DNA from: Desulfobacula toluolica Tol2
GTDB taxonomy: Bacteria; Desulfobacterota; Desulfobacteria; Desulfobacterales; Desulfobacteraceae
Direction: 5' to 3'
Assembly (NCBI RefSeq): GCF_000307105.1
Contig: NC_018645.1
Coordinates: 1,438,578-1,502,577 of the forward strand
Length of the DNA stretch: 64,000 bases
Shown here: one piece after another, positions 1-64,000 of the stretch
Layout of the letters: each line of letters opens with the position of its first letter
How positions within the stretch are numbered: position 1 is the stretch's first letter
Notes under the pieces: model-generated
What the model was told of the DNA's origin: nothing
Databases searched by the model: none
Seen by the model: only the letters and a program-made list of their open reading frames with translations
Made by a program: the position numbers and the translations under genes

Positions 1-2414
1 ATTGAACAGGCAATTTTTTGATCGTTAAATTTGGCGGTAAATTGGGTGGAACCTGCCAAGGTTTTAATATCAGCAGATTGAAAGTCTGCATCATATCCTG
101 AGCCAAAAAAGAGAACTGTTTTTATGGCGTTATTTTCCCTGGCTTTTGCTTCAAGGATGCAGCGCCTTGGATCATCCGCAAAAAGGATTGCGGTTGCGTT
201 TTTACGGATGCCTTCAAAAATTTCCGCCTTGGCAGTTGCCACATTCTCAACACTGCCAAGTCCTTCAAGATGAACTCCTGCGGTATTGGTTACCACGGCA
301 ATATCGGGAAGTGCGATCCGGCTCAGTCTGGAGATTTCACCCGGATGGTTCATGCCCATTTCCACGATAGCCCATTCATGAGCATGGGAAAGATTTAAAA
401 GAGTCAGTGGTAAACCGATTTCATTGTTAAAATTACCAGTTGTGGCGTGGGTATGATATTGGGTTTTAAATATTTCCTGGGTGATTTTTCTTGTGGTTGT
501 TTTTCCGCTGGAACCTGTAATTGCAATTAATTTGACGTTTGAGCGCAGCCTTTGATATCGGGCCAGCTGTCCTAAGCCGGTTAAGGTATCCCTGGTTTCA
601 AAAATAATCAGACTGCTTTGAAAAATTTTTTTTCGAGTGTTTTGATCAAGAGTATCAACAAATCCTTTTTGGGTGATAAATCCTTTTATACCTTGATCAA
701 TAAGGCGTTTAATAAAAATATGTCCATCAAAAGTTTCTCCTTTAAGTGCAAGGAAAATATGGGTTTGAGCAATAGTTCTTGAATCAGTGGAGATTCCGCT
801 AAAACTATGATTTTTTTTTATGTTTGAAAAAACAGGATCTGTATTCAATGCACGGGACAGATCTTCTGTTTTCCATGCAATCGGGGTGAATTGGTCTGCA
901 AATTCAATGGCGGAGTTCTTTAGTTCTTCTTTGTCATCAAAGTGAAGGGTGCCTGTATTGGTAATTTGATAGGTTTCGTGTCCTTTTCCCGCAGCAACAA
1001 TTATATCCCCTGGTTTTGAAATGAATACAGCCTTTTTAAGAGCTTTTTTTCGGTCAACTTCAACCATGTAGCCTTTTTTGAACGGATCAAATGAAAGATC
1101 GTTTTCAGAAAGTTTATCAAAAGTGTCCAACCCTTCACAAATATCATTTATAATTTCATCAGGGTTTTCGGATCTCGGGTTGTCAGAGGTTATAATGGTA
1201 ATGTCACTTGTTTTGCAGGCAATGCAACCCATTAAGGGACGTTTTGAACGGTCCCTGTCGCCACCGCATCCGAAAACAGTGATAATTCTTTTGGGGGCCA
1301 TTTGTTTGAGCGTGGTCAGAATGGATTCAAGTGCGTCAGGCGTGTGAGCATAATCGACAAATATATACCTGTCGATCGGGGTATTGATTTTTTCCAGCCG
1401 GCCCGGAACGGCAGGGCAGTTTTCAAGCCCCTTTTTTATCTGTTCAAGTTTGATATTCAAGGCATGGGCAGCACCGGCAGCACATAAAATATTTTCCAGA
1501 TTAAATTTGCCGGTAAGCGATGTTGTTAAGTTGAATGAACCGCCGGGCAGACAAATGGTTCCTGACAACCCATGGATATCGTCTTTGACACTTTGTGCAA
1601 AAATATCTGTTTTTTTTTTTGTGCTGACAGCAAGGTTTGGACAGGCAAGAGAATTGAATAAGGATTCTCCTTTGGGGTCATCAATGTTCAGGATGGCAGG
1701 AGCATCGTTTTTTCCGTTTGACCCGAGAAACCGAGTGAAAAATCTTTTTTTGCAGTCAAAGTAGGCATCAATGGTTTTGTGATAATCCAGGTGATCCTGG
1801 GTCAGGTTTGTAAATACCCCGGCATCAAACCGGCAGAAGTCCACCCTGTTCAGGTCAAGTCCATGGGAGGAAACTTCCATGATGACATGGGTTACACCGG
1901 CCTGTTTCATGTTATAAAGGTTTTTTTGAAGATCAATGGAATCAGGAGTTGTTACAGGGGTATCAAAAGTCTGATCATTGTACCGGATATTTATGGTTCC
2001 AATGACACCGGTTGAAAATCCGCAGGCCTTGAAAATACTTTCCAGAAGCCAGGTGGTGGTGGTTTTTCCATTTGTTCCGGTGATGCCTACAAGGGTCAGG
2101 TCCTTTGACGGGTTGCCGTAAAAATTGGCTGCAATGGAGGCCATGGCAAGCCTCGTGTTTTCAACCAGTATAACATTATTTATATTTTTCGGATTGGTTT
2201 GGGCAATAACAGCCGCAGCCCCTTTTTCAAATGCCTGTTCAATATAATCGTGCCCGTCAGCCTCAAATCCTTTAATGGCAATAAACAGTCCGTTGGGCCT
2301 GATCTGTTTGGAGTTTGAAGAGATGAAAAAAATATCCGGGTCATGGATATCCATGTCCTCAAAAGGATCAGCTGCAGTCAGTGAACAATCTTTGATCAGA
2401 GCAGACAGTTTCAA
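1..2414 (-). CDS. murE/murF: MurE-MurF fusion ligase (partial, C-terminus off the left edge)
   Basis: Bifunctional peptidoglycan precursor ligase: the MurE half adds meso-diaminopimelate to UDP-MurNAc-L-Ala-D-Glu and the MurF half adds D-Ala-D-Ala, both in the cytoplasm. The frame opens at a TTG overlapping the ftsI stop (TTGA), preceded by GGAG. The MurE half (about residues 1-500) has the ATP motif GITGTNGKTTTT, the DAP-selecting DNPR motif and the late AAGKGHE motif. With no stop and no in-frame restart it continues at about residue 505 into a MurF N-domain, followed by ITGSSGKTTT and a GNFNNEIG motif. About 300 of some 460 MurF residues are in the window. Gene order matches the dcw cluster. 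MurE-MurF fusions are known (Bordetella) but uncommon. Confidence 0.9.
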   Translation of the reverse strand, partial: MKLSALIKDCSLTAADPFEDMDIHDPDIFFISSNSKQIRPNGLFIAIKGFEADGHDYIEQAFEKGAAAVIAQTNPKNINNVILVENTRLAMASIAANFYGNPSKDLTLVGITGTNGKTTTTWLLESIFKACGFSTGVIGTINIRYNDQTFDTPVTTPDSIDLQKNLYNMKQAGVTHVIMEVSSHGLDLNRVDFCRFDAGVFTNLTQDHLDYHKTIDAYFDCKKRFFTRFLGSNGKNDAPAILNIDDPKGESLFNSLACPNLAVSTKKKTDIFAQSVKDDIHGLSGTICLPGGSFNLTTSLTGKFNLENILCAAGAAHALNIKLEQIKKGLENCPAVPGRLEKINTPIDRYIFVDYAHTPDALESILTTLKQMAPKRIITVFGCGGDRDRSKRPLMGCIACKTSDITIITSDNPRSENPDEIINDICEGLDTFDKLSENDLSFDPFKKGYMVEVDRKKALKKAVFISKPGDIIVAAGKGHETYQITNTGTLHFDDKEELKNSAIEFADQFTPIAWKTEDLSRALNTDPVFSNIKKNHSFSGISTDSRTIAQTHIFLALKGETFDGHIFIKRLIDQGIKGFITQKGFVDTLDQNTRKKIFQSSLIIFETRDTLTGLGQLARYQRLRSNVKLIAITGSSGKTTTRKITQEIFKTQYHTHATTGNFNNEIGLPLTLLNLSHAHEWAIVEMGMNHPGEISRLSRIALPDIAVVTNTAGVHLEGLGSVENVATAKAEIFEGIRKNATAILFADDPRRCILEAKARENNAIKTVLFFGSGYDADFQSADIKTLAGSTQFTAKFNDQKIACS

Positions 2415-4144
2415 GTTTTTTCTCCGCTTGATAATAAGGCGATCATATTCTTGCTTTTTTCAGGGGGTATATTTAAATAATTAAAGGATTCAGCCATAAT
2501 GCTTTTAAAGGCTGGAGCTGCCACATCCCCGCCATAATATTGTTTTCTGGGTTCATCTACAACCACCAGAATGGCAAGTTCAGGGTTGCCCTGTGGTGCA
2601 AACCCCCCGAAAACCGAGATATAGTTTCTTTTTGAATATCCTTTGCGTTTCTCCATGGCTTTTTGAGCTGTTCCTGTTTTGCCGCAAACCGAATATCCGT
2701 TCATGGCTGCTTTTGTGCCTGTACCTTCTTCTTTTACGGCAAGGCTCATCATTCTTTTGACCTGCCCGGCAATTTTTGAGGATACTACTTGTCTGATTCT
2801 TTCAGGGTGATACACTTTTATATCTTTTCCTGTGTTGGATATGATTTTTTTTATCAACATGGGTTTCATAAGGTTCCCGTCGTTTGCAATGGCGCTGATA
2901 CCGGAGATCAGCTGTATGGCGGAAACAGAAACGCCCTGGCCAAAAGATATGGCACCGGCATCAATATTAGACCATTTTCGATATGGGCTCAGGTTGCCCG
3001 ATGTCTCTCCTGGACATCCAACCATGGTTTTATCCCCGAATCCAAAAGCCACAAGATGGTTGTGCAAGGATCTTTTTCCAATTGTTTGTACAATTTTTGC
3101 AGCACCTATATTACTTGAGAACTTGATGATCTGGTTGATGGAAAGCCAGTCATGGGGATGGGTGTCATGAATGGTAAATGTTCCGATTTTATAGTTTCCG
3201 TTTTCACAAAAAAAGATGGATTGTGGTTCGAAACCCTTTTCAAGTGCGGCAGCTGCAGTAAAGACCTTCATGACAGACCCCGGCTCAAACGCATCGGTGA
3301 CGGCGCGGTTTCTGAAGACTGATCTGTCATGTTCTTTAAAATTGTTTGGGTTGAATTTTGGAAAATGTGCAATGGAAAGCAATTCACCGGTTTGAGGCCT
3401 CATCACCAAGGCTATTCCTGATTTTGCCCGGTGAGCCATTACGGTTTTTTCAAGGGTTTTCTCACTTAAAAATTGGATTTTTTTATCAATTGTCAGAACA
3501 ATGGAGTTTCCTCTCAATTCAACTCTTTTTTTCTTGTCAAGATCAAGGTTGCCTCCATTTCCGTCCCGTTTCATATTTATTCTCGCTGAACTGCCTTTCA
3601 TAACAGAGTCATACTTGAACTCAAGGCCCTCAAGACCGGAATCTTCAGCACCTGTAAACCCTATGACTTGTGCTGCAAGAGTCCTGTTGGGATAAAATCT
3701 TTTAGAATCAGTTTCAAAATAAATTCCCGTCAAATTTAATTGCCGAATTTGACCGGCCTGATCCGGGGAAATTTTTTTGGCCACCCAGGCGAACGTACGC
3801 TTGGATGAAAGGGTGTTTTGAAGTTCTTTTTGATTGATATCCAATATGTTGGAAATTTTTTCAGCAGCATCTTTCGGGTTTTTTATTTTTAAAGGACAGG
3901 CTGTAATGGAGACAGCATCAATGCTGGTGGCAAGTTTGTTCATGCTTCTGTCCAGAATCTGTCCTCGTTCCCCGTGAATTGTGAAATGTCTTGAATAATC
4001 GTCTTCAGCTTTTCGGGTCAGTTCTTTGGCCTTAAAAATCTGAATATCAAAGGATTTTGCTCCAAGAAAGAAAATTGATGCAACGATCAGAATTTGAACG
4101 ATAATGATTCTGTGTTTCATATCTGTGTTAAAATCATTTGACAT
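2411..4144 (-). CDS. ftsI: Penicillin-binding protein FtsI, septal transpeptidase
   Basis: Class B penicillin-binding protein that cross-links septal peptidoglycan in the periplasm. It has 577 residues with one N-terminal membrane anchor (about residues 11-30). The transpeptidase domain shows the three active-site motifs in order: SVMK (SxxK, after FEPG), SSN (SxN) and KTG in CGKTGTAQ. The C-terminus is short and has no PASTA repeats. The start shares one base with the ftsL stop and the end overlaps the murE start, so it is translationally coupled on both sides. In a dcw cluster this is FtsI (PBP3) rather than an elongation PBP2. Confidence 0.94.
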   Translation of the reverse strand: MSNDFNTDMKHRIIIVQILIVASIFFLGAKSFDIQIFKAKELTRKAEDDYSRHFTIHGERGQILDRSMNKLATSIDAVSITACPLKIKNPKDAAEKISNILDINQKELQNTLSSKRTFAWVAKKISPDQAGQIRQLNLTGIYFETDSKRFYPNRTLAAQVIGFTGAEDSGLEGLEFKYDSVMKGSSARINMKRDGNGGNLDLDKKKRVELRGNSIVLTIDKKIQFLSEKTLEKTVMAHRAKSGIALVMRPQTGELLSIAHFPKFNPNNFKEHDRSVFRNRAVTDAFEPGSVMKVFTAAAALEKGFEPQSIFFCENGNYKIGTFTIHDTHPHDWLSINQIIKFSSNIGAAKIVQTIGKRSLHNHLVAFGFGDKTMVGCPGETSGNLSPYRKWSNIDAGAISFGQGVSVSAIQLISGISAIANDGNLMKPMLIKKIISNTGKDIKVYHPERIRQVVSSKIAGQVKRMMSLAVKEEGTGTKAAMNGYSVCGKTGTAQKAMEKRKGYSKRNYISVFGGFAPQGNPELAILVVVDEPRKQYYGGDVAAPAFKSIMAESFNYLNIPPEKSKNMIALLSSGEKT

Positions 4145-4461
4145 TAACCGTCTTCCCCTGAAAGATAAATGGTTTGGTCCAAGGTATGTGTTGAAAGGCT
4201 CAACCTGGTTTTTGCAATCCTTGTAATTCGATCGTCTGATTTGAGTCTGTCTCTTTCAACAGACAGGGCCTTTTGATAAGAAATTTTCTTTGAATACTCA
4301 CCCTGTGCTTTGGAAACCCGTAAAATAGTATGGGTGGATTCCGTCCTGATCCAGGTGTGAACCAAAAGCTCACAGAAAATAAGGCAAATGATGATAATCC
4401 AGTGGAATCCGGCCTTTTGTATTTGATCAGCCTTTCTGTGTATGTTGTTTTTTAATGTCAT
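4144..4461 (-). CDS. ftsL: Cell division protein FtsL-like
   Basis: Small bitopic division protein of 105 residues: a charged cytoplasmic N-terminus, one membrane helix (about residues 19-36), and a periplasmic region of heptad-like charged residues ending in a short tail. FtsL is recognised mainly by position between rsmH and ftsI, size and topology, since its sequence is poorly conserved. Three bases separate it from rsmH and its stop overlaps the ftsI start. It would bridge FtsB/FtsQ and FtsI at the septum. Confidence 0.82.
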   Translation of the reverse strand: MTLKNNIHRKADQIQKAGFHWIIIICLIFCELLVHTWIRTESTHTILRVSKAQGEYSKKISYQKALSVERDRLKSDDRITRIAKTRLSLSTHTLDQTIYLSGEDG

Positions 4462-4464
4462 TAG

Positions 4465-5403
4465 TTATATTTTTTGAGCCACCCTTAATTTTGAGCTTCT
4501 GGCCATGGGGTTTTGGTCTATTTCCTGTTTAGTCGGAATCAATGGCTTTTTGAAAATTGATTTTATTTGCGGAACAAATCCGCACAAACAGACTGGAAGA
4601 CTTTTTGGACATGTGCATCCGTTCTCAAATTTTCGCAACGATTGCTTTACGATACGATCTTCTAAAGAATGAAAAGAGATGATACAAACCCGTCCATCCT
4701 TTAAAAGAAGAGAAGGTACAATTTTCATGAATTTTTCAAGCTGTTCAAGTTCCCTGTTTACTACGATCCTTAATGCCTGGAATACTCTTGTTGCAGGATG
4801 TATGCGCTGGCTGTATATGTTTTTTGCAGGGATGGCTTTTGTGATGATTTGTGCCAGTTCAAAACTTGTATGAATGGGGTTTTGCTTTCTTTGTTCAATG
4901 ATCCGTTTTGCAATACGCCTTGAAAATTTTTCTTCACCAAACTTAAAGAAAATATCAATCAGTTCACTCTCCTTGAATGAATTGATAATCTCAAAAGCTG
5001 TCAGATCATTTCGCATGTCCATTCGCATATCCAATGGTTCATCCTTGTTAAAACTAAACCCTCGTCTGGCGTGTTTTAATTGGTTCAGTGAAAAGCCCAG
5101 ATCAAGAACTATCGAGTTTACACCTTTGATTCCGTTAGCATCTAAAATTTCCGGAAGATCGGAAAAATTGTTGTGAAACAACAGCACATTTTTTTTGAAC
5201 GGTTGTAAAATCTTTTCAGCATGATTAATTGCATCTAAATCCTGATCAATGCCGATAAGCAAGCCATCAGGAAGGATTGCCTTTAAGGTTGAAAGTGCGT
5301 GGCCTGCTCCGCCTAAGGTACAATCCACAGCAATGTTTCCTGGTTGAAGGTTTTGCTGCTCATGCACCTGCCGGGGCATTACAGAAGTATGCTCAAAGCC
5401 CAT
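4465..5403 (-). CDS. rsmH: 16S rRNA (cytosine-1402-N4)-methyltransferase RsmH
   Basis: SAM-dependent methyltransferase (MraW) that N4-methylates C1402 in the 16S rRNA decoding centre. It has 312 residues, the family length. Visible motifs are the VDCTLGGAGH SAM-binding loop near residue 26, GIDQDLDAI, and the conserved FSFNKDEPLDMRMD and HPATRVFQALRI blocks. The C-terminal CTCPKSLPVCLCG is the usual cysteine cluster. It lies 3 bases after mraZ in the dcw operon. Confidence 0.96.
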   Translation of the reverse strand: MGFEHTSVMPRQVHEQQNLQPGNIAVDCTLGGAGHALSTLKAILPDGLLIGIDQDLDAINHAEKILQPFKKNVLLFHNNFSDLPEILDANGIKGVNSIVLDLGFSLNQLKHARRGFSFNKDEPLDMRMDMRNDLTAFEIINSFKESELIDIFFKFGEEKFSRRIAKRIIEQRKQNPIHTSFELAQIITKAIPAKNIYSQRIHPATRVFQALRIVVNRELEQLEKFMKIVPSLLLKDGRVCIISFHSLEDRIVKQSLRKFENGCTCPKSLPVCLCGFVPQIKSIFKKPLIPTKQEIDQNPMARSSKLRVAQKI

Positions 5404-5406
5404 ATT

Positions 5407-5847
5407 TTATAATCCAAGAGAGGCGATTTCCTCTCTTACTTCCTCTCTTTGGAGTTCCTGTTCCATTTGTTTGTTGATTTTTTCCCATTGATCCCGTGAC
5501 CATATCTCAAATCGATCCAGATTGCCCACAAGAGCAATTTCTTTTTCAAGTCCTGCATAGTCTCTTAAATTTTTTGGGATCAGGATACGATCCTGCTTGT
5601 CACATCTGCATTCACAGGAGTTGCCCAGAAAAAACCTTCTAAAATTTACCATGGCACTGCTTTTTGCTGACAAAATCCTGTTTTCCACTTTTTCCCATTC
5701 GCTAAAAGCATAAGCGTATAAGCACCCGTCCTTGTTTGAAACCATGACCCCGTAAAATTTATCAGCCTTTAAAATATTCCTGAATCTTGATGGAATAATC
5801 ACCCGGCCTTTGGAATCAATGGTATGAAAAGAGCTAGATCTAAACAC
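5407..5847 (-). CDS. mraZ: MraZ, DNA-binding regulator of the dcw operon
   Basis: AbrB-like swapped-hairpin DNA-binding protein of 146 residues with two MraZ half-domains; the first contains IDSKGRVIIPSRFR and the second CDKQDRILIPKNLR. It normally oligomerises as a ring and represses its own operon by binding tandem repeats near the promoter. The start is GTG at 5847, the only start that keeps the conserved N-terminus. First gene of the division operon; putative binding repeats lie 33-57 bp upstream. Confidence 0.94.
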   Translation of the reverse strand: MFRSSSFHTIDSKGRVIIPSRFRNILKADKFYGVMVSNKDGCLYAYAFSEWEKVENRILSAKSSAMVNFRRFFLGNSCECRCDKQDRILIPKNLRDYAGLEKEIALVGNLDRFEIWSRDQWEKINKQMEQELQREEVREEIASLGL

Positions 5848-5879
5848 TTAATTTAAGCCTTTATTAAAGATGAGCTTAT

Positions 5880-5904
5880 CCACTTTTCAACCACTTTGCT
5901 CCAC
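5880..5904 (-). promoter_or_regulatory. Putative MraZ operator: three GTGG repeats
   Basis: On the minus strand three GTGG units recur at 10- and 11-bp steps (GTGGAGCAAA, GTGGTTGAAAA, GTGGATAAG). The motif and one-turn spacing match MraZ boxes known in other bacteria (TGGG or AAAGTG repeats). They begin directly after the -10 element, where bound MraZ would block initiation. Confidence 0.72.
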
Positions 5905-5932
5905 ATTCTACGAAAAATAAGGACTAAGTCAA
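5905..5932 (-). promoter_or_regulatory. Predicted promoter of the mraZ/dcw operon
   Basis: Read on the minus strand: -35 TTGACT (5927-5932), 16-bp spacer, -10 TAGAAT (5905-5910). It is the best sigma-70-like pair upstream of mraZ and lies next to the MraZ repeats. Confidence 0.6.
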
Positions 5933-6036
5933 GAAAAAAATAAATTTTTGTTAGAAAAAACATGTATGGCTTAATTGTTATTTCGGAGTAAAAATTATAG
6001 ATAAAAACTGGGTGAGTTGGTGCTGCTTATATTAAT

Positions 6037-6222
6037 AAGGGCTGTTTAAAATAAAGGACGAATAGCCCTTTTATATAATGTTTTGACACATCAAGCTGGA
6101 TGGAGCTGAAAGGGAAAAGGGGGAGAAAAGTGGAGTCCATGGATGTGATGACTTGCTTGCTTAATCTAATATTATATTAGACAAAACAAATACTTATAGC
6201 GGCAATAAAATGAACAGCCCTT
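6037..6222. repeat. 186-bp stretch bounded by 10-bp inverted repeats (MITE-like or hairpin)
   Basis: AAGGGCTGTT (6037-6046) and AACAGCCCTT (6213-6222) are exact inverted repeats bounding an AT-rich segment with no convincing gene. The left arm can also pair with a nearer AGCCCTT (6064-6070) followed by T residues, so part may simply be a terminator hairpin. The rest of the gap 5933-6349 holds nothing else I can name. Confidence 0.3.
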
Positions 6223-6349
6223 TGTTTGAACATAAGTTTTATGAAAATACATATCAACCCGAGGAAAAATACCATAATAAGAACAAACAGAATGGTAATG
6301 ATCCATTGATAGGGTTGATATGAAATTTTTAAAAAAAAGGTTCACTTTT

Positions 6350-7381
6350 TTAAGGGACAGGTTTTAAATTAGCCTCTTCCTTGCTTAAATCTATATCTTT
6401 CGGGCTTAAGTCGGCCTTTTCCTGATTTAACAGTTTTTCAATATTTGACACAATTTCTTTGCCGTTGAACTGGCTCAGCTCAAAGACATACTCATTCATC
6501 GAAGAAATTCCGATCAAATTATCAGGATTGTCGGTTTTAAAAAGTGTTAACTCTATTTCGGCTTCATTTTTAAGAGTTATCTTGCACAGGGGAAGGGATT
6601 TCTCCAGTTCGTTTTTAGAAGGAACAGACACATATTTTTTACATTCCAGAAACGCAACAGAGGACAGAAGATTTGACACAGCTTCTTTGTCGGCAGACGT
6701 TCCGTCTTCAGCCGTCCAGGTGATTTCTGTCTTTTTTTTGTTTGATTCTTTTGGGTCGGATTCTTTTGGACTCGATTTTTTTGGGTCCTTTTCATCTTCT
6801 TTTAAAATCAGTGTTTTGGATACCCCTTCTTTTTCAATGGTAAATTGTTTTATGGAGGCTTGCTTGAACTCCAATACTTTTTTATCTCTGAAATCATCCT
6901 GGGGCTTGTCAAAATAAGATTTAAAACTGCCGTTGGCATGATAGATGTTTTTATCATTTGCCAGCATGACAAACGTATGGTTAAAAGACGGCGCGGTTTT
7001 TCCCAGGGTAAATTCAAAAATGGTCTTTTCGTCTTGTACCAGTTTAACACGGATATGATGTTCATTATCAAGCTCGTATCTTTTAAGGTCGCCTTTTTGA
7101 GACACCAGGGCGGAAAGCTTAAAAGTTTTGATTGTATCCAGCATGTTTTCCACAGCAGGTGAGTCTGCAGGATATTCTTTGTCGGTCAGAACCCAGTTTT
7201 TTCCTTTTTTTGTAAATGCTATGGCTCCTTCTTTTTTATCCAGGGTGAGACTCGTGATTTTGGCAACATCTATTTGGGGAATTTCAGGCAGTGTATAATG
7301 GTCTTTGTTGCCTTTATAAAACAAAAGATATGCACCCAATATCAAGATGAGTGCGATCAGGATCATGTATTCTTTTTTCAT
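6350..7381 (-). CDS. DUF4340-family protein of a Gld-type ABC system
   Basis: Protein of 343 residues with an N-terminal membrane helix (about 5-20, ILIALILILGAYLLF), then a large extracytoplasmic region resembling DUF4340 (AITSLTLDKKEGAIAFTKKGKNW-type repeats, KRYELD). A lysine/serine-rich linker (KKSSPKESDPKESNKKK) splits two homologous halves. I chose the ATG at 7381 because AGAGGAA precedes it; longer frames run into the upstream gene. It follows gldG by 13 bp and is the last gene of the operon, the usual place for this partner. Function is not established. Confidence 0.75.
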   Translation of the reverse strand: MKKEYMILIALILILGAYLLFYKGNKDHYTLPEIPQIDVAKITSLTLDKKEGAIAFTKKGKNWVLTDKEYPADSPAVENMLDTIKTFKLSALVSQKGDLKRYELDNEHHIRVKLVQDEKTIFEFTLGKTAPSFNHTFVMLANDKNIYHANGSFKSYFDKPQDDFRDKKVLEFKQASIKQFTIEKEGVSKTLILKEDEKDPKKSSPKESDPKESNKKKTEITWTAEDGTSADKEAVSNLLSSVAFLECKKYVSVPSKNELEKSLPLCKITLKNEAEIELTLFKTDNPDNLIGISSMNEYVFELSQFNGKEIVSNIEKLLNQEKADLSPKDIDLSKEEANLKPVP

Positions 7382-7394
7382 GAGTTCATTCCTC

Positions 7395-9590
7395 TTAAGC
7401 GTTAAAACGGTTGGCGATTTTCTTTTTTCTGGCTGTTCTTTTGGCAAGCACACCCAGTCCGAACAAGATGACCAGAACAGGCAGGATAATAATATTAAAC
7501 GCTTTGATAATGCTCCTGGCAAGCGGTGTGGTTTGGGCAACGGGATTCAATGTCTGTTGCTTGCTTCTCAGTTGGGCGATTTTATCGTCACCATTGAGAT
7601 GATCAATAATGTTTAAGATAAAGGTGGCATTGGTTGATCGGCCCTGTGGGTCCAGCATATTGTCCTGAAGCATCTGTGAGCATGGAAGGATGAAAAGTTT
7701 GGCAGTCTTGGATGTTTCTATAAAGGTGTTTTCGGCGCTTAACCCTGTAAATTTATTGTTTTCCAGGGTGGACTCGGTATTGTTTTCTTTGTTGTCTTCA
7801 TTAATATCTTTTTCTCCCATATCTTTTTCAGGTATGGCTTTGCCTTTAAAGAAACTTGTGAAATTGCCTTCAAGCAGATAGGCAAGATCATAGGATTTCA
7901 TCTCATCCTCATTTGCCGGTGGCCGGATGAACATGGGGTTTAAATTAATAGAGTCTTCCATCAACCATGATTCATCAGATGAAGACAAAAGTTTTGTTGC
8001 TGTAACTTGTGTTGTATCAATGTTTTTTTCCACAAGCTCAAGAGGCGAAATCTGCATGGCAACAAGCCCTTTGATATTGTCCATGAATTGAGGTGTGTTG
8101 TTGATGGTATTTTCTTTTAACATGGGGGCAAAATATATGTTTTGTTCTCCGCCTCCCATATTTTGTGGAACTTGCTGTGTATAGGATTGTTTGTCCAATA
8201 CATATGCTTTTTTTATTTTTATGCCGTAATGGTTTAATAGGGCTTCAAGTCCGGTGTCAATGGGCTCGTATCTTGGCGGCATACCCATTCCCATACTGTT
8301 TTGTTGAGGCATGATTTCATTAAAAGAGTCCGAGATAAACGCAATGTTTGTTCCTTTCATCAGTGCCTGATCAATCTGGAACAGTTCATAATCTGAAAAT
8401 TTCTGGGTGGGCCTTGCAATAATAAGACAGTTTAACCCGTCCGGAATCGGCCCGTCTTTTAAATCAAGCTGTTTGATTGAATATCGTGAAGACACAAGCG
8501 TGTTAAGCACCTGCATGCCGCTTGAAGGCATTCCCTGCATCATGGCCAGTCTGTCCGGCATAAGGGAATGGGTTCCATGGCCTGATAAAAATCCGATATC
8601 CTTGTTAATCCCGATGAGTTTTTCCACAACCGAATTGAGTTCTTCTTCCAGTTCGCCCGGATTTGCCATTTGATAGGTCGTGCCGATAATGGGAAGTTCC
8701 AAAGCACTGATAAGGGGCAGTGTATTTGTTTTACCGTTAAATTCAATGACAAGACCTGCGGCTCCATGTCCGGCTGAAATGTTTTTTTCAGGAATAGCGG
8801 GCCATGAAAGTGCCATTAAATTGTATTTTTTACTCACAGTATCAAGATTTTTTTTGTCTGAAATATCAATATGTTTTAATTCAAGGATGCCAAGGATCTT
8901 ATTATTGAGCTTTTCAATGGTATCTGCCACAGCTTTGTTCAGCATCGGCAGTTGGTCAAGCCCTATCAGGGGAGCTATGGTATTCAAAGAGTTTGATAAA
9001 TACATATTGACTTGGACTTTGTCTTTGAGCTGCAACAAGGCGCTTACTTTGTTGTTCAGCTTCTGGATAGCGCCTGTAAGCTGGTATTCAAGACCATTTG
9101 TGGAGGTTATGGTTTCAATTTTTTCAATCAGGTCTCCGTGGATTATGACCAGGCCCATATAGGCATTTTTAAATTTAACCTCATCATTTTCCATAATCCT
9201 TATCTGAACCGGCTGTATCCCGTAATCTTTTGCCATGTCACGGTTTTCGTCGGTATTCTGGGTCAGGTCCCCTTCTTCCGGGGTGACATTATAAAAGGTA
9301 TAGTTGAAAAATTTACCGCCTCTTGCAGCATATTCTTCCAGCAGATCCCTAAGATATCGTTCCGTATTGTTGTGTGGTGCGGGCAGGTCTTTTGAGAAAA
9401 ACACCTTGATGGTCAAGGGTTCAGACAAGGTTGCCACAACATCCTTGCTGGCGGGTGACAGCGAATATAGTTTGTCATCTGTCAGGTCTGCCCTGAAAAA
9501 AAGGGTGATCCCTGCAAAGTTAAGCAATACAATGACTGCAAGATATAAAATAAATTTAAAGTAGTTTTCTTTCATTGAAAAATTACCCAT
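7395..9590 (-). CDS. GldG-like auxiliary ABC transport protein
   Basis: Protein of 731 residues with an N-terminal membrane helix, a long extracytoplasmic region of the GldG / ABC-transport-auxiliary type (LYSLSPASKDVVATLSEPLTIKVFFSKDLP is characteristic), and a C-terminal helix (IIILPVLVILFGLGVLA) ending in a basic tail. An alternative start is 15 bases inside (MKENY). It lies between the ABC permease and the DUF4340 gene. In Bacteroidetes GldG supports gliding; in Proteobacteria the homologues are uncharacterised exporters. Confidence 0.85.
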   Translation of the reverse strand: MGNFSMKENYFKFILYLAVIVLLNFAGITLFFRADLTDDKLYSLSPASKDVVATLSEPLTIKVFFSKDLPAPHNNTERYLRDLLEEYAARGGKFFNYTFYNVTPEEGDLTQNTDENRDMAKDYGIQPVQIRIMENDEVKFKNAYMGLVIIHGDLIEKIETITSTNGLEYQLTGAIQKLNNKVSALLQLKDKVQVNMYLSNSLNTIAPLIGLDQLPMLNKAVADTIEKLNNKILGILELKHIDISDKKNLDTVSKKYNLMALSWPAIPEKNISAGHGAAGLVIEFNGKTNTLPLISALELPIIGTTYQMANPGELEEELNSVVEKLIGINKDIGFLSGHGTHSLMPDRLAMMQGMPSSGMQVLNTLVSSRYSIKQLDLKDGPIPDGLNCLIIARPTQKFSDYELFQIDQALMKGTNIAFISDSFNEIMPQQNSMGMGMPPRYEPIDTGLEALLNHYGIKIKKAYVLDKQSYTQQVPQNMGGGEQNIYFAPMLKENTINNTPQFMDNIKGLVAMQISPLELVEKNIDTTQVTATKLLSSSDESWLMEDSINLNPMFIRPPANEDEMKSYDLAYLLEGNFTSFFKGKAIPEKDMGEKDINEDNKENNTESTLENNKFTGLSAENTFIETSKTAKLFILPCSQMLQDNMLDPQGRSTNATFILNIIDHLNGDDKIAQLRSKQQTLNPVAQTTPLARSIIKAFNIIILPVLVILFGLGVLAKRTARKKKIANRFNA

Positions 9591-9599
9591 TGTTTCTCC

Positions 9600-10304
9600 T
9601 TAGTTCTTCTCATGCATGACAATATAGGTTGAAAAAATAAAAATAAAGACCACGCTCACAAAATAAAGAATATCCCTGGAATCGATAATACCTTTGGAAA
9701 TATTCGTGAAGTGGGAGTTGGCACCAATATATTCAACAATGGAAATGATTTTTGAAGGCATGAAAAATAAAAGCTTGTCAATAATGGTCAGGGTAAAGCA
9801 CAGGGCGCAACCAATAATAAATGCAATGATCTGGTTGCGGGTTAAAGACGAGGCAAACAGACCAAGGGAGCAATAGGCAGCCGCAAGAAAAATAGCCCCA
9901 AGATATCCGCCGATTACAGGCCCCGGATCAACCTGGCCTATAAACGAGATAAAAATCGGATAGGAAATGGTTGGGACAAGCATGCATGCCGTAAACAGTG
10001 TGGCGGCAAAAAATTTTCCCAGGGCAATATCCGTAAACGATACCGGCATGGTTAAAAGAATTTCATAGGAGCCGATATTCTTTTCTTCTGAAAAAAGCCG
10101 CATGGTAATGGCAGGAATGATAAAAGAAAAAATAATGGGCAAAAGAGAGAAAAAATCTCTTAAATCAGCCCGTCCGAAAATAAAAAATGTGGAAAAGAAA
10201 AACCAGCCCGTTACAATCAGGAATAAAGATATCACAATATAGGCAATGGGTGAGATGAAATAATCCTTGAACTCTTTAATGGCAATAGTTTTTATCTGTT
10301 TCAT
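9600..10304 (-). CDS. ABC-2 type permease (GldF-like)
   Basis: Integral membrane protein of 234 residues with six predicted helices; the N-terminal TIAIKEFKDYFISPIAYIVISLFL is typical of the ABC-2/GldF family, as is RLFSEEKNIGSYEILLTMPVS. It would form the membrane pore with the adjacent ATPase. Ten bases separate it from gldG and five from the ATPase gene. Substrate unknown. Confidence 0.87.
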   Translation of the reverse strand: MKQIKTIAIKEFKDYFISPIAYIVISLFLIVTGWFFFSTFFIFGRADLRDFFSLLPIIFSFIIPAITMRLFSEEKNIGSYEILLTMPVSFTDIALGKFFAATLFTACMLVPTISYPIFISFIGQVDPGPVIGGYLGAIFLAAAYCSLGLFASSLTRNQIIAFIIGCALCFTLTIIDKLLFFMPSKIISIVEYIGANSHFTNISKGIIDSRDILYFVSVVFIFIFSTYIVMHEKN

Positions 10305-10309
10305 GGGTT

Positions 10310-11305
10310 TTATGCCTCCTCCCTTGTCAATTTCCGGAATATTTTTTCAAGGGCCTGGGATTCTTTTTTGAGTTCTACAATGATCCAGTCCGTTTCTTTG
10401 ATTTTAAGGTATATGTCTGATCTCAAATCCATGGCGTCAGAATTATTATATCTATTATTATCTGTACTGGTATCTGAATTGCCGATCTCAAAAGAGAGAG
10501 TGTCATCTTCACCTGACTCAACGGTTTTCACATCAAGATTTGAATGGATACCCTTTAAAAGTGAGATGGCATCGTCTTTTAACGCTCCTTTAAGAGATAG
10601 TTTGATCAAAGAAGTTTGTGCTGCATTTTGTTTGAGATGTGCAGTTGTATCATCGGCAACCACTTTTCCTTTGTTGATAATGGTGATCCTGTCGCAGGTG
10701 GCCTCAGCTTCACTCAAGATATGGGTGGAAAAGATAATGGTTTTCTCTTTTCCAATGGTTTTAATAATATCCCTTATTTCAACAATCTGGTTTGGATCCA
10801 GCCCTGATGTGGGTTCATCCAGAATTAAAATTTTTGGATCAGTCATCATGGCATGGGCAAGGCCTACCCTCTGTTTTAGCCCTTTTGAAAGATTGGCAAT
10901 GGGTTTGTCCATAATGGCAGACAGTCCGCAAAGATCAGATAATTGCAAAAACCTGTCATACCTGGTTTCCTTATCATTGATTCCTTTTATCCTTGCAACA
11001 TAATCCAAGTAGTCATAGACCAGCATGTTGTGATAAAGTGGAGCTGATTCAGGCAGATATCCGATTAAGGATTTGATCTGGATGGCATCTTTTGGCATTT
11101 GCAAGTCATTTATTTTTATGGACCCTGAGCTTGGTTTGAAATATCCGGTTAACATTCTTAAAGTAGTTGTCTTTCCGGCACCATTTGGACCAAGAAGACC
11201 TAAAATTTCACCTTTCCGGATCATCATGCTGATATTGTCCACAGCACAGAAATCTTTGTAGTACTTGGTCAGATTTTGAACTTCAATCAACTTGTCCTCC
11301 TTCAT
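10310..11305 (-). CDS. ABC transporter ATPase (GldA-like)
   Basis: ATPase of 331 residues. Walker A GPNGAGKTT (about residue 40), signature LSKGLKQRVGLA, Walker B ILILDEPTSGLD and the H-loop FSTHIL are all present. The C-terminal 90 residues form an extra regulatory-like domain rich in acidic and polar residues. First gene of a four-gene exporter operon (ATPase, permease, GldG, DUF4340). Confidence 0.92.
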   Translation of the reverse strand: MKEDKLIEVQNLTKYYKDFCAVDNISMMIRKGEILGLLGPNGAGKTTTLRMLTGYFKPSSGSIKINDLQMPKDAIQIKSLIGYLPESAPLYHNMLVYDYLDYVARIKGINDKETRYDRFLQLSDLCGLSAIMDKPIANLSKGLKQRVGLAHAMMTDPKILILDEPTSGLDPNQIVEIRDIIKTIGKEKTIIFSTHILSEAEATCDRITIINKGKVVADDTTAHLKQNAAQTSLIKLSLKGALKDDAISLLKGIHSNLDVKTVESGEDDTLSFEIGNSDTSTDNNRYNNSDAMDLRSDIYLKIKETDWIIVELKKESQALEKIFRKLTREEA

Positions 11306-11382
11306 TATATAGTATTGAGAGTTGAGGGATGAGATTTTTTTGCATATATCAAACCTTATGTCTTGTTCTTTTTATATTAATA

Positions 11383-11562
11383 CCTTGAAAAATCCAAACA
11401 AAGACGTTCTTGTTTTGTTGTGGACAAATCAAGTTGAGCAGATTGCAGTATGAAATGTCCAGGTCTGCCTGCAGCAGTTTATATAAAAGAACTTTTAACC
11501 TGCTGAAATTAAATATCTTTCATTGTTTGTTTCGGCAGAGTGATCTGCCATGGCATTATTAA
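11383..11562 (-). repeat. Two tandem copies of the dispersed two-hairpin repeat
   Basis: The second copy (11481-11561), read on the minus strand, is almost base-for-base the same as the copy at 39841-39925: TAATAATGCCATGG, hairpin GGCAGA-TCAC-TCTGCC, linker, then GAAAGATATTTAATTTCAGC and AGTTCTTT. The first (about 11383-11467) is a diverged relative sharing CCACAACAAAAC and GTCTTTGTTTG with the copy at 49.6 kb. They fill the gap between the ABC ATPase and the next gene; no gene is seen here. Confidence 0.7.
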
Positions 11563-12134
11563 AAATCTTCTAAAACTTTGCTTTTATCAATAAACAGTGC
11601 AAGGTCTTTTTCTGTTTTTTGACAGGCAAATACGGCTTTTTCAATACGCCGGCAAAAAGGATCATCTTTACCAAGTATATTAACAGCTTTCTGGTAAAGC
11701 TCTTTTCCCCGGTTGAAATGATTAATAACCTCTTTTTGCAGGACTTTTCGTTCTTTGTGCCTTAGTTTTTCAGAGTTGATAATGGATTCAAGCTTTTTGA
11801 CCGAATATTCAACAAGTGCATCCCGGGGGGTTCCATAAGCCTGGGAAATAGTGCCAAGGGCGTCAATGGTTTTTCGGCTTAACACAAAGGTTTTCTGTTT
11901 CCTGGGAATTTTTTTAAATTGCCTGATGCGAATGGTTTTTGCAAGGCTGTCCAGGGCGTCCATGTCTTCTATGATGTGATCAAACAGAGATTTTTGTTTT
12001 ATCCCCATATGGATGGCAACAAGCCCGATTGCATCAATGGCTTTCTGGGAGAGTTTGAAGGTAGCCCGGACGGATTGTTTTCCCCTGAGGTCAAGCATGT
12101 TTGAATCAGGGAATTGATCTTCTGTTTCTGACAT
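11559..12134 (-). CDS. Unknown protein with duplicated ribbon-helix-helix-like segment
   Basis: I do not recognise a named family. The 191-residue protein has two copies of a ~45-residue unit: KQSVRATFKLSQKAIDAIGLVA (about 19-40) and RKQKTFVLSRKTIDALGTIS (about 78-97), each followed by a short helix pair. A beta strand with alternating basic residues followed by KAIDAIG or KTIDALG helices resembles ribbon-helix-helix DNA-binding domains. The C-terminal half is charged and helical. Its stop overlaps a dispersed repeat. A good AGGAGCGCATT ribosome site precedes the ATG. Confidence 0.6.
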   Translation of the reverse strand: MSETEDQFPDSNMLDLRGKQSVRATFKLSQKAIDAIGLVAIHMGIKQKSLFDHIIEDMDALDSLAKTIRIRQFKKIPRKQKTFVLSRKTIDALGTISQAYGTPRDALVEYSVKKLESIINSEKLRHKERKVLQKEVINHFNRGKELYQKAVNILGKDDPFCRRIEKAVFACQKTEKDLALFIDKSKVLEDF

Positions 12135-12277
12135 AATGCGCTCCTTTCCGGAGATTGTATGATTAAATTTGTTCCATTCAAAATAGTAATGAAACTATAT
12201 CATGGTTCGAATTTTATCTTAAAAAATTGTGATGATCAATGGGAAATATGAAAGATGACCGAAAAATAATTTTAAAT

Positions 12278-13033
12278 TTATAGACAGGCAAGACTTAAAG
12301 ACAAAATAAGACTGCCGGCAAGAAAATAGATTTCATTTCCAGAGGGCGTGAATTCAGGATCAGTCCTGTCATCGCTATAGCATCTTGATTCCATTGCAAG
12401 AACCAGGCTGTCGGCAGACAGGAAGGTTTTTTTCAGCAGTGGACAAACAAGACGGATGATTTTTTTTACAGGATTTTTTTGAAGATCTCCGCAGCGTGCT
12501 TTCTGGGCATCAGATATCTCTTTGGCCTGTTTTAAAATCACCGGCATAAATGCAAGCGACAGGCTGATCATGACAGCTACCCGTTTTTCAGGCACAAACG
12601 GGACGGGTTTTAAAAACCATTGAACCGCACTTTTCACGGCAGACGGTTTGGTGGTACAAGAAAACAGAAGTCCCGTCAACATCACTAAAAAAAATTTAAA
12701 GGCCACAAGCCCCCCTTCATTCATACCTTGTTCAGTGACTGACAGGCCGTAAAATGAAAAAATAACATGACCTTCCACGGTAAGTGCCCGGGCAAGGAAA
12801 ATAAAAAAGAGCAGCAGTATGAAATATTTAATGCTGTTCAATAGTGAGAATAAGTCAAGCCCGGCAGCTTTAAAGAAAACAAGTAAAATTAAACCATAAA
12901 CGCCACTGGCCAGAAGATGCGCAGAGACCATGGAGATGCTGATAAGGCAGATGATGAAAAATTTAACCCGGGCATCCAGTTTGTGAAGCATGGAGTGCCC
13001 CTGCCGGTATGTAAAGGGTATCAGGTCAGCCAT
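12278..13033 (-). CDS. ecfT: ECF transporter T component (biotin uptake)
   Basis: Transmembrane coupling subunit of 251 residues from MADLIPF; the upstream frame overlaps ecfA too far to be likely. It has five or six membrane helices, the N-terminal KLDARVKF motif, and near residue 170 the two coupling-helix motifs ending in A-x-x-A-R-CG (SDAQKARCG) that contact the ATPase. It overlaps the end of ecfA by 13 bases. With ecfA and bioY it forms a BioMNY-type transporter. Confidence 0.88.
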   Translation of the reverse strand: MADLIPFTYRQGHSMLHKLDARVKFFIICLISISMVSAHLLASGVYGLILLVFFKAAGLDLFSLLNSIKYFILLLFFIFLARALTVEGHVIFSFYGLSVTEQGMNEGGLVAFKFFLVMLTGLLFSCTTKPSAVKSAVQWFLKPVPFVPEKRVAVMISLSLAFMPVILKQAKEISDAQKARCGDLQKNPVKKIIRLVCPLLKKTFLSADSLVLAMESRCYSDDRTDPEFTPSGNEIYFLAGSLILSLSLACL

Positions 13034-13794
13034 GGTTGTATCCCCAGTCCGAATTTCGAAGAACAAGGCTCTTTGATACCGTATGATTCCAGGCATCGGA
13101 TAAGATCACAGGGCTTGCCGTCTTGTTTGATCCGTGCATTTTCCATGATTATGAGTCGTGTTGCCTCACAAATAACAGTTTCCATATCATGGGTTGCAAT
13201 TATAATGGTGTGGCCGGATTTATTCAGATCAACTATGGTGGAAAGAACCTGAATCGTTCCAGGATAATCCAGGTTGGAAAAAGGCTCGTCAAACACAATC
13301 ACTTCAGGATCCATGACCAGGATTCCGGCAATGGCAAGTTTGCGTTTTTCTCCCCCGGAAAGATTGGACGGATTTTTATCCTTTAAATGAAAAAGATTCA
13401 GATCTTCTAAAACCCGGGTGACTGTTTCATTGATTTTTGCGCGGTTGAATTTTAAATTTTCAAGGCCGAATGCCACCTCATCAAACACGGTATCGCCGAT
13501 AATCTGGGTGTCTGCATCCTGGAATACCATGCCAACGGTTTTTCTGGTTTGAACCAGATGCTTTGATACCTCACGGCCGTTTACCAGTATACGTCCCGAA
13601 TCAGGCATCAACAGGCCGTTCAAATGCCGTAAAAAAGTTGATTTGCCGGACCCGTTTTTTCCGGCAAGAATAATAAATTCTCCTTTATAAATGGACAGGC
13701 AGATCTCTTTGAGTCCCACATAACCGTCTGAAAATGTATGGCAAAGGGTGTCTATATCGATTATTTTTTCCGGCATCTCAGCTGTTTTTTTCAA
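13021..13794 (-). CDS. ecfA: ECF transporter ATPase (biotin uptake)
   Basis: ATPase of 257 residues with Walker A GKNGSGKST, Q-loop VFQDADTQ, signature LSGGEKRKLAIAG, Walker B VIVFDEPFSNLD and H-loop ATHD. VFQDADTQI is typical of ECF (CbiO/BioM) ATPases. There is only one ATPase gene, as in dedicated BioMNY transporters. It lies 8 bases after bioY and overlaps ecfT. Confidence 0.93.
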   Translation of the reverse strand: MKKTAEMPEKIIDIDTLCHTFSDGYVGLKEICLSIYKGEFIILAGKNGSGKSTFLRHLNGLLMPDSGRILVNGREVSKHLVQTRKTVGMVFQDADTQIIGDTVFDEVAFGLENLKFNRAKINETVTRVLEDLNLFHLKDKNPSNLSGGEKRKLAIAGILVMDPEVIVFDEPFSNLDYPGTIQVLSTIVDLNKSGHTIIIATHDMETVICEATRLIIMENARIKQDGKPCDLIRCLESYGIKEPCSSKFGLGIQPWLT

Positions 13795-13802
13795 GAGTTT
13801 AA

Positions 13803-14333
13803 TTACAATTTGATGACTGGTCTTAGGCTTTTTGCAATAAATGCCGCTGCAATGATTTTAAGAACATCACCGATCAAAAACGGAAACATGCCGACGGCAA
13901 CAGCTTTTTCAAGGGTCATGGCAGTGGCAATTTTCAGCCAGAAAACCCCTGCTCCGTAAACAATCAAAGACCCTGTCACCATGGCAATCATGTCGGCTGA
14001 CATTCTTTTGCCCAATGCTTTTGAAATTCCGGCAGTGACAAATACCGCAGGCAAGTACCCTAAAAGATATCCGCCTGTGGGCCCGAACAATTTGCCAATA
14101 CCCGATGTTCCCCCGGCAAATACCGGCAGGCCGGCAAGACCGATCAACAGGTAAATGGCCACACAGGCAACAGCCCATACCGGGCCTAATATGATTGCTG
14201 CCAGAAGAACAAACATGTTCTGAAGCACGATGGGAACCGGTCCGATGGGGATGGCAATAAAAGCGCCAATGGCAATAAAGGCAACAAATAAAGATGTGTA
14301 TACGGTCATTTTAAGCTGTTTTGAACTGTTCAT
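13803..14333 (-). CDS. bioY: Biotin transporter substrate-binding protein BioY
   Basis: S component of a biotin ECF transporter: 176 residues with six membrane helices, the TVYTSLFVAFIAIGAFI opening, and the conserved GLPVFAGGTSGIGKLFGPTGGYLLGY loop region that forms the biotin site. Start set at ATG 14333 (MNSSKQ) with GAAAGAA upstream. It sits 10 bases after birA, which supports biotin as substrate and BirA as regulator. Confidence 0.94.
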   Translation of the reverse strand: MNSSKQLKMTVYTSLFVAFIAIGAFIAIPIGPVPIVLQNMFVLLAAIILGPVWAVACVAIYLLIGLAGLPVFAGGTSGIGKLFGPTGGYLLGYLPAVFVTAGISKALGKRMSADMIAMVTGSLIVYGAGVFWLKIATAMTLEKAVAVGMFPFLIGDVLKIIAAAFIAKSLRPVIKL

Positions 14334-14343
14334 ATGTATTCTT

Positions 14344-15291
14344 TCAGGTGTGAAAACAATCGCCATAAATTATTTTTTTTATTTCCCCGGTGCTGTCCTG
14401 AAGCATCAAGGCACCGGTTTCGTCCACATCAACAGCCAGTCCTTCATGCATATCTTTTAATGTTTCGATTCTAACCCGGCTGCCAATGGTGGAGGTCTGT
14501 TCTTTCCAAAGGTCAATAATCTTATGGCAGTCTATGACTTGAATCCGGGATTTAAAATCATGCAGAAAAGTTTCCAAAATTAATTTCCGGGACACGGGTT
14601 TGCCTAATACGTCTTTTAAGGAAACAGCTTTGGGCTCATATTTTTGAGGTTGGTTATTGACATTAATGCCGATTCCGATATTGACAAATTCAACCATATC
14701 CCCACGGGTTTCCATCTCGGACAAAAGGCCTACAAGTTTTTTGCCGTTCAATAAAAGGTCATTGGGCCATTTGACGCTGACATTCACATCAAAGAGCCGT
14801 TTTAATGATGTTGAAAGACTCAGGGAGGCTGCAAAATTATAAATATAGGCCAGTGGCGGGGGGGTATCTGGTTTTAAAATCAGTGTAAACCACAGTCCGC
14901 CTTTTGAGGAAAACCATTTGCGGTTCAGCCGTCCCCTGCCCGTGGTTTGATTTTCTGCAATGACCACGCTTAAGTGGGGGGCATCTTTTTTTGCAATGGC
15001 CCTGGCCTTATCCATTGTGGATTCAAGTTCCTGGAAATGGAAGATGTTTGTTTTAAATTCTGAGGAAAAACAAAAAGGCAGCAACAGGTCGTCGGGGTTG
15101 AGCAGAGCATATCCTTTGGGACATGATTCAATCTCGAAACCGGTTTGCTTGAGTGCCTTGATATGCTTCCATACAGCTACCCTTGAAATATCCAGAGAAT
15201 TGCTTAACCTGACCCCGGACAACGTGTCTGTCTTTGCCTGGTAGAGAATCTTTAATATGTCATGCTTGATATTTTTGTTTGTGTTAACCAT
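14344..15291 (-). CDS. birA: Biotin-protein ligase and biotin repressor BirA
   Basis: Bifunctional BirA of 315 residues. The N-terminal winged helix (about 8-65) includes SGVRLSNSLDISRVAVWKHIKAL; the catalytic domain carries the biotinyl-AMP loop TTGRGRLNRKWFS (GRGRxxR-type) and KWPNDLL. It biotinylates biotin-dependent carboxylases and represses biotin genes with biotinyl-AMP. First gene of birA-bioY-ecfA-ecfT. The start codon lies inside the operator, so it should regulate its own operon. Confidence 0.95.
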   Translation of the reverse strand: MVNTNKNIKHDILKILYQAKTDTLSGVRLSNSLDISRVAVWKHIKALKQTGFEIESCPKGYALLNPDDLLLPFCFSSEFKTNIFHFQELESTMDKARAIAKKDAPHLSVVIAENQTTGRGRLNRKWFSSKGGLWFTLILKPDTPPPLAYIYNFAASLSLSTSLKRLFDVNVSVKWPNDLLLNGKKLVGLLSEMETRGDMVEFVNIGIGINVNNQPQKYEPKAVSLKDVLGKPVSRKLILETFLHDFKSRIQVIDCHKIIDLWKEQTSTIGSRVRIETLKDMHEGLAVDVDETGALMLQDSTGEIKKIIYGDCFHT

Positions 15292-15312
15292 ATTGAAATG
15301 GAATAGTTAACA
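15282..15312. promoter_or_regulatory. BirA operator overlapping the birA start
   Basis: TGTTAACC (15282-15289), 15-bp spacer, AGTTAACA (15305-15312). This fits the known bacterial BirA operator design of TTGTTAACC-type half sites about 15 bp apart. It covers both the birA ATG (15289-15291) and the -10 element. Confidence 0.85.
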
Positions 15313-15332
15313 GAATTGAAATTTCAGGTCAA
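15304..15332 (-). promoter_or_regulatory. Predicted birA operon promoter
   Basis: Minus strand: -35 TTGACC (15327-15332), 17-bp spacer, -10 TAACTA (15304-15309). Transcription would begin about 6 bases before the ATG, giving a nearly leaderless mRNA, with the operator overlapping the -10. Confidence 0.6.
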
Positions 15333-15516
15333 GAGATAAATATCAAAAGAAAATAAGGAGATGGCCTTGATATAAAAAAGGTTGACCCGTGTTCTTGTTG
15401 TCGGTAATCTAAAAATGATTTAACATGTTTACCATAAGCCTTTTGGGGATGTGATTTGTTTTCGGGTGTGGTGGTTTGTTTGGCGACAATTAACTGTGCC
15501 CCACAAGAAGAATTCC

Positions 15517-15598
15517 TAATAACGCCCATTGCAGATTGACTTGCCACAACAAAAAATAAAAGAGATTTGATTCCAACTGGTTAAGAGTTCTTTTGATA
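15517..15598 (+). repeat. Dispersed two-hairpin repeat, diverged copy
   Basis: Begins TAATAACGCCCATTGCAG, keeps TTGCCACAACAAAAAAT and ends GTTAAGAGTTCTTTTGATAA, aligning with the copies at 21.99, 24.23 and 39.84 kb. It abuts the 5' end of the sigma-54 activator. The remaining bases between birA and this copy (15333-15516) show nothing recognisable. Confidence 0.6.
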
Positions 15599-15622
15599 AT
15601 GAAAATTACAAGGAAACCACAA

Positions 15623-17176
15623 ATGTCCTTTGTTGAAAATTTTGATTCGTCCAGTTTGCTGGACATGGAACAAATTGATTTTTTATCGGTATTGAACCGG
15701 CTGGATGACGGGGTTATTATTGCGGACATTAACGGGGTCATCCTTTTTTACAATGCTGCACAGTCCAAGATAGACGGGTTGCCGGCAAAAGATGTGATCG
15801 GGCGCAAAGTCACCGAAATTTACAGGCTCAACAACCGTACCAGCATGATCATGCAAGCCATTGAACGTCATGCTGCCATCAAAAACAGGGCTTTTTTTTA
15901 CCAGACCTGTTCCGGAAAAGTGGCCAACACCATTACCAGTGTTTATCCACTGTTAAAAGGGAAGACCATCAACGGTGTGATCTGTCTTGTCAAGGATTAT
16001 GAATTGCTTTACAGGTCAACCCCCATGGCAGCCCTCACCGAATCCCGTCCGGATCTCGGCAACGGCACCAGGTACACCTTTGCCGACCTTATCGGCAAAG
16101 GATCGGATTTTCAGCGGGTGGTGGGGACAGCAAGAAAGGCTGCATCCTCTCCTTCTCCCATCATGATCCAGGGAGAAACAGGAACCGGCAAGGAACTCTT
16201 TGCCCAGTCCATTCACAACCACAGTCAGCGCAGGAAACAAAAATATGTGGGTGTCAATTGCGCTGCCATTCCCCGTGATCTGCTGGAGGGACTGCTCTTT
16301 GGTACTGCCAGGGGAGCCTTTACCGGTGCTATGGACAAGTTGGGCCTTTTTGAAATAGCCCATGGCGGCACATTGTTTCTTGACGAACTTCTGGCAATGC
16401 CCGTGGATCTTCAGGCAAAACTGTTGAGGGTTCTGCAGGAAAAATGTGTCCGGCGGGTGGGCTCTGCCATGGAAACTCCTGTGGATGTCAAGATTATCAG
16501 TTCCGTGAGCCGTGATCCCCGCACTGCCATCCGGGAAGGTGTGTTGCGCATGGATCTTTTTTACCGGCTGGGGGTGGTCATGGTCAAACTGCCCCCTTTA
16601 AGAGATCGGCAAAACAGCATGGGTGAACTGGTCAGCCATTTTATTGAGAAATACAACAACCGGCTGGGAACCCATGTGAGACGGATTTCCAGGGAAGTTC
16701 TTGAGCTTTTTTCAGCTTATCAATGGCCCGGCAATATAAGAGAGCTTGAGCATTTAATAGAAGGGGCCATGAACATGGCGGGCCGCGAGGAAATTATAGG
16801 AATCGAACATTTTACACCTGGACTGGATTGCCTGGAACAGGTCGATTTTACAAGCCCTGAGCCTTCGGATTTCATAGCCCCAGGCCCTGGTGTCCCTTCC
16901 TTTGGGGAACCTGACCTGACCCTTGATTCTGACCAAATTTTTGATCCTGCCCCCCCCCTTGATCCTGACCCACCCCTTGATCCTGCTCCAACCGGAAACC
17001 TGTCTCAGACTCAGGCCGACCGGGAAAAATCAGCCATCAAAACCGCCCTTTCCACAGCAGGGGGAAACGTAACCCTGGCGTCAAAAAAACTGGGGATTTC
17101 AAGGCAGTTGCTTCATTATAAAATTAAAAAACATGGGCTTTGCCGCCTGGACTTTATTTCTCGCCCGATCAGATAG
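15623..17176 (+). CDS. Sigma-54-dependent activator with PAS sensor
   Basis: Enhancer-binding protein of 517 residues. A PAS domain (about 20-130; LDDGVIIADINGVILFYNAA) precedes the AAA+ domain with Walker A GETGTGKE, the sigma-54 contact loop GAFTGA and Walker B GGTLFLDE, and a Fis-type helix-turn-helix at the C-terminus (NVTLASKKLGISRQLLHYKIKKHG). A proline/aspartate-rich linker with repeated PLDPDP units joins the last two. I chose ATG 15623, preceded by AAGGAAA; TTG 15593 and ATG 15599 are alternatives. It lies upstream of a -24/-12 promoter and the BCCT/MttB genes, which it probably activates. Confidence 0.93.
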   Translation: MSFVENFDSSSLLDMEQIDFLSVLNRLDDGVIIADINGVILFYNAAQSKIDGLPAKDVIGRKVTEIYRLNNRTSMIMQAIERHAAIKNRAFFYQTCSGKVANTITSVYPLLKGKTINGVICLVKDYELLYRSTPMAALTESRPDLGNGTRYTFADLIGKGSDFQRVVGTARKAASSPSPIMIQGETGTGKELFAQSIHNHSQRRKQKYVGVNCAAIPRDLLEGLLFGTARGAFTGAMDKLGLFEIAHGGTLFLDELLAMPVDLQAKLLRVLQEKCVRRVGSAMETPVDVKIISSVSRDPRTAIREGVLRMDLFYRLGVVMVKLPPLRDRQNSMGELVSHFIEKYNNRLGTHVRRISREVLELFSAYQWPGNIRELEHLIEGAMNMAGREEIIGIEHFTPGLDCLEQVDFTSPEPSDFIAPGPGVPSFGEPDLTLDSDQIFDPAPPLDPDPPLDPAPTGNLSQTQADREKSAIKTALSTAGGNVTLASKKLGISRQLLHYKIKKHGLCRLDFISRPIR

Positions 17177-17348
17177 TCAAATTTTTTTCATGTGAAAGTT
17201 TTTTTTCTTTTTTCTTGCCAGGATAAGTGAAAATTTTTTTTCTATCCAATTGTATTTAAAAATACCGGCTATCTTTAGAGTCAATATTTCATATAATATC
17301 AATTAGTTGTGCTATGTTATGAATATGGCAATATCAAGAACTGAACTC

Positions 17349-17364
17349 TGGCATGCAACCTGCA
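17349..17364 (+). promoter_or_regulatory. Sigma-54 (-24/-12) promoter of the BCCT-MttB operon
   Basis: TGGCATGCAACCTGCA matches TGGCACG-N4-TTGC with the invariant GG and GC at the correct 12-bp offset. It lies about 87 bp before the BCCT start and directly downstream of the activator gene. The gap 17177-17450 contains little else besides T-rich sequence. Confidence 0.78.
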
Positions 17365-17450
17365 ATTATCCCATATTAAGTCCACCGGCCTGATCGTATG
17401 AAGGGTCGTCAGGGTGGAGAGAATATAAACCGATTTTACAGGAGTTAAGT

Positions 17451-18953
17451 TTGAAAAAAGCCATGAATTCAACAAAACCATTTGATCCTTTTGTGTTCTG
17501 GGTTTCCGCCTCTGTGACCATCCTTTTTGTCCTTTGGTCCATCCTCTTTCCCAAGAATATGACCATCGTTATCAATGCTGTTTTCAGCTGGACCACCACC
17601 CAATGGGGCTGGCTCTATCTGTTGACCGTTTTTGTGCTGGTCATAGGCTGTTTTATGCTCATGGGACGAAAATACGGGTCCATGAAACTGGGACTTCCCG
17701 GCGACAGACCTGAATTTTCTAATTTTTCCTGGTTTGCCATGCTTTTCGGGTCTGCCATTGCCGCAGGCATTGTATTCTGGGGGCCTGCCGAACCAGCTTA
17801 CCATTATATGAGTCCGCCTCCCTATTTTGGCACAGATGCAAACACCCCGGCCGCCGGTGCCAATGCCATGACCTACTCTTTTTTTCACTGGGGCTTGAGC
17901 GCCTGGTCCATTTATGCCATGCTGACCATTGCCATTGGGCATGCCTGCTTTACCAGAAATCTTCCCTTAAAGTTTTCCAGCGCCTTCTACTATGTCATCG
18001 GCGACAGAATTTACGGCACCTGGGGAAAAATTCTGGATATTTTTGCCGTGTTCGCAACCCTGGGCGGCCTTGCCACTACCACGGGATTTGTGGCACTTCA
18101 GCTGTCAGCCGGTCTTAAATATCAATACGGCTTGCAACTGGGGCCTTCCAGCACCTATGCCATTATAGGAGTTCTAACCGCCATTTTCACTCTGTCTGTA
18201 TACACCGGACTTCAGAAAGGGGTAAAGTTTATCGGCGATATTAACATGTGGGTTTTTGTGCTGGTATGGTTTTTTATCCTGATCTTTGGTCCCACCATCT
18301 TCCTGATCAACCTGACCACCAATTCCCTTGGCCAGTATCTTCTTCATTTTGTTCCCATGAGCCTGTTTACGGCTCCGGGATTTGAAGGCAATTGGATCGG
18401 TTCCTGGACGGTTTTTTACTGGGCATGGTGGATGAGCTGGGCACCTTTTGTGGCTGTTTTTATTGCACGGATCTCCAAGGGAAGAACCATTCGCCAAACC
18501 GTTGCCGCCACCCTGATCCTTCCCACCCTGGGAAATTTTCTCTGGTACGGGGTTATCGGCGGTGCAGGCATTCATTTTAACGTCAGCGCCATCATGAAAG
18601 AACACGGTATGGAAAGCGCCATTTTCGCCATTGCCCAGAGCCTTCCCATGACCGGGATACTGTCTGTTGCACTGATTTTTCTTATCGGCACCTTCTTTTT
18701 AACCTCAGCCAATTCCGCAGCCATCTCCCTTGCCATGTTTGTTTCAGGCCATGAAAATCCGGGTCGGAACCTGAGAGCCTTCTGGGGAATTGCCCTGGGA
18801 GCTGTGGCAGCCGTTCTGGCCGGAAGCGGCAGCCTCAAAGCCATTCAGACCGCATCCATTGCAACGGCTTTTCCTCTGATGTTTTTGTTGCTGCTGGTAC
18901 TTTACGGAACATTCAGGGGGTTGAACCAATACAAAAAAGACAACCCGGCATAA
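17451..18953 (+). CDS. BCCT-family quaternary amine transporter 1
   Basis: Betaine/choline/carnitine-type carrier of 500 residues with 12 predicted membrane helices. Hallmarks are GIVFWGPAEPAYHY in helix 3 and the WTVFYWAWWMSWAPFVAVFIARISKGRTIRQ core that builds the tryptophan box for trimethylammonium substrates. The TTG start at 17451 is favoured because AGGAG lies 6 bases upstream; the ATG 12 bases later has poorer spacing. First gene behind the sigma-54 promoter and followed by two MttB-like genes, so it probably imports the methyl donor. Confidence 0.92.
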   Translation: MKKAMNSTKPFDPFVFWVSASVTILFVLWSILFPKNMTIVINAVFSWTTTQWGWLYLLTVFVLVIGCFMLMGRKYGSMKLGLPGDRPEFSNFSWFAMLFGSAIAAGIVFWGPAEPAYHYMSPPPYFGTDANTPAAGANAMTYSFFHWGLSAWSIYAMLTIAIGHACFTRNLPLKFSSAFYYVIGDRIYGTWGKILDIFAVFATLGGLATTTGFVALQLSAGLKYQYGLQLGPSSTYAIIGVLTAIFTLSVYTGLQKGVKFIGDINMWVFVLVWFFILIFGPTIFLINLTTNSLGQYLLHFVPMSLFTAPGFEGNWIGSWTVFYWAWWMSWAPFVAVFIARISKGRTIRQTVAATLILPTLGNFLWYGVIGGAGIHFNVSAIMKEHGMESAIFAIAQSLPMTGILSVALIFLIGTFFLTSANSAAISLAMFVSGHENPGRNLRAFWGIALGAVAAVLAGSGSLKAIQTASIATAFPLMFLLLLVLYGTFRGLNQYKKDNPA

Positions 18954-18963
18954 ATCATCTTTT

Positions 18964-18985
18964 CCGGGCCTTTTTTCCGGCCCGG
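18964..18985. promoter_or_regulatory. Intercistronic hairpin between BCCT and mttB
   Basis: CCGGGCC (18964-18970) and GGCCCGG (18979-18985) form a 7-bp GC stem with an 8-base loop rich in T. There is no T tract behind it, so it is more likely an mRNA processing or stability structure than a terminator. Confidence 0.45.
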
Positions 18986-19034
18986 GAGCTTATGCATTGA
19001 AGTGAGGGGATTGACCCTTACAGGAGCAAAGACA

Positions 19035-20456
19035 ATGTACGATCGAATGCAGGAACTGAGTGCAAAGAATATAAAAAAGATTCATGATGCCACCCTGGCC
19101 CTTCTGAAAAACAAGGGCGTTTCATTTAAGGATGAAGAGGCACTGGATATTTTTAAAGCAAACGGGCACAAGGTGGAGGGAACCATTGTGTTTTTTAAAG
19201 AATCCCATATTCAAAAAGCTTTAAAAACTGCACCCGGGCGATTCACAGTTCACGCCAGAAACCCGGAAAAAAGCATGATGGTCGGAGAAGATGATTTTGT
19301 CTTTCTGCCCGGATACGGCGCTCCTTTTATTATGGATGTCAATGGCAAACAGCGCCGGGCCACCATGGAGGATTATGATAATTTCTGCAAATTAATCCAG
19401 ACATCTGCTTACATTGACATGAATGGCTGGATGATGGTGGAACCGGTTGATATGCCACATGAAACAGTTCATCTGGATCTGAACCTGTCCAATATGCTTT
19501 TGTGCGACAAACCTTTCATGGGCAGCCCCATCTCTCGCCAGGGAGCTTTGGACGGCATTGAAATGGCCGGAATCCTCTGGGGCGGCAAGGAAAAGATCAT
19601 GGACAAGACCGTGTCTGTCTCTTTGATTAAAACCCAGTCTCCCTTGACTTTTTCCGGTGAAATGGCAGGTGCTTTTATCGAACTTGCCCGTCATAACCAG
19701 GCCTGTGCAGTGGCTTCCCTTGTCATGGCCAATGGTTTTGCTAACTTCAGCCTGGCTGGAATTCTGACTCTTCAGAATGCGGAAATCCTGGCTGGCATTA
19801 CCCTGGCACAGCTGGTCAGACCTGGAGTTCCCGTGATCTATGGGGCCACTTCTTCTGTCATGGACATGAAAACCGGCACTCTGTCCATTGGAGCGCCCGA
19901 ACTGTCCCGGAACATTCACCTGGTGGCTCAGATGGCAAGATTTTACAACCTGCCTTCCCGGTCCGGCGGCGGTTTGACCGATGCCTTGTGTGTGGATGCA
20001 CAGGCAGGTGTGGAGTCAACTCTTGCCCTTTCTACGGCTGCCAGAAGCGGGATTAATTTTATCCTTCATTCCTGCGGTATTCTGGGTTCCTATATGGCCA
20101 TGAGTTTTGAAAAATTTCTCATTGATGAGGAAGTCTGCGGAATGGTGCGAAATATGATCCGCCCCATGGTTCTTAACGATGATTCGATTGACCTTGGCCG
20201 GATCAAAGCCATGTGCGGCAACGATGCATACCTGACCCATCCCAAGGCTTTTCAGTTGCGCCGAACCGAATTTTTTGCCCCATCTCTAATGAATCGTAAA
20301 AATCCTGATGCCTGGGGCAGTCAAGGCAGGCAGCGGATTGATCAGATTGCAGAGGACAAGGTGGCCCAGCGCCTGGCATCATACGAGAAGCCGGACATTG
20401 ATCCGAAAATTGAAAAACAATTGACAGAATATGTTGAAAACCGAAAACACACATAA
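19035..20456 (+). CDS. MttB-superfamily methyltransferase (non-pyrrolysine)
   Basis: TIM-barrel corrinoid methyltransferase of 473 residues. The family signature around the catalytic region, SGGGLTDALCVDAQAG, has an ordinary sense codon where trimethylamine methyltransferase has the amber-encoded pyrrolysine. Non-Pyl members such as MtgB demethylate glycine betaine or related quaternary amines onto a corrinoid protein. Start at ATG 19035 with AGGAG 8 bases upstream. It lies between the two BCCT carriers; no corrinoid protein gene is present nearby. The precise substrate cannot be read from the sequence. Confidence 0.9.
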   Translation: MYDRMQELSAKNIKKIHDATLALLKNKGVSFKDEEALDIFKANGHKVEGTIVFFKESHIQKALKTAPGRFTVHARNPEKSMMVGEDDFVFLPGYGAPFIMDVNGKQRRATMEDYDNFCKLIQTSAYIDMNGWMMVEPVDMPHETVHLDLNLSNMLLCDKPFMGSPISRQGALDGIEMAGILWGGKEKIMDKTVSVSLIKTQSPLTFSGEMAGAFIELARHNQACAVASLVMANGFANFSLAGILTLQNAEILAGITLAQLVRPGVPVIYGATSSVMDMKTGTLSIGAPELSRNIHLVAQMARFYNLPSRSGGGLTDALCVDAQAGVESTLALSTAARSGINFILHSCGILGSYMAMSFEKFLIDEEVCGMVRNMIRPMVLNDDSIDLGRIKAMCGNDAYLTHPKAFQLRRTEFFAPSLMNRKNPDAWGSQGRQRIDQIAEDKVAQRLASYEKPDIDPKIEKQLTEYVENRKHT

Positions 20457-20510
20457 ATTTTTTTTCACGAACTTATTTTTTTTAAAACAAATCAAAAAGG
20501 AGATCAAACC

Positions 20511-21965
20511 ATGAATGACAGGGCTAATGAACTTTTCAAAGAGGGATTAAAGCATGAAGAAAGTTACGATTTTGAATCTGCAAAAAAAGTATACAAAGAA
20601 CTTCTGGCAAATGTTAAAGATTCAAAAACAGCAGAAAAAACAAGATCACGAATGGAGGATATGGATGACCTGATTGCTGAAAAAGAGATTTACAAACGCA
20701 TTGATGAAAACGGCAAAAGGGTTTTGACCGATATTGGCATCAATATTGCCGAAAGCCAGGAATTGATGGATATTCTTGTTGAGGCCGATGCCATTGATTT
20801 TGAAAGTGATACAGCAGTATTTGTTCCGCTGAAAAGAGATTTTATCGACAGATGCCTGGAAAATATCCCCCGGGAAATGCCTGAAGACCCAGGAATGAAC
20901 TGCTTTGGAACAGGTGCGACCCCTCCGTTTTTAAAGCGGCCCGGAGACGAAGAGCTGCGGGCGGCGAGCAAGGACGAATTTAAGCGTATTGTTCAGGTTG
21001 TGGGTGAACATTCCGATACTGCTGGGATTTTCAGTCTCCCTGTGGCTTTTGACAAGAGCATCTCCAGCTATGAGGTTGCAAAGCTCATGGAACAGGGGTT
21101 TGCGGGACTGAAAATGACCACAACCAAAGCCATGACCGATGATGAGATTCTTTTTTTAAAGGGTAAGGACCACTGGCTTGACGGAACCAGCCTGATTACC
21201 TCTCTTGCCCCCATGCCCACCATGGTTGACGCCTTTCTTCGAAGTGCCAGGACCGGCACAAATCTTCTTTTGCTGGATCTTACCATTGCAGGGGCTTCAG
21301 GGCCGGGAAGTCCGGAAGCTCTTCTGACCCAGATCCATGCCCAGGTTATGTTCATGATGGTATTGGCCCAGACGGTAAACCCGGGTGTTTCCTGCATGCA
21401 CGGCGGTATTCCCGGAGTCGTTGAAACCGGCGGCGACCTGTCTTACAGTTCCCGGCATCAGCCTCTTATCAATGCTGCCATGGCAAGGTTGAACACATGG
21501 ATTACAAAGTTCCCTTCAGCCCAGTCAGGGGGAAGCACAAGCATATCGGAAATGAATGAAACCGCTGTCATGGAATCTGAATTGAGCAGAAATACCTTGC
21601 GCAAATACGGGAGCCATATCATTCGTCATTCTTTGGGGGCAATGGGAAGCTTGAATTTTTTCAGTATTGAAAAATTTGTGGAAGATTGTGAACGGGAGAA
21701 AAGATCCTGTAAAATATTTAATGAAGCGCCCAAAGACAAGGGGATCATACCACTTTATTTTCCGGCTGATGACAAGACTCTGGACGGCATAAAAGAGATT
21801 GCTGAAAAAGGGAACCCAAAGAGTGCGGAACATACCCTGAGAAATGTTGAATCATTCATGAAATGGGAAAAAACCATTAATGATGCAGCAAGAAAAAAGC
21901 TCTACTATCCCCAGCTTAGCGACACGGTTATCGAACGTATCCGTAAAGGAGAAATGATTCCTTGA
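20511..21965 (+). CDS. Divergent MttB-superfamily protein with N-terminal helical extension
   Basis: Second TIM-barrel MttB-like protein, 484 residues. The first ~60 residues form a charged helical, TPR-like segment (ANELFKEGLKHEESYDFESAKKVYKELL) absent from standard MttB. The core shares VLTDIGINI, GATPPF and SGGSTSISEMNETAV-type positions, but identity to its neighbour is low. A strong AAAAAGGAGATC ribosome site precedes it. It follows the first mttB by 54 bp and is presumably the partner or an alternative-substrate paralogue. No pyrrolysine codon. Confidence 0.8.
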   Translation: MNDRANELFKEGLKHEESYDFESAKKVYKELLANVKDSKTAEKTRSRMEDMDDLIAEKEIYKRIDENGKRVLTDIGINIAESQELMDILVEADAIDFESDTAVFVPLKRDFIDRCLENIPREMPEDPGMNCFGTGATPPFLKRPGDEELRAASKDEFKRIVQVVGEHSDTAGIFSLPVAFDKSISSYEVAKLMEQGFAGLKMTTTKAMTDDEILFLKGKDHWLDGTSLITSLAPMPTMVDAFLRSARTGTNLLLLDLTIAGASGPGSPEALLTQIHAQVMFMMVLAQTVNPGVSCMHGGIPGVVETGGDLSYSSRHQPLINAAMARLNTWITKFPSAQSGGSTSISEMNETAVMESELSRNTLRKYGSHIIRHSLGAMGSLNFFSIEKFVEDCEREKRSCKIFNEAPKDKGIIPLYFPADDKTLDGIKEIAEKGNPKSAEHTLRNVESFMKWEKTINDAARKKLYYPQLSDTVIERIRKGEMIP

Positions 21966-21988
21966 TTTTCAATATGAAAAAGTAAAGG

Positions 21989-22070
21989 ATAATAACGGCC
22001 ATGGCAGATTGAGCCGCCACAACAAAGATTTAAAGTCTCTTTATGAATTTTTTAAGACTTTCATATAAAA
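21989..22070 (+). repeat. Dispersed two-hairpin repeat copy
   Basis: TAATAACGGCCATGGCAGATTGAGCCGCC, then CACAACAAA and a second hairpin AAAGTCT...AGACTTT ending TTTCATATAAAA. The second hairpin resembles that of the copy at 49.6 kb. It lies between mttB2 and BCCT2. Confidence 0.68.
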
Positions 22071-22104
22071 ATGGGCAAGCAAAGTTGAAAATACGGAGGA
22101 TGAT

Positions 22105-23661
22105 ATGACGGATAAGAAAATCCCCGGAATCAAAAGACTTTTCGGAAAAGAAATTGACACAAGGGTTTTGTACGGTGCCACAGCGCTTGCCCTGCCTTTT
22201 ATCATACTTGGATTTATTTCACCCGCCATGCTTGGAAAGGCCGGTTCGGCAGCCCTGGATCTGCTGACCGGCTCATTCAGCTGGCTTTATCTGATGAGTT
22301 GCAGCTTTTTTGTGGTTGCTGTGATTGGAATTGCATTGTCTCCACTGGGTAAAATAAAGCTTGGCCGGGATGATGAAACCCCTGAGTTTTCTTTTTTGAG
22401 CTGGTTTGCCATGCTTTTTTCGGCCGGCATGGGAATCGGGCTGATATTCTGGTCCTGTTCCGAACCCATGTATCATTTCATGTCACCGCCGGCAGGAGAG
22501 GCCGGAACGGCCGGAGCAGCACGACAGGCTTTTGAGATTTTTTTTTTCCACTGGGGGCTGCATGCCTGGGCCACATATATTGTTGTGGGCCTTCCAATGG
22601 CCTATTTCACATTTCGAAAGGGAAGGCCCGCCACCATTTCATCCTGCATTGGAACCGGGCCTGACCCTAAAAAAAATGTCGCCCTGGGCAACAGAACGGT
22701 TAACATCCTTGCCATCTGGGCCACAATAATGGGTGTTGTCACATCCCTTGGCATGGGAGCCATACAGATAAACAGCGGTCTTTCTCATTCCATGGGCATT
22801 TCGACAGGTCCGGTTCCAGCGGCGATTATCATTGCCGTAATCACGATTGTTTTTATTCTATCCGCACTGACAGGGGTTGCAAAGGGTATAAGAATCCTCT
22901 CTCTTATCAATGTGACCCTTATGGTCGTACTGCTGCTTTTTTTCTTTGTTTTAGGGCCGTTTAAGTATATTTTACATACTTTTTTCCAGGCGTTAACAGA
23001 TTATGCAAAAGATTTTGTATCTCTTTCCACAAGCTTTGTTTTATTTGATAATCCGGGCTGGACAAAATCATGGACGGTTTTCTACTGGGCCTGGTGGATT
23101 GCATGGGCACCCTTTGTCGGTGCGTTTATCGCAAGGATTTCAAGGGGAAGGACAATCCGGCAGTTTATTCTGGTTATTTTGCTGGCACCCACGCTTTTTT
23201 CCTATGTTTTTTCAACAGCCCTTGGCGGAACAGCCATTTATCTTGATCTGTTTACGAATACCTCCATTGGGGAAGCTGTGAAACAAAGCGTTGAAGTCGC
23301 ATTGTTTGAGACCCTCAGCCACCTTCCTCTTTATGGCCTCCTGGTTTTTTTTACCAATGTCCTGATCGCATCGTTTTTTATTACATCGGCTGATTCCGCA
23401 ACCTATGTCATCAGCCGCTACTCAACCGCCGGGCTTGAGCCGGGAAATCCAAGGGCAGGGAAACGCCTGATTATTTTCTGGGGAACAATTCTGGGAGGGC
23501 TTGCCATTGTTCTGATTTTTTCAGGCGGACTTTCATCTCTTCAGACAGCCTCTATTGTCGGGGCCTTTCCTTTTCTTATAATTATGTTTATTTTGTTGTT
23601 TGTTTTGATCAAAGAACTGATCAAAGACTATAAATCCATTCCTCCCACCACCGTGATTTAA
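22105..23661 (+). CDS. BCCT-family quaternary amine transporter 2
   Basis: Second BCCT carrier, 518 residues and 12 helices, with GLIFWSCSEPMYHF in helix 3 and WTVFYWAWWIAWAPFVGAFIARISRGRTIRQF in the core. Compared with the first carrier the start of helix 3 differs (CSEP versus PAEP), as in betaine carriers. The ribosome site GGAGG lies 5 bases before the ATG. It follows two mttB-like genes, perhaps under its own promoter since a repeat intervenes. Confidence 0.92.
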   Translation: MTDKKIPGIKRLFGKEIDTRVLYGATALALPFIILGFISPAMLGKAGSAALDLLTGSFSWLYLMSCSFFVVAVIGIALSPLGKIKLGRDDETPEFSFLSWFAMLFSAGMGIGLIFWSCSEPMYHFMSPPAGEAGTAGAARQAFEIFFFHWGLHAWATYIVVGLPMAYFTFRKGRPATISSCIGTGPDPKKNVALGNRTVNILAIWATIMGVVTSLGMGAIQINSGLSHSMGISTGPVPAAIIIAVITIVFILSALTGVAKGIRILSLINVTLMVVLLLFFFVLGPFKYILHTFFQALTDYAKDFVSLSTSFVLFDNPGWTKSWTVFYWAWWIAWAPFVGAFIARISRGRTIRQFILVILLAPTLFSYVFSTALGGTAIYLDLFTNTSIGEAVKQSVEVALFETLSHLPLYGLLVFFTNVLIASFFITSADSATYVISRYSTAGLEPGNPRAGKRLIIFWGTILGGLAIVLIFSGGLSSLQTASIVGAFPFLIIMFILLFVLIKELIKDYKSIPPTTVI

Positions 23662-24227
23662 GAATTTAAGATGGATTTTATGCATGATGCAATGACTATG
23701 CTTAAATAATGACTATGCTTAAATAAAGAAAAAATTAAAAACCATTATGGACAGTTCAGCGTTAAAATTTAATACGGTTTACGTCAGTGCCGGACGCCGG
23801 GTGCTTCAAATCGAATTGTCTCCAAAAGATTTGGCCTTAAAAATAGGGGCGGCATATTATGACATCAGCAAATAGATAAATCAAAGGCTGATTTGATTTT
23901 TATTGAACCTGCACAGAAGTTTAAAACAGTTTTACCGTAAAAAAAAAATATGGATAATTGGATTGACATAATGGGTGTTATAATTTACATGATTCATCAT
24001 GGAACAAATGATAATGTTTGATTTTTCCATTATTCGAAACCTCCGCATGAAGTGGGGACTAACGAAGGGATCAAGGCCAAGGTCATGGGCCGAGCCACTG
24101 AACTGGAAGATAGAATGGCTATCCGGTACAAGGCGCTTGATGAGCATGGTATATAAATTCTTGCCAAATCAAATTTTTTTTTGATCCATCACAATATGCC
24201 TTGATTATTTTTTTAAGCATTTTGTGT

Positions 24228-24312
24228 TTTATATGAAAGAAATTTTGACCTCTTGAAATCAGATATCTTTCATTTTTTGTCGTGGCAGGTTAATCTGCCA
24301 TGGCCGTTATTG
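24228..24312 (-). repeat. Dispersed two-hairpin repeat copy
   Basis: Minus strand: AATAACGGCCATGGCAGATTAACCTGCCACGACAAAAAATGAAAGATAT and so on to TTTCTTTCATAT (24228-24312). Same architecture as the copy at 39.84 kb: stem GGCAG/CTGCC, linker, second stem GAAAG/CTTTC. Confidence 0.68.
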
Positions 24313-24318
24313 CGAACA

Positions 24319-24379
24319 GGCCACGAAGGTCACCATCCCTCAAAAAAACAGGGATAGATGATGCTTGTGGCCTTTTTTT
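24319..24379 (+). terminator. Branched hairpin with T tract before the flavoredoxin gene
   Basis: Outer stem GGCCAC (24319-24324) with GTGGCC (24367-24372), inner stem ATCCCT (24335-24340) with AGGGAT (24350-24355), then seven T. It looks like an intrinsic terminator, yet it lies 45 bp before the next gene on the same strand, so it could be a leader attenuator. Confidence 0.5.
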
Positions 24380-24424
24380 ATGGAGAAACGCTTATAATCT
24401 AAGGAAGTTGTAGAAGGAGAAAAA

Positions 24425-25033
24425 ATGATATTCAAACCCTTTATGCGGGAAGGTTTTATGCCACTTCCCATTGCTTTTATCTCTACTCTCAGCAAGGATG
24501 GCGTGCGTAATATCGCCCCTTATTCTTGCATCATGCCGGTGCTGCGCCCCTTGGATCTGATCTGCCTTGCTTCGGCGGAAAAAAGGGATACCCTGACCAA
24601 TATCCGGGATATGGACCAGTTCGTGGTCAATCTGGTTGGAGCTGATTTTTCAGACAAAGTGATTCCGACTGCCAAATTTTCACCTCCTGAGGCAGATGAA
24701 TTTGAACTGGCAGGATTATCTGAAAAAGCTTCAAAAACAATTGCACCTCCCGGTATTAAAGGTGCTTATGCATGGATGGAATGTGAGTTAGCCACCCTTC
24801 ACCAGGATAGAGGATATACGCTTATCATGGGCAAGGTCTGCCGGCTTGAAGTGGCGGATGAGGTCTTGACCCCGCAAGGTACACTGGATCTTAAAAAAGC
24901 TTGTCCCTTGATGATGATCGGAAGTGAAAAAGGTATGCATTATTGCACGGCAACCGACATGGATCAATTCACACCTTTTGGGCAGATGTTTCCTGACGGC
25001 AAGGATCCCCTGGAAAAAAAGTATGTGATTTGA
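24425..25033 (+). CDS. Flavoredoxin / flavin reductase-family protein
   Basis: FMN-binding split-barrel protein of 202 residues. PLPIAFISTLSKDGVRNIAPYSCIMPV is the usual N-terminal flavin-binding region (usually P-R-P-x-x-x-x-S-T-x-x-x-G), followed by KRDTLTNIRDMDQFVVNLV. Homologues bind FMN and reduce it or shuttle electrons, as flavoredoxin of sulfate reducers does. Ribosome site GAAGGAG precedes the ATG. It stands alone between a structured leader and an unknown gene. Confidence 0.85.
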   Translation: MIFKPFMREGFMPLPIAFISTLSKDGVRNIAPYSCIMPVLRPLDLICLASAEKRDTLTNIRDMDQFVVNLVGADFSDKVIPTAKFSPPEADEFELAGLSEKASKTIAPPGIKGAYAWMECELATLHQDRGYTLIMGKVCRLEVADEVLTPQGTLDLKKACPLMMIGSEKGMHYCTATDMDQFTPFGQMFPDGKDPLEKKYVI

Positions 25034-25288
25034 TCACAATATCAGTCTTTTATCATCAACTGATTATCAAGGATCTCCCATGATCACTCCTGTGAAGAGA
25101 GTATGGGCTGGACGATACAGACCTCAATGACTGTGAATTGACGAACCTGGGAAAAACCTCTATAGATATGATATTTGATTTTGGGAGTATATGGAAAATT
25201 TATTTGATTGGAATTTATTCTAAAAATAAGGAAATCACAAAAAAGAGTGGCAAAAAAGCCGGTCTGTTTTATTCAGGAGAATTTAAAA

Positions 25289-25834
25289 ATGAGTGTTGAT
25301 TCGGTAAAAAGAGAAATATTGCCGCATTTAAAGGATTTTAAGGCGTTCTGGAAAAACAGCGGGCCGTTTAAGTATGCATTAACCAGCAAAGACTTTCCAC
25401 CGATACTGCTGGAACCTGAAGAGTGGATTTTTTCAAATGACATCACAGCACTCTTAAAAGCTTTGATGCAGTTTGATAAAAGGAAAATGAAAATTGTCAA
25501 AGCCCCTTTTAATCCTGAAAATAAAAGTATATTGAGGCCTGACCGCTTAAGTTCATGGAAGATAAACAATTTTCCCGAAGAGTGGAATGCTTGTGTTTGT
25601 GATGTTTTTGTTCCGGAAGGCCATTTGACACAGGTTGTGCTGGATACGATAGAAAAAGATGCGGACAAGATCCAAATAAAGGATGTTGAACAGGCTTTTT
25701 TTGATTGTCTTGAAACTTGTATTGATCAGCTTGGATATCTGTGTTTAAAACCCCAGGGGTCTTCAAAATACGCAGCGCTTAAGTCCTGCCTTGCAGAATG
25801 GGAAGAAGATGAACAGGATGCTGGCCTGTTGTGA
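25289..25834 (+). CDS. Unknown 181-residue protein
   Basis: No recognised family. I place the start at ATG 25289 (MSVDSVKRE), with AGGAGA 8 bases upstream; the frame is open further back but without a site. The protein is soluble and helix-rich, with several tryptophans and cysteines (WNACVCDVFVPEGH, FDCLETCIDQLGYLC) and an acidic end (EWEEDEQDAG). It converges on the ATP-grasp gene, 3 bases apart. The gap 25034-25288 before it holds no clear feature. Confidence 0.6.
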   Translation: MSVDSVKREILPHLKDFKAFWKNSGPFKYALTSKDFPPILLEPEEWIFSNDITALLKALMQFDKRKMKIVKAPFNPENKSILRPDRLSSWKINNFPEEWNACVCDVFVPEGHLTQVVLDTIEKDADKIQIKDVEQAFFDCLETCIDQLGYLCLKPQGSSKYAALKSCLAEWEEDEQDAGLL

Positions 25835-25837
25835 CCG

Positions 25838-26617
25838 TTAAATCCTGCCTTCCACGATGAGGTTTGCCAGCATCTTTTTATAATTGATACCGGCGAGGCA
25901 AAAACCTTTTGTTCCGTATTTCATGTTGCCTTCCAGGACATAGAAATTGCTGTCATGTTCAATAATATCTATTCCGACATCGTCCCATCCGCATTTTGAA
26001 GCCGTTATAAGTGCAAGATCAAGGGCTTTGGAGGGCAGGGGGTCAAAACTTGCAGTCCCGCCCTGGGAAATATTGGTTTTAAAATTGTCCGGGTCGGCAA
26101 TGCGCCAATAGGCAAGCCGTATTTGATTGCCGATAATTATGATTCGCATATCCCGGTCAATGGGCAGATATTCTTGAATATAGGCTGGTTCTTTGTCCTT
26201 TAAATAGTGTGAAAGGTTATCTCTGTTTTGAATCAGGTAAACACCGGCACCTCTTGCAGATCCCCTTGCTTTTTTTGCAATAAATGGAAAATCAAAAAAA
26301 TCAAGGATGGTCTGTTTTTGTTTTTTTCCGTAAAAAATTTTTGTCTTTGGATGGGGAATGCCAAGCATGTTAAATACTGCGGTCTGTTTTATCTTGTCCA
26401 GGGTAAATTTATAGGTATGGAAACTGGGGAATGTCTCTTTTCCCATGGCATTAAACAGGTCTGCATAAAAAGCTGTGGGATAATAGATTTTTTTTGCATT
26501 CAAAATAATCTGTTGCTCTTGAGCGGAATAGGCCTGGAAATCGGGTTTAAACCCAAGAGTTTGAATTGCCGGGTATTGTTTTAACCTTGCTCCCAGAGCA
26601 ATCGGTCGTTTATCCAA
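25838..26617 (-). CDS. ATP-grasp ligase, RimK/glutathione synthase-like
   Basis: Protein of 259 residues with the ATP-grasp fold: an N-terminal pre-ATP domain, the lysine-bearing FPFIAKKARGSARGAGVYLI loop (about 115-135), YIQEYLP, DMRIIIIGNQIRLAYWR, and the metal-binding end WDDVGIDIIEHDSNFYVLEGN. Such enzymes form amide bonds with carboxyl-phosphate intermediates. It lies downstream of galE on the same strand, 16 bases apart. Substrate unknown. Confidence 0.75.
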   Translation of the reverse strand: MDKRPIALGARLKQYPAIQTLGFKPDFQAYSAQEQQIILNAKKIYYPTAFYADLFNAMGKETFPSFHTYKFTLDKIKQTAVFNMLGIPHPKTKIFYGKKQKQTILDFFDFPFIAKKARGSARGAGVYLIQNRDNLSHYLKDKEPAYIQEYLPIDRDMRIIIIGNQIRLAYWRIADPDNFKTNISQGGTASFDPLPSKALDLALITASKCGWDDVGIDIIEHDSNFYVLEGNMKYGTKGFCLAGINYKKMLANLIVEGRI

Positions 26618-26633
26618 TGTGGTGTCCTTTTTT

Positions 26634-27656
26634 TTATTTTATGTTTTGCCGGTATCCGCTTGGATTTTTTTTCTGCCAGTTCCAGGTATCCTGGCACATG
26701 TCGGCAAGTGTTTTGCTTGCTTCCCATCCAAGCGCTTTTTTTGCTTTGGCAGGATCAGCCCAGCAGGCAGCGATATCACCGGGTCTTCTGTCCACAATTT
26801 TATAAGGAATTTTTTTACCGCTTGCCTTTTCAAATCCTTTGATCATTTCAAGTACTGAATAGCCCTGACCGGTTCCCAGGTTATAAATCATCAGACCCTT
26901 ATGGGTCAACAGCTTGGGCAGGGTTTTGACATGGCCCAATGCCAGGTCCACCACATGGATAAAGTCTCTTACACCGGTGCCGTCCGGGGTGTCATAATCA
27001 TTTCCAAAGACACTGAGTCGAGGTAAGAATCCCATGGCTACCTGGGCAATATAAGGTACTAGATTATTTGGAATGCCAAGCGGGTCTTCTCCGATATCAC
27101 CGCTTTGATGGGCGCCCACAGGGTTAAAATATCTTAACAACGCAATGTTCCAGCTTTTATCCGAGTGGTAAAGATCTTTGAGTATCTCTTCTATCATCAG
27201 CTTTGTCCGGCCATATGGATTGGTTGCCGACAGGGGAAACTCTTCTGTTATGGGAAGGGAAGCCGGATCTCCGTAAACCGTTGCAGACGATGAGAACACA
27301 ATGTTTTTTACATTAAATTCAGTCATGACTTCAAGCAGGTTCAAGGTGCCGGTGATATTGTTGTGAAAATATTTCAGCGGGATTGATACGGATTCCCCCA
27401 CGGCTTTTAGTCCGGCAAAATGAATGACCGCATCTATTTTATGTTCAGCAAAAACAGCTGCAATCTGTTGTTTATTCAAAAGATCTGCTTTGTAGAATTC
27501 CAGTGATTTTTTGGTAATTTGTTTTACCCTGTTCAAGGATTCTTCAGAACTATTGGAAAGATTATCCAGGACAACGACATCATGGTTTTCATTTAAAAGT
27601 TCAACACAGGTGTGGCTTCCGATATATCCGGCACCACCGGTTACCAGTAGTTTCAT
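26634..27656 (-). CDS. galE: UDP-glucose 4-epimerase GalE
   Basis: Short-chain dehydrogenase-type epimerase of 340 residues interconverting UDP-glucose and UDP-galactose. The Rossmann motif GGAGYIGSH is at the N-terminus; the catalytic pair is S-S-ATVYG and YGRTK (Tyr-x-x-x-Lys). [14 protein letters not shown] and the C-terminal [16 protein letters not shown] are typical of GalE. Its ATG overlaps the TGA of the upstream U32-like gene. It probably supplies galactose for the LPS made in this window. Confidence 0.95.
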
Positions 27657-28717
27657 AGATAGTCCTTATACTGTTTAAGTTTAAATGGTTTTTGTCTTGC
27701 TGTTTTTAAAAATAAATCACGGCACACATTACAGTTTTTGCAATTTTTTGTACAGCTTGTCAGCAGCTTAAAAAAGCCGGTGTCAAGTTTTTTATTTTCA
27801 ATATGGTACACGTCGGATAACCAGTGGGTGGCATCCATGAGGTTAAACAGATTGCCGTTATATGATTTTTCAACATATGCGCTGATGCATTGGCACAGAA
27901 AATTTACCCCCAATGTTCTTCCGCAAAGTTTGATTGTATCGGCTGTTTGTGTATACATATCAATATCTTCGGGGCGAATAAAAGGCGATTTTAAAAAAAA
28001 AGCAGGTGTTTTGTAAAACCAGGCATGACAGCCAATGGTGCGGTTTGTCTGAAAGCTTTTATCCGGTATAAGTCCTGTGTTTGAAAACGAGATTTGAGCG
28101 TCATGGGTTAATTTGAACGGACAATGATATATGCAGCCTTCATTGGCAAGCAGTTCAATTTTGATTTGGTTGCAGGCTTTTTTGATTTCACTGCCGGTCT
28201 TTTCAAGCTGCCGGATGTTTCTGTTCAAGGAACGGTCAAGGACAATTTTTTCGGGAAATTTGAACCTTGTCTGCCGGATAAATTCAAACATTGACGCAGC
28301 TTTTTGATAAGAATCAATCATAAAATTGATGCCCGGAACCGCCTCAAGAAAGCCTGTTATATCTCTTTTTGTGGCGGATAGTGCATTCAGAAGGTATGCG
28401 TCACAAAAAACAATCCCGTTGATATTTGCATGGGAGACCAGGTACTCAAGTTTGTCCAGAGTTTGATTTAAAAATTGTGTGTCATGATAGAGACCGGGAT
28501 TTATAAATCGGGAATTGAGCAAACAGTATTTTTTAACAGATTTAAGGTGCTGTAATCCTTTTGAAAGTTCATGGGGCGTGGCGTTTTTGCATCTCATCCT
28601 GGAGTCCAGAACCTGGTCTGAGTGAAGAGAAAAATAGACTGATTCAATATTCCGGGTTTTATTTTTCAGAAAATTTGTGTATTTTCCATCTGGTATGAAC
28701 GGGACTGACAGTTTCAT
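27653..28717 (-). CDS. U32 peptidase-family-like protein
   Basis: Protein of 354 residues from ATG 28717 ([13 protein letters not shown]). The central [20 protein letters not shown] matches the U32 signature E-x-x-x-N-E-G-C-x-x-x-C-P, and more cysteines ([11 protein letters not shown], about 330-343) could ligate an iron-sulfur cluster, as in UbiU/UbiV- and TrhP-type proteins. Many U32 proteins act in tRNA or quinone hydroxylation rather than proteolysis, and the target here is unknown. It is translationally coupled to galE. Confidence 0.7.
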
Positions 28718-28867
28718 GCTCGGTATTTTACAATAACCGTATGATTCAAAGCAAGAGAAATAAAGGAAAACAGCCTCATAACATTGACAGGCACAAAGTG
28801 TATGGTTAAAATTAGAGTATTCAGGCAATGTATACCTGAAAAATAAATAAATAAGGAGAGTTGAACA

Positions 28868-29185
28868 ATGATTGAGTTAACAGATCCTGCAAAAACGCAG
28901 ATCAATGACTATTTCCAGGGCAGGGAACCCACTCCCATTAGAATTTTTCTTAACTCAGGCGGCTGAGGTGGTCCCTCGCTTGCTATGGCTCTGGATGAGC
29001 CAAAAGATACGGATGACAGCTTTGATGTTAAAGGCTTGAAATTTGTTGTTGATAAAGAATTTATGGAAAAAGCTGAAACTATTAAAATTGATTTTACCGG
29101 GATGGGATTTCATCTCGACTCCAATATGGATCTGGGACAATCAGGATGCTCCAGTTGCGGTTCTGGTGGTTCCTGCGGAGATTAG
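28868..29185 (+). CDS. HesB-like selenoprotein (Sec at codon 33, TGA 28964-28966)
   Basis: HesB/IscA-family protein of 105 residues read through an in-frame TGA. ATG 28868 has GGAG 10 bases upstream (28854-28857). The frame reads MIELTDPAKTQI, then NSGGUGGPSLAMALDEP with TGA in the place of the first conserved IscA cysteine, and is open to TAG 29183-29185. The end GCSSCGSGGSCGD carries the C-terminal cysteines. Naive calling would start at 28985 and lose the first third. HesB-like selenoproteins are an established prokaryotic Sec family, and selB is present in this window. It may bind an Fe-S cluster; its role is unproven. Confidence 0.9.
28967..29003 (+). promoter_or_regulatory. Predicted bacterial SECIS element
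   Basis: Directly after the TGA, TGGCTC (28986-28991) and GAGCCA (28997-29002) pair perfectly around a five-base loop TGGAT that carries the apical GG. The stem begins 19 bases behind the TGA, within the range seen for SelB-recognised hairpins. Confidence 0.7.
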
Positions 29186-29200
29186 CGCTTTAGATTGTTC

Positions 29201-29241
29201 AAAAGAGAAGGTGTTTTCCTTGTGTGAACACCTTCTCTTTT
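29201..29241. terminator. Bidirectional terminator between convergent genes
   Basis: AAAAGAGAAGGTGTT (29201-29215) and AACACCTTCTCTTTT (29227-29241) form a perfect 15-bp stem with A and T tracts on its two sides. It serves the selenoprotein gene and the convergent exonuclease gene, whose stop overlaps it. Confidence 0.88.
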
Positions 29242-30070
29242 AGTAGTATTTGTGTTTTAACCTTTGAATGGTTTTCAGATCTGCTTTAAACGGATTTTTT
29301 GGTTTGGGCGGTTCTTCTATCGTATGGGTGTTAAAAAACGGGGTGTTTTGGATGTTCAAATTATAGGATTTGATCATCAAAGTTTCAAGATTGATAACAT
29401 CTTCAATATTATACGCTAACAGCGTTTCAAGTGCTTTATCATTGTTATTGAGTTGATACTCGTTCCATAACAGTATAGCAAAATATCCGTCCACACCATC
29501 CAGGTCTTCCCTGTCCATACCCAAAGCTTTTTCACATTTTTTTAATCCCCCTTTGAATCCGAGATGTTGCAGTATATACCGTAAGTCAATCTGGGCGTGG
29601 GGCAGTTTTACGTTAAAGTATTCTTCAATGAACGGAATATCAAAACTTCTGCCATTGTATGTGATAAGGATCTTGTAATTTTTAATTTCATCTAAAAAAG
29701 CGCCAAGATTTTTTCCTTGAACAAAATATTTGATATCCTTGCCGTTGTACAGGGCAATGGTTGTGATCTGTGAAGATGTTTCCAGGCCAGTTGTTTCAAT
29801 GTCCAGGTAGGCGCAGGAGTGCCTGAATTCCGGAAACAGCCTGAAATGCTGATTTGAGGGGAGTTGTGCTTCAAAAAAGCCGGGGTGATTATTTTCCAGA
29901 TGTTGAGTGGATTCTTTTGCAAATCTTTTTATATCTTCAATCTTTGAGACAGACAGGTTTAAACAAGAAAAACAGTTGTAATCCTTCCAGGTTAATACAT
30001 TGGACTGCCATATTTTTTTTTCTGTTACAGGCCCGATCCCCGGGATATGAATAAATGTATTTACGAGCAT
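29240..30070 (-). CDS. DEDD-type exonuclease, YprB/ribonuclease H-like
   Basis: Protein of 276 residues. The N-terminus carries a helix-hairpin-helix-like segment (HIPGIGPVTEKKIW); the nuclease fold shows YLDIETTGL (Exo I), TYNGRSFDIPFI (Exo II) and AYNIEDVINLE (Exo III region). ATG 30070 has AAGGAATG six bases upstream and is preferred to the ATG at 30076. It resembles the ribonuclease H-like (YprB) exonuclease family; the DNA or RNA target is unknown. Confidence 0.82.
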   Translation of the reverse strand: MLVNTFIHIPGIGPVTEKKIWQSNVLTWKDYNCFSCLNLSVSKIEDIKRFAKESTQHLENNHPGFFEAQLPSNQHFRLFPEFRHSCAYLDIETTGLETSSQITTIALYNGKDIKYFVQGKNLGAFLDEIKNYKILITYNGRSFDIPFIEEYFNVKLPHAQIDLRYILQHLGFKGGLKKCEKALGMDREDLDGVDGYFAILLWNEYQLNNNDKALETLLAYNIEDVINLETLMIKSYNLNIQNTPFFNTHTIEEPPKPKNPFKADLKTIQRLKHKYY

Positions 30071-30220
30071 AATCATTCCTTATTATTAAAGTGATTTTCT
30101 TTATATCCTGAATGGAGAAAATATAATAGTATGAAACAAAAATCAGGCTTGGGTTGACCATGAATTTTCATCATGGTAGCGTTGACAAAATTTTCAAATT
30201 CAATTGATCAGGATTTCGTC

Positions 30221-31069
30221 ATGAAAAGATTTGTCTTTAATTTTGTTTTATTTTTGATTTGTGTTTTTTTTCTTATTTCCATTACCGCCTGCAAAGAGGA
30301 ACAAAAAGTTCAAAATGAACTGGCTGTAGGAAATTGGGTACACGTTAAGAACAGAACCTATATTCTTTTGATTCTCAATCCAAAGGGAGAATGGCAATCT
30401 TCAATCAGGATTGCTGATGCAAGCTCAAAGATTGTTGAAGCCAAAGGGAATGCAAAAGGAATGTGGTATATTGAAAAAGAGCAGATGATTTTTACTGTTA
30501 CAGAGTCGGATATTGAAGATGTCTGGGAAAAAAATGCCACCATTTTTTTTGATATTATTGAATTAACTGAAACGCTAATCAGGCTCAAGGATGAATCCGG
30601 CCGTATCTGGGTTTGGGGTCCTACAACTTCTCGCAAATCCGGTGCATCTGAAGATGATTTGACTTCAGTGATACCTATGGGAGTTGTTGCGGTCAATTTG
30701 AATAAAAACAGATCAAATGATAAAGACCGTTATTTGTGTTTAAACCTGAATCTGATACTCAAGGAACTTATGCCCGGCCAGAAAATGCCTCCCATTCATC
30801 CCAAAGCCCGTGAAGCTGCTATTATTTTTTTTAGTTCCCTTGTATTCAATGATGTTAAGGACTTTGACCGTATCAAACAGCAGATCGTAAAACTTATGGA
30901 TGTTTTAAATCCTTACCTGGACGGTTTTGTTAAAGAGATTTCAATTGAACATGTTCTTGTGGCAACTGAAATTGACAAAGTGGAAGAATTCATCATAGAA
31001 CATGACCTGACAAATGAACCGGTTTCTGAGGCGGGTGAAGAAGGAAAAGAAGGATCTGAAGGAAAATAA
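30221..31069 (+). CDS. Lipoprotein with FliL-like C-terminal domain
   Basis: From ATG 30221 the product has 282 residues with a lipoprotein signal: a basic start, hydrophobic stretch and lipobox ISITACKEE. The middle is beta-rich (NWVHVKNRTYILLILNPKGEWQ). The C-terminal ~100 residues (LNLNLILKELMPG through EISIEHVLVATE) resemble FliL, which in flagella supports stator function. No flagellar genes are near. The very end is acidic and glycine-rich (GEEGKEGSEGK). Confidence 0.6.
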   Translation: MKRFVFNFVLFLICVFFLISITACKEEQKVQNELAVGNWVHVKNRTYILLILNPKGEWQSSIRIADASSKIVEAKGNAKGMWYIEKEQMIFTVTESDIEDVWEKNATIFFDIIELTETLIRLKDESGRIWVWGPTTSRKSGASEDDLTSVIPMGVVAVNLNKNRSNDKDRYLCLNLNLILKELMPGQKMPPIHPKAREAAIIFFSSLVFNDVKDFDRIKQQIVKLMDVLNPYLDGFVKEISIEHVLVATEIDKVEEFIIEHDLTNEPVSEAGEEGKEGSEGK

Positions 31070-31109
31070 TAAGAAGCGGCTTGTCGTTTAGATGGGTTTG
31101 CGGAATGGG

Positions 31110-31128
31110 GACAGATTTGAAATTTGTC
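31110..31128. repeat. Small palindrome, REP-like remnant
   Basis: GACAGATTT and AAATTTGTC form an imperfect inverted repeat within GGGGACAGATTTGAAATT. This resembles GGGGACAGATTTGAAATCTGTCC-type palindromes scattered in deltaproteobacterial genomes near REP-associated transposases. Confidence 0.35.
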
Positions 31129-31138
31129 TCTGCCTCGC

Positions 31139-31774
31139 CTAATCTTTTGATTTGGTTACGATCAAAATCCCTTTTTCAATGCAAACCGTTGCAGTTGTCT
31201 GCTTAAAACAATTGCTGATTCCAAGAGAAGATCCCATTTCAATGTTTGCATTTGTAAGAGGATACTCAAGTCCTGTAAGCGTTACTCCGGTTGCTTTTTC
31301 TGTAATGGGAATCACGGACAACAAGTCTCCTGGTTGTCCTTTCAGTTCTATAAAAGCTGTTACCATATAAATTTGATTATGTTTATTGATAATTCTGGCC
31401 AGGATATTTTTCCGGGCAAGTTTTTTTAAAAGAAAAATATTGGCCAGGGTGTGATCCAGACGGGTTCCGGTGACGCCTAACAAGGTTATGTCGGTTGCAT
31501 TTTTTTCAAGAGCGTATGACACACAAAGCTCAGAATCTGTTTGGTTTTTTCTTGGGGGAAAGGGGAGTATTTTTACGTTTTGCTCTTTAAAAAATTGTTT
31601 ATCATTTGGATTAACAGAGTCAAAATCACCTATCATGACATGGGGTAAAATATTCAATGCTTTTAAGTGCCCGGCCCCCCCATCGGCACAGATGATCATT
31701 TGAGCATCAGCAATCACGCGTGCAATATCGTTTGTGTATTCAAAATCACCATTGGCTATTATTACACATTTCAT
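31139..31774 (-). CDS. Thiamine pyrophosphokinase
   Basis: Converts thiamine to thiamine diphosphate with ATP. It has 211 residues, with the family motifs ICADGGAGHLKALNILPHVMIGDFDS and the DSELCVSYAL block, then LGVTGTRLDHTLANI. It stands alone, convergent with the lipoprotein gene and divergent from lptF. No thiamine riboswitch is visible upstream. Confidence 0.92.
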   Translation of the reverse strand: MKCVIIANGDFEYTNDIARVIADAQMIICADGGAGHLKALNILPHVMIGDFDSVNPNDKQFFKEQNVKILPFPPRKNQTDSELCVSYALEKNATDITLLGVTGTRLDHTLANIFLLKKLARKNILARIINKHNQIYMVTAFIELKGQPGDLLSVIPITEKATGVTLTGLEYPLTNANIEMGSSLGISNCFKQTTATVCIEKGILIVTKSKD

Positions 31775-31868
31775 GGATAATTTAGTATCATGAAAAACAT
31801 CATATGAAAACAGGCAATCTTTTGATCATACCTTGACTATTTGCCCGCTAACTTATATTTTCCTGGAA

Positions 31869-33050
31869 ATGAAAAATTTTAATATTATAAACAGATATAT
31901 TTTCAGGGAACTTCTGTCTCCTTTTTTCATCAGTCTGTTTTTTCTGACATTTGTTTTTCTGATGACACGGATACCGGAAATTACCAATATGGTTGTGAAC
32001 TATAATGCTGATATTTCATCTGTTGGTCTTATGGTTGTTTATACGCTTCCAAGATTTCTGGAATTTACCATTCCCATGTCTGTTATGATATCAATTCTTT
32101 TGACGTTTATGCGCATGTCAGGAGAAAATGAGATTGTTGCATTAAAAGGCGCGGGTGTATCTCTTTATAAACTGCTGCCGCCGGTACTGTTATTTTGCTT
32201 GTCAGGGGTTTTATTGAGTCTGTGGATCACGGTCTTCGGGGTATCCTGGGGAAAATTATCTTTAAAAACAAAGATGATTGAAATTGCCGGATCAAACATG
32301 GATATAGCAATTCAGGAACGGCAGTTTAATTCTAAAATTGAAAATATCCTGATTTATGTTTCTCATGTGGATATGAGTACAAAAATAATGAAAGATGTTT
32401 TTATTGAAGACAGGAGAACAAAAGGTATTGTAAGCATCTGTGTTTCCCCTTCAGGAAAATTGATCCGGCCTGAGAATGGGCAGATCTATACCATAAGGCT
32501 TTATGATGGCGTGATCAATCAGGTGGATATCAATGAAAAAACGGTGAGCAATATTGAATTTGGAAGTTATGATATCAATATTGATTTGAACAGCTTGAAC
32601 AAAGTAAATAATAAGATATCAAAAGACCTGGATGAGATAAGTCTGGTTGATCTGGTAGGTTCGATCCGGTCGGGTATTAAAGATAAGGCACTTCTGACTG
32701 AAGCCTTGATGGAACTTCATGAAAAATTTTCAATTCCCTTTGCCTGTCTTTCCTTAGGTTTTCTTGCCTTTCCTTTGGGGATTCAGGCAGCTTCCCTTAG
32801 AAGGTCTTCAGGATTCGGGCTGGGGCTTTTCTTTTTTTTTCTTTATTATTTTCTTCTGGCAGCAGGATGGTCAGCCGGGGAAACAGGAAATTATCCGCCA
32901 ATTATCTGTATGTGGCTGCCCAATTTCCTGATTGGGGGCGTGGGTGTTTATTTTTTTGTCCGTAATGCAAAGGAAAAACCTGTCCAATTACCCGGATTTG
33001 TAAGAAAGGCTGGTCTGGTGTTAAAACAAAAATTTGCAAGAAAAATATAA
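31869..33050 (+). CDS. lptF: LPS export permease LptF
   Basis: Inner-membrane permease of the LptB2FG complex, which extracts LPS for transport to the outer membrane. From ATG 31869 it has 393 residues: N-terminal helices including NRYIFRELLSPFFIS, a periplasmic beta-jellyroll region (about 130-270), and three C-terminal helices (AFPLGIQAA, LFFFFLYYFLLAAGW). It is adjacent to lptG, 3 bases apart. Confidence 0.93.
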   Translation: MKNFNIINRYIFRELLSPFFISLFFLTFVFLMTRIPEITNMVVNYNADISSVGLMVVYTLPRFLEFTIPMSVMISILLTFMRMSGENEIVALKGAGVSLYKLLPPVLLFCLSGVLLSLWITVFGVSWGKLSLKTKMIEIAGSNMDIAIQERQFNSKIENILIYVSHVDMSTKIMKDVFIEDRRTKGIVSICVSPSGKLIRPENGQIYTIRLYDGVINQVDINEKTVSNIEFGSYDINIDLNSLNKVNNKISKDLDEISLVDLVGSIRSGIKDKALLTEALMELHEKFSIPFACLSLGFLAFPLGIQAASLRRSSGFGLGLFFFFLYYFLLAAGWSAGETGNYPPIICMWLPNFLIGGVGVYFFVRNAKEKPVQLPGFVRKAGLVLKQKFARKI

Positions 33051-33053
33051 GAT

Positions 33054-34130
33054 ATGACATGTCTGCATAAATACTGGTTAAAGGAATTTGCTAAATTTTT
33101 TTTTATCATTCAATTGGTGATTCTGGTGTTGTTTGTATTTATTGATTATCTGTCCAGAATGGAACGGTTTTTAAATTCCGATATTACACTGGTTGGCGCC
33201 CTGGGATATGTTTTATTGAAAGTTCCGTTCATGTTTGTGCAATTGACACCGGCAAGTATTTTGCTTGCAACAATAACGGTTTTTGGATTGATGAACAGAA
33301 ACAATGAGCTTTTAGCCATCAGATCCAGTGGTATCAGCATTTATTTTTTTGTAAAACCGGCAATCCTGGTAAGTGTGATGCTTGCATTACTCATGTTTTT
33401 TTTCGGGGAAACCCTTATTCCAATTTCCATGGCCAGGGTAAATTATTTAAAATACCAGGTGATACAAAAAAAACACAATATATTGTCTGCAAGAAAAGAT
33501 ATATGGATAAAGTCTGAAAACAAAATGATCCACATCAATTTTTATGATCCGGTTCACCAGGCTGTTGCAGACATAACAATCACTTCGTTAAACAAAAATT
33601 TTGGTCTTGAATCAAGAATAGATGCTCAAAAAGGAGTTTTCAAGGATGGAAAATGGTTGTTTGAAAATATTATTGAGCAGATTCATGCAAAAAATTCAAT
33701 GGAGTATGATGTAAAATTAAGTGATAAGAAGACCATTCCCCTGGCAGTTCAGCCGGAAGATCTTGTAGAGATTTTGAAAAAATCTGATGAGATGAGCTTT
33801 TCCGAGTTGAAAAAATATGTCGGCAAGGTTGAAGCAGAAGGATATGATGCAACAACTTATAAGGTTGATTTGAACGCAAAGATTGCCTTCCCCTTTATTT
33901 GTATCATTATGGCACTGACAGGTGCGGCCACGGGCATGCGCTCCTTTGTAAAGAATAATATTCCGGTGGCCATCGCCATCGGTGTTGTTATCGCATTCAT
34001 GTATTGGATCATGTATGGATTTTGTCTCTCTCTGGGATATGGAACCATTCTGCCTCCGGTTATCAGCGCCTGGACAGCCAATCTTTTTTTCTTATGTCTT
34101 GGAATTCTTTATTTGATCAACACGGAATAA
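33054..34130 (+). CDS. lptG: LPS export permease LptG
   Basis: Partner of LptF, 358 residues with the same architecture: starting helix WLKEFAKFFFIIQLVILVLFV, second helix pair with LLATITVFGLMNRNNELLAIRSSGIS (coupling region to LptB), periplasmic jellyroll and three last helices (CIIMALTGAATGMRS). It leads straight into lipid A core genes. LptB is not in the window. Confidence 0.93.
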   Translation: MTCLHKYWLKEFAKFFFIIQLVILVLFVFIDYLSRMERFLNSDITLVGALGYVLLKVPFMFVQLTPASILLATITVFGLMNRNNELLAIRSSGISIYFFVKPAILVSVMLALLMFFFGETLIPISMARVNYLKYQVIQKKHNILSARKDIWIKSENKMIHINFYDPVHQAVADITITSLNKNFGLESRIDAQKGVFKDGKWLFENIIEQIHAKNSMEYDVKLSDKKTIPLAVQPEDLVEILKKSDEMSFSELKKYVGKVEAEGYDATTYKVDLNAKIAFPFICIIMALTGAATGMRSFVKNNIPVAIAIGVVIAFMYWIMYGFCLSLGYGTILPPVISAWTANLFFLCLGILYLINTE

Positions 34131-34147
34131 TACGCTTAGAAAAAATT

Positions 34148-35509
34148 ATGATGATATTTTTGTATAAAATAATATTGAATATTTTATTTGTCCTTTTCCT
34201 TCCGTGTTTGCCTTTTGTTTGTTTTTTTTCAGAAAAAAGACGGGCGACTTTGGGGTTGCGCTTCGGTTTCAGTACCGGTTTAACACCGAAACAGCCAGGC
34301 AAAAAAAGACTCTGGATTCATGCGCTTTCAGTGGGAGAGGTCATATCTGCCGTGCCATTTGTCAGGGCATTAAAAGAACATCGCATAGGCTTGGATATTG
34401 TTTTTACAGCATCAACCAAGACAGGGTTTGATATGGCAAATCAATTGTTTTTAAAAGACAATACCCGGTTGCCGGACCAATCAGCGGAGCAATTAGTGGA
34501 TCAATTGGGATATTTCCCGTTTGATCTGGGGTATTGTGTAAAAAAAATAAGTCGGCAAATCAATCCTGATGCCGTGGTTATTGTTGAAACCGACTTGTGG
34601 CCTAATTTTTTATATGAAATGAAGAAAAATAAAATTCCGGTGATGTTAATTAATGCCAGGCTGTCAAAGCGCTCATTAAAGGGATATCTGTTGTTTAAAA
34701 ATTTTTCATCCATGTTTTTTTCTTCTTTAATCGTGATTATGGCTCAAACCCCATTGGATAAAAAACGGTTTCAACGTTTGGGTATTGATGAGAAAAAAAT
34801 ATTGGTTGCCGGAAATATCAAGTTTGATCAACCCTTTGAAGATATGGATGAGCGAGGTTTAGACGCCATGAGGGACCGCTTTGGTATTCAAAAGAACACA
34901 CAGGTGTTGGTTGCCGGCAGCACCCATGACGGAGAAGAAAAGCTTCTTTGCAACATATATAAAAAATCAAAGAAAAATTTCCCCGGGCTTTTGATGATCC
35001 TTGCCCCAAGGGATACCAAAAGATGTTCGGCCATAAAATCGTATTTTTTATCCCGTGAGGTTCATACAGTCTTTCTGTCAACACTGGACAGCCTTAAAGA
35101 AATGGATAATCCTGAAAAAATGAATGACACCAGGGATTGTCCGGATGTTGTCCTGGTGGATAAAATGGGAGAACTCTCCCGGCTTTATGCCATTTGTGAT
35201 GTGGCATTTGTCGGGGGATCAATGGTTAGGCAGGGGGGGCATAACCCTTTGGAGGCAGCAGCTTTTTCCAAGCCTGTTCTTTTCGGGCCTGACATGTCGG
35301 ATTTTCTGATGATTTCAACCCTGATGATGGATCACGGGGGAGCCAAAATGGTGGAATCTGAACAAAACTTAGGAAAAGAAATTGAAATCTTGTTAAAAGA
35401 CAAGCAGATCCGGCAGCAGATGGGCAGACGAAATTTTGAAATTTTTTCACAAAATTCCGGTGCGGTTCAGCGAATCATACAGCAGATGGAGTGTCTTGAT
35501 ATTGTTTGA
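34148..35509 (+). CDS. waaA: Kdo transferase WaaA
   Basis: Adds Kdo to lipid A precursor from CMP-Kdo at the inner membrane. The product has 453 residues from ATG 34148, with a membrane anchor, then KRLWIHALSVGEVISAVPFVRAL (typical WaaA acceptor motif), VIVETDLWPNFL, INARLSKRS, VAGSTHDGEE and GGHNPLEAAAFSKPVLFGPD. A longer frame from TTG 34004 overlaps lptG and is rejected. Given the kdn genes here, its natural donor may be CMP-Kdo8N. Confidence 0.95.
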   Translation: MMIFLYKIILNILFVLFLPCLPFVCFFSEKRRATLGLRFGFSTGLTPKQPGKKRLWIHALSVGEVISAVPFVRALKEHRIGLDIVFTASTKTGFDMANQLFLKDNTRLPDQSAEQLVDQLGYFPFDLGYCVKKISRQINPDAVVIVETDLWPNFLYEMKKNKIPVMLINARLSKRSLKGYLLFKNFSSMFFSSLIVIMAQTPLDKKRFQRLGIDEKKILVAGNIKFDQPFEDMDERGLDAMRDRFGIQKNTQVLVAGSTHDGEEKLLCNIYKKSKKNFPGLLMILAPRDTKRCSAIKSYFLSREVHTVFLSTLDSLKEMDNPEKMNDTRDCPDVVLVDKMGELSRLYAICDVAFVGGSMVRQGGHNPLEAAAFSKPVLFGPDMSDFLMISTLMMDHGGAKMVESEQNLGKEIEILLKDKQIRQQMGRRNFEIFSQNSGAVQRIIQQMECLDIV

Positions 35510-36629
35510 GAAGTGGTTGAATAAATTAGAACAAAGAGTCGGGTATATTTCAACCCGCAATTATCAACCCGGGATATTTTCTTTTGAGTGCTTTTTGGTT
35601 GGAATTTCATATCTATATGGTTTGGGGGTAAGGTTTCGCATCTGGCTTTATCAGAAGGGGATTTTGAAACAAAAAAAGTTGCCGTGTTTTGTGATTTCCG
35701 TTGGGAATATTGTTGTCGGGGGAGCGGGAAAAACACCCATGGCCATCTATTTGGCAAAAGTTTTAAAAGACATGGGAAAACAACCGGTTGTTGTCAGCCG
35801 AGGGTATAAAGGCAAATATAAAACCGACGCCGTGATTGTTTCCGATGGTGACCGGATCTTTTCCAATGCTGAAACCTCAGGGGATGAACCGTTTATGATG
35901 GCCCAAAGAAGAGCCTTCCCCGTGGTGGTGGGTAAAGACCGGTTCAAGGCCGGAATACAAGCCATTGCTGCATTTTCTCCTGATGTTATTATCCTTGATG
36001 ATGGGTTTCAGCATTTGAAACTGAAAAGAGATCTTGATCTGTTGCTGCTGGATTATGAAAATCCTTTGGGTAACAAGCGGTTTCTTCCCGCCGGTCGATT
36101 GAGGGAAACCCCTGAAATTTCATCAAAAAGAGCAGACTCACTCATTTTCACAAGAAGTCCTGATAATGATAAAATCACAGGGGGTGTGAAAAATATTTTA
36201 CGGTATTTTCCTGATTGCCCATGGTTTAAAACTTTTCATACCCCTTTTATCGTTAAACACATTGTCCATGACGAAAATTTAAAACAGGATATCAAAGATG
36301 TTGCCGGCTTAAAGGGAAAAAAGGTATTCTTGTTTTCAGGGCTTGCCAAAAACAGGTCTTTTAATCATTCCATGAAAGAATGCTGTGTTAATGTTGTGGA
36401 TCATCTTGAATTCAAAGACCATTACAGATATAAAGACTCTGATATTTTAATGATTAACACATTAGCAAAAAAAGTTGGTGCCGGCCTTATTCTAACAACG
36501 GAAAAGGATTGGGCAAAACTTGATCCCGGTATAACATGGGCATTGGATTTGATTGTGATCGGTATCCAAATAGAGTTTGAAGATCCTCAAGGGTTTGAGT
36601 TTTTATTGAATTCAAGGTTGAAAAAATAA
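35502..36629 (+). CDS. lpxK: Tetraacyldisaccharide 4'-kinase LpxK
   Basis: Phosphorylates the 4' position of the lipid A disaccharide. VISVGNIVVGGAGKTPMAIYLA is the LpxK P-loop; SRGYKGKY, DEPFMMAQR, ILDDGFQHLKLKRDLDLLLLD and RLRETP follow. The start is uncertain: TTG 35502 (or TTG 35496) lies behind GGAG and overlaps the waaA stop; the open frame reaches back to 35436. About 375 residues. The stop shares a base with the lpxL start. Confidence 0.93.
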   Translation: MFEKWLNKLEQRVGYISTRNYQPGIFSFECFLVGISYLYGLGVRFRIWLYQKGILKQKKLPCFVISVGNIVVGGAGKTPMAIYLAKVLKDMGKQPVVVSRGYKGKYKTDAVIVSDGDRIFSNAETSGDEPFMMAQRRAFPVVVGKDRFKAGIQAIAAFSPDVIILDDGFQHLKLKRDLDLLLLDYENPLGNKRFLPAGRLRETPEISSKRADSLIFTRSPDNDKITGGVKNILRYFPDCPWFKTFHTPFIVKHIVHDENLKQDIKDVAGLKGKKVFLFSGLAKNRSFNHSMKECCVNVVDHLEFKDHYRYKDSDILMINTLAKKVGAGLILTTEKDWAKLDPGITWALDLIVIGIQIEFEDPQGFEFLLNSRLKK

Positions 36630-37525
36630 TGAATAATGACATCATATACAAGCTGATAAAGCTGAGCATCACTATGTTTTCAATGCTCCCAAGAACAGTG
36701 TTAAGGTTTTTTTCAGATCTGTTGGGGCTTATCTGGTATAAGGCGGATAAGCGCCACAGAAATGTTGCGCTTGAAAATATTAATTTTGCCTATCCTGAAC
36801 AGTTCTCCTCGGCACAAACTCAAAGATTTGTAAAGAATGTGTTTAAACATATTGCAAATATTCTTTTTGAGGTCATCTGGTCCTATCGGAAAACACGGAA
36901 GGATTTGTTTGAATATTTTACGGTTAAAGGTGTCAGGCATATTGAAAATGCTCAAAAAAAAGGCAGGGGGGTTATCCTTTTGTCCGGGCATATCGGCAAT
37001 TTTGAACTTTGCAGTGCAGCCGTTGCAAAGGTGGGTATCGCACCCTATGGTGTTTATCGAAAATTTGATTTTCAACCTCTGGAAAGGTTTGTTCTCAAAG
37101 TCAGACAACGATTTGGAACGAAAATGATCCCTTTAAAGGGCGCTTCTAAAAAAATTGACATAATTTTAAAAAATAATGGTGTTGTCGGAACCTTGCTGGA
37201 TCAGAATGTAGACTGGTATGATGGAGTGTTTGTCGATTATTTTGGAAGAACTACCTGTACTAATAAAGGCCTTGCAAAACTTGTTTTACGATCAAAAGCT
37301 GCTGTTATTCCGATGTTCATGGTCAAAAAAAATAAAAATTATATTCTGGAGTTTTTACCGGAAATTCCTTTGCAGATCACAGGGGATAATATCAAAGATC
37401 TTGAAAACAATACCCAGAACTATGTAGCTGCTATAGAGTCAATGGTAAGAAAATGCCCTGAACAATATTTCTGGGTTCACAATCGTTGGAAGACCAAATC
37501 TTACTGCAATTTTCCCCAAAAATAA
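36629..37525 (+). CDS. lpxL: Lipid A acyltransferase LpxL-like
   Basis: Late acyltransferase transferring an acyl chain to Kdo-lipid A. It has 298 residues, one N-terminal membrane segment and the catalytic H-x4-E motif as SGHIGNFE (about residue 118). LDQNVDWYDGVFVDYFGR and WVHNRWKTK match the HtrB/LpxL family. It sits between lpxK and waaF in the lipid A-core run. Confidence 0.92.
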   Translation: MNNDIIYKLIKLSITMFSMLPRTVLRFFSDLLGLIWYKADKRHRNVALENINFAYPEQFSSAQTQRFVKNVFKHIANILFEVIWSYRKTRKDLFEYFTVKGVRHIENAQKKGRGVILLSGHIGNFELCSAAVAKVGIAPYGVYRKFDFQPLERFVLKVRQRFGTKMIPLKGASKKIDIILKNNGVVGTLLDQNVDWYDGVFVDYFGRTTCTNKGLAKLVLRSKAAVIPMFMVKKNKNYILEFLPEIPLQITGDNIKDLENNTQNYVAAIESMVRKCPEQYFWVHNRWKTKSYCNFPQK

Positions 37526-37546
37526 TCAAGACTGGACAACAATTAA

Positions 37547-38596
37547 ATGGGACGTATAAACCTTAAAGACAGTTCGTCGGCAAAAATAATGATACGGGCT
37601 GCCAATTGGGTGGGTGATGCCATTATGACCACCCCTGTCATTCGAGCGGTCAGAAAAAATTTTCCAAATTCAACACTCACTGTTTTGGCAAAACCATGGG
37701 TAATTCCCGTGTATAAAAACAATCCCTATGTTGATAAGATTCTTTTATATGACAGCCATAAACGTCACAAAAAAGGATTTGGAACCCTGCGGCTTGCCAG
37801 GGATTTAAAAAAATATCAATTTGATCTGGCCATTTTGATGCAGAATGCATTTGAGGCAGGCCTGCTTTCTTTTCTTGCCGGCGTAAAAGAACGGGTCGGA
37901 TACAATACCGATGGGAGAGCGCTTCTCTTGAGCCGGGGCATAAAACTGAACCCGGCCCTGAAAAAGGGTCATTTGATTGATTATTATATCGGGATTCTAA
38001 AGGGCGTTGGTCTGTTGGATTACGGCAGGGATCTTGATTTGTTTCTTTGTGAATCAGACAGAGCATTTGCAAATCATTTTCTGGAAAAAGAAAAAATTGA
38101 TTTGTCCAGACCCGTTATAGGTATCAATCCAGGGGCAACAGGGGGGACTGCAAAACGATGGTTTCCCGAACGATATGCACAAATTTGCAAAAAACTGGCT
38201 GAAAAATTCAAGGTTAAGGTGTTGATTTTCGGCGCTCCTCAAGACATTGCTCTTGGTGAATATATTGCCGGGCTGTCCAACGGCAGCTGCATTAATATTG
38301 CAGGCATGACGAGTCTTGGTCAGGCTTTTGCGCTCATAGAGAAATGCTCGCTGTTTGTGACCAATGATTCAGGGCTGATGCATGCTGCTGCCGCCTTGAA
38401 TGTCAACCAGGTGGCTGTGATCGGGTCTACTGATTATATTGCCACATCCCCTTCAAATAAAAACAGTGTTATGATAAGAGTTCCTGTTCCATGCAGTCCC
38501 TGCTTGAAGGATGTTTGTCCAACAGATCATCAATGTATGGATAAAATAAGTGTTGGTATGGTTATGGAGAGATGCGAGTCTTTCTTGAATAAATGA
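37547..38596 (+). CDS. waaF: ADP-heptose:LPS heptosyltransferase II (WaaF)
   Basis: GT9 transferase of 349 residues that adds the second heptose of the inner core. RAANWVGDAIMTTPVIRAVR at the start, PGATGGTAKRWFPERYAQ, and TNDSGLMHAAAALNVNQVAVIGSTD are typical of WaaF. A C-terminal cysteine cluster (PCSPCLKDVCPTDHQC) is shared with the GT9 gene that follows. It converges on that gene, 15 bp apart. Confidence 0.93.
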   Translation: MGRINLKDSSSAKIMIRAANWVGDAIMTTPVIRAVRKNFPNSTLTVLAKPWVIPVYKNNPYVDKILLYDSHKRHKKGFGTLRLARDLKKYQFDLAILMQNAFEAGLLSFLAGVKERVGYNTDGRALLLSRGIKLNPALKKGHLIDYYIGILKGVGLLDYGRDLDLFLCESDRAFANHFLEKEKIDLSRPVIGINPGATGGTAKRWFPERYAQICKKLAEKFKVKVLIFGAPQDIALGEYIAGLSNGSCINIAGMTSLGQAFALIEKCSLFVTNDSGLMHAAAALNVNQVAVIGSTDYIATSPSNKNSVMIRVPVPCSPCLKDVCPTDHQCMDKISVGMVMERCESFLNK

Positions 38597-38611
38597 CTTG
38601 TTGTTTTGTTA

Positions 38612-39673
38612 TCAGGAAGAACAAATTTGGTGTGTGGATTTTGATAGCAAAATTTGGATATCATCCACGTTTATTGATTTCATGCAGTTATGATGTCCAT
38701 AGGGGCAGATACGTTTAAAGCATGGGCTGCAAGACATGCTTTTTCTAATAATTTTATGCGTCAAGCCAAAGGGGCCGGTTCTCCATGGAGCGGTAGGTCC
38801 GAAAAGAGCTATTACAGGTGTTTTAATAGCTGCTGCAAGGTGCATTGGGCCGGTATCTGTTGTGATAATAATTTTTGCCTTACTGTACAATATTGCAAGG
38901 CTTTTCAGGCTTGTTTTACCGGCAAAATTGACAGCTTTTTCTTGCATCATTCCACGAATTTCTTCAATTAGAAAATAATCATCCACACTTCCTGAAAATA
39001 TCACGCAGGTATTGTAATTTTTAATCAAAATATCTGCAAGCTGAGCCCATTTGTGATTTTGCCATAATTTGGAGTCCCACTTGGCAACAGGATTTAATAC
39101 AACAAAGCCATCTTTAATTTTGTTTTCATGAATGAGCTTCATGACGTTATCTTCATCGTTTTGGTCTGTTGAAATTTGGTATTCAATGTTTTTTGTGGGG
39201 ATACCAATGGCTTCAAGTAGCATAAGATTTCTTTTAAGAGCATGGATTTCTACGCTCACAGGGGGGATTTTTTCATTTAAAAAAATCTGGCTTTCTTCCA
39301 TATGCGGCATTCCCTTGTCAAAGCCTATTTTTCGAACTCCTTTGGCAAGCAAAACTAGGATGCCGCTTTTTAAGAGCTGGTGAAAATCTATGATAATATC
39401 ATAGCGGGTATCTCTGATGTCTTTGATAAAATTATAAATTTCTTTTAATGTTTTTTTCCTTGCCAAAGGATTGAGTAGTTTTTTTATCCATTTTTTTCTT
39501 TTGGACAAAATTATGCGGTCAATGGAATTATGTCCTCTGATAAGTGGTAATGCTGCTTCTTCCACAATCCATGTTATATGGGCATGAGGATAAAAATTGC
39601 GCAAGCTGTTCAAGGCAGGAAGGGTATGAATAACATCTCCGATAGCACTTAATTTGATAATTAGAATTTTCAT
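38612..39673 (-). CDS. LPS heptosyltransferase, WaaC-like (GT9)
   Basis: GT9 transferase of 353 residues. KLSAIGDVIHTLPALNSL and ITWIVEEAALPLI match heptosyltransferase I; VLNPVAKWDSKLW and TTDTGPMHLAAAIKTPVIALFGPTAP hold the ADP-heptose site. The C-terminus bears a cysteine cluster (SCSPCFKRICPYGHHNC). It is most like WaaC, but assignment to heptose I or another core position is inferred. Confidence 0.82.
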   Translation of the reverse strand: MKILIIKLSAIGDVIHTLPALNSLRNFYPHAHITWIVEEAALPLIRGHNSIDRIILSKRKKWIKKLLNPLARKKTLKEIYNFIKDIRDTRYDIIIDFHQLLKSGILVLLAKGVRKIGFDKGMPHMEESQIFLNEKIPPVSVEIHALKRNLMLLEAIGIPTKNIEYQISTDQNDEDNVMKLIHENKIKDGFVVLNPVAKWDSKLWQNHKWAQLADILIKNYNTCVIFSGSVDDYFLIEEIRGMMQEKAVNFAGKTSLKSLAILYSKAKIIITTDTGPMHLAAAIKTPVIALFGPTAPWRTGPFGLTHKIIRKSMSCSPCFKRICPYGHHNCMKSINVDDIQILLSKSTHQICSS

Positions 39674-39678
39674 GTGAT

Positions 39679-39774
39679 TTAAACCTGAAGAGATTTTAAG
39701 AAATCATTAATCCAAATGATCTTGTCCCGGCCTGCTTTCATAAATGATTTTGCAGCAGTATTATGGTACTCCAT
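39679..39774 (-). pseudogene. Short gene remnant upstream of the WaaC-like gene
   Basis: A 31-codon open frame ending at TAA 39679-39681 reads AAKSFMKAGRDKIIWINDFL. The coding-like composition continues a few codons upstream of its only ATG to a stop, so it looks like the C-terminal end of a deleted gene. It lies 5 bp from the GT9 start, and a dispersed repeat follows 65 bp on. Family unidentified. Confidence 0.35.
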
Positions 39775-39840
39775 ATCGCTTATTGCTCCGTAGTTATTTT
39801 TTATTGGTTATTATCATATATTGTTCGCCTCAGGCAATCT

Positions 39841-39925
39841 TAATAACGGCCATGGCAGATCACTCTGCCACAACAAATAATGAAAGATATTTAATTTCAG
39901 CAGGTTAAAAGTTCTTTCATATAAA
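39841..39925 (+). repeat. Dispersed two-hairpin repeat, best-preserved copy
   Basis: TAATAACGGCCATGG, stem GGCAGA-TCAC-TCTGCC, linker ACAACAAATAAT, then GAAAGATATTTAATTTCAGC and AGTTCTTTCATATAAAA. Near-identical to the copy at 11481-11561 on the other strand. The remainder of 39775-40001 shows nothing recognisable. Confidence 0.75.
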
Positions 39926-40001
39926 AGAGATCACAGCGAATTTAAGCCCCTGGCTTTGCCTGGGATGAGTAGGGTGTATCGTGGCATTAATACAATAGCA
40001 T

Positions 40002-40901
40002 TTAAAATGGTTGGAACCGGATCAGACCAAGTTTTCTTTGCTGTTCCCTTAAAAATTTTTTAAACCTTGCCATATCGTTTTTCTTTTTTTCTTTTTTGTT
40101 TGTCCAGTTGGACTGCATTACAACTCCGAGATATTTACCGGCAAGACTGTATTCTGATTCGCCCTTTCTCTGGGAATCAAAAAATTGTTCTGCATAGTGA
40201 AAAACTTTAAAAAATGGTTCTGTGGGGATTATTTTATGGATGTTGTAAGCCAGGACAAATTCACCATAGATCTGCATTTCACAAGGGTATCGATAGAGAA
40301 GTTCATAAATAGTCATTCCTCTTGGTTTTAGAAATTCTCTGGACATGGCTTTAAGAACAGAGCTGGACCAGATAAGGGGTGGGTCTCCAAAATAGAAAGA
40401 TTCTCCCTTTCGTCCAAATAATTGCTGGATGGCTTTTATCCTATTATCTAATTTTTCTGCAATTCTGGTGTCGTATTTCAGGGCGAAATTTCTCAAATCA
40501 TTTGCATGGTGCATCACCAGAAGGGGGGTGTCGTCATTATGAAAAAAAAAATTTGTGTCAAAAGGTTTTAGAAAATAGGAGTCAGAATCTATCCACAAAT
40601 AGTACTCGCATTTATTTAACCTCCAGAATTCGAGTTTGATAAGTTGCTGCAGCAGGTGAGCAGGAAAGAGTCTGGGAGAAGGCCCATATGTTTTGCTGCA
40701 GTTGTTCAATATCTCTTCATCAGTCACAAAATGACAGGGCAGGTTTTGAAATGTCTTTTTGAAAAGCTCAAGCTCGTCTGATGGTACACTCATGTAAAGG
40801 GGAATATTATCACGGTTGAACCGCAGGATACTTTGGGCCATTCTTTTTGCTCTCAACAGATCTTTTGAGTATGATTTGCAAAATATTACCAGTTTGTTCA
40901 T
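40002..40901 (-). CDS. Glycosyltransferase-like protein of the LPS locus (DUF6492-like)
   Basis: Protein of 299 residues resembling the DUF6492 group of GT-A-like proteins. Visible are KLVIFCKSYSKDLLRAKRMAQSI at the start and a metal-binding YYLWIDSDSYFLKPF (DxD-type) near residue 105. The end is basic (KFLREQQRKLGLIR). The sequence SLAGKYLGVVMQSNW near residue 255 recurs in a remnant at 49.8 kb. It lies downstream of the ligase gene on the same strand, four bases apart. Confidence 0.68.
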   Translation of the reverse strand: MNKLVIFCKSYSKDLLRAKRMAQSILRFNRDNIPLYMSVPSDELELFKKTFQNLPCHFVTDEEILNNCSKTYGPSPRLFPAHLLQQLIKLEFWRLNKCEYYLWIDSDSYFLKPFDTNFFFHNDDTPLLVMHHANDLRNFALKYDTRIAEKLDNRIKAIQQLFGRKGESFYFGDPPLIWSSSVLKAMSREFLKPRGMTIYELLYRYPCEMQIYGEFVLAYNIHKIIPTEPFFKVFHYAEQFFDSQRKGESEYSLAGKYLGVVMQSNWTNKKEKKKNDMARFKKFLREQQRKLGLIRFQPF

Positions 40902-40905
40902 AAAA

Positions 40906-42270
40906 TCAAGCTCTCCATGTATTTATAGTTCTCAAGTCCGTTTTTTTTTGCTCTTTTTCCTCAGCAGATTCTTTGTTCAAACTCCATAAGATAGTGAGCA
41001 TTGAAAAAATTATAAAAAAGGTGAAATCGGCAAAGTGGATAAAAATCGGTGAAAAAAAACCAATGGTGCAAAACATGGTGAGAGATGACAAGGCATAAAT
41101 TGCATTTGTTTGTATGAAGCTGTCTTTTCCAAATCTTATAAGACGGACGGACAGCCTGATAAATGATATTATCAGCATACAGTAAGCTGTAAGACCAAGA
41201 ATCCCTGTTCTGACCCATATAGATAAAAACATATTATGGGGCCATAGCATTGGATAGGATCTGTACCTCTCCGGGATGCGCTTCTTATATTTGTGCGGGT
41301 CAATGAGATTCTTGTTTTTGAATGTGTCAATTGAAAATCCAGTGCCGGCAACTGGATAATCCTCTATTATTTCCATTGAGTACAGGTATATGCTTATTCT
41401 GTCATCATAATGGTTCGAGGCCTTTAGTCGATCTTGAAGAGGGGTACTGAAGCAATAGTAGATAATGATGCAAAATATTATTACAAGGGACAGAATCTTT
41501 TTTTTGAAAAGATCAATTACCAGCATTGCTGTTATTATTGAGAGAATGGTCCCTCTGGATTGACTCAGCAAAGAGGCTGAAAGCACAGTAATAAGTCCTA
41601 TCATCAGCAGGCTTTTAACAATACGGTTTTGGGTTTGGTTGATTTCTCCAAGAGAAAGAATAAAAGTAAAAACTGTTATTAGGCCCATTGTGCATATTGC
41701 TGAATCGGTAAATCCGGTTCCAAATCTCGTTGTAAGGTTGTTGCCCTGTATTATGTAAAAATAGAAAAGGGATGCTGTGGAAAAAATAAGTCCTGAAACA
41801 ATGATGATTCGCACAAGGTATCTAAATCTTTGTTTTGTGTTGAAACAGTTGATTATAATAAAAAAAATAGCTATGTACCTGAGCAGGTGTGAGAATAGAT
41901 CGCCAAGGCTTTCTGTCTTATCCAGGGCGAACAGTGTACTGATAATGCTGATTATCACATAGCAGACAAGTGGAATCGAGAAGGGGTTTTTCCATTTTGG
42001 CTTGATGGTCTTACGATAAAAAAGGTCAATAAATAGAACCAGAACAATGCTGAATAAAATATTGGTGAATGCAGTTAAGTGCGGAAAAGGGTTTAAAAAA
42101 ACAAGTAATCCTGTAAAAGCAAAACAAACAGACTCTTTACTTAAGCCATATTGATGAAACAGGAAAAGTTTTTTTTCGGCTGTTTTTAATGCGTTTAAAT
42201 TCATAGTATTTGTTTGCAATAGGTAGTTATTCCATTGTTTATTTTGCAATGGTCTTTTTAAGATAGTCAT
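40906..42270 (-). CDS. O-antigen ligase/polymerase family membrane protein
   Basis: Wzy/WaaL-like protein of 454 residues with about 11 membrane helices. The large periplasmic loop contains the typical AGTGFSIDTFKN and RYRSYPMLWPHNMFLSIWVRTGILG (Wzy_C motif with H-N), and LSQSRGTILSI precedes. In this locus it probably ligates O-antigen or outer core to lipid A-core. A shorter start (MNLNALK, 22 residues in) is possible; neither has a strong ribosome site. Confidence 0.82.
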   Translation of the reverse strand: MTILKRPLQNKQWNNYLLQTNTMNLNALKTAEKKLFLFHQYGLSKESVCFAFTGLLVFLNPFPHLTAFTNILFSIVLVLFIDLFYRKTIKPKWKNPFSIPLVCYVIISIISTLFALDKTESLGDLFSHLLRYIAIFFIIINCFNTKQRFRYLVRIIIVSGLIFSTASLFYFYIIQGNNLTTRFGTGFTDSAICTMGLITVFTFILSLGEINQTQNRIVKSLLMIGLITVLSASLLSQSRGTILSIITAMLVIDLFKKKILSLVIIFCIIIYYCFSTPLQDRLKASNHYDDRISIYLYSMEIIEDYPVAGTGFSIDTFKNKNLIDPHKYKKRIPERYRSYPMLWPHNMFLSIWVRTGILGLTAYCMLIISFIRLSVRLIRFGKDSFIQTNAIYALSSLTMFCTIGFFSPIFIHFADFTFFIIFSMLTILWSLNKESAEEKEQKKTDLRTINTWRA

Positions 42271-42302
42271 TAAGGAGTCTTCAAACCGGATATGCTCCTT
42301 TG

Positions 42303-43607
42303 TTAATTCTTTATTAAATTATTCCTGATCTTCATCAGTTGTCGAACAGCACTTTCAACCGTCAGAGGTGAAGCATGTTCAAGATCCGGTAATCCATTGT
42401 TTTTCCACTGTTCAACCAAATCGTTGATACTTGTTTTTATCTGAGTTGGATTTTGGCTGTCTGCAGCTATTAAACCGTTTTGCTCCAACATGTGTTGAAG
42501 TTCGGAACCCGGATGGGTTAATCCCAGAATAGGGCGTTTTACCAGCATGTAATCATACAGTTTTGACGGAATATATTCATGGCATCGAAATATGTCGTTT
42601 CCATGAACAAGAATGAGTACATCCATTCTCTTCATTGCTTCGAGTACCTGCTCTCTTCCTGTTTTTCCTGTAATAGGGTCATGTTCAAGCCTGCCGTGCA
42701 AGATTGTTATCTCGTTTATGGGATATTGTTCAAGAGCCTGGCTGGATATTTTATCAAGCGTTGTTCCATATATGTCTAGAACAATCTGTTTCGACAGGTT
42801 CGGCTTTTCCTGAAACAGATCATGAAAGGCTTTGAAAATATCCTTGAGGTTCCGTTTGGGGGCAAGGGAACCAAAATAGCCGAAATGTATTTTTTCTTGT
42901 TTTTTGTATTCTTGGTTCCATGCTTCGGCAGGGGATGCTCCTGGTCTTATTATGACCAATTTATCGTTGTATCCGGGATTTCGTTTCCCGGCATTTGCAC
43001 CGGCGTTATCTGTAAAGTATATTATCTTGTCAGCAGTTTTAAAAATTAATTTTTCAAGGTGTTTGTGGAAAAAATATTTATGCCATTTTTGTTTTTCATT
43101 ATCATAGATTAAAGGGTCATGAAGTTCTGCAATCCAAGGCAGTTTAAAAATTTTGCTCAGAATATAACCGGTATAATGGGTCGAAGAAGGCCCTGCTGTT
43201 GAGTATATCAGCTCCGGCCGATGTCTGGGTATTATGAATATTCCGTATAGTGAAGCAGATAAGAACCATGACCAATGGCTGTCGAGTTGAATTATGATTT
43301 TTTCTATGACAAAGAATGGCAAGAGCAGCATTGTCAGCAAAAATTTTGCAATTTTTCTGGAAAAGGTTTTGGTGCCATGGTTGTTGAGGACATGGCGCAG
43401 TTCAAATTTTAAACCTGAAGGAGCCGGAGAAAAAACTTGATAATGTGGAAATTGAGTCTCTTTCCGGCCTGTTGGGGCACTCATCACAATAGGCTTGATA
43501 CCTTGAGCCATGAGAAAGGGAATCCTATCCGTTATTGTCTGACTGGCGGCTCTGCCATCCATATTGTAGCAGTGTGCCAGTATTAGCCATTTCTTTTTTT
43601 TAGTCAT
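42303..43607 (-). CDS. Glycosyltransferase, GT-B (family 4-like)
   Basis: From ATG 43607 (MTKKKKWLILAHCY) a protein of 434 residues with a GT-B fold. AELHDPLIYDNE, FTDNAGANAGKRNPG, IHFGYFGSLAPKRNLKDIFKAF and EYIPSKLYDYMLVKRPILGL are typical of the nucleotide-sugar half. A hydrophobic stretch at about 95-112 may attach it to the membrane. Sugar and position unknown. Confidence 0.78.
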   Translation of the reverse strand: MTKKKKWLILAHCYNMDGRAASQTITDRIPFLMAQGIKPIVMSAPTGRKETQFPHYQVFSPAPSGLKFELRHVLNNHGTKTFSRKIAKFLLTMLLLPFFVIEKIIIQLDSHWSWFLSASLYGIFIIPRHRPELIYSTAGPSSTHYTGYILSKIFKLPWIAELHDPLIYDNEKQKWHKYFFHKHLEKLIFKTADKIIYFTDNAGANAGKRNPGYNDKLVIIRPGASPAEAWNQEYKKQEKIHFGYFGSLAPKRNLKDIFKAFHDLFQEKPNLSKQIVLDIYGTTLDKISSQALEQYPINEITILHGRLEHDPITGKTGREQVLEAMKRMDVLILVHGNDIFRCHEYIPSKLYDYMLVKRPILGLTHPGSELQHMLEQNGLIAADSQNPTQIKTSINDLVEQWKNNGLPDLEHASPLTVESAVRQLMKIRNNLIKN

Positions 43608-43779
43608 ATTATGTAAGTCTCTATTAAATAGAAAACGCATAATAGATGAAACAGGGGGATTAGTCAAGAATGGTTAAGGCGCGCTTCAACTATCCTGCCA
43701 CGTTGTCTGTTGTTTCTAAAATCGGAAGTCTTGAACATGCAGTTTTTAACACTCAATACATTGTAGAAGGTAAAAAAGA

Positions 43780-44478
43780 TCAAAGAGAATTCAGCCTTTT
43801 AAGGAAAATGCTTTGAAGAGTTGGAGGAATATTGTAACCAATATCCTTTTTCAAACCACGAATGTCCCTGGTTTTAGAATGCTGTATCTGATACCAGGTT
43901 ATGGGTTTTATATCGTCCAGATCCAACAGGCAGATTTTATTATTTTTAAAAATCAGATTTGACATTCGTATATCCCCATGAATAAGATGCAGATTTTTTA
44001 TTTGATTCATAAGGTTTATAACCAAATCCATAGCATGTTCAATCCTGGTGCGAGAGTTGATGTTTTTTTTAAAATATTCTTCACCAGTCATACCTGCAAC
44101 GTACTCATACATAAAATAGGACATTCCGCGTAAAAAACCAATCCGTGTTTCAACATAAGCCACAGGTGTGGGCACCCATATGTTATTGAACATTAAGATT
44201 TTTGAAAAATGCCAGTTTTTGCTGGCGCGGGTTGGTCTGAAAAATCGTCTGAACCTGTGCCACCCTGACTTATAATTATGGCGTTTTATGACTATTTTTC
44301 TGCTGTCTATTTGGACAATACCCAATTTGCTTTTAAAATTATTTTGAATAATATGTGTGTCTTCTTTTTCCAGAAAAAAATCTGGATTATTCAAAAGGTC
44401 CAGCATATTGTCAGACATGAATTTGTTTTTACACATTATAAAAGTTGAAAATTTTTTTTTACAATATTCGTCCCTCAT
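43780..44478 (-). CDS. LPS core kinase (InaA/WaaP-like)
   Basis: Protein of 232 residues with a lipopolysaccharide-kinase fold. The catalytic loop is HLIHGDIRMSNLIF (HGDxxxxN) and the metal-binding CLLDLDDIK (DxD/DFG-like). KLGIVQIDSRKIVIKRHNYKSGWHRFRRFF carries the ATP lysine. It would phosphorylate an inner-core heptose or Kdo, strengthening LPS packing by divalent cations. The gap 43608-43779 before it holds no clear gene. Confidence 0.82.
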   Translation of the reverse strand: MRDEYCKKKFSTFIMCKNKFMSDNMLDLLNNPDFFLEKEDTHIIQNNFKSKLGIVQIDSRKIVIKRHNYKSGWHRFRRFFRPTRASKNWHFSKILMFNNIWVPTPVAYVETRIGFLRGMSYFMYEYVAGMTGEEYFKKNINSRTRIEHAMDLVINLMNQIKNLHLIHGDIRMSNLIFKNNKICLLDLDDIKPITWYQIQHSKTRDIRGLKKDIGYNIPPTLQSIFLKRLNSL

Positions 44479-44526
44479 TGTACCTCTTCCTTACACTCCC
44501 CTACGTCATCATAGTCACGGTAATAA

Positions 44527-45636
44527 TCATGCTGATAATTTACAAGACAATATTTGCTTGTAAAATGCCTCATGGGTTAACCCCACTCTTTCCCAGCTAT
44601 AGGCTTTGGCAGTCTTTTCAGCGAGTGTACCCAAACGCAATCTTTCTTCTTTTGAACGTAAAAGATGTAAGTATTTAGCAAGATCAGAATTTTTTTTCAT
44701 CACCAGCCCATTTTTATTGTTTTCAATAAGGTCTGCCACACCGCAATTTTGGGTTACAATCACAGGCAGTCCGCACGCCATTCCCTCAAGGGCACTCATG
44801 CCGAACGCTTCAGAGCGTGATGGCAGCACCACAACATCAGCCAGTGCATAGTATTGTTTCACATCATTGACCATTCCTGTAAGAATCACTTTTTTTTCAA
44901 TTCCATACGCCTTTATGAGCCGTTTGTATTTGACAAGTTTATCACCTTTGCCCACAACAAACAGGCGCATGTTTTCTTTGATCTCAGGCAGGAGCCTTCC
45001 CAGGCCTTTGCGCTGGAAAGCTGAGCCTACAAACAGCACGGCAAGCTCATCTTTTTGCACTTTTTTTTCTTTTCTGGCTTGATCCCTGAGTTTTTTAATG
45101 TTTGCAGAATTGAACTGGTCTGTATCCACTCCAGGTGGGATTGTAACTATATTTTCAGATCGGTCGTAATATTTTTTCACATCCCTTGAAACTTCCTGTG
45201 AAACAGAAATAAGCCAAGGTGATCTCATCTGTCGTTTTTCAAGCCAGAGATAAAGAAGGCTCCTCAAACTAAAATATTTCTGGTCTATCCTTCTGATAAA
45301 AGAGTATTTTTCCAAACCTTCACAATATGAAAGACTGTGCAGGGTCAGAATCTTCTGGGTATAATTTCTTTCATGGGAATGGATAATATCATACTTTTGT
45401 TTGGATAATAATTTTGCTGTTTCCTTTATAAAAGAAAGAGTGTTGAGAACACTAAAAGAGTCAAAACGGGAAACAACCTTATGGAATGTTATTTGCTTTG
45501 AAAGAGAGTTGTCGTATTGGCAGGCAAATACATGGATAGAGTGTCCCCTCCGTTGTAATGCTCTGGCAAGCTCTACTACATAGCGTTCCTTGCCCCCGGA
45601 CAAAGTAAAGCGTTTTACCAGAAGTGCTATTTTCAT
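44527..45636 (-). CDS. Glycosyltransferase family 4, WaaG-like
   Basis: GT-B enzyme of 369 residues. LLVKRFTLSGGKERYVVELARALQRRGHSIHVFA, HSHERN, PPGVDTDQF, LFVGSAFQRKGLGRLL and PSRSEAFGMSALEGMACGLPVIVT (E-x7-E) are the usual GT4 motifs. It is nearest in style to WaaG, which adds the first outer-core hexose to heptose II. It stands between the LPS kinase and kdsB genes. Confidence 0.85.
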   Translation of the reverse strand: MKIALLVKRFTLSGGKERYVVELARALQRRGHSIHVFACQYDNSLSKQITFHKVVSRFDSFSVLNTLSFIKETAKLLSKQKYDIIHSHERNYTQKILTLHSLSYCEGLEKYSFIRRIDQKYFSLRSLLYLWLEKRQMRSPWLISVSQEVSRDVKKYYDRSENIVTIPPGVDTDQFNSANIKKLRDQARKEKKVQKDELAVLFVGSAFQRKGLGRLLPEIKENMRLFVVGKGDKLVKYKRLIKAYGIEKKVILTGMVNDVKQYYALADVVVLPSRSEAFGMSALEGMACGLPVIVTQNCGVADLIENNKNGLVMKKNSDLAKYLHLLRSKEERLRLGTLAEKTAKAYSWERVGLTHEAFYKQILSCKLSA

Positions 45637-45687
45637 TAGCTTTATTTCCGTTTTTTTAATGGAAAGATGCCGATTAAGTCTGCTTTA

Positions 45688-46413
45688 TTAAAGCTTGGCT
45701 TCAATCCGTTTGATATCTTCCGGCAGGTCAATTTCCGGGGAGTCATATGGGGTAATAACCACCTTGATCCGAAAGCCGAATTCCAGCACCCTTAATTGTT
45801 CAAGCTTTTCAATATGCTCACAAGGGCTTGTGGGAAGTGTGACCAGTTTGTCCAGAAAACTTTTTTTGTAGGCATAAAAGCCCAGGTGCTTGTAAAAATC
45901 GGCTGGTGTTTCTTTATCCCTGGGATAGGGAATCTGTGCCCGGGAAAAATAAAGGGCAAATCCGTTCCGGTCAAAGGTGACTTTTACATCTTTGGGATCA
46001 GTGATTTCCCTTTCATCCTGTATCTTGAATGCAAGGGTGGACATGACAAGGTCGGGATCATCGGCAAAGGGAGATATCAGTTCATCAATGGTCAAGGGGT
46101 TGAACACGGGCTGGTCTCCCTGGATATTGACAATGATCTCATCCGGCCCAAGATTCAGCAAGGCGGCTGTCTGGGCAACCCTGTCGGTTCCGGAACGGCA
46201 GTCCTCGGACGTCATTACTGCATGTCCGCCAAATGCTTCAACCGCATTGAAAATTCTTTCATCATCGGTTGCCACAATGGTTTTTGAAACCGTTCGGGAT
46301 TTTTGTGCCTGTTCATACACCCGTTGAATCATGGATTTGCCGGCCACAAGCGCTAAAGGCTTGCCTTTAAACCGGCTTGAACCGTATCTGGATGGTATTA
46401 CCGCAATTGTCAT
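45688..46413 (-). CDS. kdsB: CMP-Kdo synthetase KdsB (probably CMP-Kdo8N)
   Basis: Activates Kdo with CTP; 241 residues. IPSRYGSSRFKGKPLALVAGKSMIQRV, TDDERI, SGTDRVAQ, VNIQGDQPVF and YPRDKE match KdsB. It lies 11 bases downstream of kdnB in the order kdnA-kdnB-kdsB, as in Shewanella, where KdsB accepts Kdo8N. A preference for the amino sugar is inferred from this context. Confidence 0.93.
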   Translation of the reverse strand: MTIAVIPSRYGSSRFKGKPLALVAGKSMIQRVYEQAQKSRTVSKTIVATDDERIFNAVEAFGGHAVMTSEDCRSGTDRVAQTAALLNLGPDEIIVNIQGDQPVFNPLTIDELISPFADDPDLVMSTLAFKIQDEREITDPKDVKVTFDRNGFALYFSRAQIPYPRDKETPADFYKHLGFYAYKKSFLDKLVTLPTSPCEHIEKLEQLRVLEFGFRIKVVITPYDSPEIDLPEDIKRIEAKL

Positions 46414-46424
46414 AATTGTCTCTT

Positions 46425-48713
<2,289 letters not shown>

Positions 48714-48819
48714 TTAATCAGAAAAATACAAATAATACTATGATTTAAAAATCCTGCATAATTATTCTTTGCGTTGAATTTGTTGTATGTGAACATTCTT
48801 ATTGTTTGTTGTTTTTATT

Positions 48820-49572
48820 TTATTGTTTGAAAAATTTTTTTATATACAGGGGGATGCTTTTTATATGAATTGTGCGTATAAAGGCAAAAATCTTGATAAG
48901 TTTGAAGATATTAGGAGAAGTGTCAAACAATTCTTTGTCTATTAAGACAATATCATGCTGTTGCTTGTTTCGGCCATATCCCATAAGTATATAGCCCATA
49001 CGGTTTGTCAAAGCTAATACGTCTGATTTGGTTTTTTGTCCTTTCCAGATTTCTTTGGTTTCAACTTCTGCGTGTATGAGTTTAATCTTCTGGCGTATTT
49101 TTGCTGTGCCCTCCAAAATTTCATAAGAAGCGCCCTCAACGTCTATCCAAAGTGCTACACTATTAAAGTCACCTAATTCGGTTATTTTTGAATCTAAGCG
49201 AACCCCTTTTTGTTTGATACTGTTAGTGAAATTATCGTTACTTGATTTTTTTAAAAAGACAGAACTCATACCCCGAAGATGCTCATCAACACCTTCCACG
49301 GTTGAAGCCTTTTCAAGGAAAAAATCCTTCTGGCAATTTTCATTCCATACGAGTTCGTGGAATGAAGTGATATTATATTTTTTAATGTTGGCATCATTAC
49401 AAATAGACGCAAAATTATCAGGGTTTGCTTCAAAAAGTACCACTTTTGAAGCGGGCAGTATCTTTTTAAAACGTACAGCGTCAGCACCATCCATAGAACC
49501 AATGTCACAAACTATCTCGGGTTTTACATATTTTAGTAAAAGGTTAAAAAGAAATTTAGTCCCAAGTTCCAT
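48820..49572 (-). CDS. FkbM-family methyltransferase
   Basis: Protein of 250 residues. VCDIGSMDGADAVRFKKILPASKVVLFEANPDNFASI is the SAM-binding region of FkbM methyltransferases, and ALWIDVEGASYEILEG the conserved later block. The C-terminus is basic and aromatic, possibly membrane-associated. It probably O-methylates a sugar of the LPS. Flanked by a dispersed repeat upstream. Confidence 0.82.
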   Translation of the reverse strand: MELGTKFLFNLLLKYVKPEIVCDIGSMDGADAVRFKKILPASKVVLFEANPDNFASICNDANIKKYNITSFHELVWNENCQKDFFLEKASTVEGVDEHLRGMSSVFLKKSSNDNFTNSIKQKGVRLDSKITELGDFNSVALWIDVEGASYEILEGTAKIRQKIKLIHAEVETKEIWKGQKTKSDVLALTNRMGYILMGYGRNKQQHDIVLIDKELFDTSPNIFKLIKIFAFIRTIHIKSIPLYIKKFFKQ

Positions 49573-49619
49573 ATTACCTCGCTTTTAAATTCTTAAAAGT
49601 GATTATCGCTTTTTTTTTG

Positions 49620-49711
49620 TATGAAAGTCTTGAAAAATTCAAACAAAGACTTTCTTTTTTTGTTGTGGGCAAACCAAGGTTAAATACCAGGTTTGTCCAG
49701 GGCAGTTATTA
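49620..49711 (-). repeat. Dispersed two-hairpin repeat, variant copy
   Basis: Minus strand: TAATAACTGCCCTGGACAAA, first stem CAAACC/GGTTTG, CCCACAACAAAAAA, then the perfect stem GAAAGTCTT/AAGACTTTC and a terminal CAT. Shares its second half with the copies at 11.39 and 21.99 kb. Confidence 0.6.
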
Positions 49712-49744
49712 AATAAGGTACTCAATATTTGATGGTTTAAAAAA

Positions 49745-49927
49745 AGAAAATCTGTCATTTTTTTGAATAAACCCTTTTTTTATTATGGGCAAATCCTAAA
49801 AATTTATCCCAGTTGGATTGCATTACAACACCAAAGTAGTTTTGTGCAAGTGTTTTTTTATTTTCTCCAGGCCTCTTTTCCTCATTGAAACAATGGGTAA
49901 GGATGAACCATTTTTTGTTGGTGGAGG
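49745..49927 (-). pseudogene. Remnant of a DUF6492-like gene
   Basis: An open stretch without start codon reads NKKTLAQNYFGVVMQSNWDKFLG on the minus strand. It matches the C-terminal part of the intact gene at 40002-40901 (SLAGKYLGVVMQSNWTNK). It lies just downstream of the GT2 gene in another frame and runs into a dispersed repeat. It appears to be the tail of a deleted paralogue. Confidence 0.6.
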
Positions 49928-49930
49928 GCT

Positions 49931-50722
49931 TTATTTGAGTCTTGCAAGTCCTTTGTCACAGGCATATTTATTTGATTTTATTGCCTGTTTTAACAGCAGG
50001 TCATTTTTTTCAAGATTGCTTCTGTCGTTTTCTTTGTGCCAGAGATGATAACAGACTGCCCGGAATGGATGTGTCTTGCGTTTTAATCCGTAATTGTACA
50101 AGCGCACCACAAGTTCTGAGTCCTCGCGTCCCCACCCTGAAAAATCTTCATTAAAACCGTTTACGTCATATAAATCATTTCTGAAAATGCCCATATTGCA
50201 ACTGCGCACACCATTGAGTTTTTTTGATACAAAGGACGGGAAAAATACGATTCTTAGAATATGATGCCAATTTCCGGGTTTTTGGAAAAAAAGCAGCATT
50301 AATTTTTTTAGCCTGCTGTTAATGTCTGCGTGTGAAAAACAGTCACAATTATTTTCTCCTATTAAAACCCGTTTCCCCTGAAAAAATAAACCTTTTTGGG
50401 AAAGTTCAATATGGTCTGCCACAAAATATTTATCCGGCACACAATCACCATCCAGAAAAATAATATATTCTCCAGAGCTTATCTTCACGGCTTTATTTCT
50501 GATTTTTGCTGCTCTGAAGCCTTTATCCTTGTGCCATACATGTTTAAGTTCATATGGTGCGTCGATTTTAAAACAATTTACTTGTTCAGCTGTATCATCT
50601 GATGATCCGTCATCTGCCACAATTACTTCATCGGGCAGATGTGTCTGGCAGTTAAGCCCTTCCATAACTTTAACAAGGGCATCAGGCCTGTTATATGTGG
50701 TTACAATTACGGAAATTTTCAT
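49931..50722 (-). CDS. Glycosyltransferase family 2
   Basis: GT-A enzyme of 263 residues. ISVIVTTYNRPDALVKVMEGL, EVIVADDGSSDDTAEQV, IIFLDGDCVP (DxD) and SGWGREDSELVVRLYNYG (catalytic ED) are intact, and CYHLWHKENDR near the end is typical of two-domain chondroitin-synthase-like GT2 proteins. Sugar donor and acceptor unknown; presumably LPS outer core or O-antigen. Confidence 0.88.
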   Translation of the reverse strand: MKISVIVTTYNRPDALVKVMEGLNCQTHLPDEVIVADDGSSDDTAEQVNCFKIDAPYELKHVWHKDKGFRAAKIRNKAVKISSGEYIIFLDGDCVPDKYFVADHIELSQKGLFFQGKRVLIGENNCDCFSHADINSRLKKLMLLFFQKPGNWHHILRIVFFPSFVSKKLNGVRSCNMGIFRNDLYDVNGFNEDFSGWGREDSELVVRLYNYGLKRKTHPFRAVCYHLWHKENDRSNLEKNDLLLKQAIKSNKYACDKGLARLK

Positions 50723-50925
50723 TTGTTTCTTTGAAATCCCAAGTTTTTTTAGAGATTATTGATAATAATGATCAGTGCAATAGCCATAAAATAAATTTGG
50801 CAATAATACTTTTTGTGGGTGGAATACTCAAGAATATTTTGTCATGGGATAAGATGTTCTATGAGTACTGCCTGGAAAAAATATTTTGAATGATTTTTAA
50901 CGAATAATGAGCTTTCAGGTTTTGT

Positions 50926-50937
50926 GTATTGCAATAC
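50926..50937. promoter_or_regulatory. 12-bp perfect palindrome upstream of the radical SAM gene
   Basis: GTATTGCAATAC lies 25 bp upstream of the predicted -35. It could be an operator, but the evidence is only the symmetry and position. The rest of 50723-51070 contains an open frame (NLAIILFVGGILKNILSW) without a ribosome site that I could not assign. Confidence 0.3.
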
Positions 50938-50961
50938 GCATGGGTATCATCTGCAAATAAA

Positions 50962-50989
50962 TTGACTTTAAGGGTTCAAGTGCTAATAT
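50962..50989 (+). promoter_or_regulatory. Predicted promoter of the radical SAM-hemW operon
   Basis: TTGACT (50962-50967), 16-bp spacer, TAATAT (50984-50989), 81 bp before the start codon of the radical SAM gene. Confidence 0.55.
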
Positions 50990-51070
50990 ATGAAAACGTG
51001 AGGTGCAAGTGGTAATCAGATGATATCGGAAGGTTAAAAATAAAAAAATATGCAGGTGTGAAGAGTTTAT

Positions 51071-52231
51071 ATGAAAAAGAAAAAAACAGATAATTACAAA
51101 GGATTTGAACAAGGTCCCATTCGTCCGCCCAGTGAAGCAAACAGTCTTTTGATAAGGCTGACGCGTAATTGCCCCTGGAATAATTGCACATTTTGCCGGG
51201 TATATAAAAAAAGAAAATTTTCTTTAAGATCTGTTGAAAATATCACCAGGGATATTGATTTTTTGCAGAGTTATATTCAAAAGATTAAAGAGATTGTCAA
51301 ACCGGGCGGGTTTGTTGATAATCAGGTCATAAATTCCCTGTACAATGATTTTGACAAAAAAGATCGGGGTGCCTTTAATGCCGCCATTAACTGGTATGCA
51401 TCAGGTATGAAATCCATTTTTTTACAGGATGCCAATTCTTTGATCATGAAACCTGATGATCTTGTGTCTGTGCTTGAACATATAAAAAAATGTTTTCCAG
51501 AGGTTGACAGGATTACGTCCTATGCAAGGAGCCATACCATTGCCCGGATCAAGCAGGATGATCTGCAGAGGATTGCCGATGCAGGATTAAACCGTATTCA
51601 TGTGGGAATGGAATCAGGATCTGATATTGTATTAAAGAAAATTAAAAAAGGGGCTGACAAAGCAACTCATATCAAGGCTGGCTTGAAGGTAAAACAGGCG
51701 GGAATGGAGTTGTCGGAATATGTTATGCCTGGGCTTGGCGGCATTGATTATTCCATAGAACATGCCCTTGAAACCGCGTCTGCACTCAACAGCATTAATC
51801 CCGATTTTATAAGGATCAGAACCCTGGCCGTGACGAATGGAACCGTCCTTGCCCAGGAGGTTAAAAGCGGGGAATTTGAAAAACCGAATGATGCAATGAT
51901 GGCCAAAGAGCTGCGGCTGTTGATTGAAAGCCTTGACGGGATTGATTCTTATATCAAAAGTGACCATATTCTGAATTTGTTTGAGACCATTAATGGAAAA
52001 ATGCCTGAAGATAAAGAAAAAATGATCGGTATTATCGACCGTTTTTTTGAACTTGAACCTGAAAAGAGGATTTTATATCAGGTTGGCAGGCGGATGGGAT
52101 TTTTCAGGGGCCCTGATGATATGGATAACAGCCCCCATATTGAACGGGTAAAAAAGGCCTGTACTCTTTACGGGGTAACTCCTGAAAATATTGATTCCGT
52201 GATTGATGAATTGATGAAGCGTTTTGTGTGA
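51071..52231 (+). CDS. Radical SAM protein of unknown function
   Basis: Protein of 386 residues. The cluster motif is TRNCPWNNCTFCRVYK (C-x4-C-x2-C), not the canonical C-x3-C-x2-C, and is followed by RDIDFLQSYI and a radical SAM barrel with GLNRIHVGMESGSDIVLKKIKKG and YVMPGLGG. This subgroup occurs widely in anaerobes without an assigned reaction. It overlaps hemW by 8 bases, so the two are coupled. Confidence 0.8.
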   Translation: MKKKKTDNYKGFEQGPIRPPSEANSLLIRLTRNCPWNNCTFCRVYKKRKFSLRSVENITRDIDFLQSYIQKIKEIVKPGGFVDNQVINSLYNDFDKKDRGAFNAAINWYASGMKSIFLQDANSLIMKPDDLVSVLEHIKKCFPEVDRITSYARSHTIARIKQDDLQRIADAGLNRIHVGMESGSDIVLKKIKKGADKATHIKAGLKVKQAGMELSEYVMPGLGGIDYSIEHALETASALNSINPDFIRIRTLAVTNGTVLAQEVKSGEFEKPNDAMMAKELRLLIESLDGIDSYIKSDHILNLFETINGKMPEDKEKMIGIIDRFFELEPEKRILYQVGRRMGFFRGPDDMDNSPHIERVKKACTLYGVTPENIDSVIDELMKRFV

Positions 52232-53366
52232 TAAAACCTCCATTTATATCCACATCCCGTTTTGTGTTAAAAAGTGTGTCTATTGTGATTTTTATTCAAA
52301 GACCGATCTTTCATTGATACCCGGTTATATCAATGCCCTTCAAAAAGAGATTGAAAAACGGTCCGGGTTAAAGGACGCCATTGACACCATATACTTTGGC
52401 GGCGGCACACCTTCGCTTCTGAGTGCCAAAGAGGTTGAAACATTGTTGCAGACCATTGGGGATTGTTTTTCCGTTGCCAGTGATGTTGAAGTCACATTTG
52501 AAGTTAATCCTGGAACTGTTGACTTAAATTATCTCAGAGAGTTAAAAAACGTCGGCATAAACAGGCTGAGTATAGGTGTTCAGTCGTTTAATGACGATAA
52601 ACTTAAATTTTTAAACAGAATCCATACAGCCGGTCAGGCAAGGAACGCGATTGACTATGCCGGAAAAGCCGGGTTTGATAACATCAGCATGGATTTGATT
52701 TACGGGATTCCTTTTGAAACAAAAACAGCGTGGCTAAAAGATTTGAAAACGGCTGTAACCCTTATGCCGCCCCACCTGTCTTGCTATATGCTTACCATTG
52801 AGCCCGGGACCCCTTTGCATGAACAATTGAAAAAAGGTGTGATCCGGCCTCTTGGCACGTCTGATATGACAGTTATGTTTAAACAGACCTCTCAATTTTT
52901 AGGGGAAGCCGGCTATGACCATTATGAGATTTCTAATTTCTCAAAAGGCCGACAGAATCGTTCAAAACACAATTCAAAATACTGGGATATGATTCCCTAT
53001 TACGGGTTCGGGGCTGCGGCACATTCTTATGATAAAAAAACAAGGTCTTGGAATTATCGAAGCATTGACGCCTATATAAAGGATATTTGTTCAGGCAGGC
53101 TTCCTGTTGAAGACCGGGAAACTCTCACCTCCAGGCAGACCATGATTGAGATGATAATGCTTCGGCTTCGTACACTTGAAGGCCTGGATCTGAAAAAATT
53201 TACAACCCTTTTTTGCGTATCCTTTGAAACCCGGTTTAAGGATATTCTGGACCATGTCCTTGAATCTTCTTTTGGGAGTGTTAAGGATGGCAGGTTTGCC
53301 CTCACCCTTGAGGGCAGGGCACATCTGGACAGTATTGTTGAGGCCTTTGCCGAAAAAATCCTGTAG
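52224..53366 (+). CDS. hemW: HemW-type radical SAM protein
   Basis: Protein of 380 residues similar to HemN but of the HemW type (haem chaperone): IYIHIPFCVKKCVYCDFYS with C-x3-C-x2-C, FGGGTPSLL, EVNPGTVD, NRLSIGVQSFND and SMDLIYGIPFET. The C-terminal HemN_C-like domain is shorter than in true coproporphyrinogen oxidase. Start TTG 52224 overlaps the previous gene. Confidence 0.88.
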   Translation: MCDKTSIYIHIPFCVKKCVYCDFYSKTDLSLIPGYINALQKEIEKRSGLKDAIDTIYFGGGTPSLLSAKEVETLLQTIGDCFSVASDVEVTFEVNPGTVDLNYLRELKNVGINRLSIGVQSFNDDKLKFLNRIHTAGQARNAIDYAGKAGFDNISMDLIYGIPFETKTAWLKDLKTAVTLMPPHLSCYMLTIEPGTPLHEQLKKGVIRPLGTSDMTVMFKQTSQFLGEAGYDHYEISNFSKGRQNRSKHNSKYWDMIPYYGFGAAAHSYDKKTRSWNYRSIDAYIKDICSGRLPVEDRETLTSRQTMIEMIMLRLRTLEGLDLKKFTTLFCVSFETRFKDILDHVLESSFGSVKDGRFALTLEGRAHLDSIVEAFAEKIL

Positions 53367-53386
53367 GATTTTTATTAGAGTTTTTG

Positions 53387-55303
53387 TTAAACTTTCCGTC
53401 TTAACTGCCGTGTATCGCCCACCCGTATGGTCAGGTTGACGGTATCAAAGTATTCGATCAAAGGGATGACATATTTTCTGGACACTCCGGTCATCTCCTT
53501 AAACTCGGGTGTGGTGATGGATTCATTGTCTTTTAAGAATTTAATCAGCCGCTGTTCAAGCCTGGTGATCTCTTCGGCATCAAAATAGAGGTCGTCTTTT
53601 GTTTTGACAATGGATGTTTCATTGATCATCATGTGGAGAACATCTGTTGCCGTCTTTTTATCCAGATCCAGATCCTGGCAGATGGTTCTGAAAAAGGGCG
53701 GTGTCAACCCTGACGTTTGATAGATTTTCTTGATTTTGTCTTTGACTTTGTTTTGATCCACCTGGAGCGCCACTTTGTGAGTGGATAATTTGACAATGTT
53801 TTTGTCCAGAATTATCAGATTTTCCTTGGACAATTTTGTGAAAAGCAGATTAAAAAATTTTACATCATCAATATACTGGAACTTGGATTTAAGCTCCTGG
53901 GTCGGCATGCCTTCTTTTAAAGGATTATCACTATGGTAGGCCTCAAGCTTCCGGATGATTTTTTCTTTGAATTTATCAAAAAAAGCACCATTCACATAAA
54001 TCTGCCTGTCTTTGTCAGTCTGGACAACCTGTTGCTTGGCAAGCAGTTTCTGCAGATTTGCCGCCAGTTTCTTGTCCGGGATATTGGTCATGACACGAAG
54101 CTGGGCAAAAGACAGGCCCTGGTATCCTTTTAAACTGAGAAAAAACAAAACAGTCTCTTCCTGATCTTCCAGAAGAAGATTCTCCAGTCCCTGGATTACG
54201 GTTTTATCCAGCTGTTTATGCTTTTGGGAGGCTGGATTTAATATGGCACCGCCGCCAATTGTTTTTACCGGTGAATAACTTCGGATCACATATCGGTCAT
54301 CCTTGATACAGCAGACAGGGGACTCCAGGCGGAACTGAACACAGGCCTCATCTCCGGGCAACAGCTCTTCTCTGTCAAGCAGTATCATGTATCCCAGTAT
54401 CTCACTGGTTCCGGAATGAAATCTTATTCTGGTTCTGTTTTTAGCCGGTTTTGCATTGCTTTTTAAATAATGAAAATGAGCATCCACCATATAGCTTTCA
54501 ATCAAGGTATTGGGTGTGGACAGGATATCTCCCCGGCTGACCGATTCTTTGTCCAGTCCCTGGAAATTAATGGCGGTCCGCGTACCCGCACCGGCCGTAT
54601 CAACACCTGAGCTGTGAACCTGGATTCCCCGGACTTTGGAGACAATCTGTTTGGGATAAACCATGATATCGTCACCGACATTGATGCTGCCCGAGGTCAG
54701 GGTCCCGGTTATCACGGTGCCAAATCCTTTCATTGAAAATACACGGTCCACCGGCAGCCTGAAGATGGAAGAATATTTTCTTTCAGGAAGTTTGCTGCAG
54801 ATCTCTTCCAAAGTTTTTATGAATTGATCAAGCCCTTCATGTGTGACGGATGAAACAGGGATAACGGGTTTGTCTTCGAGAAAAGTGCCCTGCACAAAAT
54901 CATTGATGTCTTCAAGGGCCAGTTCCAACAGGTCTTCATCCACCATATCGGTTTTGGTCAGGGCAATCATGCCATGCTCAATCCCCATGAGGTTGCAGAT
55001 TTCCATGTGTTCCCTGGTCTGAGGCATAACCCCCTCATCTGCAGCAATAACCATTGTGACCACATCAATCCCGCTGGAACCTGCCACCATATTTTTTACA
55101 AATTTTTCATGGCCCGGCATGTCCACGATACCGATATGCTGCCCATTGGGAAGATCAAGAGAGGCAAACCCCAGTTCAATGGTAATGCCCCGTTCCTTTT
55201 CTTCTTTGAGCCTGTCTGTTTCAATGCCTGTCAATGCCTTTACAAGGCTTGTTTTTCCATGATCAATGTGTCCTGCCGTTCCTAAGATGATATTTTTTTC
55301 CAA
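53387..55303 (-). CDS. selB: Selenocysteine-specific elongation factor SelB
   Basis: Delivers Sec-tRNA to UGA codons marked by SECIS hairpins. It has 638 residues from TTG 55303, where the GTPase begins (LEKNIILGTAGHIDHGKTSL); AGGAT lies 10 bases upstream, and longer starts run through the upstream small gene. Motifs are GHIDHGKT (G1), DMPGHEKF (G3) and TKTD (G4), then two beta-barrels and four winged helices (about 370-638) that bind SECIS RNA, ending VGDTRQLRRKV. The window also encodes a Sec protein; selA, selC and selD are not seen. Confidence 0.94.
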   Translation of the reverse strand: MEKNIILGTAGHIDHGKTSLVKALTGIETDRLKEEKERGITIELGFASLDLPNGQHIGIVDMPGHEKFVKNMVAGSSGIDVVTMVIAADEGVMPQTREHMEICNLMGIEHGMIALTKTDMVDEDLLELALEDINDFVQGTFLEDKPVIPVSSVTHEGLDQFIKTLEEICSKLPERKYSSIFRLPVDRVFSMKGFGTVITGTLTSGSINVGDDIMVYPKQIVSKVRGIQVHSSGVDTAGAGTRTAINFQGLDKESVSRGDILSTPNTLIESYMVDAHFHYLKSNAKPAKNRTRIRFHSGTSEILGYMILLDREELLPGDEACVQFRLESPVCCIKDDRYVIRSYSPVKTIGGGAILNPASQKHKQLDKTVIQGLENLLLEDQEETVLFFLSLKGYQGLSFAQLRVMTNIPDKKLAANLQKLLAKQQVVQTDKDRQIYVNGAFFDKFKEKIIRKLEAYHSDNPLKEGMPTQELKSKFQYIDDVKFFNLLFTKLSKENLIILDKNIVKLSTHKVALQVDQNKVKDKIKKIYQTSGLTPPFFRTICQDLDLDKKTATDVLHMMINETSIVKTKDDLYFDAEEITRLEQRLIKFLKDNESITTPEFKEMTGVSRKYVIPLIEYFDTVNLTIRVGDTRQLRRKV

Positions 55304-55323
55304 TGGTATAAAAATCCTAAATT

Positions 55324-55497
55324 TTATTCTGGTTTCTTTTTTCTGAAAAAAGCCATGCCATAGGCCAGTCCGACCAGGATGAGTCCTGTGACAAAGCCGT
55401 AGTAAATTTCCCAATCCGGCCTGAACAGTCGGGTCAGGATAATGCCGAAGACAAGGCCTAAAATAAGCCTGACTAAAAATATTAAAAGTGCATTCAT
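55324..55497 (-). CDS. Small membrane protein, 57 residues
   Basis: ATG 55497 has AAAGGAAC upstream; longer frames lack a site. Two hydrophobic helices (LLIFLVRLILGLVFGIILT and YYGFVTGLILVGLAYGMAFF) with a short RPDWEI turn and a basic end FRKKKPE. Twenty bases before the selB start, probably co-transcribed. Function unknown. Confidence 0.65.
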   Translation of the reverse strand: MNALLIFLVRLILGLVFGIILTRLFRPDWEIYYGFVTGLILVGLAYGMAFFRKKKPE

Positions 55498-55692
55498 AAA
55501 TAAAGTTCCTTTAACAAAATATTTATACGCAGGAATAATAGTCAAACAACACGTCAAGGTCAATGTAAAATATGGGCTTGGCCTGGCATGGGAATTTCTT
55601 TGATAGAATAAAAAATCGGTATTTGAATTAAGTTGCATGAAAAAAGTATTGAAAAACAGATCAGGTTCTGTTAATTAAAGAAAGTTTTTTGC

Positions 55693-55769
55693 GGTGGGTG
55701 TAGCTCAGTTGGTAGAGCACTAGGTTGTGGCCCTGGTGGCCGCGGGTTCAAATCCCGTCACTCACCCCA
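55693..55769 (+). tRNA. tRNA-His (anticodon GTG)
   Basis: A cloverleaf can be drawn: acceptor GTGGGTG (55694-55700) with CACTCAC, D arm GCTCAGTTGGTAGAGC, anticodon stem CTAGG/CCTGG with GTG at 55727-55729, T arm GCGGG-TTCAAAT-CCCGT, C at 73 and encoded CCA. The extra G at 55693 opposite C73 is the G-1 identity mark of tRNA-His. Its 3' end borders the integrated element. Confidence 0.96.
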
Positions 55770-55814
55770 TTAACTTTCTTTTATTTCAATAGCTTATCCT
55801 AATTTTTTTATCCT

Positions 55815-56744
55815 CTAAGAAGTTATCATCTTCAGGTTGCACCTGTTGAACTGCTTTGGTTCCCCCTGAATGGCATCATTTTTATCAGGAAGCATATACC
55901 GTTTGAAAGCATCTGAAATGTGGCCTGTGACTCCCCGTTGGATCTGTTCCGGGGTCAAGACCTGTCCCAGGGCGGTAACCGTCGAATGTTTGGTGCCGCC
56001 GTAAAGATCAACCCCTTCTATATTCAGATTTTTACAGGCCCGGTTCCACCACATCCTGAATTGTTTTTGTCCAAACCGGGTTCCAGCCTTAACGCTTGGC
56101 TTTGCTTTGACATGACGGAAAAAATACATGTCCGGCATTCCTTTTGGGCCCCGGATCTCCCTGATGAGGTCCGCATGTTCCGGTAACAGGTGGATGAATT
56201 TCGGGATACCTTCTTTTGTATCCGGAAATAAAATCCATTTTTCCCTGCGAACCACCCAGGCCCAAAAATTATGGAGAACGGTTTGATAGTTCTTTTTTGT
56301 CTTACCGCTTGCTTTCAAATCATCAAAAAAGTCTTCAATTTCCGGCTCTGCAATTTCTTTAATCTGCATCTGGTCCCAGGCTTTTCCAGCCACATTCAAA
56401 ACATGGGTTATGTGCTGGATCTGCTTTTTGCCTATACCATCTTTTTTCTTATGGGCAAGGAACTTTTTGCGTAAGGCATAAAAAGATAAAGGCTGATCCT
56501 TTGCCCATTCTCTTTGATCAAACTGGCCCTTGTCGGTCTGGACTCGCAAATATGTTAAATGCCTTTCAGACTCAGCAACGGTCTTAAATCTCTTGTGGTG
56601 TTCTTTCCCAAAACGGACCTCACAATTATTGAGCCAAACCACTTTGGGATGTTCCTGGCAAGCAAGGATTCCACGACCCTCCACATACTTCACGACCCCG
56701 CCACACTCAAAACATTTTTGCGCGGTGTATATTGAACCTTTCAT
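55815..56744 (-). CDS. Tyrosine integrase with deleted catalytic core
   Basis: Integrase-like protein of 309 residues; full-length relatives have about 385. The ATG at 56744 has a strong AGGAGG. The N-terminus has a zinc-ribbon-like segment (CFECGG...ACQEH), then a core-binding domain. At about residue 175 the sequence jumps from FWAWVVRREKWILF to PDTKEGIPKFIHLLPEH, skipping the ~75 residues that hold Arg-I and the beta-hairpin Lys. The later VDLYGGTKHSTVTAL has Lys where relatives have Arg-II. The terminal tyrosine (FKRYM) remains. It is most likely inactive. It lies 45 bp from tRNA-His. Confidence 0.8.
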   Translation of the reverse strand: MKGSIYTAQKCFECGGVVKYVEGRGILACQEHPKVVWLNNCEVRFGKEHHKRFKTVAESERHLTYLRVQTDKGQFDQREWAKDQPLSFYALRKKFLAHKKKDGIGKKQIQHITHVLNVAGKAWDQMQIKEIAEPEIEDFFDDLKASGKTKKNYQTVLHNFWAWVVRREKWILFPDTKEGIPKFIHLLPEHADLIREIRGPKGMPDMYFFRHVKAKPSVKAGTRFGQKQFRMWWNRACKNLNIEGVDLYGGTKHSTVTALGQVLTPEQIQRGVTGHISDAFKRYMLPDKNDAIQGEPKQFNRCNLKMITS

Positions 56745-56858
56745 GCATAAACCACCTCCTTTCCATTTGCAACTGGATTCTGAAGGTTGATTGTATGTTG
56801 GGGGCCGGTGCGGAGTCAAATTTTATCTCTTTTTAAATGATCCTAAATTTATATAAGG

Positions 56859-57467
56859 TTAGCGATTCAAGGGATTATGCATCCCTGCATGATCTTCGTA
56901 GGACTGTACGCTGTGAAGATAAATCAAAGTGGTACTCACATCCTGATGGCCGGCTAAAAATTTCAGATCAACCAGCTTTACCCCGGCTTTGGCCAGCATG
57001 GTGAATGCCGTATGCCTTAAGGCATGGGCACTGATGACTTTATCCCCATGGCTGATACCCGCTTTTTCCACATATTTTTCAATCATGTACTCTATCGACC
57101 TGGTGGTTAATCGTTTATTTTCCCGGACCTGATCCCAGCGGATCACAAGACCTCCCTGGGAAACCTGGTACCGAAATCCCACAAAGAGCGGTGTGGCAGA
57201 TTCAAAGTTGATATTGCAATGCTCCATCCATTCATCAAAGGCCTGAAGAGCTTTCCCATTTAAAATGATATCAGTATCAGCCCGCCTGCCGATCTTTCCT
57301 TTTCGGTCCCTGATCCATAACTTTTGCTGACCTTTTACCCGTTCTGTTTCAAGATCCTGGTATGTCAGTTTGCAGACTTCGCCTACCTGCAAGCCATAGG
57401 TGAGCATGAGCCTCAAAATGGCATAGTCCCGTTTTCCGATAAGGGTTCGCCGGTCCGGTTGTCGCAT
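56859..57467 (-). CDS. Truncated tyrosine recombinase, catalytic domain only
   Basis: Protein of 202 residues covering the XerC/D-like catalytic domain. The Arg-I position reads GLQVGEV instead of GLRVxEL, while HALRHTAFTML (HxxR), AGHQDVSTTLIYLH (box III and tyrosine) are intact. Coding-like sequence continues upstream of the ATG (YYTVLSSQEAKKIM) to a stop at 57510-57512. The core-binding domain is missing. Loss of Arg-I suggests it cannot cleave DNA on its own. Confidence 0.8.
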   Translation of the reverse strand: MRQPDRRTLIGKRDYAILRLMLTYGLQVGEVCKLTYQDLETERVKGQQKLWIRDRKGKIGRRADTDIILNGKALQAFDEWMEHCNINFESATPLFVGFRYQVSQGGLVIRWDQVRENKRLTTRSIEYMIEKYVEKAGISHGDKVISAHALRHTAFTMLAKAGVKLVDLKFLAGHQDVSTTLIYLHSVQSYEDHAGMHNPLNR

Positions 57468-57490
57468 TATTTTTTTTGCTTCCTGGCTGC

Positions 57491-57607
57491 TTAAGACCGT
57501 GTAATATCCTTAAAATTCTGAGATTGATTGACAAGGGCTCGAATTTTCCACGCCTGTTTTTCCGTGATACTTTCGAAAATTGGTTTGCTTTTGCTTAAAA
57601 TCTTCAT
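57491..57607 (-). pseudogene. Out-of-frame N-terminal piece of the recombinase
   Basis: A 38-codon frame (MKILSKSKPIFESITEKQAW, then KIRALVNQSQNFKDITRS) ends at 57491 and overlaps in another frame the coding stretch leading into the recombinase at 56859-57467. A single-base shift near 57500-57510 would join them, so I read it as the start of a frameshifted gene. A small separate gene is also possible. Confidence 0.5.
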
Positions 57608-57648
57608 TTTTCCTTTTGTTCTGCCCTTATATAGGGGGGGCTTTTTTC

Positions 57649-57793
57649 TGCATCACCATTGGTGGTTATGCAGTGGTGATGCAAAAAAAATATGCATCAC
57701 CACTCTTTTTGAGGCTCTTGTATCTCTAAATCTTAAATAAAAACAAAAACTTAATTTAAATAAAAAAATAAAGTGGTGATGATGGTTATGCAC
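57649..57793. repeat. Iteron-like cluster of GTGGTGATGCA repeats
   Basis: Copies in both directions: TGCATCACCA (57649-57658), GTGGTTATGCA (57662-57672), GTGGTGATGCA (57673-57683), TGCATCACCAC (57693-57703) and GTGGTGATGATGGTTATGCAC (57773-57793). The third and fourth form a perfect 11-bp inverted repeat with a 9-base A/T spacer; an AT-rich stretch lies at 57720-57772. Position between recombinase and primase genes suggests a replication origin, arm-type sites or an operator. Confidence 0.6.
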
Positions 57794-57843
57794 TTTCCAA
57801 GAATGCTCCGCCCAAAATATTTTATATTTTATCCGGGTCATCA

Positions 57844-58179
57844 TTAGAGATCTCCATCAACTTTTTTTTCCAGTAAGTGTCTATATTGCCCCCTTGATAT
57901 CTTATGTCTGATACTCACCGTCCAACCGGCCTCTTCCAAAATAGATTTTGAGTTGGACAACCGTGAACCCAAAACGCCTGGAGCTGCAAAAGGGTTGGGG
58001 ATATTTTTGTTTTTGGAAATCATGCTGAATGCAGTGCATAGCTCCTTTGCGGTTGCGAGAAAGCTTATTTTAGAAATTTCACCTGTAATCTCTCTGGCAA
58101 TCTTAACTGATTGAATTCCATAAAATTCCACAAAGTCATCCCTTTTTAACTGGGCACATTCAGAGAATAAAATTTCCAT
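57844..58179 (-). CDS. Unknown element protein downstream of the primase
   Basis: Protein of 111 residues overlapping the primase gene by 34 bases. It is basic and helical, with FYGIQSVKIAREITGEISK and a C-terminal SRLSNSKSILEEAGWTVSIRH that resembles a winged-helix tail. No family is recognised. It might be a separated C-terminal domain of the primase/ATPase, since the frame changes just where one would expect that protein to continue. Confidence 0.5.
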   Translation of the reverse strand: MEILFSECAQLKRDDFVEFYGIQSVKIAREITGEISKISFLATAKELCTAFSMISKNKNIPNPFAAPGVLGSRLSNSKSILEEAGWTVSIRHKISRGQYRHLLEKKVDGDL

Positions 58180-60113
58180 ATCAAATCCCTGTTCTTCTTA
58201 ATTTCGGTTTTCAGCAGGGTTTCCCCAGGGAATTCTTTGTTCTGGAATTCCCGTTTAAAATGGATGTCAATGGTCCGGGAAATCAGTTCAGATTCAGTGA
58301 AAGGTTCAATGGACGTGGTAATGACCTGAGTTTTATTCTCTTCATATACATTTCCGGAATTGGTATTGCTGTCCCGCTTCTGGTTCATGGCACCGGTGGC
58401 GCTTACCAGCAGGAAATTAACCATATCTTTTGTCCGGTCCGCCTTTTCCAGGTTGTCCGGGATGACGACCGGGCTTTTGACGGCTTCAGACCGGTAAGAT
58501 GCAACAGAACCCATGGACACGCAATCTGAGCCCATGATCAGATAAGAGTTCAGGCGGGCCGCAAAGGATTTGGCCGCGCCTTGATCTCCGGAAAGCTTGG
58601 TGATGCCCCTGGCCGTCGTCACAAACTCCAGGAGCGGGGTATTCATGACCCGGGCCGCAATATAATATTTGTTTGATTCATTGCAGGCCAGATTATCAAG
58701 GATGGTCTCTTTATATTTTTCCATGCCTTCCTGGATGTTGGCGTCGGGCAGATAATGAATGGGCTCCATCCTTGGCGTGGTTTCTAAAAGTACCCGATCA
58801 TCATTGGCCCCGTTTTGGATCAGCTCAATACTGCCGGCGTGTATCCTGGCGATGTTGTTTTGCTCATTGTTCAGGTCATAATAGATGATTTCTTCAATCT
58901 CATTGGTGTGTATCCATCCCATGGTGGTGGTATGCTTGCCATCTTGATAGGCCTTGGCCCGGAGTACTTCAAGAATGCTTTTGGTGCCGTTGTCGGCATA
59001 GTTAAGGCTGGCGGTTCTGTATAGCAGCGATTTGAAGGCGATATTGTTTCCAAGTTCATAGATGGCGTTCTCATAAAACAGCCTGCAGTTTTCACCGTTC
59101 ACGAAAAAACCGCCCAGGCGATTGAAATAATCAAAGACCACCTCTCCAATTTCATTGGTGCAATTGTTTATTTTTGCTTCTTGGAACATGGCCTTAACCA
59201 TACGAATGATTTTACTCAGGGGCTTGAAATATGGCTTGGCCTGGCCTTTTTTCACCCATTCCTTCAGGTATTGGATCTGCTTATCTGATATCTGTCCAAT
59301 GACGGCTGCAGCCTGGGTAAAATTACCTTTGCCGTATACTGATAAAAGGTCATTTTCCCCTTCCACCAGAACAACCTGGTTGCCGTTAAACGCTTTCATG
59401 TTAAAAAAAAGAGCGTCATTCAGCCGGTGTTTACTGGGGAGCTGGTAGTTATATTTTTTCCGGGGATCCTTAACGGAAAAATGGTAGATCTTACCGGCCT
59501 TATCTTTGTGGGGATAGATATAAACATTCCAGCCAAAGAAATCATGGTATCCGCCTTTTTTATACGGCACAACCAGGCCTGAGTTTAAGATATCCTCCAT
59601 GGAAAAATTCTGTTTCTGAAGTTCGGCAAGCAGCTTGCCGTCCGTATGCCCCACCCGGAACTCTTTCAGGGTCTGATCTGAATGGCTCTGGACCTTTCTT
59701 TGATACTCCAGGGCACGGGGAGTACTGTAAAGGACCTTGGCATAATAATTGGCTGCAGCCTCAAATATCAGTTTGCCCGTGGAATTCTCATCCTGGTCCC
59801 CGTCATGGTCCGGGCCATGATTCCAGAGTTCATAATTGTGTGCCTGGGCAAGATCAACCAGGGCTTCATGTGGGCTGCAGCCCTTCTCTTTAATTACAAA
59901 GTCAATGATACTGCCCCCGGTTTTATCCCCGCATTGGTGGCAGTTCCAGGACCGGGTATCCGGATATATCCGGAAACAGTCATGACCACTGCAAAAAGGA
60001 CATTGTGAAAGATCATAGGCCTTTCCTACCTTTTTAACCGTCCCACCTGTACGCCGCGTGATTTCATTTGTAATATCCACCTGGTTCTTTATTGCTTCAA
60101 AATCGTCCTTCAT
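58146..60113 (-). CDS. CHC2 primase / ATPase of the element, TOPRIM core reduced
   Basis: Protein of 655 residues for replication of the element. The N-terminal zinc finger CPFCSGHDCFRIY...WNCHQCG is of the DnaG CHC2 type. The TOPRIM start VVLVEGENDLLSVYG is present, but QYLKEWVKKGQAK then joins PYFKPLSKII where relatives have the acidic DxD strand, so part of the TOPRIM domain appears deleted. A C-terminal AAA-like ATPase has Walker A GDQGAAKS and VVIPDNLEKADR. It lies upstream of the iteron-like cluster. Confidence 0.78.
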   Translation of the reverse strand: MKDDFEAIKNQVDITNEITRRTGGTVKKVGKAYDLSQCPFCSGHDCFRIYPDTRSWNCHQCGDKTGGSIIDFVIKEKGCSPHEALVDLAQAHNYELWNHGPDHDGDQDENSTGKLIFEAAANYYAKVLYSTPRALEYQRKVQSHSDQTLKEFRVGHTDGKLLAELQKQNFSMEDILNSGLVVPYKKGGYHDFFGWNVYIYPHKDKAGKIYHFSVKDPRKKYNYQLPSKHRLNDALFFNMKAFNGNQVVLVEGENDLLSVYGKGNFTQAAAVIGQISDKQIQYLKEWVKKGQAKPYFKPLSKIIRMVKAMFQEAKINNCTNEIGEVVFDYFNRLGGFFVNGENCRLFYENAIYELGNNIAFKSLLYRTASLNYADNGTKSILEVLRAKAYQDGKHTTTMGWIHTNEIEEIIYYDLNNEQNNIARIHAGSIELIQNGANDDRVLLETTPRMEPIHYLPDANIQEGMEKYKETILDNLACNESNKYYIAARVMNTPLLEFVTTARGITKLSGDQGAAKSFAARLNSYLIMGSDCVSMGSVASYRSEAVKSPVVIPDNLEKADRTKDMVNFLLVSATGAMNQKRDSNTNSGNVYEENKTQVITTSIEPFTESELISRTIDIHFKREFQNKEFPGETLLKTEIKKNRDLIWKFYSLNVPS

Positions 60114-60163
60114 TTTGCTTTGTCGCCTTTCCTGATCTATGTCCTGTTAATCCTCTTAACCTC

Positions 60164-60218
60164 TAAAAAAACAAAGGCCGGATAAAAGATATCCCGGTAT
60201 GGATACCTTTTATCCGGC
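60164..60218 (-). terminator. Intrinsic terminator
   Basis: GCCGGATAAAAG (60177-60188) and CTTTTATCCGGC (60207-60218) form a perfect 12-bp stem; on the minus strand it is followed by CCTTTGTTTTTTT. It ends transcription from the gene at 60226-60816, just before the primase. Confidence 0.85.
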
Positions 60219-60225
60219 TGGGTGG

Positions 60226-60816
60226 TTATGATTGCTCCTTGACAACCTGGGGCATTGTTACTATTTTAGAGTTGTCCTGTGGATCAACACTATTTTTTGA
60301 AGCCGCTGTCTCTGCCTGGTCAGCGGCTTTTTCCTTTTCCCGTTCAGGCACCGGTGAGGACTTGGAAAACAAATCCTTCAAGCTCATAAAATCATCCCGA
60401 ACAACCTTTGCTTTTGGGTATTCATCGCCAAAGGCGGTAATCACGGCGTTGAGCTTTTTTATGGCATGATGAATTTCCCTGGCAGTTTCTTCTTTAGATC
60501 TATTAAACCGTCCATATCGTATACCCTCGTATTCGCATTGTGCGTCAGTGATAATGGATTCCGGGCTTTGGTCAAATTTTGAGACAATCTCATCAATTAA
60601 TCCTTCCTGCTTTTCAATGTACAGTTCAACGATTCTGTTCAAGCTGCTCCTATAGTCTGATGCATCTGCAAAGCCGTTTTCGAATACTTCAAGGTCAGCA
60701 TGTTCCATAAGGACTCCAAGTGTCTTTATGGCAAGATTGTGGCCCAGCATTTCATTTCTGAATTCATCAATATCAAATCCGGTGAATTTTTCTGGTTCAA
60801 AAGTTCCTGTAAGCAA
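60226..60816 (-). CDS. Unknown element protein, 196 residues
   Basis: TTG start at 60816 with GAGGAG upstream. Acidic, helical protein: EFRNEMLGHNLAIKTLGVLMEH near the start, then VELYIEKQEGLIDEIVSKF and EETAREIHHAIKKLNAVITAF, a disordered tail rich in Ala, Glu and Lys (about 150-196). Unrecognised. It has its own terminator and is one of several small genes between primase and Rha. Confidence 0.62.
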   Translation of the reverse strand: MLTGTFEPEKFTGFDIDEFRNEMLGHNLAIKTLGVLMEHADLEVFENGFADASDYRSSLNRIVELYIEKQEGLIDEIVSKFDQSPESIITDAQCEYEGIRYGRFNRSKEETAREIHHAIKKLNAVITAFGDEYPKAKVVRDDFMSLKDLFSKSSPVPEREKEKAADQAETAASKNSVDPQDNSKIVTMPQVVKEQS

Positions 60817-60889
60817 GATATTTCTCCTCTAATACTCAAATACTTTTACTGTCTGTCTGTTGTTATTTGGCCGTCATTCCGGATAAAGG

Positions 60890-61084
60890 TCATGACGACA
60901 CGTTATTAATATGTTTTACGGTTTTGGCCCGCATGGATAAAAACTCCCCGATGGTAAGCTCTTTCCAGGTTTTTCCAGGGGGCAGGCACGAAGTCATTCC
61001 GGCGGTTGCCCATTGGGGCATATCTGCTATCTGTCCTATCTGGATAGCGATTTCCACAAGTTCCTTGTGTTGCTTTTCACACAT
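60890..61084 (-). CDS. Small element protein, 64 residues
   Basis: MCEKQHKELVEIAIQIGQIA opening, then an MPQWATAGMTSCLPPGKTW region and a basic end. A perfect AGGAGG ribosome site lies about 10 bases upstream, which supports a real gene despite its size. Function unknown. Confidence 0.6.
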   Translation of the reverse strand: MCEKQHKELVEIAIQIGQIADMPQWATAGMTSCLPPGKTWKELTIGEFLSMRAKTVKHINNVSS

Positions 61085-61168
61085 TTTTTATTCCCTCCTG
61101 TCTGGCCGACCGCCGCGGATCACGATCAATGGGTGTTCAAATCTCTGATATTGTTTGCCAAAACATGC

Positions 61169-62101
61169 TTATTGGTCCGGTAAATTTCTGAGATTGCCTG
61201 GTAAACTATTCTTTTTAACCGGGGAATCATGATCAATGGTTTTTGTGAATCTGTGAAAATTATATCCCCTGCTTTTCTTGATACGGGATTGAAACTGCCA
61301 TCCAGGAACAGGGACAATGGACTTTTTAAAGGTTCTGATCAGGCCCGCTGCCAGGGTATTCACAGTCGTATATGGATTGGTGATGCCCTTATGCTTTTGG
61401 AGCCAGTTAAAGGCGTCCAGGAGATCTTTGGCTTTGTTGACAAAGGAAACCTCCTTGACCGTGCAGAATTCATCCAGGGTATGGGTGAAATTAAGATCTG
61501 GCATGGGAGTCTGTTTGCTCAGGTTGGCAAGGTATGCATCCACCAGGGCGTTTAACCTGAATACAATGTCATCGCCGGATTCAGTGGGGTTGCGCTTGTA
61601 CAGTTCAAGTGCATCCCGGGTCATGGCCTGCAGCTGGGGAAAGGCGGCAAGGTCGTCAAAGTTGCCATGGCCCCTGTAAATTCGCTTGGCTTCATCCATG
61701 GCCTGTTTTTCCATGGTCAGGAGCGCTTTCCTGGAATTGAGTTCAGCCTTTATGGATGCTGCCTTTTGGTTTAATTCTTTAGGCCGTCCCTGACTTATCT
61801 TTACAAGCTCCTGTTCCATTGCGTTGAAAGCGGCGATATATTTCAGTTTGAATTTGAGAGCCTTCTCCCCGGTAAAGCCCATGGTAAGCAAAGCAAATCC
61901 ATCTCTGCCCATTTCATACATATTGTATGTCTGGCCATTTTGAGGATGGATATAAGGGGTCTCCTGAAAAAACGGGACACCCCTTGTGATGAGTTCTCTA
62001 ATGTCAACCAGAACATGATCATGTCTTTTGCTGAAAGTTTCTGCCACTATCAGGGACGTTGTGATGGGTTTATTATTTTTTGCGATTACAAGATCAGTCA
62101 T
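61169..62101 (-). CDS. Rha-family phage regulatory protein
   Basis: Protein of 310 residues. The N-terminal ~110 residues match phage Rha regulators: SLIVAETFSKRHDHVLVDIREL, NGQTYNMYEMGRDGFALLTMGFTGEKALKFK and YIAAFNAMEQEL. The rest is a charged helical region and a basic C-terminal domain. A ribosome site AGAGGTG precedes the ATG. Rha proteins interfere with or steer lytic development in lambdoid phages; in this element it is probably a regulator. Confidence 0.85.
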   Translation of the reverse strand: MTDLVIAKNNKPITTSLIVAETFSKRHDHVLVDIRELITRGVPFFQETPYIHPQNGQTYNMYEMGRDGFALLTMGFTGEKALKFKLKYIAAFNAMEQELVKISQGRPKELNQKAASIKAELNSRKALLTMEKQAMDEAKRIYRGHGNFDDLAAFPQLQAMTRDALELYKRNPTESGDDIVFRLNALVDAYLANLSKQTPMPDLNFTHTLDEFCTVKEVSFVNKAKDLLDAFNWLQKHKGITNPYTTVNTLAAGLIRTFKKSIVPVPGWQFQSRIKKSRGYNFHRFTKTIDHDSPVKKNSLPGNLRNLPDQ

Positions 62102-62110
62102 TTTTCACCT

Positions 62111-62503
62111 CTAATGCCGGGTTCTAAAATAGTTTTTTGCAACTTGCTTTTGCGTTGTCCAAGCCTTGCTATCGGTGAAAGATTTTACCAGGAGCATGTA
62201 TCCCGTGGCGGTTAAAAAGATCATTGGGTTACGTTGGCCAGTTTCAGGACCGCGGTGGCAATTTATCCCCGCAATTAGATTTCTATGTTCTTCATAGGCC
62301 ACCCGGTAGAAGTCTTCATTTTCAATAAATCGCTTTTTATTATAATGAAAATTTCCTCTTGCTGTTCCATCCGGTCTTTCATGAACCAGGTCCATCATTT
62401 TGAAAGTGATAACGGGTTGGTCCATATAAAGAATTCTGAAAAGGTCGTGACCTTCAATCTTGTGGCAAGCGTAGGGGGGGGCAGATCCCTGCCAGCTCAT
62501 CAA
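62111..62503 (-). CDS. ORF6N-domain regulator
   Basis: Protein of 130 residues. IEGHDLFRILYMDQPVITFKMMDLVHERPDGTARGNFHYNKKRFIENEDFYRV is an ORF6N/KilA-N-type phage DNA-binding domain, followed by IFLTATGYMLLVKSFTDSKAW. The start is uncertain: just after the ATG at 62503 there is a run of eight C (coding strand), and one base less would join an upstream ATG instead. Neighbour of Rha, ten bases apart. Confidence 0.72.
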   Translation of the reverse strand: MMSWQGSAPPYACHKIEGHDLFRILYMDQPVITFKMMDLVHERPDGTARGNFHYNKKRFIENEDFYRVAYEEHRNLIAGINCHRGPETGQRNPMIFLTATGYMLLVKSFTDSKAWTTQKQVAKNYFRTRH

Positions 62504-62524
62504 AGGACGAAAGGAAAAATAATC

Positions 62525-62553
62525 TTGACATTTTGTAGCTTAAAAGCTACTTT
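62525..62553 (+). promoter_or_regulatory. Promoter and palindromic operator of the toxin-antitoxin pair
   Basis: -35 TTGACA (62525-62530), 17-bp spacer, -10 TACTTT (62548-62553). The palindrome GTAGCTTAAAAGCTAC (62535-62550) lies inside the spacer and touches the -10, the usual layout for antitoxin autorepression. Confidence 0.78.
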
Positions 62554-62560
62554 TAATTAA

Positions 62561-62893
62561 ATGGAAACCACTGAAAGATTCATACAAGAATATATCACCG
62601 GGGAAGGTAAAAACCCTTTCAGAGAATGGTTTGATTCCTTGAAAGATATCCGTACCCAGGCAAAGATTGATGTGAGGCTTGGGAGATTGCGCCTTGGTAA
62701 CTTTGGGGATACAAAAAGCTTAGGGAAGGGCGTATATGAATTAAGAATCCATTTTGGCCCTGGATACCGCATCTATTATGGCCTGGAAGGAAATAAAATT
62801 GTTATCTTGCTTTGTGCCGGTGATAAAAGCAGCCAAAAAAAGGATATCAAAAAGGCAGTAACCTTTTGGGAAGAATACAAAGGAGAAAAATGA
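62561..62893 (+). CDS. RelE/ParE-superfamily toxin (addiction module killer type)
   Basis: Toxin of 110 residues in the HigB-like killer family (TIGR02683-like): PFREWFDSLKDIRTQAKIDVRLGRLRLGNFGDTKSLGKGVYELRIHFGPGYRIYYG and LCAGDKSSQKKDIKKA are typical. Such proteins are mRNA interferases or close relatives. The stop overlaps the antitoxin region (ATGATGG), toxin first as in higBA. Confidence 0.88.
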   Translation: METTERFIQEYITGEGKNPFREWFDSLKDIRTQAKIDVRLGRLRLGNFGDTKSLGKGVYELRIHFGPGYRIYYGLEGNKIVILLCAGDKSSQKKDIKKAVTFWEEYKGEK

Positions 62894-63189
62894 TGGCCAC
62901 TGTAAACTATCAAGAAGGGCTTTTGAAACGATTACAGGACCCTGAATATGCCTCTGAATACCTGAATGAAGCATTAAAAGAAGGGTCTCAGGAAATGTTC
63001 ATGCTGGCGCTCCGTGATGTGGCAAAGGCCAAAGGGATTTCACAGGCCGCCAAGGAAGCGAATCTTAACCGGGAAACTATGTACAGGATGTTATCAGAAA
63101 AAGGAAATCCAAATCTTTCAAGCCTGAATAAATTATTGGATACCCTGGGGCTTACATTGACTATCGGGAGAAAAGAAAGCGCCGCATAA
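62893..63189 (+). CDS. Cognate antitoxin (HTH, addiction module antidote)
   Basis: Antitoxin of 98 residues with a C-terminal helix-turn-helix (AKAKGISQAAKEANLNRETMYRMLSEKGNPNLSSLNKLLDTLGL), of the family that pairs with this toxin. Two ATG codons overlap the toxin stop; the second (62893) is better spaced from AGGAG. It should neutralise the toxin and repress the promoter. Confidence 0.88.
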   Translation: MATVNYQEGLLKRLQDPEYASEYLNEALKEGSQEMFMLALRDVAKAKGISQAAKEANLNRETMYRMLSEKGNPNLSSLNKLLDTLGLTLTIGRKESAA

Positions 63190-63267
63190 AGGCTATACAG
63201 GTTACCAGGTGAATGAATAAGAGTTGACCAGGGGAAACCTTTAAAAAATGGAAACGAAGTGATTAAG

Positions 63268-63546
63268 ATGATAACGAAAACTTTCCCTTTTGACATTTCA
63301 GAACATCTTGAAACGGATGAGGATATCCGTGGTTTTCTGAAAGAAACAGCAAACACCGGTGATAATTCGGATTTTATCCATGCATTAAATATTGCCGCTA
63401 AAGCAAGGGGTATGACCGAAATAGCCAAGCAAGCAGGCGTTACCCGCGCCAGCCTGTACAAATCCCTCTCTGAGAATGGTAACCCCAGGTTCGAGACCAT
63501 CAGCAAAATAATTAATGCCCTGGGCTGCAAGCTGGTCATTGCTTAA
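63268..63546 (+). CDS. Second antitoxin-like HTH protein without a toxin
   Basis: Protein of 92 residues with the same architecture as the preceding antitoxin: ALNIAAKARGMTEIAKQAGVTRASLYKSLSENGNPRFETISKIINALGCKL. Start at ATG 63268 or GTG 63259. No toxin-like frame lies between it and the first antitoxin; the 80-bp gap shows no readable remnant. Confidence 0.8.
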   Translation: MITKTFPFDISEHLETDEDIRGFLKETANTGDNSDFIHALNIAAKARGMTEIAKQAGVTRASLYKSLSENGNPRFETISKIINALGCKLVIA

Positions 63547-63547
63547 A

Positions 63548-63820
63548 ATGTCAAACATAATCCAGGTCACAGAATCAAACGGCAATGTTTTTAAGGATAT
63601 CGGCTTTTCCCGGGAACAATCAAACAAGCTTGCCACCAAATCTTATTTGATGATGCAGATTGAGTCTCTCATTAAAAAGAAAGGTATGACCCATGACCAG
63701 GCCTCAAAGCTAATGGGTGTGTCCAGGCCCTGTGTCAGTGATGTAATGCGGGGAAGGATTGATAAATTTACCATTGGCGCCCTGGTGGATATGTTGACCA
63801 AGGCTGGGCTTCGTATTTAA
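63548..63820 (+). CDS. XRE-type HTH protein, HigA2-like antitoxin
   Basis: Protein of 90 residues: FKDIGFSREQSNKLATKSYLMMQIESLIKKKGMTHDQASKLMGVSRPCVSDVMRGRIDKFTIGALVDMLTKAGL. This matches the HigA-like XRE antitoxins that usually follow a RelE-type toxin. Its ATG lies one base after the previous stop. No toxin partner is visible. Confidence 0.8.
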   Translation: MSNIIQVTESNGNVFKDIGFSREQSNKLATKSYLMMQIESLIKKKGMTHDQASKLMGVSRPCVSDVMRGRIDKFTIGALVDMLTKAGLRI

Positions 63821-63853
63821 GGCCGGTGTCACTGTTGTTTTCCTTTTGGGTAT

Positions 63854-63935
63854 TTTGTGGATCATGTATGATCTTTAAACTTATTTGTGGATCATAAAAT
63901 TAAAAATATGATCCACAAATCCATTTGTGGATCAT
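63854..63935. repeat. Four TTTGTGGATCAT repeats, one inverted
   Basis: TTTGTGGATCAT at 63854-63865, 63884-63895 and 63924-63935; the reverse complement at 63909-63920. The second and its inverted neighbour form a stem of 13 bp. They lie between two convergent genes, so a terminator, an operator or an att/replication site are all possible. Confidence 0.55.
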
Positions 63936-63944
63936 ACATGATCC

Positions 63945-64000
63945 TTAAAGAATATCTTTTCCTTCAGCAATATTTATCAATTCTGTGAATGCATAGATTG
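63945..64000 (-). CDS. C-terminal end of a gene running off the right edge
   Basis: The minus-strand frame reads YAFTELINIAEGKDIL and stops at TAA 63945-63947. Seventeen codons in the window; no identification possible. Confidence 0.4.
   Translation of the reverse strand, partial: IYAFTELINIAEGKDIL

Follow-up and report, generated by a model that had tools for sequence, protein, structure and literature searches.

We find that a gene on the forward strand of the window (the whole stretch of 64,000 nucleotides of Desulfobacula toluolica Tol2 DNA analysed here) very probably encodes a selenoprotein of the IscA/HesB fold, subfamily NF038090, in which the in-frame UGA at codon 33 is predicted to be decoded as selenocysteine (Sec). 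The gene comprises 105 codons from ATG 28868 to the stop codon TAG 29183–29185 and is interrupted by one in-frame TGA, which lies inside the motif SGGUGGPSLA; start, length, codon and motif are as a sequence-only reading of the window had described them. In an ORF list with a minimum of 60 amino acids, the sole entry in this frame is a 66-aa fragment at 28985–29185, the same fragment that standard gene calling had been expected to give. The accompanying remark that the gene is easy to miss is true of a plain list of ORFs; NCBI has a subfamily model, NF038090. Reading through UGA-33 corrects the interpretation of one gene. A frame with a single TGA is by itself not rare, because nine frames in the 64-kb window, the HesB-like gene included, pass a simple filter for TGA-interrupted frames; the other eight were unconvincing by eye. 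Coordinates and evidence are collected in Table 1.

Table 1 Features of the HesB/IscA-like gene, its flanks and selB (window positions)
Feature	Position	Strand	Evidence
HesB/IscA-like selenoprotein gene, 105 codons	28868..29185	+	NF038090 117.5 bits (cut-off 85), PF01521 (Fe-S_biosyn) 32 bits (cut-off 26.3)
UGA codon 33, inferred Sec	28964..28966	+	aligned codon TGA 138, TGC 43, TGT 22, other 0 (203 distinct homologues)
Ribosome-binding site AAGGAGAG	28853..28860	+	ends 7 nt before ATG; from sequence
SECIS hairpin UGGCUC-UGGAU-GAGCCA, within coding sequence, codons 40–45	28986..29002	+	loop offset and 5-bp core conserved in Sec genes
Cys-rich C-terminal tail CSSCGSGGSCGD: C94, C97, C103, candidate cluster ligands	29147..29182	+	conservation in 40 aligned proteins; pLDDT under 50
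Promoter-like site TTGACA-17-TAAAAT, 11/12	28784..28812	+	consensus scan; weak evidence
16-bp hairpin 3′ of gene, possible terminator common to convergent gene	29201..29241	.	fold z = −4.79, 0/200 shuffles as stable
selB, selenocysteine-specific elongation factor	53387..55414	-	TIGR00475 about 358.7–358.8 bits (cut-off 242.25), SelB winged-helix domains

Residues 1–96 of the protein align to positions 1–101 of the 101 in the NCBIfam model NF038090 (IscA_HesB_Se), and the Pfam family PF01521 is also matched. Against TIGR01911 (HesB_rel_seleno) the protein scores 32.9 bits, under the cut-off of 66.35, and the gene is not filed there; scores against the IscA, SufA and ErpA equivalog models are far below their cut-offs. 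NF038090 has matches in 52 of the 59 genomes of the taxonomic family, each with a score over the cut-off, and in 34 of the 35 family genomes whose completeness is 90% or more and whose contamination is 5% or less. Across the phylum there are matches in 172 of 297 genomes, of which 130 exceed the cut-off; eight of 14 control genomes match, none of them over the cut-off.

We compared codon 33 among the homologues that a profile of this protein and the hits of a phmmer search recovered, with E values of 1e-8 or better, in loci L001–L227, so that distant relatives may be missed. The loci comprised all Cys copies listed in the family, some Sec copies, and Cys or tandem copies chosen from the phylum; because they were partly chosen, neither the 138:65 ratio of Sec to Cys genes nor the 17/186 loci with tandem copies (see below) is a rate. 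Each of the 232 aligned hits has a residue at codon 33, and in all 203 distinct homologues this residue is Sec or Cys.

Decoding of UGA by way of a SECIS element and SelB is established. SelB carrying Sec-tRNA(Sec) would bind the hairpin whose loop begins 25 nt past UGA-33, and the codon would be decoded as Sec in place of termination, yielding a 105-residue protein. Searches of the whole genome (one contig, 5,197,905 bases) returned a complete selA, selB, selC and selD set: a tRNA-Sec with anticodon UCA (TCA in DNA; 76.5 bits, cut-off 47), selA (605.6 bits, cut-off 267.9), selD (360 bits, cut-off 125), which has its own in-frame TGA followed by a hairpin, and selB, claimed at 53.4–55.3 kb and located there with a score over the cut-off (Table 1). 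The sequence-only reading had named two findings as counting against itself, an absence of homologues with Sec or Cys at codon 33 and a genome without selA, selC or selD; we observed neither.

In the hairpin, bases 28986–28991 pair with 28997–29002 around the loop UGGAU (28992–28996). A gap of 19 nt, the distance given by the earlier reading, separates the TGA from the stem, and one of 25 nt separates it from the loop. Bacterial SECIS elements have a G among the first two bases of the apical loop, as does this one. The spacing falls within the 16–37 nt after the UGA stated for SECIS apical loops in PMC10778597. Folding of this region, which had been proposed as a check, recovers the hairpin, which taken alone is no more than mildly unusual: 9/200 and 14/200 dinucleotide shuffles are equally stable in two tests. 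Homology, with codon 33 and the hairpin both conserved, places the case far beyond chance. An Rfam search of the window at gathering scores returned just one tRNA (tRNA-His by ARAGORN) and no family in support of the SECIS, so that the SECIS case rests on conservation within the protein family.

We defined a SECIS-like hairpin as one with a stem of at least 4 bp and a loop of 3–14 nt whose first or second base is G. The loop of the best such hairpin begins exactly 25 nt past the UGA in 135 of the 138 Sec genes, and the median energy is −7.6 kcal/mol in Sec genes versus −0.9 kcal/mol in the 65 Cys genes. Some hairpin at −3 kcal/mol or better is found in 19/65 Cys genes, at scattered offsets; the single Cys gene with a loop at offset 25 (L211) has a different loop of 10 nt. 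The position of the 5-bp core GGCUC/GAGCC is paired in 135/138 Sec genes compared with 1/65 Cys genes (L217). Across the six stem pairs in 133 distinct Sec stretches, pairing is seen in 739 of 798 cells, a count that falls to 136–449 when one arm is slid by 1–3 bases, whereas 63 distinct Cys stretches give 185 of 378 cells, and 119–175 when slid. True double changes in the stem are few (C-G to U-A six times, G-C to U-A once, G-C to A-U once), so the argument is carried by conservation and not by covariation. In a synonymous-recoding test, 52/138 Sec genes beat 95% of their recodings, this gene among them (0.027); the test is weak per gene, partly through the presence of the frozen stem codons in the codon pool, and conservative because the pool is drawn from the same Sec genes. 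Three Sec genes (L081, L084 and L109) are without the conserved hairpin and may have another SECIS, be decaying or contain an assembly error. The Cys homologue L217 keeps a SECIS-like stem, with the loop UAGAU and not UGGAU, possibly a fossil SECIS.

The stem also appears to constrain the coding sequence. Comparing only genes with the same residue at the codon, we find GCT at codon 41 in 125/126 Sec genes versus 20/50 Cys genes, CTG at codon 42 in 133/133 versus 22/58, GAT at codon 43 in 115/132 versus 30/63, and GAG at codon 44 in 126/133 versus 23/41, where p-values assume independent sequences although these are related. Codons 35, 36, 38 and 39, upstream of the stem, are variable in both groups; the stem codons are frozen in Sec genes only. 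Residue 45 is P in 114, S in 17, L in 4, A in 2 and Q in 1 of the 138 Sec proteins, and K in 33, A in 13, P in 9, S in 1 and another residue in 9 of the 65 Cys proteins, so that P, S or L occurs in 135/138 Sec proteins versus 10/65 Cys homologues. Both Sec proteins with A45 are without the hairpin. The preference for P, S or L with Sec apparently arises because the codon of residue 45 contributes to the 3′ arm of the hairpin.

A tree of 201 of the 203 homologues (omitting L089, which changes frame in its later part, and the distantly related, IscA-like L117) rests on few columns and leaves many forks unresolved. At least 14 Sec/Cys changes, in either direction, are required on the best, unrooted tree, seven of them forced by well supported branches; 17 are counted on a tree of the same 201 sequences with residues 33 and 41–45 masked. 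On well supported branches of the masked tree, the hairpin goes with Sec in 6–7 of 7 independent Sec/Cys pairs and none shows the opposite (median p 0.0156). The same seven-pair comparison for residue 45 is not significant, a mean of 5.4 of 7 pairs going the same way (median p 0.0625) and a single opposite pair occurring in 2 of 200 pairings. We tentatively propose, at somewhat less than an even chance, that the in-frame SECIS dictates a protein residue (45) besides codons, that Sec-to-Cys conversion frees both RNA and residue, and that Sec and Cys copies lying side by side in several lineages may be isoforms that respond to selenium, or subunits that act together in a single carrier. Literature searches on whether bacterial SECIS elements constrain codons or residues returned few papers, which is not proof of absence. 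The 203 homologues constitute a natural experiment in which, for a SECIS inside a coding region, the constraint from the RNA can be told apart from that of the protein.

Sec and Cys copies stand side by side on one strand, about 0.4–1 kb apart, in 17 of 186 loci of this partly chosen sample (L208–L213, L181, L187, L223, L120–L122, L129, L136, L139, L142 and L214). The genome of D. toluolica Tol2 itself contains a Cys paralogue (C1:3391530–3391838) that is 41% identical and scores 89.5 bits against NF038090, narrowly over the cut-off of 85. By eye, the paralogue is preceded by ORFs resembling a 4Fe-4S subunit and an FAD/NAD-binding reductase subunit (L002 91–2322; C1:3390030–3393338) and followed by another small ORF, a setting unlike that of the Sec gene.

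Two other readings of the TGA were weighed against decoding as Sec. If the HesB gene had decayed, the TGA would be a nonsense mutation, with no product longer than the 66-aa fragment that starts at ATG 28985, which agrees with a plain ORF listing, where just this fragment appears, and with the presence of a Cys paralogue elsewhere in the genome. However, 138 of the 203 distinct homologues share this TGA, 51 of the 52 genomes with a match in the family (by our count) carry a copy holding a single TGA, the frame past the TGA is open, and the C-terminal cysteines and the hairpin are conserved; on these grounds we reject the pseudogene as barely credible. It is likewise very improbable that the UGA is read through by a near-cognate tRNA, or as another amino acid, without SECIS and SelB. 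The comparative data do give a Sec/Cys exchange and not the identity of the amino acid, but the genome holds the Sec machinery, the hairpin is tied to the TGA at a fixed offset and is missing with Cys, and by a simple rule 58 of the same 138 Sec genes terminate at a TGA, so that UGA is seemingly not read through generally. Read-through of this kind was rejected on the machinery, the TGA-linked hairpin and the TGA stops, and we retain Sec as the predicted residue 33.

The long ORFs flanking the gene (27653–28828 and 29240–30076) are on the opposite strand, and the upstream promoter-like site together with the strong downstream hairpin suggests a one-gene transcript. Between 28600 and 29400, five promoter-like sites were found versus 2.1 expected from shuffles. 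A rule-based terminator scan, whose loop limit is 8, lists none here; the loop of the hairpin at 29201–29241 is 9. The neighbours within 26634–31069 are a galE-like ORF (by eye), a 391-aa ORF, an RNase_H_2 gene and a 298-aa ORF, which recur near the gene in 38, 24, 12 and 30 of 72 related loci, respectively, many of these loci being incomplete; the 391-aa and 298-aa ORFs have no Pfam family at E 0.001. Elsewhere in the window, two 484-aa ORFs without internal stop lie between two ORFs resembling BCCT betaine carriers by eye (17451–23661), the first 484-aa ORF being MTTB (PF06253, 467.2 bits). At 55694–62101, a tRNA-His is followed by integrase-like, primase-like and antirepressor-like ORFs (by eye), possibly an integrated mobile element.

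Sequence matches in the PDB include E. coli IscA (1s98/1r94) and AQ_1857. We obtained an AlphaFold2 model from 40 aligned proteins (39 of 40 relatives selected from 58, with L089 omitted) that has a mean pLDDT of 81.4, with residues 93–105 under 50. A Foldseek search with the predicted fold returned 1x0g_A, an IscA with a [2Fe-2S] cluster (E 1e-6, TMq 0.61), and 1s98_A (TMq 0.67). The A-type carriers IscA, SufA and ErpA have three cluster cysteines, the last two in a C-terminal CxC. Sec33 aligns with the first cluster cysteine, as the earlier reading had it; in IscA this position is Cys35, which we take to be a cluster ligand. The protein departs from the three-cysteine/CxC pattern, with Sec33 in first place and a tail of C94-x2-C97 plus C103, in which C94 and C103 are invariant and C97 is conserved in at least 90% of the 40 aligned proteins.

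By alignment, Sec33 would replace the first cluster cysteine of A-type carriers, and the protein probably binds or hands on an Fe–S cluster, or iron, via Sec33, C94, C97 and C103. We regard an A-type Fe–S carrier with Sec as cluster ligand as the likeliest role, on a narrow balance of probability; against it, the protein lacks the CxC of IscA, pLDDT values in its tail are under 50, and the tested neighbours are not Fe–S assembly genes. A substantial chance, though short of even, goes to Sec33 serving thiol/selenol redox chemistry, sulphur/selenium transfer or metal binding instead of cluster carriage, an alternative that bears on the role only. It draws on a C-terminal motif unlike the CxC of IscA and on a review that suggests redox functions for most uncharacterised prokaryotic selenoproteins (PMC13188914); against it stand the IscA fold, the position of Sec33 opposite the first cluster cysteine in the alignment, and the absence of UxxC or CxxU at Sec33 in the protein sequence. 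Why an Fe–S-carrier-like protein of sulphate reducers prefers selenium at a cluster-ligand position is a testable question.

Published accounts of HesB-like selenoproteins go back to 2005 or earlier (PMC1242214), in keeping with the earlier statement that the family is known, and it is well supported that the gene adds a clean, ordinary member to this widespread selenoprotein family. A 2006 survey (PMC1794560) gives 11 HesB-like proteins and two Sec-to-Cys events, together with a Cys gene of Desulfitobacterium hafniense that has a remnant SECIS-like structure, and a 2016 survey (PMC5029168) gives 90 HesB-like proteins in 86 organisms; across these surveys, Deltaproteobacteria are among the listed carriers and Sec-to-Cys conversions are reported. 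PMC1914089 (2007) includes Desulfovibrio vulgaris DVU_1382 as HesB-like and describes HesB selenoproteins as falling in two clusters because the sequences are short and diverged. The HesB-like selenoprotein of Methanococcus maripaludis has been identified through mutagenesis and 75Se labelling, its function there being called not clear (PMC11097638).

Compared with its NF038090 relatives, the gene has its TGA at the same aligned position, and we found no substantive difference. Its Sec, in U-G-G-P, fits the motif UxGP given for HesB-like proteins in a 2026 review (PMC13188914); two reviews list the HesB-like selenoproteins under TIGR01911, whose cut-off this gene misses. With E. coli IscA and SufA the protein has a common fold and a Sec33 aligned with the first cluster cysteine, but it differs from them in Sec for Cys, in a GGUGGP loop, and in a CxxC...C tail where they have CxC.
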